IMG/VR virus record: IMGVR_UViG_3300037493_003671
Location: 1-27,084 of that record
Length of the DNA: 27,084 nucleotides
From: a virus
Reading direction: 5' to 3' (one strand)
Part shown: piece after piece, positions 1-27,084 of the stretch
How the letters are laid out: every line of letters starts with the position of its first letter
Numbering within the stretch: position 1 is the stretch's first letter
Position numbers and translations under genes: made by a program
Notes under the pieces: model-generated
What the model was told of the DNA's origin: nothing
Database searches by the model: none
What the model saw: only the letters and a program-made list of their open reading frames with translations

Positions 1-38
1 ACTTGGGCCTTGGCTGCTAATTGTTCTAGAGCGCTCAT
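1..38 (-). CDS. 5' end of a leftward gene, cut by window edge
   Basis: Only the first 12 codons (MSALEQLAAKAQ) and part of the next are visible; the rest lies left of the window. The start is supported by a strong Shine-Dalgarno AAGGAG six bases before the ATG (bases 36-38). It continues the leftward late operon, 39 bases after the structural gene that ends at 78. The visible residues are helical and non-secretory. No function can be assigned from so short a stretch. Confidence 0.7.
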   Translation of the reverse strand, partial: MSALEQLAAKAQ

Positions 39-77
39 TTCTGACTCCTTTTTATATTATGAATACTTTTGTTTGTG

Positions 78-1679
78 TTATTGACCGTTGACAATCATCG
101 TTATCTGATCTGGTTTAGCGCCAGTTGATAGTAGTTTAAAAGTAAATCTAAGATCGCCAATCAATGACGAAGAACCTGGATACACATCTTCAGCACCAGA
201 AATAGAATTATTACGCAACAATTCACCATTCAAATAAATCTCAACATTCTGTACAAAACCAACTGGCACAGAATTATATGGTAATAAATTCACATCTAAG
301 TTACCAGCACCGGCTGGCCCATTCACATCTGTATTAACGGGCACGTTAGACGTAACAATAGCCTGAACCTTCGAACGTTTTTGTTTCTTGTAAGCCTGAT
401 TGATGGCATTCATTAAAGAAACTTCGCCACCAAAATTACTTTCAAAATCAGTCCACTCTTGCCCTGCATCCGAAAGATGAACCCCTTCCGTCAATGACCA
501 ACCAACGGGACTATATTGATCGTCAAACGAAAGAACGGTTTTTGCTAAAAGTTCCAGAGCGCCAGCCGTTGTTTCAATTACACCATCAGTAACACCAATA
601 TCAATTGACCGCGTGCCACCAGTACGGACATGGACACCAGCGCTGAAATTGTTGTCAACAGCATTGACATCGAAGTAGTCGACGGCAGCCCCGACTTCAA
701 TCGTAGTTGCACTCGTGCCTGAGTTCGTAACCAACTTCAGTAACGAAGCTTCGTCTTCGTCACGAATCTGCCAAAAGTTACCAGTTGATTCGATGTCTAG
801 AATTGCATTATAACCAGAGACATCAACTGGAGTGCTGCTCTGATTATCGTAACCAACTTGACGAGTAACCGTAGTGCCAGCGGGAACATCAACAATTGCG
901 CCGCGAAGAAAATCTTCTTCATTAAGAGATTCAAGTGCTTTGCGCTCAACTGAAGCATAGTTAATAATTTTATTCTGAATATCAGTAACTGGCGCGGCTT
1001 CTAAATCATCACCAGCCGCATTAATACGGACAAACGAAAGTTGAGCACGCTTCGGAGTAATGCCCGTCATTGTATGCGGGTCGGTTAAAGTTTCTGTCTG
1101 GAATAAGGCATAAACAACACGGCCGCCAGAAAGAATTGGATCGCGCGTTGCGCCATCTACAATTTCACAAAGATTCTTTGGGCCAATAGCCGTTGCGCCA
1201 GCAATTTCTGCCAATGAATGTGCATTGAATCCTACATTATAAGCGCCAATAGTACCAAGAGTTGTAGATGGATCTCCAGTTGCGGCTGTCTTATTAGAAG
1301 GAAGTTCGCCAGAAGCCAACACTACATAATTCTGAGCATTAGGAACCGTCACATCAACGAGGCTAGAAACACTAACAAGAACGCGCTTGCGTTCTAAATC
1401 GTGAAGTTGCTGATTTTGAGAATTAATGCCGCGCGCAGAACCATTTTCAAACGTAGTTGGCGCAATAAGATCATTCCACCAATCTCCAATTGGGAAACCT
1501 CCGCCATCACGATTCAAAAAGTTTTGAAGTTGAGAACGAACATTATTCAAGTCATTTGCAATATCTGTAGCATTAGTTTCATAACTCGCTTGAGTAGGAG
1601 CAATATTATCAAGAAATCCGACATCCGAATGTAATGTACTTGCGATCTGTGCATCTTGACGAATCCATGTGCGCCCCAT
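78..1679 (-). CDS. Putative phage virion structural protein, 533 aa
   Basis: A 533-residue protein rich in Ala, Ser, Thr, Val and Asn, with no Cys-rich, transmembrane or enzyme motif. The first 100 residues look helical and polar. The remainder alternates short hydrophobic strands with Gly/Asn/Thr turns, as in beta-rich virion proteins. The last 60 residues (about VEIYLNGELLRN to the end) resemble a phage appendage motif that is also present in the 105-aa protein just upstream. The ATG at 1679 follows AAGGG. Its place at the distal end of the structural operon suggests a fibre, baseplate or other appendage part. Its GC content is higher than that of the small genes upstream. The structural role is inferred from context and composition, not from a recognised family. 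Confidence 0.6.
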   Translation of the reverse strand: MGRTWIRQDAQIASTLHSDVGFLDNIAPTQASYETNATDIANDLNNVRSQLQNFLNRDGGGFPIGDWWNDLIAPTTFENGSARGINSQNQQLHDLERKRVLVSVSSLVDVTVPNAQNYVVLASGELPSNKTAATGDPSTTLGTIGAYNVGFNAHSLAEIAGATAIGPKNLCEIVDGATRDPILSGGRVVYALFQTETLTDPHTMTGITPKRAQLSFVRINAAGDDLEAAPVTDIQNKIINYASVERKALESLNEEDFLRGAIVDVPAGTTVTRQVGYDNQSSTPVDVSGYNAILDIESTGNFWQIRDEDEASLLKLVTNSGTSATTIEVGAAVDYFDVNAVDNNFSAGVHVRTGGTRSIDIGVTDGVIETTAGALELLAKTVLSFDDQYSPVGWSLTEGVHLSDAGQEWTDFESNFGGEVSLMNAINQAYKKQKRSKVQAIVTSNVPVNTDVNGPAGAGNLDVNLLPYNSVPVGFVQNVEIYLNGELLRNNSISGAEDVYPGSSSLIGDLRFTFKLLSTGAKPDQITMIVNGQ

Positions 1680-1701
1680 TTTCTTACCCTTTCTGTACTA
1701 A

Positions 1702-2019
1702 CTATGGTGTAACATAGTCAGCAAATAACTTTTCACCAAGAATCGGTTCTAAACCCGATTCAAAAATAACCATATCGTAACCAGTCCCAAAGCCACCACT
1801 TTCATAAACACTAAAATCTCCAGTTGCTAAATGATGTTGCCTAACTCCATTTCTTATAACCATAATCGTATCGGGTACAAAATATTCTAATGTTGTAAAT
1901 GTTTTATTTACTCCATTCATTATCCCAACCAATGGTCTTTGTACTAAAAAAGTTCCACCAACAACTTTGACTTCTTCTAAAACACCAAGCGTATCATTGA
2001 ACTTTAAAACCTTTGGCAT
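1702..2019 (-). CDS. Small beta-rich virion/appendage protein, 105 aa
   Basis: The protein is short and all-beta in appearance. Around residues 45-100 it contains a run FVPDTIMVIRNGVRQ, then Gly/Tyr-rich turns, then LFADYV. This strand-turn pattern is common in small phage tail or neck appendage proteins, and also fits the C-terminal end of the 533-aa neighbour (NGELL plus a later hydrophobic strand). The start at 2019 has a modest AGG seven bases upstream. It lies 12 bases from the gene before and 22 from the gene after, so it is co-transcribed. An accessory fibre or tail-associated subunit is likely, but no precise family is claimed. Confidence 0.55.
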   Translation of the reverse strand: MPKVLKFNDTLGVLEEVKVVGGTFLVQRPLVGIMNGVNKTFTTLEYFVPDTIMVIRNGVRQHHLATGDFSVYESGGFGTGYDMVIFESGLEPILGEKLFADYVTP

Positions 2020-2031
2020 ATTTATACCTGT

Positions 2032-2775
2032 TTATATATTATGTCTCAGTACAAGATTACAATCAAGTAGTAATAGCATAGTTGATGTATCCAACGCTAG
2101 ACCCATCTTTTGAGCAAAATGATCAATGGCCAAGACTGGAGGATTTGGAATTGGTCTAGAATCATAATCAATAAAATAAATTCTACCAGGAATTAATGAC
2201 GTAAAGATATCTCTTACTGTTCCGAACCACTGAACCACACATTCTGTTGGACTTTTCTTTTCTATTACGACTCCCCAATTTGGCATTTTTGAATAATCAG
2301 TAATATCAGTTTTTCTTACTTGATAATAGAATCCTATTTTTGGACCGTAAACATAAACACAATCTCCGACTAATTCAACAGCAGAACAATAGCAATTGAT
2401 ATATCTATTTTCACAGAGACTTTGATAAACACATGCATCGACAATTAATTCAAACGTTCGTTCATCTTTGATGGCTTCTAAAACATTTAGTTTTTGTACT
2501 AATTCATTAACAACATCTTGTTTATTTAAAGTAATTTGACTATCTTGCTTTTGAACAACAACGTCAGCTAATTTTGTATTATTATTTACTACTTCAACTC
2601 TAATAGTCTTCTTTGATTTTTGAGTTACATTAACTAATTTATCATGCTTCTCTAATACAATTTCGCTTGGACTACGTTGAATTTCATATACAACATCTGG
2701 TTGAACGAAATTAATTGTATTTTCGCCCTTAACTAAATTGATTGTTTTGCTACCTTTTGTTAATTCTATGGTCAA
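2032..2775 (-). CDS. Two-part structural-type protein of unknown function, 247 aa
   Basis: The first 95 residues are short, charged, beta-alternating segments (many Lys, Val, Thr, Asn) with a repetitive feel, such as TKGSKTINLVKGENTINFV. After a helical linker (residues 90-115) comes a compact C-terminal domain with several Cys. It includes VYGPKIGFYYQVRKTDI, GVVIEKKSPTECVVQWFG, LIPGRIYFIDYD and a closing MGLALDTSTMLLL. That last series (small strand, Gly-x-Val, PG-x-YF, Q-x-G-x-A) matches a small beta-barrel module I associate with phage tail or neck proteins. Its ATG overlaps the previous stop (ATGA), which suggests coupling. A receptor-facing or trimerisation role is only a guess. Confidence 0.55.
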   Translation of the reverse strand: MTIELTKGSKTINLVKGENTINFVQPDVVYEIQRSPSEIVLEKHDKLVNVTQKSKKTIRVEVVNNNTKLADVVVQKQDSQITLNKQDVVNELVQKLNVLEAIKDERTFELIVDACVYQSLCENRYINCYCSAVELVGDCVYVYGPKIGFYYQVRKTDITDYSKMPNWGVVIEKKSPTECVVQWFGTVRDIFTSLIPGRIYFIDYDSRPIPNPPVLAIDHFAQKMGLALDTSTMLLLLDCNLVLRHNI

Positions 2776-3104
2776 GACATAATCCTCGGCTTAATATTGA
2801 ATGTTAAAAATTGATATGTAATTTGTTTTGGTACTGTATCAATAATAACAATTTCAGTTTTGAATTTACCTACTTTATTAATATCACCTGCAATAAATTC
2901 AAATATAAATTCTCCATCTGGACCAGAAATAATAGATCCTGTAACTTCTGAAGGAGTATCATAACTAATATGAAGTTTAAATGTATATCCAGTGATATCA
3001 ATTGGAGTATTATCACTTTTACGATATACACATGGTAAGCTTGGGTATGTATCTTCAACGACGAATTCTATTTCATTTTCGTCGGCGCACGTTCTGGTGG
3101 TCAT
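2772..3104 (-). CDS. Ig-like/BppU-type beta protein, 110 aa
   Basis: The sequence reads as one beta-sandwich domain. An acidic start leads to PCVYRKSDNTPIDITGYTFKLHI, then a GPDGEFIFEF turn, then KVGKFKTEIVIIDTVPKQITYQF. The order D-I-T-G followed by a strand, and G-x-F-x-x-E before the last strand, resembles the N-terminal domain of baseplate upper protein BppU and related Ig-like phage modules. Start ATG 3104 has GGAG six bases upstream. The stop overlaps the next gene's ATG by four bases. It is probably a virion appendage subunit. The family assignment rests on pattern only. Confidence 0.55.
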   Translation of the reverse strand: MTTRTCADENEIEFVVEDTYPSLPCVYRKSDNTPIDITGYTFKLHISYDTPSEVTGSIISGPDGEFIFEFIAGDINKVGKFKTEIVIIDTVPKQITYQFLTFNIKPRIMS

Positions 3105-3115
3105 AGTGTCTCCAT

Positions 3116-3535
3116 CTACTTAATAGTATTGGCGACCAATAACGACGATAGATACATTGCGCCGCCACCAGTCAATGTTCCAAAAACAAATATACCAACA
3201 TCTATATAAAAACGAAAATCATCTTTTGCTTCTAATTCAGATGTGCGTTTTAATGTGAGTTCATAATTTTGTTTCCATTTATTTGCAATCTGTTCCTCAT
3301 TTTTCATTTTCATTTCTGCAATGTTTTCTAAATTTTTATATAGTTCAATTTCTCTCTTTAATAATTCATTCTCTTTCCTTAAAGCAGGAAGTTCAACTTC
3401 AACTGCTTCAAGTAATTTTTTAGCTTTATCTGATTCAATGAAAATACCAGTACGACCATCAGGAAGCGTTACTGGTTCTGCTGCATATAGAGATGTACTA
3501 AAAACCAAGCTCAGAAAGATGACTAGCGATTTCAT
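3116..3535 (-). CDS. Exported coiled-coil protein with C-terminal membrane anchor; possible spanin component
   Basis: Residues 1-19 form a signal peptide ending at an Ala-x-Ala-like site (LYAAEP). A long heptad-like coiled coil follows at about residues 38-100, with a hydrophobic Gly-rich segment at about 108-136. There is no lipobox Cys, unlike typical outer-membrane spanins. The ATG lies inside the end of the preceding membrane/coiled-coil gene (38-base overlap), the nested arrangement typical of Rz/Rz1 pairs. Together with the adjacent holin this suggests a role in disrupting the Gram-negative envelope. A single-chain spanin would normally carry a lipid anchor, so this could also be an unrelated periplasmic membrane protein. 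Confidence 0.5.
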   Translation of the reverse strand: MKSLVIFLSLVFSTSLYAAEPVTLPDGRTGIFIESDKAKKLLEAVEVELPALRKENELLKREIELYKNLENIAEMKMKNEEQIANKWKQNYELTLKRTSELEAKDDFRFYIDVGIFVFGTLTGGGAMYLSSLLVANTIK

Positions 3536-3860
3536 CGTTGTTCATCCTCTGTATCTTCATCTTGTTTACTTCAGCCTTTTTATGTTCTTCTTTGATTTCA
3601 TTTTCAATCTTTTGAATCTCATCTTTACTAACGGTTTCTTTTGTTTCTAATACGGCTTTTTTAGTTTGCAAGTAGCCAATTTCATTCTTTGCTGTGGCTA
3701 CTTGCAACTGAAGCAATAAATCTGTAACTTTAAATCCTCTAATTTTTAACCACCAAGCAAGAACAATTAATATCAATACAAGAACGAGAAGAAAAATTAA
3801 AAGTATTTTTACGGTATTAGCTTTTAACCAAGCTAAAACCAATTTAAATTGCTGCATCAT
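3498..3860 (-). CDS. i-spanin-like (Rz-like) membrane protein, 120 aa
   Basis: The protein has a strong N-terminal transmembrane helix (about residues 17-38, nearly all Leu/Ile/Val) followed by a charged coiled coil (about 45-105, rich in Glu and Lys). That is the architecture of inner-membrane spanins of the lambda Rz type. ATGATG at 3860 follows AAAGGAAAATT, and the start overlaps the stop of the upstream holin candidate. The last 38 bases overlap the next gene, an exported coiled-coil protein. Membrane topology, coiled coil, gene order and overlap all point to the final lysis step. The call depends on architecture, because spanin sequences diverge too much for motif recognition. Confidence 0.6.
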   Translation of the reverse strand: MMQQFKLVLAWLKANTVKILLIFLLVLVLILIVLAWWLKIRGFKVTDLLLQLQVATAKNEIGYLQTKKAVLETKETVSKDEIQKIENEIKEEHKKAEVNKMKIQRMNNDEIASHLSELGF

Positions 3861-4198
3861 AATTTTCCTTTAAGTAAGTCAAGTTTTGTTTTGAGAATTT
3901 TCCAGACTTGACCTCCGATTGCGCCCAAAGCTACACCAAGCACAATTCGTTCACCAAGCGTAGGAAAATTTAAAATGTTCGGGACAAATGCTATCACTGC
4001 GCCGAGAAACATAGGAAGATATGTGAGAATAATTTCAAACCATTTAGCATGTCTTGAATTGAAAAGATTAACAGTAGCTTTTAAAGCTTCTGTTAATCCT
4101 TGAATAGCTATTATAACAATGAGATTTTTGAGAGTCAGCAGATCAGTCATATGAAATGCATTACTGATTGCTGGAAAACTTGTAGGAATTTCGTCCAT
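3857..4198 (-). CDS. Putative holin-like membrane protein, 113 aa
   Basis: Three hydrophobic segments are visible, at about residues 20-40 (LLTLKNLIVIIAIQGLTEAL), 56-75 and 84-98, ending in a Lys-rich tail. Small size, two to three helices and a basic C-terminus fit a holin, which forms the inner-membrane lesion that triggers lysis. The start at 4198 has AAGGAG eight bases upstream. The stop overlaps the ATG of the i-spanin-like gene by four bases, which supports a lysis cassette. No endolysin sits beside it; the only peptidoglycan hydrolase in the window is the M15 peptidase at 14.6 kb on the other strand. The function is inferred. Confidence 0.6.
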   Translation of the reverse strand: MDEIPTSFPAISNAFHMTDLLTLKNLIVIIAIQGLTEALKATVNLFNSRHAKWFEIILTYLPMFLGAVIAFVPNILNFPTLGERIVLGVALGAIGGQVWKILKTKLDLLKGKL

Positions 4199-4211
4199 CT
4201 TCTTCTCCTTT

Positions 4212-4565
4212 TCAGAAATTAATAATCAATGAAGTAATATCTTGTGCTGTTTCAAGCATCAATTTTCCACATACGTTAAAAATCTGTGGATTTGAATTAT
4301 TGTAATATTCCAATAAAGCACGCCTCACTATATTTTCACCGTCAAAACAAAAGACTAATAGCTTTTTGTTTTGACCGCTGCCTACTTTTTGAATTCTTTT
4401 TTCAAGACCACGCAATGGATACCCTCTTGCTTTGAGGAATATCGCGATCTTTTTTTCTTGAGTGCGAAAGAAACTTTTTACCGCTGTTTCTTTATCTTCC
4501 TCTTTAATTCCGTCAAGCCAATATTCTGACTTGATGATCTCTTCTTTTATGTCTTTTTCTTCCAT
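4212..4565 (-). CDS. Unknown protein, 117 aa, between capsid and lysis genes
   Basis: A charged, mainly helical soluble protein with the run KKIAIFLKARGYPLRGLEKRIQKVG near the middle and a final helix LMLETAQDITSL. No enzymatic motif, signal peptide or membrane segment is visible. The start is taken as ATG 4565, six bases after GAGG; a GTG one codon earlier is possible. It lies 13 bases before the holin-like gene and 34 bases after the previous gene, so it belongs to the late operon. The position would suit a small head-completion or connector protein, but no family is recognised. Confidence 0.6.
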   Translation of the reverse strand: MEEKDIKEEIIKSEYWLDGIKEEDKETAVKSFFRTQEKKIAIFLKARGYPLRGLEKRIQKVGSGQNKKLLVFCFDGENIVRRALLEYYNNSNPQIFNVCGKLMLETAQDITSLIINF

Positions 4566-4599
4566 CACTAGCCTCTTTTATCTTTTCTAAATGCGAAGA

Positions 4600-4938
4600 C
4601 TAGCGAGGGCGACGAGTCGGCTTGAAATCTTTTGGTGCCACTGGCGTTGTTTCAGAACCAGCATCAGGTTCATCTACTTTCGCAGGTTCTTTTTTATCGG
4701 TTACGCTTAATGCTTGGAGTTCTTCAATAGTACCGCTATTCAAAGTAAGAACAGGAATATCTTCTCCCATTACATTCTTGAATGTTTCTTTATTTTCAAG
4801 ACAAGCAATCATTCTTTCATTGATGGCGTTTCCTAAAAACTTTTGACCTTTGTGATAATACTGAGCGGCACCACCATTAATGCCGCGATGATACCATCCC
4901 TCAAGATTAACTTCGACTTCGATCTCTCTTTTGCTCAT
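4600..4938 (-). CDS. Unknown late protein downstream of capsid gene, 112 aa
   Basis: The N-terminal 70 residues are a compact mixed region with an aromatic Gly-rich patch (GWYHRGINGGAAQYYHKGQKF). The last 35 residues are a disordered Pro/Glu/Asp/Thr tail ending in Arg-Arg-Pro-Arg. The ATG has an ideal AAGGAG six bases upstream. It is the first gene after the long hairpin that follows the major capsid gene, so its mRNA level may be set by that structure. A small head-associated protein is plausible from context. I do not recognise a family. Confidence 0.6.
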   Translation of the reverse strand: MSKREIEVEVNLEGWYHRGINGGAAQYYHKGQKFLGNAINERMIACLENKETFKNVMGEDIPVLTLNSGTIEELQALSVTDKKEPAKVDEPDAGSETTPVAPKDFKPTRRPR

Positions 4939-4962
4939 AACGCACTCCTTTTCTTTTATGAA

Positions 4963-5018
4963 GCGTTCCTCCCTAATGGAAATGATTTTTTAGGTCATTT
5001 CCATTAGGGAGGAAACGC
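4963..5018 (-). promoter_or_regulatory. Long intercistronic RNA hairpin after the capsid gene
   Basis: Two arms, 4963-4985 and 4995-5018, are reverse complements over 23 bp with a single bulged A and a nine-base loop. It begins 12 bases past the capsid stop codon. On the transcribed (minus) strand no run of U follows the stem, so it is not a classical rho-independent terminator. A role in RNase III processing, 3'-end stabilisation of capsid mRNA or partial attenuation is inferred. Confidence 0.75.
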
Positions 5019-5029
5019 AGGTTACTAAT

Positions 5030-6280
5030 TTAAAACACGGTGGCAATTACGTTCGTTGTCCGGTGATAAAGCACCGGCAAGCCATAGATACCAGACACCA
5101 CGTAGCACTTCGGCGGATCACCATCATCGTCGATGACGGTTTTGCCGAACGGGCCGGGCGTCGGATTCAACAGGCCACCATTGTACGGGCTGGGCGTCGA
5201 AACAAATTCGGCCCAATTCTGCCCACCAGTCGTGCCAGGCGGCAACCGCCCACGAACGATGAACTTGTTATCCGGTATGAACTGCTTCTTGATGCGAACA
5301 GTCGAGCCAGCCGGATAAGTCACGCTGCCACCAATGGCTGCGTGAGCAAACGACAATCCGGTCGGTGTAACAGTGATTCGCACCGTGCCAGCAAGTTCGC
5401 CCGACTTGTGAACAACAGTCACGATATCGCCAGTGATGACGCCGGGATTTTCCGAAACAATGAATGAAGTAGAAACCGTGGTAATCGGCGTCTCTAACTT
5501 CATCTTGAAGTAGTACCCCTTATCGTAAATTTGATAAGGAGTGCCAGAATAACTCATGATGATCTTGCCAAGAATTTCTCGGCTCATCATGTTCGCGCCA
5601 TTCGCACCACCAACAAAGAACGTGTCACGAATTGTGCGAATCTTCGTGTTTTGCATCAGTTGCTTTTCAACAGCTAAATTAGCCTGATAAAAATCAACTT
5701 CGATGCCTTCATTGCGGTACAGCATATTCCACTCAATCATATCATCGAGCGGGTCGGCTGTAGTTTGATTCCAACGGTCAGCGCCAGTAAGAGTCGGCTT
5801 GAATTCTGTTGGAATCTTGTAGTCAACCGAGAACTGCACGTCTTCTTGAGTGATGTCAAGTTGGCCAAAAATCATCTGCCACTTGCACCATTCCATACGG
5901 GTTTCAAGCCGCATCCGAAGACCACCAACCACTTCGGCAATGCGTTCCTCTGCGCGCTCCAGATCAGAAGCTGTGCCTTGCTTACGAACCACCTTGAGAT
6001 CGCGCTCACTGAGTGCGGTTTTCTCGCGGAAGCACGCAGGCATAAAGCTGTACTGTGAGCGACCACGGAACTCAACCATGGGCGATTCAGCGCCACGCGC
6101 CACGGCTTGAGTCATGCCGCCAATGGTGTCGCGCACGTCAACGATGACTTGTTCCGTCTCTTGCGTCACGAGAGGGATAGCATCGGTCAACGCATACAGC
6201 GTGTTATCGGGTTTGATCGCGTCCAGCAACTTTGTAATGTACGCGGGCCGGAGTAGTTCGTTATCGAGCAGGTCGTCCAT
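5030..6280 (-). CDS. Major capsid protein, lambda gpE-like (Phage_cap_E)
   Basis: A 416-residue capsid subunit that forms the phage head shell. Features of the Phage_cap_E family are visible: an N-terminal stretch around FREKTALSERDL (residues 84-95), a long helix with ERAEERIAEVVGGLRMRLETRMEW (about 108-131), the helix DDMIEWNML (about 179-187), and the late FIPDNKFIVRG strand (about 334-344). Residues about 263-332 are a Val/Thr/Gly-rich beta segment before FIPDNK, which looks like an inserted domain. The ATG has AAGGAG seven bases upstream. It lies after the decoration gene, as in lambda (D then E). Its GC content is clearly above that of most of the window, and hairpins flank it on both sides. 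Confidence 0.88.
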   Translation of the reverse strand: MDDLLDNELLRPAYITKLLDAIKPDNTLYALTDAIPLVTQETEQVIVDVRDTIGGMTQAVARGAESPMVEFRGRSQYSFMPACFREKTALSERDLKVVRKQGTASDLERAEERIAEVVGGLRMRLETRMEWCKWQMIFGQLDITQEDVQFSVDYKIPTEFKPTLTGADRWNQTTADPLDDMIEWNMLYRNEGIEVDFYQANLAVEKQLMQNTKIRTIRDTFFVGGANGANMMSREILGKIIMSYSGTPYQIYDKGYYFKMKLETPITTVSTSFIVSENPGVITGDIVTVVHKSGELAGTVRITVTPTGLSFAHAAIGGSVTYPAGSTVRIKKQFIPDNKFIVRGRLPPGTTGGQNWAEFVSTPSPYNGGLLNPTPGPFGKTVIDDDGDPPKCYVVSGIYGLPVLYHRTTNVIATVF

Positions 6281-6299
6281 TGCTAACTCCTTCTTGTGA

Positions 6300-6322
6300 A
6301 GTCCCGATTATTCTATCGGACT
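6300..6322 (-). promoter_or_regulatory. Intercistronic hairpin upstream of capsid gene (first)
   Basis: Arms 6300-6308 and 6315-6322 pair over eight bases with one bulged C and a six-base loop. It lies 20 bases upstream of the capsid start codon, just outside the ribosome-binding site. No U-tract follows on the minus strand. With the neighbouring hairpin at 6335-6360 it fills the gap between the decoration and capsid genes. An mRNA-processing or translation-tuning role is inferred. Confidence 0.5.
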
Positions 6323-6334
6323 CACTTTTGATGA

Positions 6335-6360
6335 AGCAACTACCTCCAGCTTTAGTTGCT
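6335..6360 (-). promoter_or_regulatory. Intercistronic hairpin at the decoration gene stop (second)
   Basis: Perfect 8-bp arms, 6335-6342 and 6353-6360, with a ten-base loop. The upstream arm (minus strand) includes the last codons and stop of the decoration gene. No U-run follows, so a terminator is unlikely. It may stabilise the 3' end of a processed decoration mRNA or couple translation to the capsid gene. Confidence 0.5.
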
Positions 6361-6771
6361 ACGCTCGCGGATCACAATGCGCTGACACTTCAATTGCGCT
6401 GCCGCATCGAAGTGAGTCAACGTATAGCCCGAAGCGTCAATCAGTTTGTTCTTCTTGAAGACGCCAGCTTCATACGCCTTCACCGTAAGATTACCAGTGC
6501 TAATGTCGACAATTGGTTCAGCCAACACAACCACTGTAGCTTCTTTACCAGCAATAACGGCAGCAGCGTCGAATTCGGTGTAAAGATTGCTAACACCAGC
6601 ATCGGGATAAAGAAGCAAACCACGACGAAGTTCTGTCGTAGTGCCGTTCGCAAGATCGCGACACGCGCTGCTTACTGTAATCGAACGCTCGACGAGATTT
6701 TCCATCGAAGCAAGGATCTCTTCCGAAACACCCGTGCCTTTGTAATCGCCGTAGCCAACGTTCTCTAACAT
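6352..6771 (-). CDS. Head decoration protein, lambda gpD-like
   Basis: A 139-residue beta-rich protein with the look of lambda gpD-type decoration proteins. An extended N-terminus leads to TELRRGLLLYPDAG (about residues 46-59), then AAAVIAGKEATVVVLAEPIVDIST, and a C-terminal ITVK/AYEAGVF-like pair of strands. Such proteins bind as trimers on the capsid surface and stabilise the expanded head. The gene sits directly before the capsid gene, as D does before E in lambda. GGAGG five bases before ATG 6771 is an excellent ribosome-binding site, fitting an abundant protein. The family call rests on position and pattern, so moderate confidence. Confidence 0.7.
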   Translation of the reverse strand: MLENVGYGDYKGTGVSEEILASMENLVERSITVSSACRDLANGTTTELRRGLLLYPDAGVSNLYTEFDAAAVIAGKEATVVVLAEPIVDISTGNLTVKAYEAGVFKKNKLIDASGYTLTHFDAAAQLKCQRIVIRERSN

Positions 6772-6810
6772 CTTTTCCTCCGGTTAGTTCTGTTCGCTCT
6801 CTAGTGGATT

Positions 6811-6830
6811 TCAACAAGTTAACTTGTTGA
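6811..6830. promoter_or_regulatory. Perfect 20-bp palindrome between scaffold and decoration genes
   Basis: Bases 6811-6830 read the same on both strands (TCAACAAGTT and its reverse complement). It lies three bases after the scaffold stop codon. As RNA it would fold to an 8-bp stem with a four-base loop, with no U-tract. As DNA it could be a protein-binding site. It is one of four structures at capsid-gene junctions. Confidence 0.6.
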
Positions 6831-6833
6831 TTC

Positions 6834-7460
6834 CTACTGAGGCAAATTGGTTTTGAAACCAGCCTTGGTAGTGCTCCGCTTGATGCGATCATTGTCAAAG
6901 ACTTTCACTTCTTTGCCGTCTTCGAGTTTGACCACTGGCTGATCGGAACCGACTTCAGGCGTCTCTCGGCTTTCGCCTTTCAGAGTAGTGCTCAACACGA
7001 CACGCCTGTCAGATGGAACCGACTCCATCAACTCCTCAAACATCTTCATGAGTGTGTAAGGCTGCTCGACTTTTTTCTCGTCGAAAACCTTAATGGTCGC
7101 GTTGCCCTGATCGGACAAAAGGAATTTCTTTGCGGTTTCGATGGTGGCCGGGAAATGATCGGCCTTCTCCATGCGTTCGCAAAAAAGCTGGATATTGGCT
7201 TGACGCCGTTCTTCATCGACTTCAGCAAAACGTTTATTAAGAGTCTCGTTCTGCTCTTGTAACTTCTTCAGGGAGGCTTCTTGCTCTGCAAACTTTTTGC
7301 TTTGTTCAGCAGACAACTCAGCGGTCTTGGCTTCCATGTTCTGCTGGGTTTCTTTGAGCAATTTGATTTGCTCTGCGTACATCTTGCCGATCTCAGAATT
7401 CTGATCGTCAAGCGTTCCGAGCTTCGTCTGAAGCTCCTTAATCTTCGCTTCGATATCCAT
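6834..7460 (-). CDS. Scaffold protein from an internal in-frame start, 208 aa
   Basis: Inside the protease-scaffold gene an ATG at 7458-7460 follows AAGGAG by eight bases, a ribosome-binding site as good as any in the window. The product starts MDIEAKIKELQTKLG and is a long coiled coil (about residues 1-95) followed by a charged C-terminal region. This mirrors lambda Nu3 and Mu gpZ, which are scaffold proteins made from internal starts in the protease gene. The excess free scaffold would fill the prohead interior. The boundary also matches the rise in GC content. It is inferred from sequence and analogy; no expression data are available. Confidence 0.7.
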   Translation of the reverse strand: MDIEAKIKELQTKLGTLDDQNSEIGKMYAEQIKLLKETQQNMEAKTAELSAEQSKKFAEQEASLKKLQEQNETLNKRFAEVDEERRQANIQLFCERMEKADHFPATIETAKKFLLSDQGNATIKVFDEKKVEQPYTLMKMFEELMESVPSDRRVVLSTTLKGESRETPEVGSDQPVVKLEDGKEVKVFDNDRIKRSTTKAGFKTNLPQ

Positions 7461-8822
7461 TTCTACAACTCCTTGTTGTTTGGGGTCAGAAGCTACCTTC
7501 TGCTGTTGATGCGTTTTCAATAGTGCGTCAGCATGTTTCATCAAGTGCGCTCGCGCAGTGTTCATTTCAACACGAGCAAAACCCATCACTTGATTCCATC
7601 GCGCTAATGCATTACGAAGTCGCCCAATGTCAACAGAACCATTTTCTGATGCTGATTTTACACCAGAACTATGATGCGGCAATGCGCGTTTCAATGCTTT
7701 GCCGCTACGATCTTTTTTGACAAGAGCGAAAGCCGCATCTGGCAGTTGGCTATCTGGCGGCCGAGCCTTCTGCTCTGCCTGTAGGCTTATGTTCTTTTCT
7801 TTTATATATCGGTCGAGGTTTGTAATTGTTTCAGATAATTCAGAATCCATTCTAATTTCTTGCTGAGTTTCTTCGAATGTCTGTTCATCGATTCCGTTGG
7901 ACTCTACAGAATCGGTGTTCCAAACATTCTCGCTTAACTCGACAGCTTGCATTCCTGGGATGAACGGTCGGTTGGTCACTCCACCGCCCATCACTGCTGG
8001 CCCATATTCTTCATCTGTTTCTTTATCAATATAATTATCGTTAACTTCAATGGAGAAGTATTTGAATCGCTTACTGCGAATCATTTCTTCTCCTTCTTTG
8101 GTAAATTCTGAAACACCAGTTAACACCCAACGTTTTTTATTGTCATTAAATACACGACGGCGAAGGCCCAACGTTTTTAACCAAGAAATTGCACCAAACA
8201 TTGGAGTATGTTGAGCATCAAAAGAAATCTCTCGATGAAGAACATCATTCGCAAAATTTTGAATGGCCTTCATGAAATATTTTTTATCGAATGCAATCGG
8301 CCCATACCAAGGATGTTTAAAATTGCCTTCGCGCAGTAATTCAAGTTTAGTTACTGCCGGGACGTAAGAAGACGTATGCTCTTCTTCTTCTAACTCATCT
8401 TTCTCTTTTTTCTTCTTGGTTTTGCACGCTAATTCATTATCAAATTTGATTTCTTGAAGGATAGAATAATTATTTAACTTATCTCCAATCTTATTCTCAT
8501 CAAAATATAAATCATAATCTACTTCTTGATCTTCTGGTTTCTCATCAAATTTCTCATCAGATTCTATTTTGATTTCTTCTAAAGTAATTTTCCCATCTTT
8601 ATCGATTGAAATGCCAACATCCTCTGGCAACTCAGCCAGCATATCAAATAAAGTTTCATCAACGTCATTTTCTGTTGCGTCAGCATTCTTCTTTTGTGCT
8701 TTGTTATGCGAAGCTGTGCAAATAGCCCAAGCCGAACTTTCGCGATCTTTTTTTGCAACATTGGGTTTGAACTTGGAGTTAGCTAATAGATCACGAACAC
8801 AGCGATCGACCGGCTTGGGCAT
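6834..8822 (-). CDS. Prohead protease (Mu gpI-like) fused to scaffold, 662 aa
   Basis: Residues 1-45 carry a Cys-containing motif (CVRDLL, then SSAWAICTASHNKAQ) seen in several phage head proteins. After an acidic linker, residues about 160-300 form a Mu I-like protease: WYGPIAFDKKYF, EISFDAQH (residues 198-205), YFSIEV, GGGVTNRPFIPGMQAVELS. Residues about 350-445 resemble a DUF6582-like helical domain (LPDAAFALVKKD, then ALPHH, then LRNALARW). Residues 455-662 are a Gln/Glu/Lys coiled-coil scaffold. Self-cleaving protease-scaffold fusions direct capsid assembly and then are degraded. ATG 8822 follows AAGGAG. The GC content rises sharply from the protease half to the scaffold half, and an internal start makes free scaffold. 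Confidence 0.85.
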   Translation of the reverse strand: MPKPVDRCVRDLLANSKFKPNVAKKDRESSAWAICTASHNKAQKKNADATENDVDETLFDMLAELPEDVGISIDKDGKITLEEIKIESDEKFDEKPEDQEVDYDLYFDENKIGDKLNNYSILQEIKFDNELACKTKKKKEKDELEEEEHTSSYVPAVTKLELLREGNFKHPWYGPIAFDKKYFMKAIQNFANDVLHREISFDAQHTPMFGAISWLKTLGLRRRVFNDNKKRWVLTGVSEFTKEGEEMIRSKRFKYFSIEVNDNYIDKETDEEYGPAVMGGGVTNRPFIPGMQAVELSENVWNTDSVESNGIDEQTFEETQQEIRMDSELSETITNLDRYIKEKNISLQAEQKARPPDSQLPDAAFALVKKDRSGKALKRALPHHSSGVKSASENGSVDIGRLRNALARWNQVMGFARVEMNTARAHLMKHADALLKTHQQQKVASDPKQQGVVEMDIEAKIKELQTKLGTLDDQNSEIGKMYAEQIKLLKETQQNMEAKTAELSAEQSKKFAEQEASLKKLQEQNETLNKRFAEVDEERRQANIQLFCERMEKADHFPATIETAKKFLLSDQGNATIKVFDEKKVEQPYTLMKMFEELMESVPSDRRVVLSTTLKGESRETPEVGSDQPVVKLEDGKEVKVFDNDRIKRSTTKAGFKTNLPQ

Positions 8823-8841
8823 GACCTACTCCTTTTTAAAG

Positions 8842-10485
8842 CTAAATGCGCTCTCGCGAGCGTCGATCCCGACGTGTGCGATCTTTTCTTGGAGAGGCAT
8901 CTTTATTTCGTTGCTTAACTTTTTGTTGTTTTTCCAGTGGTTCAGTCTTTTCTTTTTTATTATCTATTTGCGTATCCGATGCATCAGGTTGTGCATCATC
9001 TTTTGCATTATTACCATCTTTATCATTTGGTGATGCAACAGGCAAGAATAATTTAGTAGCTTCTGCTCCAGGGATTTCCAAGAATTCAGAAATCTTCTTA
9101 ACAGAAGGCAACCAATTTGGCCAATTACCATCTCGCATCGAGCCTGCATAAAGCATCAACATGCGAGACAATACATCTTTCAATAATGTCCGTTTACCAT
9201 AATTCAATCTTTCAATCTTAATATAACAAGGAACTTGTTTAGTTGGTGGGAAATTATAACGTACAAGAGGATCAATTAACTGTTCATTTAAACAATCTTC
9301 AATACATTGAATAAGGGCTTCTTCAGATAATAAATGAATATCTGTACTTTGTTCTGATGTGGCATTAGTGCTTGAACCTTCAACAACTCCTGTTTTGTCG
9401 GGCACAAACAAACCACGAAGCTTTAATAGATTCAAAAACCGCAACATATCCAAGAAGAGATCGCCGCGTTGCTCATCCTCGACTAATTCAGCATCCCAAA
9501 GCTGATTACCATATTTATCAAATTGACTTGGAAAAACCACAGCCGAATTTGAAATCAAAGCATTAGTAACTTCTAACATCATGTCTATATTGTTTACTTT
9601 ACGACCATCAGTAGTAGTTGTTGTACCAAGTGGGGCGCGACCTTTAGCGGCTGGTGCACCTCTACGTTCTAGATAACGTAATGCAAATTGAAGAACTATC
9701 GAGCCAAAATACCAAGCTTGATATGAATTTTTATATCGAGAATTACCAAAGAAATTTCCATATTCTGCATCATTGGCAAACCATATGCATTTTTCAATTG
9801 ACACACTTGGTATCGAAATATCATTAGGTGCTGCATAATCTCCTGTTTGTTTAACTTTCTTGATTTGTTCTTGATCGTCTCGTTCAATTCTAATAGTTTT
9901 TGGATGAACAAACTTAATATTTTTTATTGCAACCGTATATCCATTATGAATAACTTTCTTTCCTCCATTTTCATTTTCTTTAACTATCTTTAATAATATT
10001 TTAGTAAAAATCTTCTCGCCAACTGCAAATCCAAATTGAATAGACCTTAACATAGATTTAACGGTCTTTCGATAAACAGGTCTGACTATAGCATCTATAA
10101 CGGCAGCAATGCGTTCATCAATGCATTCAATTCTAAAATTTTGCGAAAGAATAGGAAGCTCAATAAGAGCCGTGCCTAAAGCAATCTGAGGATCTAACCT
10201 CATTTTTTCATAAGTAGAAATCGGAATTTTATCAGGATTATATTCTCCAATTTGGGCCAACTTTTGAGCAACTAATTTTAACTCTGGATTTCTATATTTC
10301 AAAGATGCACTTTGCAAATCAACCTTACCATTAACAGAATCAACAAAAAGTCGAGCAAGATTCTTATAATCAGAACCTTCTAATCTATCAGAAAAATATC
10401 CAAGGATTCCTTGTGCAACGGGAGGCAACGTGCTTATTTCCATATCGGATGGCGCTGGAATCCTCAATGCTTGAACTTGATACAT
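8842..10485 (-). CDS. Portal protein, Mu gp29-like (DUF935 type), 547 aa
   Basis: The portal forms the ring at one capsid vertex through which DNA is packaged. Family features visible are MRLDPQIALGTALIELPILSQNF (about residues 93-115), then ERIAAVIDAIVRP and SIQFGFAVGEKIF, with KFVHPKTIRI (about 190-199) as in DUF935/Mu gp29-type portals. The aromatic run YKNSYQAWYFGSIVLQFALRYLERRGAP precedes a variable loop. The C-terminal 60 residues are an Asp/Lys/Arg-rich disordered tail ending in RRDRRSRERI. ATG 10485 follows AGGAG. It lies between TerL and the protease, the standard head-gene order. Confidence 0.82.
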   Translation of the reverse strand: MYQVQALRIPAPSDMEISTLPPVAQGILGYFSDRLEGSDYKNLARLFVDSVNGKVDLQSASLKYRNPELKLVAQKLAQIGEYNPDKIPISTYEKMRLDPQIALGTALIELPILSQNFRIECIDERIAAVIDAIVRPVYRKTVKSMLRSIQFGFAVGEKIFTKILLKIVKENENGGKKVIHNGYTVAIKNIKFVHPKTIRIERDDQEQIKKVKQTGDYAAPNDISIPSVSIEKCIWFANDAEYGNFFGNSRYKNSYQAWYFGSIVLQFALRYLERRGAPAAKGRAPLGTTTTTDGRKVNNIDMMLEVTNALISNSAVVFPSQFDKYGNQLWDAELVEDEQRGDLFLDMLRFLNLLKLRGLFVPDKTGVVEGSSTNATSEQSTDIHLLSEEALIQCIEDCLNEQLIDPLVRYNFPPTKQVPCYIKIERLNYGKRTLLKDVLSRMLMLYAGSMRDGNWPNWLPSVKKISEFLEIPGAEATKLFLPVASPNDKDGNNAKDDAQPDASDTQIDNKKEKTEPLEKQQKVKQRNKDASPRKDRTRRDRRSRERI

Positions 10486-10494
10486 TGTTTACTC

Positions 10495-12471
10495 CTAAGC
10501 TCGATGAAAATTATTGTCAAAAAATAAGCCACTTAAAGGACCAATATCATCATTATGAGGCAATCGCAATTTCTTCTCACCAATTTCTTTACTGAGATGT
10601 TTCATAAATGAATCAGTCGCAATTTTAACTATAGAACCAGTATTATCAGAAGGGCTTTGATTAAATGATCTATGATTGCCTAATCTAATAATATTATCTG
10701 TCTTTAAAATTCTATCTCTATCGTATGAATTACCACCAATGCTGGCTAATGCTTTAGACCAAAATTTATCTCCATGATGATTCTTGCCTTTCTCAACACC
10801 AAATTTTGTATTCGAAGACTCTGTAATAGTTTTTTTAATAGCGTGTATTTGTTTGATAGAATCAGAATCATTCATTAATGCAATCGTTCTATCTTCTAAT
10901 CTGAATCTGAAATTCTTTGCCATTCGTGCTTTCGATTCTAAATCAAACTGAACCGCTTCAACTATATTTGGATATCCCAATGATAAATCTTCGGCCATAT
11001 TTTCTGCTATAGAGCCTTTTGTTCCATCAATACTAAATTTATCGATAGATAACCTATTAAGAAATAGTTTTATGATTTCTTTTTGTTTTCTAAATGGTAC
11101 TTCCATTAATTCTATTCCCATTCTTTCAATATGTAAATTGTGTGTTTCGCATTCTACTTCTTCAAATAATGAAATTTCAGAACTATCTTTAGTCCTGCCA
11201 ACATCCATGCCTAACAACAATTTACGACCAAAATTTCCAGTTGACATATTCATTAATAATCTATCAATCATATTAGATGCTTTATCTACAATATCTTCGC
11301 TATCAGAAAAAGAATCCATTTCACAATACCAATTAATATTTTCACTTTTGTAATAATTCATTATTGTATCGGGCACTATTAATCCACTGTCCCCCTTAAT
11401 AGGTGCCCATCCAACTGTTATTTCATCAGGATCAATATTGCCTTCCAAAATAATTTTAGTTTCATCTTCAAACGCGCATCGCATTATTAATTCAAGAGGA
11501 TAATAAGATAATGCACTATCAGCGCAGTATAATTCATATTCTTGCTTAAAATACTCTTCATCATTAGAATGATATATTTCTTTTAATTTAGTAGTACCAT
11601 ATTTGAAAACTCTTTCTCTTGTTTCCATATATGGCGCTAACTTACGCGCTTCTTCAACATTCGTACAAATTTCTGGACAATCCCACCAGAATATTCTCAT
11701 ACGAGAATAGTGAGGATAATCTTTCCTATTATTAAATATTTCATAATGTTTAGAATCTTTACCTAATGGACTAGAACCGAGAGTTATGCTTCCTGTTCCT
11801 CTAGTAATAACTGGTAATGCTGCTGCATAAATCTCTCTTGCCCACATCATATGAGCAAATTCGTCTAGCAGAATATCTGTATTGTTGCCTTTGCCACGAG
11901 GCTGTCGTTGGGCAAAACTCAATATTCTAGTAAGATGCCCTTTATATGAGAACTCTAACGATTGTTTATTATCAATAACGCGCTCTCTTTTATATTCTTC
12001 CGGTAACGATTCATATAAGGCTCTAGCAAACCTAATTTTTTCATTAGCTTCTTCTTGCGTAATTGATATAAAAATACTTGTTTGTAAAAGCTTAAGATGT
12101 GATTTGGCAACGGCTTCAGCAGCTTTAACATAACTAAAACCAGTTTGACGCGATTTATCTACAATACGAAATAATGAATTATCCATAAGATGTTCAGTTT
12201 GATAATCATAAAGTTTTGTCGGATTATCTTGAACATCAGTAGTTAAACCAATAAGCCAGCCATGAGTAGTGGCTAGCCATTTCTTCATACCTTCTTCATC
12301 TAATTGTTTCTTAGCTATAATCCTGTAATGAGCATCAGGAAGAGTAGGATTATCTGATGATCGTGGAAATCTATGTATCGGCCGTGGAAAACGTTTATGT
12401 TTCTGTTTTGACGGCTTTGATTTTAACGAGTCTGATTCTGCCGAAGCAGAATTCGTTTCAATCAAAAACAT
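10495..12471 (-). CDS. terL: Terminase large subunit (Mu gp28-like), 658 aa
   Basis: This is the packaging motor ATPase and DNA-cutting nuclease. The Walker A is a terminase-type SRQTGFS (about residues 107-113), Walker B is DILLDE (199-204), and the coupling motif is GSITLGSSP (about 227-235). The RNase H-like nuclease domain starts with LLGMDVGRTKDSS (Asp 423), then SIDGTKGSIAENMAEDL (Asp 482) and HHGDKFWSKALA (Asp 568), which give the acidic triad. Its size matches Mu gp28-like terminases. The first 45 residues are a basic, disordered leader. ATG 12471 follows AAGGA. It is the anchor gene that identifies the window as phage. Confidence 0.92.
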   Translation of the reverse strand: MFLIETNSASAESDSLKSKPSKQKHKRFPRPIHRFPRSSDNPTLPDAHYRIIAKKQLDEEGMKKWLATTHGWLIGLTTDVQDNPTKLYDYQTEHLMDNSLFRIVDKSRQTGFSYVKAAEAVAKSHLKLLQTSIFISITQEEANEKIRFARALYESLPEEYKRERVIDNKQSLEFSYKGHLTRILSFAQRQPRGKGNNTDILLDEFAHMMWAREIYAAALPVITRGTGSITLGSSPLGKDSKHYEIFNNRKDYPHYSRMRIFWWDCPEICTNVEEARKLAPYMETRERVFKYGTTKLKEIYHSNDEEYFKQEYELYCADSALSYYPLELIMRCAFEDETKIILEGNIDPDEITVGWAPIKGDSGLIVPDTIMNYYKSENINWYCEMDSFSDSEDIVDKASNMIDRLLMNMSTGNFGRKLLLGMDVGRTKDSSEISLFEEVECETHNLHIERMGIELMEVPFRKQKEIIKLFLNRLSIDKFSIDGTKGSIAENMAEDLSLGYPNIVEAVQFDLESKARMAKNFRFRLEDRTIALMNDSDSIKQIHAIKKTITESSNTKFGVEKGKNHHGDKFWSKALASIGGNSYDRDRILKTDNIIRLGNHRSFNQSPSDNTGSIVKIATDSFMKHLSKEIGEKKLRLPHNDDIGPLSGLFFDNNFHRA

Positions 12472-12485
12472 ACTGTTCCTTGAAT

Positions 12486-12758
12486 CTACCGAGATTTAAA
12501 ATATTTTTTAGCACCACCAGCGCGTTGTTGAACAACATTCTGGTGTTTGATTCTCATTGTTGGGTTACTATCCAACATGCTCTTGTTGGGATCTCGTGCT
12601 TCAATATCTTCTTCTTCATACGCTTCTTTTGGCAATAAAGAAGTTGGAGTCACCATCTGTTTTGATGGCGGTTCAACCATAACTTTCGGTTCTTCACGTT
12701 TCGATGATTTTCTGGTAAAACTAAAACCAGTCTTTTCTGTTTTCTTATCTTCATCCAT
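12486..12758 (-). CDS. Small basic/acidic unknown protein between TerS and TerL, 90 aa
   Basis: The start is placed at ATG 12758, seven bases after AAGGAG and overlapping the end of the preceding gene, instead of a longer open frame that would run through that gene. The product is highly charged and probably disordered: a Lys/Glu/Thr N-terminus, a Pro-rich middle, then EEEDIEARDPN, and a basic Gln/Arg tail. No domain is recognised. Its position between the terminase genes suggests a packaging accessory protein, but that is inference only. Confidence 0.6.
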   Translation of the reverse strand: MDEDKKTEKTGFSFTRKSSKREEPKVMVEPPSKQMVTPTSLLPKEAYEEEDIEARDPNKSMLDSNPTMRIKHQNVVQQRAGGAKKYFKSR

Positions 12759-13257
12759 TTGCCGTCTCCTTATCCTCTTCAGGAGGTTCAACCAATCGAA
12801 GAGGAGGTTTTTGATTGCTGCTGTTGTTTTCTTGTTCTTTGTATTTTGCGATGAGTTCATCTTGTGTTTGGTGCTTGTGAGTAACTTCACCACGAGAAGT
12901 AACATCGCCCGGCGTATCGATTCGCACTTCCTGATTTAACTCTCGTGCGATACGAATTAAAGATGGAACGGGCAATTCATGAAGTTCACTGGCGCAAGAA
13001 ACACGTCGATGTAATTCATTGTAAATTTTTGTCGCCAATAATTTATTCTGCTTTGCTCTATACTTAGCATCAAATGCTTCGATGCGTTGCATAGCTTTTT
13101 CATATTCTTCTTTAAAATTTTCTTCTTTCATCCATTTTTGAAGTGTCTTTAATTTGATTCCAATCTCTCTAGCGGCAACTTTCTCGTCTTGTTGACAAGC
13201 AACAAGAAGATAAATTGCTCGACGCTTCTTAAATCCATTTCTTTTTTTAGCCAACAT
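12751..13257 (-). CDS. Terminase small subunit-like HTH protein, 168 aa
   Basis: Near the N-terminus is a helix-turn-helix (AAREIGIKLKTLQKWMKEENF, about residues 28-48) of the type in phage small terminases, which recognise the packaging site and hand DNA to TerL. A long basic helix follows (about 50-90), then a polar tail rich in Gln, Glu and Pro. It is the first gene of the leftward late operon, with a consensus promoter just upstream, and TerL lies one small gene away. ATG 13257 has AAAGGA about ten bases upstream. The HTH fits phBC6A51-like small terminases, although an Xre-like regulator cannot be excluded on the motif alone. Confidence 0.65.
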   Translation of the reverse strand: MLAKKRNGFKKRRAIYLLVACQQDEKVAAREIGIKLKTLQKWMKEENFKEEYEKAMQRIEAFDAKYRAKQNKLLATKIYNELHRRVSCASELHELPVPSLIRIARELNQEVRIDTPGDVTSRGEVTHKHQTQDELIAKYKEQENNSSNQKPPLRLVEPPEEDKETANG

Positions 13258-13278
13258 CTGATGACATCCTTTGAATCA

Positions 13279-13307
13279 ATCATATGAGAAAAACTTATGC
13301 ATGGCAA
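13279..13307 (-). promoter_or_regulatory. Sigma70-type promoter for the leftward head operon
   Basis: On the minus strand, TTGCCA (13302-13307) is followed by 17 bases and TATGAT (13279-13284), one mismatch each from the -35 and -10 consensus with ideal spacing. The first gene downstream is the small terminase at 13257. A TTATGCAT motif (13295-13302) touches the -35 box. This suggests host RNA polymerase transcribes the structural genes, with a possible operator overlapping the promoter. Confidence 0.75.
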
Positions 13308-13378
13308 GCGTATTCATAGTATATTAATTGATGAACATCAGATTATCAAACAAAAAGATAATATACGAAGGAAGTCAT

Positions 13379-14275
13379 ATGCATAAAGTTATTTTAGTTG
13401 ATGGTAATGCTCTTGCCTTCAGAAGTCTTTTCTCTCACGAAATACTTACATCAAAAATAAAGAAAAAAATTGTTTATACTGGTATGCCTTATGGATTCTT
13501 ACAAACATTAATAAATGTATCCAAAGAATATAATACAAATAACTTCATAATTTTTTGGGATGGTGGTTCCAAAAGAAAAAAGGAAATTTATCCAGGTTAT
13601 AAAAGAGATCGTAAAATTAAAGTAAAAAATATGAATTTTAAAGATATCAAAAACTCATTAAAATTATGTACCAAAATTGTAAAAAGAATGGGGCTTGAAC
13701 AATATAGAGTACGCGGCGAAGAAGGCGACGATATTATCGCATCGTATATCCATCAAAATCCAGACGCTGAATATTTAATTCTTTCTAACGATAAAGACTT
13801 CTTTCAATTGTTAAATAAAAATGTCAGAATAATTAGAATGAATCGAGGTGAATCTGTTTTATGGACAAGAAAATCTTTTAAAAAAGAATTTGGTTTCAAA
13901 TCTAAATATTTTGCAGATTATTTAGCTATAATCGGAGACTCTGTAGATAAGATACCAGGCATTAAAGGCATTGGTTCAATAATAGGGAGTCAAATTTTTC
14001 AACAAATATCTAAACCAAATATAAAAAATATTATGAATAAAGTAAATGATTTAGAATTAAGTGATAAACAAAAAGAAAAAATACTAACTGGCAAAAAAGA
14101 CGCCGAGTTATTTTTCAAATTAACAAAGCTTTCAATAAATATAGAATTGAAACCTTTATTCATTCCTAAACATAATATAAGAAAGTTGATAAATTTATTT
14201 ATTAAGTTAGAATTTAGAAGCATATATGAGAACGAAAAGAATATGACAACCATATGCGATTTAAAATCTCAGTAA
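13379..14275 (+). CDS. FEN-type 5'-3' exonuclease, 298 aa
   Basis: A flap endonuclease/5'-3' exonuclease like the N-terminal domain of DNA polymerase I and phage T5/T7 enzymes; it removes RNA primers and 5' flaps during replication. Metal-binding motifs are visible: VDGNALAFRS (Asp 8), IIFWDGGSKRKKEIYPGYKRDR, GEEGDDIIASY, LSNDKDFFQL, then the helix-hairpin-helix GDSVDKIPGIKGIGSI. The start is ATG 13379 with AAGGA seven bases upstream; an earlier in-frame TTG/ATG at 13328-13331 lacks a ribosome site. It is the first gene of the only rightward block here, on the other side of the divergent promoter region. Confidence 0.88.
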   Translation: MHKVILVDGNALAFRSLFSHEILTSKIKKKIVYTGMPYGFLQTLINVSKEYNTNNFIIFWDGGSKRKKEIYPGYKRDRKIKVKNMNFKDIKNSLKLCTKIVKRMGLEQYRVRGEEGDDIIASYIHQNPDAEYLILSNDKDFFQLLNKNVRIIRMNRGESVLWTRKSFKKEFGFKSKYFADYLAIIGDSVDKIPGIKGIGSIIGSQIFQQISKPNIKNIMNKVNDLELSDKQKEKILTGKKDAELFFKLTKLSINIELKPLFIPKHNIRKLINLFIKLEFRSIYENEKNMTTICDLKSQ

Positions 14276-14568
14276 TTATAATTATAATTTTTCTTTTTTC
14301 AATTACTATATCGCAATGTATGGTAATAAATAAATTAAGAAAAAATCAACGATTAATTAGCGAGCAATCATACAAAACAGTAATAGCATTGGAAAGATTA
14401 ACTGATAACCAAGAAACATTATTTAAGATGACAAACGATTTTCAGATAATGTATTTCAATTTAATGTTGATCAATAAAAATCTAAATAGAATAGATAGAA
14501 GCGTCTCAGATGCTATTGACACTTATGAGGGTTGCTTTGAACAAGACCCAAATTTTACAACGCCTTAA
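14254..14568 (+). CDS. Small single-pass membrane protein, 104 aa
   Basis: The protein begins with a very hydrophobic helix (residues 5-22, six Ile in a row) and continues with about 80 helical polar residues on one side of the membrane. Its start lies inside the end of the exonuclease gene, and the candidate endolysin follows 14 bases after its stop. There is no lipobox. Topology and neighbour make a lysis accessory role (spanin-like or holin-like) possible, but no family is recognised, and the start is weakly supported by ribosome-site sequence. Confidence 0.55.
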   Translation: MRFKISVIIIIIFLFSITISQCMVINKLRKNQRLISEQSYKTVIALERLTDNQETLFKMTNDFQIMYFNLMLINKNLNRIDRSVSDAIDTYEGCFEQDPNFTTP

Positions 14569-14582
14569 CAAAAGGAGAAACC

Positions 14583-15050
14583 ATGCAACTCACAGAAAAC
14601 TTCTGGCTATCTGAATTCATTAAGTCGCCTTATGCCGAGCGCATGGGAATTGATAATACACCACCTGAATCAATAATTCCAAAGCTTACATTATTATGTG
14701 AAAAAATTTTACAACCTCTTAGAGATTTCTTCGATAAAACAGTTACTGTTAATTCTGGATATAGATGCAAAGAATTAAATACAGTTATTGGCGGTAGCGC
14801 AAGCAGTCAACACATGCAAGGAGAAGCCGCTGATATAGAAATTTATGGCGTTAGCACATATGAAGTAGCGAAATGGATTGCAGATAATTGTGATTTTGAT
14901 CAATTAATTCTTGAATGTTACCAACCAGAAGATATCAATAGTGGTTGGACACATATAAGTTACAAAGAAACTGAAAATAGAAAACAAATTTTAACTAAAT
15001 TAAAGAATGAAAAAAATTCTTATCGTGTTGGTTTCTACATCAATTCGTGA
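14583..15050 (+). CDS. Peptidase M15-family peptidoglycan hydrolase, candidate endolysin
   Basis: A 155-residue single-domain protein of the M15 type (D,D- or L,D-carboxypeptidase-like). The zinc-site motif SxHxxGxAxD is present as SSQHMQGEAAD (His 77, Asp 84) and the third ligand as WTHISYK (His 124). FFDKTVTVNSGYRCKELN is the usual lead-in. Such enzymes cut peptide cross-links, and many phages use them as endolysins without a signal peptide, as here. ATG 14583 has AAAAGGAGAAACC upstream. The nearest gene to the left encodes a membrane protein; the holin candidate is 10 kb away on the other strand. It could instead be a virion-associated hydrolase, but its short length favours a free endolysin. 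Confidence 0.85.
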   Translation: MQLTENFWLSEFIKSPYAERMGIDNTPPESIIPKLTLLCEKILQPLRDFFDKTVTVNSGYRCKELNTVIGGSASSQHMQGEAADIEIYGVSTYEVAKWIADNCDFDQLILECYQPEDINSGWTHISYKETENRKQILTKLKNEKNSYRVGFYINS

Positions 15051-15058
15051 GGCTACCT

Positions 15059-15562
15059 ATGTCACAGCAAATTAGATTTATGCGTCCAAATCCACAGTAT
15101 GTCCTCACTGATTTATTTTTGCGCGGATTTAAAACAGATCGCTCTGTCTTTATAATGATAGACCCAGCATTTGTTGGATATCCAGATTATTTTAATCCAA
15201 ATAAGCGTCATATTATTTGGTACAATGATGGAGTAGCAGCAGTTAAAAGAGGATATGAAATTTTAGAAGAGACTTTAAAACTATTAAAATCCAACAATTG
15301 GAAATGTAAATTTTATTCTCTTCTAAAGTGCGAAGATAGACAAGCAATCAAAATAATAGAAAAGATTTCAAATAATGAAGTCATTAAAACTAGCAAAGCT
15401 CCAATTGACGATACAAGAGCCTTAATCGTTTTTGCTCTTAATTATTATTTGAATCAACATACGCAAGAAACTATAAATCAATACAGCAAATTAGGTAAAC
15501 CAATTTGTGTTATCGATCAATTTGCTGTAAAAAGATATCCGAGAGATTCAATTATTTTTTAA
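15059..15562 (+). CDS. Unknown soluble protein, 167 aa
   Basis: The start is taken as ATG 15059, six bases after GAGG, and not the GTG at 15047. The sequence alternates strands and helices in an alpha/beta pattern: a VFIMIDPAFVGY segment, HIIWYNDGVAAVKRGYEIL, KFYSLLKCEDRQAIKII, then PIDDTRALIVFALNYYL and PICVIDQFAVKRY. Several hydrophobic strands ending in Asp (MID, VID) hint at a nucleotide-handling or nuclease fold, but no diagnostic motif is clear. It ends the rightward block and overlaps the opposite-strand 83-aa gene by 15 bases. Confidence 0.6.
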   Translation: MSQQIRFMRPNPQYVLTDLFLRGFKTDRSVFIMIDPAFVGYPDYFNPNKRHIIWYNDGVAAVKRGYEILEETLKLLKSNNWKCKFYSLLKCEDRQAIKIIEKISNNEVIKTSKAPIDDTRALIVFALNYYLNQHTQETINQYSKLGKPICVIDQFAVKRYPRDSIIF

Positions 15563-15799
15563 TGTAGTTCTCTCAGGAGCAATCTGAGATAATTTAATTT
15601 CCATAATGTAATGCACATCACGAATAAATTCATTACGCATAGCAGAAGGCGGTTCAAATGGCGGTTTTAAAGCAAACTTGCCATACGAATTCCATAATTT
15701 ATTATACCATTTATTCCACAAGTGTTCTACAGTTCCTCGTTTATACTTCTTCTTATTGAAATCGCTTACGCGCAACTTAGTATATCGATCATTTAACAT
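15548..15799 (-). CDS. Small basic unknown protein, 83 aa
   Basis: A Lys/Arg- and Trp-rich small protein (EHLWNKWYNKLWNSYGKF, about residues 25-42) with no recognised motif. Its ATG overlaps the end of the kinase gene by 11 bases, as is usual for this leftward operon. The final codons overlap the convergent rightward gene. Its reality is supported by operon position and the lack of any other reading of this stretch, but the ribosome site is weak. The basic and aromatic composition could suit nucleic-acid binding. Confidence 0.5.
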   Translation of the reverse strand: MLNDRYTKLRVSDFNKKKYKRGTVEHLWNKWYNKLWNSYGKFALKPPFEPPSAMRNEFIRDVHYIMEIKLSQIAPERTTLKNN

Positions 15800-16472
15800 T
15801 CTTCATGCTCATCTTTGGATATTTACTATGAATAATATCAATTATCTGAGACAATCCTTGATGATCGACATTCCAAGCCACACGATGTACGTCACATTTA
15901 CCAGACCACTCATGGTTTCCATTCTTTAAATCAACCATGATATCAAAATAATGATCTCGTAAATCAGAAAGATAAGCTAAATCAACTGAAACTTCTGCAC
16001 TTCGATCTCGATTCTTAACTCTACGTAAGGCCACTTCAGGTTCTACATCTAAGAAAAATAAATCACAAGGAGCCTTCGGTAAATTAATAAGATGTTTGTA
16101 ATAGCACATATATAATTTATGATCTTTCTCATCTATATTGCCTCTTCGATGGTGCATAAGTTCGAATGCTAGATCACCAGGCAAACCTCTATCTAAAGCG
16201 CAAGCTTCGTATTCATATCCATATAATGATTCTACCGTGGCAAGTTGATGCGTCTCTGAGCGTTTTATTGCAAAATATAATTGTGCTCTACTTGCATATA
16301 TCTTTGGTTCTTTATATGAACAATCAAAATATGGATTCTCTTGAAAACGCTCATCGAATACTCGTATATTAAATATTTTTTTAAGTTCTTCTAATAAAGA
16401 AGATTTTCCAGAACCAATAAGTCCTTCAATCCAGAATATCGGATTACCAGCATCATAATGCCTCCAACTCAT
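15789..16472 (-). CDS. Deoxynucleoside kinase, 227 aa
   Basis: It transfers phosphate from ATP to deoxynucleosides, feeding dNTP synthesis. The P-loop GLIGSGKSS (residues 17-25) follows a short strand, as in dNK/thymidine kinase 2-type enzymes. The ALDRGLPGD motif corresponds to the family's DRS/DRG site. The lid region RVKNRDRSAE carries several Arg, and DERFQENPYF supplies the substrate-side acidic residue. The start is ATG 16472, eight bases after AAAGGAG; a longer open frame would extend into the tRNA-Met gene and is rejected. It lies in one operon with ThyX, which fits dTMP/dTTP supply. Substrate specificity cannot be read from sequence. Confidence 0.82.
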   Translation of the reverse strand: MSWRHYDAGNPIFWIEGLIGSGKSSLLEELKKIFNIRVFDERFQENPYFDCSYKEPKIYASRAQLYFAIKRSETHQLATVESLYGYEYEACALDRGLPGDLAFELMHHRRGNIDEKDHKLYMCYYKHLINLPKAPCDLFFLDVEPEVALRRVKNRDRSAEVSVDLAYLSDLRDHYFDIMVDLKNGNHEWSGKCDVHRVAWNVDHQGLSQIIDIIHSKYPKMSMKNVK

Positions 16473-16483
16473 AGCGTCTCCTT

Positions 16484-16558
16484 TGGTGGGCGCAGAGAGA
16501 TTTGAACTCCCGTCCGATCGGTTATGAGCCGATGGCTCTACCACTGAGCTATACGCCC
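16484..16558 (-). tRNA. tRNA-Met (anticodon CAT), CCA encoded
   Basis: A complete cloverleaf of 75 bases on the minus strand. The 7-bp acceptor stem is GGGCGTA/TGCGCCC with one G-U pair, and the anticodon loop is CTCATAA between ATCGG and CCGAT. The T-arm is GGGAG-TTCAAAT-CTCTC, followed by discriminator A and an encoded CCA. Anticodon CAT could read Met, or Ile (AUA) if lysidine-modified; the sequence alone does not decide. Its first base is the last base of the thyX stop codon. Confidence 0.93.
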
Positions 16559-17229
16559 TAAAATAATTTACGTGCTCGTTCTGTTACTACAATATCGTCA
16601 AATAAAATTGGAATTCTACGTTTGAATTCATCTAATATAGCAATAGCAATTTCTCTCATTTGAGGATGAGCAGCTTCGGCTGTACGAAGTTTAAAAAACC
16701 ATCTCCATTCACGCATATTAAAAGTCATTACAATTTCTGTTTTTAAACTATTAGGCAACACAGACCTTGCCTCTTGCGGCTTGGCTCCATTAGCAATCAT
16801 TTTAAAATAATAATTTTCAGCAATAGACATAAATTCTAACCATAAAGCATATAACTCAAAATCTTTATGATCTTGAATATTTCTATCTGACCAAAAACAC
16901 GGATCAATAATTGTAAGTTCATTTCCAAATTTATCTTTTGTATAATTATTATATCTTGTGCTTTCTTGTGAATAACTTGCAATCCTATGACGAACAATTT
17001 CGTGTGTAACGCCTCGATCGCAAATCACTCTAACCGTAACTTTCTCATGTTCAATTACAGAATCATGATGGCGCACTTCAAGTAAGTTTTTTAAAAATGG
17101 AATATACGAATCACCAGTAATTGTACCTTCAGACTTGTAACATGTTCTTGCTGCTTTCTCTATCTTCTTGCAAATACCAATCCCATCAATTTGGTCTTCT
17201 ATCGAAAAACTTGCACTAACGATTCGCAT
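16558..17229 (-). CDS. thyX: Flavin-dependent thymidylate synthase ThyX, 223 aa
   Basis: It converts dUMP to dTMP using FAD and methylene-tetrahydrofolate. The signature RHRxxSxxxxSxRY is present as RHRIASYSQESTRY (residues 80-93), preceded by VRHHDSVIEHEKVTVRV (about 52-68) and followed later by MREWRWFFKLRTAEAAHPQMREIA, which carries the C-terminal Arg and the dUMP/FAD-side residues. Length is typical. The start is ATG 17229 (MRIVSAS), with AGGAAG just upstream. An ATG four codons earlier is less likely. Its stop codon shares a base with tRNA-Met, so the tRNA is cut from the same transcript. It pairs functionally with the kinase downstream. Confidence 0.93.
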   Translation of the reverse strand: MRIVSASFSIEDQIDGIGICKKIEKAARTCYKSEGTITGDSYIPFLKNLLEVRHHDSVIEHEKVTVRVICDRGVTHEIVRHRIASYSQESTRYNNYTKDKFGNELTIIDPCFWSDRNIQDHKDFELYALWLEFMSIAENYYFKMIANGAKPQEARSVLPNSLKTEIVMTFNMREWRWFFKLRTAEAAHPQMREIAIAILDEFKRRIPILFDDIVVTERARKLF

Positions 17230-17515
17230 GTTCTTCCTCATCTCTCTTTATTGCCAGAAGAGCATAACCACAAATATCTCGCCATGGACTTTCGCCAAGC
17301 GCGTCTTTTTTCGTTGCTATGCGAAACAATTTATCAATTACTCTAACAACAGCTAGAGCATCGTCCATTTTCTCAAGTGGTATTCCATTTGGATATAAAA
17401 CAGACATTATATATCCAGATCTTCCAAACGAATCGCCATATGCGGCTTGTTTCGTTTCAACAAGACCACCTATTTCTTGACCTATCTCAGCAAAAGTTTT
17501 CTCTCTGGTCTTCAT
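17216..17515 (-). CDS. Small helical phage protein, DUF1599-like, 99 aa
   Basis: An all-helical protein with the pattern KQAAYGDSF...YPNGIP...DDALAVVRVIDKLFRIATKKDALGESPWRDICGYALLAI. The order YGD-S-F, then D-A-L-x-x-x-R-x-x-D-K-L-x-R-I and a closing D-x-x-G-Y-A-x-L, matches small proteins of the DUF1599 (nucleotide-modification associated) type found in many phages. Their biochemical role is not established; MazG-like nucleotide handling has been one idea. It overlaps thyX by 14 bases and the J-domain gene upstream by four, placing it in the nucleotide-metabolism operon. The family call is moderate. Confidence 0.6.
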   Translation of the reverse strand: MKTREKTFAEIGQEIGGLVETKQAAYGDSFGRSGYIMSVLYPNGIPLEKMDDALAVVRVIDKLFRIATKKDALGESPWRDICGYALLAIKRDEEEHANR

Positions 17516-17859
17516 CTTTCTCCTCCTAATACAAACTTATACAACCATGCTCTCGCCATAGAGAGCATTTGCATCTTTTTAGTTGCCCCGCCCTTGTCTG
17601 GATGATATCGAAAAGCAACTTGATGAAAACCAGCATCTATTATTTCTTTTATCAATGGTTTTAATTCATGAGAGGGAATAAACTTAGGCATCTGTAAAAT
17701 ATCCGATACAATATCTGATCGCTCTCGACGTGCAATTTCCCTATCAATAGCACTTCTTAAAGGCTCTCTCAAGTCGTCTAACGAAACAAGCCAATTAATA
17801 TATTCTGATGGTAATTCTTCAATTTCTGTTCCTTTATATTTACCAAAAAGTATTTTCAT
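17512..17859 (-). CDS. DUF3820 domain fused to a J-domain, 115 aa
   Basis: Residues 3-45 show the DUF3820 pattern: FGKYKG, then LPSEYINWL, then a basic amphipathic helix. Residues about 60-110 form a J-domain core with the catalytic HPD tripeptide (residues 86-88) inside AFRYHPDKGG, followed by helix MQMLSMARAWLYKF. J-domains stimulate Hsp70/DnaK ATPase through HPD, so this protein could redirect host DnaK to a phage client bound through the N-terminal domain. Helix I appears short. The gene lies between tRNA-Lys and the DUF1599-like gene. The domain reading is strong; the DnaK role is inferred from family knowledge. Confidence 0.75.
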   Translation of the reverse strand: MKILFGKYKGTEIEELPSEYINWLVSLDDLREPLRSAIDREIARRERSDIVSDILQMPKFIPSHELKPLIKEIIDAGFHQVAFRYHPDKGGATKKMQMLSMARAWLYKFVLGGER

Positions 17860-17868
17860 TTTATTAAA

Positions 17869-17944
17869 TGGTGAGGGCAGAGAGATTCGAACTCTCGGCC
17901 TGCGGATTAAAAGTCCGCTGCTCTACCTACTGAGCTATGCCCTC
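17869..17944 (-). tRNA. tRNA-Lys (anticodon TTT), CCA encoded
   Basis: A complete 76-base cloverleaf on the minus strand. The acceptor is GAGGGCA/TGCCCTC, the D-arm GCTC-AGTAGGTA-GAGC, and the anticodon stem-loop GCGGA-CTTTTAA-TCCGC gives TTT. The T-arm is GAGAG-TTCGAAT-CTCTC, followed by discriminator A and encoded CCA. Its first 18 bases also encode the last five residues and the stop codon of the upstream gene. An AAA/AAG-reading tRNA suits the Lys-rich, AT-rich coding of this phage. Confidence 0.95.
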
Positions 17945-18178
17945 TTTTTTCCACCAAGAAATAATCTCAGATTGTTCTAAAGCCTTTCCAGGTTTAAAAG
18001 ACACAATAAACCAACCATGTTTTGGATGGTAAATTGCTGAAACAGCGTCGCCATAACTAATATGATTTCCTAAAGCAATACTTACTTCGAGTGGCGGCAC
18101 TCGAAAAAGATATTTTTCTTTGTATTCTGGACTAACTGCAAAATTTATTAATTCAATCGCTGTTATTTGGAGAATCAT
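17927..18178 (-). CDS. Small unknown protein ending inside tRNA-Lys, 83 aa
   Basis: The protein has an N-terminal segment ILQITAIELINFAVSPEY and a compact middle with ISYGDAVSAIYHPKHGWFIVSFKPG, which looks like a small alpha/beta domain. The last codons (GAG GGC ATA GCT CAG TAG) are the acceptor and D-arm of tRNA-Lys, so the stop is the conserved D-loop TAG. The start is uncertain: ATG 18178 or ATG 18190, both inside the end of the NYN gene and neither with an ideal ribosome site. The longer open frame back to 18346 overlaps NYN coding and is rejected. Function unknown. Confidence 0.6.
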   Translation of the reverse strand: MILQITAIELINFAVSPEYKEKYLFRVPPLEVSIALGNHISYGDAVSAIYHPKHGWFIVSFKPGKALEQSEIISWWKKEGIAQ

Positions 18179-19019
18179 TTCCTTCTTCATCAGATTGAAG
18201 TGTTCTGATGGCTCGACATCCGTCCTTGGCTTCATAAGTTTCAATTTCGCCCCCATCAATAGCAACCTGAAGAAGACGCTTACGCTCTTCTCGATCGCGA
18301 GGCAAATTTGCCGAGCGCCATTCATTGATGAACATATTAGCGCCAACGTATCTATCTTTACCGAAATACTCTTCGGCTTCCATCAGAGCAGAAACCATGT
18401 TGTAATTCTTTTCTTCACCCTTGTTATCGTCGTGAGCGTATTCGTCATAAACTTCCGACAAATCAATATGGCCATATGCCATCTGTCGTAAACGACGCGA
18501 TAGACCATGACCAGAAAATGTAGCAACCCAAGCTGGCTTGCCCAAATCTCTCAATGCTTCAAGCGCAGGGCTATGATCTGCATCGCCACTGCATAACACG
18601 GCAGTATCAAAAGCACTGATAGCTGCTTGGCGAATCATAATAGACACAAGTGATGTATCAACTGCTTTTTCTTCTGTATAGAAGTGTTCGTGGCCGCACT
18701 TATTGCACGCGACCTTTCGATTGCGGCGAGGAAATCTATACACGAAACAACCAGGCTGTGTCTCAAGGAAAGAAAGGAAATTCTCAAGACTGCCTTTCTG
18801 TTCTTCCTCGGCTGTTTCTTTCTTGTCGTCTCCATTTTCCATTGGTTCAATACCAGTGAAATAATGTAGACCAGTTAGAATGTCTCCCTTGACCGCACGA
18901 ACCATTGATTCTGCCAAAGCATGAAAATTGATTTTGGTAGTCAAGCCACTGGCTCGCAAGCCTTCATAAAAGTTCTTGCCGTCCACGAAAATTGCAACCT
19001 TGCCATTACCATTAACCAT
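18153..19019 (-). CDS. NYN-domain (PIN-like) nuclease with zinc-finger insert, 288 aa
   Basis: The NYN/LabA-type metal-dependent ribonuclease core is visible. VAIFVDGKNFY (Asp 13, Asn 16) opens the fold, AVDTSLVSIMIRQAA (Asp 121) follows, and VLCSGDADHSPALEALRDLG (about 142-160) gives the last acidic pair. Between strands there is an insert with CNKCGHEH (about 105-112), a probable zinc site. The C-terminal 80 residues form an acidic helical extension. ATG 19019 has GGAG seven bases upstream; a TTG at 19058 is less likely. NYN enzymes act on RNA; a role in host or phage mRNA/tRNA turnover is inferred. It heads the operon that holds both tRNAs. Confidence 0.78.
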   Translation of the reverse strand: MVNGNGKVAIFVDGKNFYEGLRASGLTTKINFHALAESMVRAVKGDILTGLHYFTGIEPMENGDDKKETAEEEQKGSLENFLSFLETQPGCFVYRFPRRNRKVACNKCGHEHFYTEEKAVDTSLVSIMIRQAAISAFDTAVLCSGDADHSPALEALRDLGKPAWVATFSGHGLSRRLRQMAYGHIDLSEVYDEYAHDDNKGEEKNYNMVSALMEAEEYFGKDRYVGANMFINEWRSANLPRDREERKRLLQVAIDGGEIETYEAKDGCRAIRTLQSDEEGNDSPNNSD

Positions 19020-19072
19020 TGGAACTCTCCGATCTTTTGGGTTTTGGGTTAGGTTCAACTAAAGTTAAAGAC

Positions 19073-19104
19073 ATTATACTCTTTCAATTGAAATTTTAAT
19101 TCAA
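19073..19104 (-). promoter_or_regulatory. Probable promoter with palindromic elements upstream of the NYN gene
   Basis: A perfect TATAAT lies at 19073-19078 on the minus strand, about 54 bases before the NYN start codon. No good -35 sits at the ideal distance (TTGAAT at 19099-19104 is 20 bases away). A perfect 12-bp palindrome (19082-19093) and an overlapping ATTGAA/TTCAAT repeat (19087-19105) occupy the spacer, as an operator might. Confidence 0.5.
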
Positions 19105-19460
19105 TATTTTGCAACTACAGCCAAACCAAGTTCTATTAAAAGAGTATTTAAATTTCTTCTCGCTCTTTCATATGTGAAATGAACTTCAGCCAAATAACGA
19201 CCATATTTTTCTTTCTTATCTTTCTCAGTTTCGATTTCTACTTGAGTGCTAATTGGAAGATACTTGCATAAAAAATCTACTGTCTCCATTCCTTTTTTAT
19301 ATTCCTCAGAATCTTTTTTTGTACTGTAAATTTCTGGAGCATTAATTCCTGACAAACGAAATCTTTCCTTAAAATGAATATTGAATCCCAAATCAACATC
19401 AAGATCGATTGTATCTCCGTCAACGATTCTGATAACTTCAGCAAAATATTTGTAAGCCAC
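19101..19460 (-). CDS. Staphylococcal-nuclease-like protein (SNase/YncB type), 119 aa
   Basis: A Ca2+-dependent phosphodiesterase fold that cuts DNA or RNA. Family residues are present: IVDGDTIDLDVDLGF (residues 12-26, with Asp 16 and Asp 21), RFRLSGINAPE (Arg 35, Glu 43) and KYGRYLAEV (Arg 88), followed by NLNTLLIELGLAVV. The start is GTG at 19460, five bases after an ideal AGGAGG. There is no signal peptide, so it would act in the cytoplasm, for instance in host DNA breakdown or phage DNA processing. An extended -10 promoter lies just upstream. It is small but complete for the domain. Confidence 0.85.
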   Translation of the reverse strand: MAYKYFAEVIRIVDGDTIDLDVDLGFNIHFKERFRLSGINAPEIYSTKKDSEEYKKGMETVDFLCKYLPISTQVEIETEKDKKEKYGRYLAEVHFTYERARRNLNTLLIELGLAVVAKY

Positions 19461-19481
19461 GATATCCTCCTGTTTGGAGAA

Positions 19482-19490
19482 ATTATAACA
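19482..19490 (-). promoter_or_regulatory. Extended -10 promoter before the SNase gene
   Basis: On the minus strand TGTTATAAT contains a perfect -10 hexamer (19482-19487) with the TGn extension. This removes the need for a strong -35; only a weak TTTCAT at 16 bases is seen. It sits in the 41-base gap before the SNase GTG start and probably drives that gene. Confidence 0.6.
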
Positions 19491-19501
19491 TATATTCTTG
19501 T

Positions 19502-19849
19502 CTATGAAACATTTTTAGGCATATTCCTAAATACTTCAACGAGAGGCTCTTCGCCTAAATGACTTTCAGATTCTAACTTCAATAAAACATTAGCAAACGT
19601 TTGAAACTCTCTTTTTTTATCTGGAAAATTCTCAGTTATACAATTAGATTCTTTCTTTAATTCTTCAACCAATGTATTTAAAAATAATTTTCTCAAACCT
19701 GCATTAGCTGATATTGAATAACATAAAGTAAATGGCACCACTAAATCTTTGTGTAATTTTCCTTCACCCATAATCGTTTCAAATTTACCTTCTTTAGAAA
19801 AATAGATTGCAGCTTCGCTACCTCTTATCTTTAAAAGCATATGAGACAT
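19502..19849 (-). CDS. Unknown protein, 115 aa, after the AT-hook gene terminator
   Basis: ATG 19849 has GGAG six bases upstream, so the earlier TTG at 19861 is not used. The protein begins with a beta-like segment (MLLKIRGSEAAIYFSKEGKF) followed by amphipathic helices (LRKLFLNTLVEELKKES, then REFQTFANVLLKLESES). No known motif or membrane segment is visible. Its ribosome site directly abuts the U-tract of the AT-hook terminator, so it is probably expressed by read-through and at a lower level. Confidence 0.6.
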   Translation of the reverse strand: MSHMLLKIRGSEAAIYFSKEGKFETIMGEGKLHKDLVVPFTLCYSISANAGLRKLFLNTLVEELKKESNCITENFPDKKREFQTFANVLLKLESESHLGEEPLVEVFRNMPKNVS

Positions 19850-19860
19850 AGTATTCTCCA

Positions 19861-19890
19861 AAAAAGAGCCCCAACGCCCAAGGGCTCTTG
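19861..19890 (-). terminator. Rho-independent terminator after the AT-hook gene
   Basis: Arms 19865-19872 (AAGAGCCC) and 19883-19890 (GGGCTCTT) form a perfect GC-rich 8-bp stem with a ten-base loop. On the minus strand the stem is followed by more U residues (19861-19864). It is the clearest intrinsic terminator in the window. It lies about 53 bases after the AT-hook gene and immediately before the ribosome site of the next gene, so it should lower expression of what follows. Confidence 0.85.
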
Positions 19891-19942
19891 TCGAGGTTGT
19901 TTGGGATGGCGACCCATGCCCCTCAATTTAAAGAAAATCAGA

Positions 19943-20347
19943 TTAAGCTACCGCAGCTTTAGCTTTGGTGATGTCCTTAATGGACTGCTTCGCAGCATCA
20001 CTGAGTTTCGACACGGTTTTCTTTGCGGTCTTGACCTTCTTCTTGCCGCTCTTATTCTTCTTCCGCCAGTTAGCCCAATACGCCTTCATGCGAGCCGACT
20101 GCTCTTTACGCGACTTCGGCCCGCGCTTCTTATTCTTCGCCTTCGGGCCAGGCTTGCGGCCTCGCTTACCGGGCTTTGGCCCTCGCTTCTTGCCTTTGTT
20201 GGGCTTGCGGCCTCGCTTCTTGCCGGGAGCCACGGTTTCGCCACCCGCTAAAGATTCAAGCGTAGCGATTTGCTCATCAAGCATATCGCGCTCATTCTTC
20301 AGCTTTCCCAAAGACTCATTCAGAGTTGCTTGCACTGCTTCCAACAT
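19943..20347 (-). CDS. AT-hook, Lys/Arg-rich DNA-binding protein, 134 aa
   Basis: Residues 1-38 form a short coiled coil, probably for dimerisation. Residues about 43-80 hold a tandem series of AT-hook-like cores (KRGRKPN, KRGPKPG, KRGRKPGPK, KRGPKSR), which bind the minor groove of AT-rich DNA. Then comes SARMKAYWANWRKKNKSGKKK and a Lys/Ala-rich tail ending KAKAAVA. The overall picture is a nucleoid-like or histone H1-like protein that could coat AT-rich phage or host DNA. ATG 20347 follows AAAGGAG. The gene is much GC-richer than its neighbours, partly because Arg/Gly/Pro/Ala codons are GC-rich, and has its own terminator, which suggests high and independent expression. Confidence 0.75.
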   Translation of the reverse strand: MLEAVQATLNESLGKLKNERDMLDEQIATLESLAGGETVAPGKKRGRKPNKGKKRGPKPGKRGRKPGPKAKNKKRGPKSRKEQSARMKAYWANWRKKNKSGKKKVKTAKKTVSKLSDAAKQSIKDITKAKAAVA

Positions 20348-20369
20348 TTTCTTTTCTCCTTTTCTGCTG

Positions 20370-20840
20370 TTATAGATAACCGTTATTGCACATACTCATG
20401 CAATAACTGCGTGCCTCCAAGCAAATGAATCGGGGATTATCAATTTTTTGTTGAACGCAATCACCTGGATATGGCAAAAATTCATGACACTTCTCATAAC
20501 ATTGTTTTTCATTATACCTAATAATATCGCTATCGCGGTCAGTATGCATATCAATACATCGATCTTTTTCTTTATTGCATTTCGAAATCTTTTTTGTCTT
20601 TATGCATTCTTTAAAACTTCTATCACAAACCATCATAATTACTACATTGCTAATACAATAACCATAGAGCGCGGCGTTCGGCAATGCTCGTTGACCAAGA
20701 AACTCACAAACTAATTCCGGTTCATTAACCGAAGAAAATTCAAGATGAATGATTTCGTCTTCTTCTGCTTCTTCTTTCTCTACTGGATTACAACCAAAAA
20801 TAGCCATCACAATAAAAGTCGCAAATAGAATTCGGTTCAT
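20370..20840 (-). CDS. Cysteine-rich lipoprotein, 156 aa
   Basis: The start is ATG 20840 with a full GGAGGT four bases before. Residues 1-17 form a lipoprotein signal (MNRILFATFIVMAIFGC) with Cys 17 as the lipidation site. An acidic linker follows, then a domain with over a dozen Cys, many in C-x3-C or C-x6-C spacings (CDRSFKEC, CNKEKDRC, CYEKC, CLEARSYCMSMC). Such spacing suggests disulfide-linked helical hairpins in the periplasm or on the outer membrane. A second lipoprotein at 22.6 kb has a similar Cys pattern. A superinfection-exclusion role is possible by analogy with T5 Llp, but is not shown by sequence. Confidence 0.72.
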   Translation of the reverse strand: MNRILFATFIVMAIFGCNPVEKEEAEEDEIIHLEFSSVNEPELVCEFLGQRALPNAALYGYCISNVVIMMVCDRSFKECIKTKKISKCNKEKDRCIDMHTDRDSDIIRYNEKQCYEKCHEFLPYPGDCVQQKIDNPRFICLEARSYCMSMCNNGYL

Positions 20841-20889
20841 TTTGACCTCCAGTATTAAGTTATATATACCATCTCGATTAAGATATCTA

Positions 20890-21339
20890 CTATTTTTTAT
20901 CATGCACCTGATTAATTAACTGATGCATTCGCTCATCAAAAATTGCGAAAACATTCTTAGCGTCACAGAGAACCGCCATAAAAGCCTTGAAAGGTACAAA
21001 GCAATCGTGTTCAACGCCATCAAACGAAAGACGCTGACGTATACCCTCGTTATTTAAAATGATTTCGGAAAGGAATCTACGACTGAAATCCAGAATCAAA
21101 ACCTTATCATTCTTGAATTTCTCTGGAACAACGGCTTCTTTTTGAGGATCGACAAAGATTCTAACGAGTCCTGCGTTAAGCAATCCGTTAATAAATTCAA
21201 CAGCATTAATTCTTTTTTCGCTCCTTCGCCGAAGAAGTTCATCGTCTGCGGTTGCTCGTTCATCATTTGCTGGCTGCCCATTTTGATCCTGCTTTCTTTC
21301 CTTAGATGGAAAGTTCAGGATTTTACATTCATCTGACAT
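20890..21339 (-). CDS. SspB-like ClpXP adaptor protein, 149 aa
   Basis: SspB delivers ssrA-tagged and other substrates to the ClpXP protease. After a polar 40-residue leader, the SspB core is readable: GLVRIFVDPQKEAVVPEKFKNDKVLILDFS, then LNNEGIRQRLSFDGVEHDCFVPFKAFMAVLCDAKN, which follows the family's strand order (V-x-V-D-x-x-x-E-G-V-x-V-P, then I-x-F-x-G-x-x-x-x-x-x-V-P-x-x-A). The leader contains ILNFPSK and many charged residues. ATG 21339 lies nine bases after AAGGAG; a TTG three codons earlier is less likely. The classic short C-terminal ClpX-binding tail is not obvious; the protein ends QLINQVHDKK. The phage may use it to steer host proteolysis. Confidence 0.75.
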   Translation of the reverse strand: MSDECKILNFPSKERKQDQNGQPANDERATADDELLRRRSEKRINAVEFINGLLNAGLVRIFVDPQKEAVVPEKFKNDKVLILDFSRRFLSEIILNNEGIRQRLSFDGVEHDCFVPFKAFMAVLCDAKNVFAIFDERMHQLINQVHDKK

Positions 21340-21402
21340 AATGCACAACTCCTTTTCGCACTATACTTATATACCAAATTTTGTTCTAAAATTCTAAAAT
21401 TA

Positions 21403-21960
21403 TTATCGCTGAAATCTTGGTGGATTAGTTTTAAAAAAAGCTAAAGCAAAACCACTTGGTGTAATTGATCGCTCAAATCCACGTTTCATATTTCTTATTT
21501 TACTACCCAATATTGGATCAGTTAATTTAATCTTGGGTTTCTTGAATTTTCCCCATAAACAAGTTTTCTTTGTCCATGGATCGCCAAAAGCACATGGATT
21601 GAATGTCATTTTAGGCGGCCCATAATATTTCGATAATCGGCCTATAGGATTTTCTAAACACCAAAATACAGGATTATATAACCAAACATATCGTAATACA
21701 CAATCACATAATGCAAGAGAATCAAACAGCGCTTTATTTCCTTTCTGTTTCCACCATCGAGCGCCAGATAAACATAAATCCGTACAAGGAGGAGCAGCAA
21801 TTATTCCATATATATTCTCTAAACCACACTTAATAGTGCGAACATCTATGCCGAATTCAAGATCAACTTGAATTACTCTACAACCAGCTTGTAGATATGG
21901 AGCAGACCATACACCACTACGGTCATAAAGAGAAAGAATAGTTGGTTTAGTTCGAGACAA
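21403..21960 (-). CDS. Compact C5 cytosine methyltransferase-like protein, 185 aa
   Basis: The fold and motifs are those of DNA (cytosine-5) methyltransferases, but short. Motif I is LSLYDRSGVWSAPYLQAGC followed by VDLEFGIDV, the catalytic motif IV is AAPPCTDL (Cys 59), and motif VI reads ENP (103-105) instead of the usual ENV. The C-terminus SGFALAFF stands for motif X. There is no room for a full target-recognition domain, as in a phage family with the TFNPCAFGDPWTKKTCLWG signature (about 118-138). It starts with TTG (21960), five bases after GGAGG. It probably modifies phage DNA against host restriction, but target and activity are unknown. Confidence 0.78.
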   Translation of the reverse strand: MSRTKPTILSLYDRSGVWSAPYLQAGCRVIQVDLEFGIDVRTIKCGLENIYGIIAAPPCTDLCLSGARWWKQKGNKALFDSLALCDCVLRYVWLYNPVFWCLENPIGRLSKYYGPPKMTFNPCAFGDPWTKKTCLWGKFKKPKIKLTDPILGSKIRNMKRGFERSITPSGFALAFFKTNPPRFQR

Positions 21961-22155
21961 CTATTCCTCCAAAAATAATTTAATCCCAACTGCATTCTTG
22001 TCTGGATAAACTCTTTGTAATTTAACAACATTTTCTTCTGTTCGATATGGAATAATTGATTTCAACTGTACCATTTGTGAATGGACTTTTTCTCTTGCAT
22101 CAACATCATCTACGGCGTCAAAACGAACTTTCAATGTTAATAGATAATTATTCAT
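21961..22155 (-). CDS. Small unknown protein, 64 aa
   Basis: The start is ATG 22155, seven bases after GAGGAG and inside the end of the preceding gene; the longer frame to 22203 is not supported by a ribosome site. The protein has a strand-helix-strand layout (YLLTLKVRFDAVDDVDAREKVHSQ, then KLQRVYPDKNAVGIKLFLEE). No family is recognised. Its stop abuts the TTG start of the methyltransferase-like gene, and its final codons (GAG GAA TAG) are part of that gene's ribosome site, so the two are coupled. Confidence 0.6.
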   Translation of the reverse strand: MNNYLLTLKVRFDAVDDVDAREKVHSQMVQLKSIIPYRTEENVVKLQRVYPDKNAVGIKLFLEE

Positions 22156-22369
22156 TATTTTTCTCCTCGATGCCATCAGGAACAATATTCCAACATAAAT
22201 CAACTTTCGTAATCAAAAAATTTGTCATTAATTTCTCAACAGAATTTAAAAACATCACGATATTCTTATTTCTGCGAATCCCTCTTGCAGCAACTGTTCC
22301 TGTTAATTTACCTTGATATTCGTCTTCATCTGTTAAATGTTCTTTAATAATCATTACGGGCATCGCCAT
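22148..22369 (-). CDS. Small unknown protein, 73 aa
   Basis: ATG 22369 follows AGGAG by six bases. The product is a mixed alpha/beta-looking small protein with a Gly/Arg-rich middle (GKLTGTVAARGIRRNKNIVMFL) and a Glu/Asn-rich end. No motif or membrane helix is visible. It overlaps the next gene's start by eight bases, so both are likely translated together. Function unknown. Confidence 0.6.
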   Translation of the reverse strand: MAMPVMIIKEHLTDEDEYQGKLTGTVAARGIRRNKNIVMFLNSVEKLMTNFLITKVDLCWNIVPDGIEEKNNE

Positions 22370-22378
22370 CTATGTCTC

Positions 22379-22486
22379 CTATTTTTTGTCGTGCATATCT
22401 ATCGATCTAAGATCAAGAGCAACAATAATTAAAAATATAAAACCAACAATTGCTATTAAATCATCACAATTACAATTCTCAAACAT
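22379..22486 (-). CDS. Tiny membrane protein, 35 aa, coupled to preceding tiny membrane protein
   Basis: A 35-codon frame begins at ATG 22486, which shares bases with the stop codon of the preceding gene (TAATG), a standard coupling signal. It encodes a Cys-containing N-terminus (MFENCNCDD), a strong transmembrane helix (LIAIVGFIFLIIVALDL) and a charged end. No separate ribosome site is obvious, so translation would depend on coupling. It fills a gap otherwise lacking a gene. Single-pass micropeptides like this often modify host membrane processes, but no role is claimed. Confidence 0.5.
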   Translation of the reverse strand: MFENCNCDDLIAIVGFIFLIIVALDLRSIDMHDKK

Positions 22487-22596
22487 TAATAAAATCCACA
22501 TAATTTCAATACAACACCAGCGATAACAAAAAGTGCGCCGATTGTTCCATATATTTTTCGTTTATCGAGTGGTGGCGTCTCTGGTTGATTGCTCAT
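22486..22596 (-). CDS. Tiny membrane protein, 36 aa
   Basis: The start is ATG 22596, nine bases after GAGG and within the end of the lipoprotein gene; longer frames to 22713 run through that gene and are rejected. The polar N-terminus (MSNQPETPPLDKRK) is followed by one transmembrane helix (IYGTIGALFVIAGVVLKL). The stop TAA overlaps the ATG of the next tiny membrane protein. No family is recognised. Confidence 0.5.
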   Translation of the reverse strand: MSNQPETPPLDKRKIYGTIGALFVIAGVVLKLCGFY

Positions 22597-22813
22597 TTTT
22601 CTTATCCTCGCATCTTTCTGTCGCCATACATTCACCGTAAGTTTGAGAACATGAACCTGGCTCATGTGGTTTAGCATTACAATATTGATACTTCTTGTAG
22701 CAATTAAATTCACAATTATCTCTTACTCTTTTAGTTTGTGCTTTATCTAATGCGCCCCAACAAGCGCATAATAGCATTGCCATTAAGCAAAGAATAATAT
22801 TTAATGTTTTCAT
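22562..22813 (-). CDS. Small cysteine-rich lipoprotein, 83 aa
   Basis: A hydrophobic signal (residues 1-17) ends in a lipobox-like LCAC, with Cys 18 as probable lipid attachment site. The mature part carries nine further Cys, with the run NCEFNCYKKYQYC, then CSQTYGEC and CEDKK, which recalls the Cys spacing in the larger lipoprotein at 20.4-20.8 kb. The ATG overlaps the previous stop (ATGA). A secreted, disulfide-bonded lipoprotein of Gram-negative cells is the likely product. Receptor blocking or membrane-surface defence is a reasonable but unproven idea. Confidence 0.65.
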   Translation of the reverse strand: MKTLNIILCLMAMLLCACWGALDKAQTKRVRDNCEFNCYKKYQYCNAKPHEPGSCSQTYGECMATERCEDKKNEQSTRDATTR

Positions 22814-23007
22814 TTATTTACTTTAGCTTCATCGTATTCATCTGTCTTTAAAAGAAAAGTAATTGTATATTTAGATTCATAAACTGGAATAAGCACCAAA
22901 GTACGACAAATATCTTTATCAATACATAATCTACAGATGCCTTTCATATTCCAACTTAATTCGAATAGTTGACTATAACAATCTTCTTCGCCTAATTTAT
23001 TCTTCAT
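22810..23007 (-). CDS. Small unknown protein, 65 aa
   Basis: The protein has an N-terminal segment with several Cys (CYSQLFELSW, then ICRLCIDKDIC) and a beta-like C-terminal half (RTLVLIPVYESKYTITFLLK). The C-x2-C arrangement could bind a metal but is not a recognised zinc finger. Both ends overlap neighbours by four bases (ATGA), so it belongs to the coupled chain. Function unknown. Confidence 0.55.
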   Translation of the reverse strand: MKNKLGEEDCYSQLFELSWNMKGICRLCIDKDICRTLVLIPVYESKYTITFLLKTDEYDEAKVNK

Positions 23008-23204
23008 TTTTTTAATAATCCTCGTTTACCTAATTCCTTTATAGTTTCGTTCCAATAATGAGGCCGTCTAGTTTTCAAACCTTTGGTTCCCATCTCGCTA
23101 TCTTTATTCTGAATCCATATTCTTATACTCTCTTCAATATATTCTCTCTTCTTCTTTTCCATTTCTTCGCGTTTGGCCTTAGATATTTTAGGTCTTAGTT
23201 CCAT
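23004..23204 (-). CDS. Small basic unknown protein, 66 aa
   Basis: A Lys/Arg/Glu-rich helical protein: KISKAKREEMEKKKREYIEESIRIW forms one long helix, followed by TRRPHYWNETIKELGKRGLLKK. No motif is recognised; the basic nature would suit RNA or DNA binding. It is the first gene after a 140-base gap with a credible promoter, and its ribosome site is weak (GAGA). Its stop overlaps the next ATG. Confidence 0.55.
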   Translation of the reverse strand: MELRPKISKAKREEMEKKKREYIEESIRIWIQNKDSEMGTKGLKTRRPHYWNETIKELGKRGLLKK

Positions 23205-23259
23205 GAAAGTTTCTCAAAGTTTTTCTAGGTTTCGGCGCGGATTATTTTCTTTTATCTAT

Positions 23260-23289
23260 ATTATCTTATAGATTTCTATATTTTTACAA
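23260..23289 (-). promoter_or_regulatory. Promoter in the 23.2-23.35 kb gap
   Basis: On the minus strand TTGTAA (23284-23289), an 18-base AT-rich spacer and GATAAT (23260-23265) resemble a sigma70 promoter. It lies about 55 bases before the 66-aa gene and probably drives the group from 23.2 kb leftward. Apart from this, the 141-base gap contains only AT-rich sequence without an open frame of note. Confidence 0.55.
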
Positions 23290-23345
23290 AGTTTTTTCCA
23301 GCCATAAATATTCACATATTTTTCTATATAAAATCAAACAACACA

Positions 23346-23732
23346 TCATCTAATATCATATCTCTCTAACAAAGACTTTAATTCCTCATTTAATACAATA
23401 CCAGAAACATTTCTGACCACAAGTGTATTCAGAGCATCAAACAACTCTGTCTCTCGTATCAAACACGCATCACGCTCTGCGCGCATACGATCCACTTCTT
23501 CTTCTAATCCCATGTCCTCGGCTTGTATCACCATATACGTCCTCAATTCATCAAACACTTCTTTCATTTTGTTCTCCAACAATGCCAACTTCTTTCCATG
23601 TGGCAATTCATTCCTTAACCCCGCTTCATCCATTCGCATAGCGCAACTCACAGCCGCTCCACAAGCCATACAAATTGAATGCCCATATTCATAAGCGCGG
23701 CCCATGCAATCATCAAACTTTCGCGGAGCCAT
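23346..23732 (-). CDS. Unknown helical protein with N-terminal Cys cluster, 128 aa
   Basis: ATG 23732 follows GAGGGTAAA. The first 32 residues hold four Cys (DDCMGRAYEYGHSICMACGAAVSCAM), spaced so that a small metal site is possible. The rest is a coiled coil (about residues 45-100: NKMKEVFDELRTYM, EEEVDRMRAERDACL). It is the last gene of the accessory chain. No family is recognised. Confidence 0.6.
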   Translation of the reverse strand: MAPRKFDDCMGRAYEYGHSICMACGAAVSCAMRMDEAGLRNELPHGKKLALLENKMKEVFDELRTYMVIQAEDMGLEEEVDRMRAERDACLIRETELFDALNTLVVRNVSGIVLNEELKSLLERYDIR

Positions 23733-23739
23733 TTTACCC

Positions 23740-23988
23740 TCACTTACATCCCAGCATTACTTCATCAACTGCTGCATAGACAACTTCAAATCCAGCGATT
23801 ACGGCTGCGTGCCCCAAAATATCTTTATACTCTATTGGTACAATAACCACAGTAGGTTTCTCTACTTGTCTATATCTAAATTCATCTGCCGATTCAAGAA
23901 TCTTGAGGGTTAATTGTCCTGCAAATTCTATCGCAGTAGCCATAACTGCTTTTCCATTTTCATCATATACAGTTCTATCTTCTGTCAT
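23740..23988 (-). CDS. Small unknown alpha/beta protein, 82 aa
   Basis: The start is set at ATG 23988, which shares bases with the previous gene's stop (TAATG) and follows GGTGGAG; the frame four codons longer is less likely. The protein reads as helix (AIEFAGQLTLKILESADEF), strand (KPTVVIVPIEY), helix, strand (GFEVVYAAVDEVMLG). It could be a small folded effector; no motif is recognised. Confidence 0.58.
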   Translation of the reverse strand: MTEDRTVYDENGKAVMATAIEFAGQLTLKILESADEFRYRQVEKPTVVIVPIEYKDILGHAAVIAGFEVVYAAVDEVMLGCK

Positions 23989-24230
23989 TATCTCCACCAT
24001 AAAGAAACATTTGGGATTGTATGAAGAGTTTGAACATCTAGTTCCTCATACAAAATCTTCAAGTCTCTTTCTGCCATACGTTTCGATATTCCAAACTTCT
24101 TCATTACTTGTTTCGTATTTATAGCTGCTTTCCTGCCTTTCGGCAAATTAGCATAAATCAAAGCCAACCGTATATATTTCTTCGAAGCAAGAGATTCAAG
24201 TGCAAAATAAAAATCTAAATCAGAATACAT
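23988..24230 (-). CDS. Small HTH DNA-binding protein, 80 aa
   Basis: Residues about 36-62 (AINTKQVMKKFGISKRMAERDLKILYEEL) form a helix-turn-helix of the winged or DeoR-like type: T-K-Q-V-x-x-x-F-G-I-S-x-R-x-A-x-R-D-L. A helical N-terminus precedes it and a short, Trp-ended beta segment follows. It is probably a transcriptional regulator of phage or host genes. Its ATG overlaps the preceding stop (TAATG). It is the only clear HTH candidate in the accessory chain, so it may act on the repeat-rich right end, but that link is inference. Confidence 0.65.
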   Translation of the reverse strand: MYSDLDFYFALESLASKKYIRLALIYANLPKGRKAAINTKQVMKKFGISKRMAERDLKILYEELDVQTLHTIPNVSLWWR

Positions 24231-24454
24231 TACTTCTTCTCTTTCTTTGCGCTTCTACATTCAAGACACCATGACTGTGCGCCTCGATGAGTTTGTGTCT
24301 GTCGGCTCTCGGCTTCAGACTCACCAAAATCTTCTGGATATTTTTTATACACTACTTGTCCAGCTTTTCTACTACATTCGGGACACGACTTCAACCAATG
24401 GCTTTTACTTAAATCTGTCTCTTCTTTAAAACTATCCCCAAAATAAACTAACAT
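24230..24454 (-). CDS. Small zinc-ribbon-like protein, 74 aa
   Basis: Two Cys pairs, CPEC (about residues 24-27) and CLEC (about 63-66), are separated by 35 residues that include a His and the run YPEDFGESEAESRQTQTHRGAQSW. This suits a small zinc-binding domain of the kind found in phage recombination-endonuclease-like and Zn-ribbon proteins. There is no HNH catalytic set beyond one His. ATG 24454 follows AAGGAG by six bases. Function unknown. Confidence 0.6.
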   Translation of the reverse strand: MLVYFGDSFKEETDLSKSHWLKSCPECSRKAGQVVYKKYPEDFGESEAESRQTQTHRGAQSWCLECRSAKKEKK

Positions 24455-24475
24455 CGCTTTCTCCTTATGGAGATG

Positions 24476-24709
24476 TTATATCTCCACTTTCTTTTTCAAC
24501 AATGCCACTTCCAACTTCAAATCAGCAATTTCTTTATCTCTACCTGCTAATGCAGATTTATGATGCGCTTGCGCTATCATAAATTCTTTCATTATAATAC
24601 CGCAAACTTCCATCATCTCGCTTGGTCTAATTTCTTTAATCTTCAAATGAAGAAGTATCGACTTCGCGGTCTGCATTCCATCAAAGATGGTTTCGCCAGC
24701 TTGTATCAT
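24476..24709 (-). CDS. Small coiled-coil protein, 77 aa
   Basis: A helical protein with a C-terminal heptad pattern (RDKEIADLKLEVALLKKKVEI) preceded by MMEVCGIIMKEFMIAQAHHKS. ATG 24709 follows AGGA and lies one base after the previous stop. No catalytic or binding motif is seen. Probably an oligomer or partner-binding protein. Confidence 0.55.
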   Translation of the reverse strand: MIQAGETIFDGMQTAKSILLHLKIKEIRPSEMMEVCGIIMKEFMIAQAHHKSALAGRDKEIADLKLEVALLKKKVEI

Positions 24710-24710
24710 T

Positions 24711-24998
24711 TTAATTTCCTTTACGCAATCGCGTTTGTAATTGTTTAATTACAATATTCACTTCATCTATTTGTCTTGCCATATCTTCACATCGCCCAAT
24801 ATATTTAGCCAACTCTTGCTGAGTGCCAGCAAGTTCATCACTTATTTGTTTATTCTGTTCATAAACAAATCCAGACACAACAGTTTCAAGATTAGCTTCT
24901 GCTGCTAGCTCATCAGGATACGGTCTATTACGATGACAGACATCCCAATGATGAACTGCGCTCCATAATTTTTCTATATTTTCTTTCGTTAACATCAT
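24711..24998 (-). CDS. Unknown helical protein, 95 aa
   Basis: ATGATG at 24998 follows GAGG. The first half contains LWSAVHHWDVCHRNRPYPDEL and the second half is a coiled coil (NKQISDELAGTQQELAKYIGRCEDMARQIDEV, continuing to the end). The start overlaps the previous stop by four bases. No family is recognised. Confidence 0.55.
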   Translation of the reverse strand: MMLTKENIEKLWSAVHHWDVCHRNRPYPDELAAEANLETVVSGFVYEQNKQISDELAGTQQELAKYIGRCEDMARQIDEVNIVIKQLQTRLRKGN

Positions 24999-25234
24999 AT
25001 ATTCCTCAAGGTTTCTACAGCACGTTTGATTTCGCGTAAATATTCTTCTTTTGAATCTATTTGGTGTTTTAAATCTTCTATGGCTTTTGCCGCAATATAT
25101 CCAAGATGAATATGAGGATTACCTATCTTCGTTCCCTTCAATTCTTTCTTTGCCCAGGCACGTAAATCTTCCGCTATTATATATAGATCGTCTACTTCGG
25201 AATTATAAATATGTAACTTTTTCTTGATTGTCAT
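24995..25234 (-). CDS. Unknown small protein, 79 aa
   Basis: A charged helical protein: HIYNSEVDDLYIIAEDLRAWAKKEL, a short loop GTKIGNPHIHLG, then AAKAIEDLKHQID and a final helix. It shares ATGA overlaps with both neighbours, so it belongs to the coupled chain. No function can be assigned. Confidence 0.55.
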   Translation of the reverse strand: MTIKKKLHIYNSEVDDLYIIAEDLRAWAKKELKGTKIGNPHIHLGYIAAKAIEDLKHQIDSKEEYLREIKRAVETLRNI

Positions 25235-25632
25235 ATTGTTCCCTCGATTCCGAATTCGGGTAGGTTATCTCCCTCGATCGCTGACCACAGATGTAAAGCA
25301 TACGAATGAATATTTACATGATTCCTTTCTTCAGGAAATATCATCAACGCTTTACGATTTGTTCCTATAAAGAATCTCTTAACCAAACACACTTCATTGT
25401 ACGTTGGAAGTTTATCAGAATAAGCACACGAACAATGTATCCATGTTCGTCCATCGCCAAATTTATCGTCAACCGAAAGGATTACTTCTAGTCCGCTTGT
25501 ATGACGATAAACAATAAATCCCTCTTGAGCATTACGACGATTCCAATCTTTCGGAATCTTTAACGGCGCATATTGATACGTCAACTTTACAGCATGTTGC
25601 CAATCTTCAGATGAGACTTCTGGAATTTTCAT
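25231..25632 (-). CDS. DUF7694-like phage protein, 133 aa
   Basis: A compact protein with the pattern TWIHCSCAYSDKLPTYNEVCLVKRFFIG, then ALMIFPEERNHVNIHSYALHLWSAIEGDNLPEFG. The order W-I-H-x-S-C, L-P-T-Y, F-I-G and N-I-H-x-x-x-L-H-L-W matches small proteins common in phage genomes and classed as DUF7694, whose function is not known. It is complete in length. It starts in an ATGA overlap with the upstream gene. Of the 11 accessory genes in this chain this is the one with the clearest wide conservation. Confidence 0.68.
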   Translation of the reverse strand: MKIPEVSSEDWQHAVKLTYQYAPLKIPKDWNRRNAQEGFIVYRHTSGLEVILSVDDKFGDGRTWIHCSCAYSDKLPTYNEVCLVKRFFIGTNRKALMIFPEERNHVNIHSYALHLWSAIEGDNLPEFGIEGTI

Positions 25633-25826
25633 AATAGTTTGTCCCTGAGTTCCAATAATTCTTGAAAGACTCTTCGTATATTATCTTTGTAGTCTGAATA
25701 TTGATTATATTTATCGTATCCAGAGCAACGATGAACTACAAGTTCTGCCAAATGATGAATAGCAGATGTTAATGCTTCTTTAGCTTCGCTTAGATGTCTG
25801 TCTGCTTCGCTCATTTCGTCACTCAT
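25629..25826 (-). CDS. Small helical unknown protein, 65 aa
   Basis: ATG 25826 is preceded by an exceptional ribosome site, AAAGGAGACGAA, inside an 18-base segment repeated exactly upstream of another gene at 26430. The protein is two or three amphipathic helices (RHLSEAKEALTSAIHHLAEL, then YKDNIRRVFQELLELRDKLL). No motif is recognised. Confidence 0.55.
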   Translation of the reverse strand: MSDEMSEADRHLSEAKEALTSAIHHLAELVVHRCSGYDKYNQYSDYKDNIRRVFQELLELRDKLL

Positions 25827-25840
25827 TTCGTCTCCTTTAA
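25823..25840. repeat. Copy 1 of an 18-bp gene-junction repeat
   Basis: This exact 18-base segment also occurs at 26427-26444. On the minus strand each copy encodes L-K-E-T-K-stop of one gene and holds AAAGGAGACGAA plus ATGA, the ribosome site and start of the next. Confidence 0.8.
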
Positions 25841-26137
25841 CTTTACAGTATTACAATCTGCATCTTTAAAAGGACACGGTTTATTTAAAGTGTCCAACTT
25901 TTTCTTTAAAACTATTACTTCATGTTCAGAATCGCGCCATGCGCTAATAGTCATTAAATAATCAGCAGCAGTCGCAATCATTAACCACGCTTGCTGATCG
26001 CATGGTGTGTCTTCAAATATTTGATAGAATATTAAAGCACGATTACGAAGTTCCCATAATTCATGCGTTGTGAAAGCTTTAGCTTCGAATCCTTTAGTTT
26101 CAACACAATGACCTTCATGCGTCATTACGTCTTTCAT
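25823..26137 (-). CDS. Unknown helical protein, 104 aa
   Basis: ATG 26137 follows AAGGAAAAGAA. The protein is mainly helical, with HELWELRNRALIFYQIFEDTPCDQQ, then WLMIATAADYLMTISAW, then a coiled-coil-like segment and a Cys pair (CPFKDADC). Its last residues, LKETK, are encoded by the repeated 18-base junction. No function can be given. Confidence 0.55.
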   Translation of the reverse strand: MKDVMTHEGHCVETKGFEAKAFTTHELWELRNRALIFYQIFEDTPCDQQAWLMIATAADYLMTISAWRDSEHEVIVLKKKLDTLNKPCPFKDADCNTVKLKETK

Positions 26138-26430
26138 TTCTTTTCCTTCTTGGCTGGTAATGGTTTCTTATCTACTTTATTTATTCTTTTCTCAATTTCA
26201 TAACAATCCAATTCATTCAGTGCATCTTTTACTTCATTCAGATCCAATCTAATAATGGGATCTGGAATATCTTTTGGATTATCACCTTCTTCTTCGCATT
26301 CTCTTTTGGCAATACACAACTGTTCTACGTCACGATAAGTGCTTCGTTCAATCCAGAAATAATACAACATATCGTCGTCATCATGTTCTGGATCATCAAC
26401 CAATACATATTTCTTTAGAAGAACTTTCAT
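26134..26430 (-). CDS. Acidic unknown protein, 98 aa
   Basis: An acidic protein with DDPEHDDDDMLYYFWIERSTYRDVEQLCIAKRECEEEGDNP and a Lys-rich tail (KKPLPAKKEKK). Strong negative charge with aromatic residues at the start would suit a DNA-mimic or protein-binding role, but that is a guess. ATG 26430 has the repeated AAAGGAGACGAA ribosome site. Confidence 0.55.
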   Translation of the reverse strand: MKVLLKKYVLVDDPEHDDDDMLYYFWIERSTYRDVEQLCIAKRECEEEGDNPKDIPDPIIRLDLNEVKDALNELDCYEIEKRINKVDKKPLPAKKEKK

Positions 26431-26444
26431 TTCGTCTCCTTTAA
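26427..26444. repeat. Copy 2 of the 18-bp gene-junction repeat
   Basis: Identical to 25823-25840 and in the same relation to the genes around it: end of one gene (LKETK), ribosome site and ATGA start of the next. Confidence 0.8.
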
Positions 26445-26747
26445 TCTCTGTATACCGATCTCTCTACATTTCTTTGCCACTGCACATAATTTACTACAAA
26501 TCCGTTCCTTAGAATCATATAGCCCCAAATCGTAACAAACATAACCCATATAATCGACTGGAGTTGGGTATTTCCCTTGGCAGAATTTGCACGAGAGATA
26601 GCGTCCGTCCATGAATTTACGTTTGCTTCCGCAGAATTCGCAGTATTCATTCTTGAGTTGCTGAAATATTTTCAGACGCTCAAGTTTGGAAAGATGCGTG
26701 AACATCTGTATGAAATTATTGGAGAGATGCCGGTGTTGGTTTAACAT
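26427..26747 (-). CDS. Zinc-ribbon-like protein, 106 aa, first gene of the accessory chain
   Basis: A CEFC...CKFC pair (about residues 36-57, with RYLSCKFCQGKYP) is a clear zinc-knuckle pattern, followed by VCYDLGLYDSKERICSKLCAVAKKCRE with more Cys. The N-terminus is helical. The start is uncertain: ATG 26747 lies only six bases after TATAAT, so the transcript would be nearly leaderless. ATG 26705 is an internal alternative, but lacks a ribosome site. Probably DNA- or RNA-binding; the family is not recognised. Confidence 0.55.
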   Translation of the reverse strand: MLNQHRHLSNNFIQMFTHLSKLERLKIFQQLKNEYCEFCGSKRKFMDGRYLSCKFCQGKYPTPVDYMGYVCYDLGLYDSKERICSKLCAVAKKCREIGIQRLKETK

Positions 26748-26753
26748 ACCTTG

Positions 26754-26759
26754 ATTATA
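26754..26759 (-). promoter_or_regulatory. TATAAT element at the head of the accessory chain
   Basis: A perfect -10 hexamer lies six bases upstream of ATG 26747 on the minus strand. No good -35 is visible at 16-18 bases. It would start transcription at or just after the annotated start codon. The gene-free region beside it probably contributes activator or repressor sites. Confidence 0.45.
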
Positions 26760-26819
26760 CGATATTTCCGTAGATTAAATCTCTAAAAATTACGTGGTTG
26801 TGTGTAGCTCCTGGGAGAA

Positions 26820-27084
26820 TGTTGGTTATGCATGATGTGAGAGATGTTATGCATATTGGAAGTGTAAAAATGGACCGCGAATTATTTGGGCACCTAGTTG
26901 TGCATTTTCCATGCCAGGCTACCATCCGTCCAGTCATACACTACGTGACCATACACTACTATGCATAACCATACAGTACATGGTATGCATAGCATTACCT
27001 GGTGTCGTTGTGTCATGTTTTGACCATATAATGCAACACAACACAATAACTATGTTTTGACCATACATTGCATCATATTGCATA
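26820..27084. repeat. Repeat-dense gene-free region at right edge
   Basis: From 26748 to the window end no credible gene is seen. The region holds four copies of TATGCAT (around 26827, 26848, 26960, 26984), of which two are within GTTATGCAT spaced 21 bases apart. ACCATA occurs four times (26948, 26968, 27023, 27060). CATACACTAC occurs at 26935 and 26950, with a variant at 26970, and a 14-bp direct repeat ATGTTTTGACCATA lies at 27015 and 27052. Inverted arms GTTGTGT/ACACAAC lie at 27007-27013 and 27036-27042. Such iteron-like density suits an operator cluster, replication origin or packaging/recognition region; the sequence alone does not choose. Confidence 0.65.

Follow-up and report, generated by a model that had tools for sequence, protein, structure and literature searches.

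The terminal region of the window and its gene context

The window (the whole stretch of DNA that was analysed) is an entire IMG/VR record of 27,084 bp, a tailed-phage fragment with terminase, Mu-type portal, capsid and structural genes on its left side. Rightward of the structural genes follow a nuclease gene, ThyX, two tRNAs and then small leftward genes as far as position 26747. The last 337 bases (26748-27084) lie upstream of this chain and are cut by the contig end; they are a conserved control region, with the following features.

15548..26747, minus strand: chain of small genes headed by the control region (from the ORF map)
26748..27084, no strand: noncoding control region that heads the leftward chain (no convincing ORF; repeat excess; homology to 18690-19304 of the relative G009)
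26754..26759, minus strand: TATAAT, exactly 6 nt before the ATG at 26747 (from the sequence; role putative)
26827..26833, plus strand: TATGCAT site 1 (GGTTATGCATGA; sequence and shuffle statistics)
26848..26855, no strand: TATGCATA palindrome 2 (TGTTATGCATAT), 21 bp from site 1 (a family enriched in G009)
26885..26932, minus strand: conserved core TGGACGGATG-N6-TGGCATG-N4-ATGC-N6-AGGTGCC (three-phage alignment)
26901..26917, minus strand: -24/-12 (sigma-54-like) promoter motif CTGGCATGGAAAATGCA, 11/13 consensus positions
26933..26979, minus strand: three GTAGTGTATGGTCA-type units (CATACACTAC on the plus strand), spacing 15 and 20 bp, upstream of the core
26960..26967, no strand: TATGCATA palindrome 3 (ACTATGCATAAC; sequence and shuffle statistics)
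26984..26991, no strand: TATGCATA palindrome 4 (GGTATGCATAGC; sequence and shuffle statistics)
27015..27028, plus strand: 14-bp direct repeat ATGTTTTGACCATA, copy 1 (extended, 24 bp at 88%)
27052..27065, plus strand: 14-bp direct repeat ATGTTTTGACCATA, copy 2

The ORFs that traverse 26748-27084 are of at most 60 amino acids and none is gene-like, in agreement with an earlier reading of the DNA (the sequence-only reading) which had described the region as gene-free. Its claim of a composition different from that of coding DNA also held: the GC content is 39%, compared to ~36% in the adjoining genes, and the GC skew, strongly negative along the gene chain, weakens within the region. An Rfam scan matched no family in 26748-27084 (tRNAs were the only matches), while folding of the region as DNA gave z = -0.5, indicating no special secondary structure. 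The first gene of the chain (26427-26747) is predicted to encode a protein with two CxxC motifs and had no family match; its start lies ~145 nt downstream of the -24/-12 motif and has no good Shine-Dalgarno sequence. The TATAAT at 26754-26759 has the geometry of the sigma-70 -10 box of a leaderless mRNA; a good -35 is absent and a consensus promoter scan did not return the site.

The repeats listed in the sequence-only reading were all recovered, namely four TATGCAT (26827, 26848, 26960 and 26984), four ACCATA (26948, 26968, 27023 and 27060), two exact CATACACTAC (26935 and 26950) with the variant CATACAGTAC (26970), the 14-bp direct repeat ATGTTTTGACCATA with a spacing of 37 (27015 and 27052) and two GTTATGCAT copies 21 apart (26825 and 26846). 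The four TATGCATA-type sites, which begin at the TATGCAT positions, flank the core on both sides, and five TGTATGGTCA-type units lie between the core and the contig end of the window; the direct-repeat units of the array are 14-24 bp long and 70-88% alike, with spacings of 15, 20, 55 and 37 bp. Repeat statistics were obtained from 2000 dinucleotide-preserving shuffles of 26748-27084. The observed number of repeated 6-, 7-, 8- and 9-mer pairs was matched in 0/2000 shuffles (22 repeated 8-mer pairs, compared to a shuffle mean of 2.1), while four ATGCAT were reached in 2/2000 and eight TGCA in 14/2000. Equal repeat scores elsewhere in the contig were confined to low-complexity coding stretches, such as the lysine-rich gene at 19943-20347 (its lysine/arginine/proline-rich product is histone-tail-like). 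A paired-TATGGTCA scan of viral contigs gave, among the matches listed, no locus resembling the window array; two inspected loci (L022 and L085) were rejected as repetitive stretches unrelated to it.

Further left in the window, 13258-13378 is the divergent promoter of the terminase chain, with a sigma-70-like TTGCSA-17-TAKRAT that aligned with L003 and L004. The ATGCAT of this promoter was rejected as a conserved operator, as it is not conserved in L003 or L004 and the copy at 13378 is the Met-His start of the nuclease gene, conserved as coding sequence.

Related phages and the shared core

Searches with four neighbouring genes of the window (26427-26747, 26134-26430, 25231-25632 and 17216-17515) gave no relatives, and relatives were picked by terminase alignment. 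These were G009 (109,973 bp, terminase 61% identical), G004 (142,861 bp, 57%) and G011 (147,747 bp, 49%), along with the more distant G013, G015 and G016 (about 39-42%; G016, 39%). A terminase search of genomes for the host returned only a Candidatus Fermentibacteria MAG contig (Guaymas; probably mis-binned) and distant Bacillota. G009 and the window have a common gene order from 2032 to 19861 of the window, and in G009 a chain of small genes, co-oriented with the terminase, begins at ~19.3 kb, directly after a noncoding stretch. ThyX is present in both (16558-17241 in the window), while the same neighbourhood in G004 holds a synthase that is ThyA-type by eye (131198-132145).

When the 337-bp array was compared with both strands of G009 by local alignment, the top match was noncoding sequence at 18,690-19,304, in the same sense, with a score of 198; the second-best place scored 157 and 300 shuffles scored at most 177 (0/300 reached 198). 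A noncoding region with significant repeats heads a co-oriented chain of small genes in the window and is homologous to the G009 region at the same place. Of the terms used in the sequence-only reading, 'master switch for the accessory chain' fits this position at the head of the chain in both phages, and so does 'binding array', which is right in kind.

Within the region, three phages share a core block of about 60 bp that includes a -24/-12-type promoter motif. The window core aligned with G009 19020-19066 and G004 115039-115083, and its sense is that of the terminase gene in 3/3; its general form is TGGACGGATG-N6/7-TGGCAyG-N4-nnGy-N6-AGGTGCC, with the text CTGGACGGATGGTAGCCTGGCATGGAAAATGCACAACTAGGTGCCC in the window (minus strand), TGGACGGATGTTACTGTTGGCACGATAATTGTTAATCCAGGTGCCC in G009 and TGGCCAGATGTTATGTTGGCACGATTCTCGCAATGTTAGGTGCCG in G004. 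The elements TGG-C-G-ATG, TGGCA, G and AGGTGCC are kept in the three-way alignment at almost fixed spacing. A core-spacing scan of the viral collection returned G004, G009, two more contigs with the G004 sequence and two chance-looking matches. In G004 the core faces oppositely oriented neighbouring genes, yet keeps its sense relative to the terminase, so that it is not simply the promoter of the adjoining chain there; this is the main weakness of a simple promoter reading. Conservation of the array in relatives, which the sequence-only reading had made a check on its proposal, proved to be partial: the ~60-bp core and the TATGCATA palindromes are conserved, while the TGTATGGTCA/CATACACTAC repeats were not found in relatives among the matches listed in a pattern scan of viral contigs.

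In G009 the TATGCATA palindromes are enriched and mostly intergenic or at 5' ends, and TTATGCATAA is the commonest 10-bp palindrome (11 copies, compared to 0.27 expected). Copies of the latter flank the G009 core and recur at 103 kb; they are often paired, 12 bp apart, close to the starts of genes, at these places:

L190 16401-19990: G009 TTATGCATAA palindromes around the core
L195 3025-3132 (G009 103025-103132): G009 TTATGCATAA palindromes at 103 kb

Recurring at other control points as an operator does, the 11 G009 TTATGCATAA copies look like a phage-wide operator. The window region also has the make-up of an operator/promoter region: it is noncoding, heads a transcription unit and has multiple palindromic sites. 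The first gene after the G009 region (L190:19359-19898) encodes an RHH_1 domain, preceded by an HExxH segment that is ImmA/IrrE-like by eye, and its product is a natural candidate for the palindrome binder. CopG has TGCA-centred sites in arrays, and the resemblance to CopG/RHH operator arrays lies in such sites and in this RHH_1 gene, the difference being that the first chain gene of the window is not RHH. The layout is also like that of lambda OR/OL-type switches, with several palindromes at helical spacing beside gene-chain promoters and with the recurrence of the G009 palindrome at other control points; unlike those switches, it has 8-10 bp TTATGCATAA palindromes, an extra direct-repeat array and a binder that is only putative.

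Tandem repeats were also observed in two relatives. Directly downstream of the G009 core there is an A+T-rich, exact 18-bp tandem repeat of four units (CCCCCAATTTTTAAAATT; L190:19076-19147). The G011 contig has a CCAGCTGGACCGAGGGGCG tandem repeat at both ends (L196 1-120 and the end of L203), which places the contig break inside a repeat array.

The -24/-12 motif and its possible readers

The -24/-12 promoter consensus of sigma-54 is TGGCAyG-N4-TTGCW, with invariant GG and GC doublets and a transcription start ~12 nt past the GC doublet; such promoters require sigma-54 together with an AAA+ enhancer-binding protein, and their upstream activating sites usually lie at about -45 to -190. The window motif is imperfect (TGGCAT, ATGCA) with both doublets present, and its consensus score of 11/13 is tied with that of one other site. 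Scores elsewhere were 13/13, 12/13 and 12/13 in G004, where the 13/13 site and its two neighbours share one noncoding stretch, and 12/13 in G009, with GC altered to GT. The top consensus site of G009, G004 and G011 falls in the early control region of each phage.

A distant relative, G016, has nine TTGGCAT-N5-TTGCA elements in its early region (70-82 kb) and four more elsewhere.

G016 (L230-L231), the nine elements with strand: 70623-, 72159-, 75795-, 76115-, 76904-, 77684-, 78087+, 79521+, 81579+

Seven of the nine have, no more than 75 nt downstream, a Shine-Dalgarno sequence and the start of an ORF with 40 codons or more (12% at random); by eye, a Shine-Dalgarno-like sequence and ATG also follow the remaining two. 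The nine elements are very probably promoters. GACGG 8-10 bp upstream of TGGCA is common to some of them, the window and G009. A matrix built from the nine G016 elements alone had control-region sites as its two best hits in each of G004, G011 and G013; its best hit in G009 was the control-region site 18909-, not the core site, and in the window the core site ranked fourth. Taken alone, the window motif is thus a weak promoter candidate, to which the conservation of the surrounding block lends backing.

In G004 a noncoding stretch (114660-114909; L010:4660-4909) directly upstream of the strongest -24/-12 site (114619-, perfect) consists of 25 tandem 10-bp units of the form A-Y-A-W-W-N-R-M-R-Y in strict register without indels, with A at position 1 and a pyrimidine at position 2 in 25/25 units (periodicity z = 22.6 compared to shuffles). 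Identity with the window array was rejected, as the matrix made from the G004 units did not single it out and the two therefore differ in sequence; the common point is the layout only, in which an array of short repeats directly precedes a -24/-12-like element.

The resemblance of the window and its relatives to sigma-54 promoters comprises a TGGCAYG-N4-TTGCW-like motif whose GG and GC lie 10 bp apart, window repeats 45-190 bp upstream of it and a conserved AGGTG at the expected transcript start, ~12 nt past the GC; the differences are the imperfect window copy and phages in which no sigma-54 or activator was found. Neither a sigma-54 DNA-binding domain nor a sigma-54 activator domain was found in the seven phage records searched. 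Searches for a phage-encoded RNA polymerase gave none with PF00562, and PF00940, run without a positive control, was also empty. A sigma-70 region 2 protein was found in five relatives (G004, G011, G013, G015 and G016, the last just below cut-off); these small proteins, each possibly a phage sigma factor, are L243 (G016, 95.2 kb), L240 (G004, 95.4 kb), L239, L241 and L242. No sigma-70-family factor was found in G009, an incomplete record, or in the window, a fragment. In view of these results the reader of the motif may be host sigma-54 or a phage sigma, and recognition of the window motif by sigma-54 is a putative step.

That the -24/-12 motifs are promoters of a phage sigma-70-family factor instead of host sigma-54, with the array as a regulatory flank, is a tentative possibility; it is a variant of the promoter/operator explanation given below and the two overlap. 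The five region 2 proteins beside the missing sigma-54 and activators speak for it, as do A+T-rich TATA/TAATA sequences after the -12 motif in G016, but the GG/GC doublets 10 bp apart and the TTGCA/T fit sigma-54 far better than a -35/-10 promoter, and G009 (incomplete) and the window (fragment) yielded no such factor. It is a rather doubtful proposition that sigma-54-type promoters drive the early and accessory chains in this family of large tailed phages, with phased upstream arrays acting in an enhancer-like manner. No phage promoter of the -24/-12 type turned up in the literature searched.

A probable promoter/operator switch and its alternatives

The main rival to a promoter/operator switch is a phage replication origin, in which the repeats would bind an initiator and the core with its A+T-rich flanks would be the start site; we consider this unlikely, a minority possibility. 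Clustered direct and palindromic repeats do adjoin a conserved core, the A+T-rich 18-bp array lies directly downstream of that core in G009, and the cumulative GC skew of G009 has its minimum at the region. The strongest argument for an origin is the sense of the core relative to the terminase, kept in G004 despite the reversed neighbouring chain. However, the skew minimum of G004 tracks the switch in gene orientation at ~126 kb, away from the core at 115 kb, which makes GC skew unusable as evidence of an origin; the origin proposed in the sequence-only reading gains no support from this quarter, and an orientation-independent skew minimum at the site, as expected of an iteron origin, is not seen in G004. 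The motif moreover occurs nine times as gene-proximal promoters in G016, and the G009 palindromes are scattered over several intergenic and 5' sites in an operator-like manner. Iteron origins (P1 oriR, R6K, lambda ori) likewise have direct repeats in a noncoding stretch, but the window copies are short, irregularly spaced and diverged, not near-identical direct repeats of ~17-22 bp at regular helical spacing, and none of the adjacent genes tested to the left of the region is an initiator (Rep/O-type) gene. With neither an initiator gene nor evidence of replication found, the label 'iteron' was not earned.

A DNA packaging or centromere-like partition site, its phased repeats coated by a small terminase or a ribbon-helix-helix protein, is improbable. 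The control regions of relatives do carry strikingly phased arrays (the 25 tandem 10-bp units of G004), the window has a weak 5/10-bp periodicity at 26930-27050 and an RHH gene adjoins the G009 region; against this, the matrix of the G004 array does not recover that of the window, the terminase genes are ~14 kb away and no partition genes were seen. An ordinary intergenic spacer, with repeats due to chance or to an assembly end, is very improbable. Assemblies often break inside repeats, the contig end falls inside them here, and they were not found elsewhere among the matches listed in the viral-contig scan; the repeat excess (0/2000 shuffles) and the G009 homology at the matching place oppose this explanation, and the latter largely refutes it.

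With moderate confidence, we interpret 26748-27084 as the promoter/operator control region of an accessory gene chain in a large tailed phage, and probably as an on/off switch. Leftward transcription of the chain would start near AGGTG (~26890), driven by the -24/-12 motif, by the TATAAT at 26754-26759 or by both. The ATGCAT palindromes on either side of the start would be the sites of a dimeric DNA-binding protein, and the TGTATGGTCA repeats, at roughly -45 to -190, those of a second protein, possibly an activator; together the two would turn the chain on or off.

If this is true, an uncultured phage family would have a testable promoter/operator code, in which a -24/-12-type promoter and a TTATGCATAA operator both recur, with a repeat array ahead of them. 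If the sigma-54 reading is also true, phage expression would be tied to host activators and through them to nitrogen, stress or developmental state, which would explain the timing of accessory-gene switch-on; phages dependent on sigma-54-type promoters appear to be undescribed in the literature searched. Elsewhere in the window, 20890-21348 encodes an SspB-like protein (an adaptor for the degradation of tagged proteins), with weak Pfam and PHROG matches.
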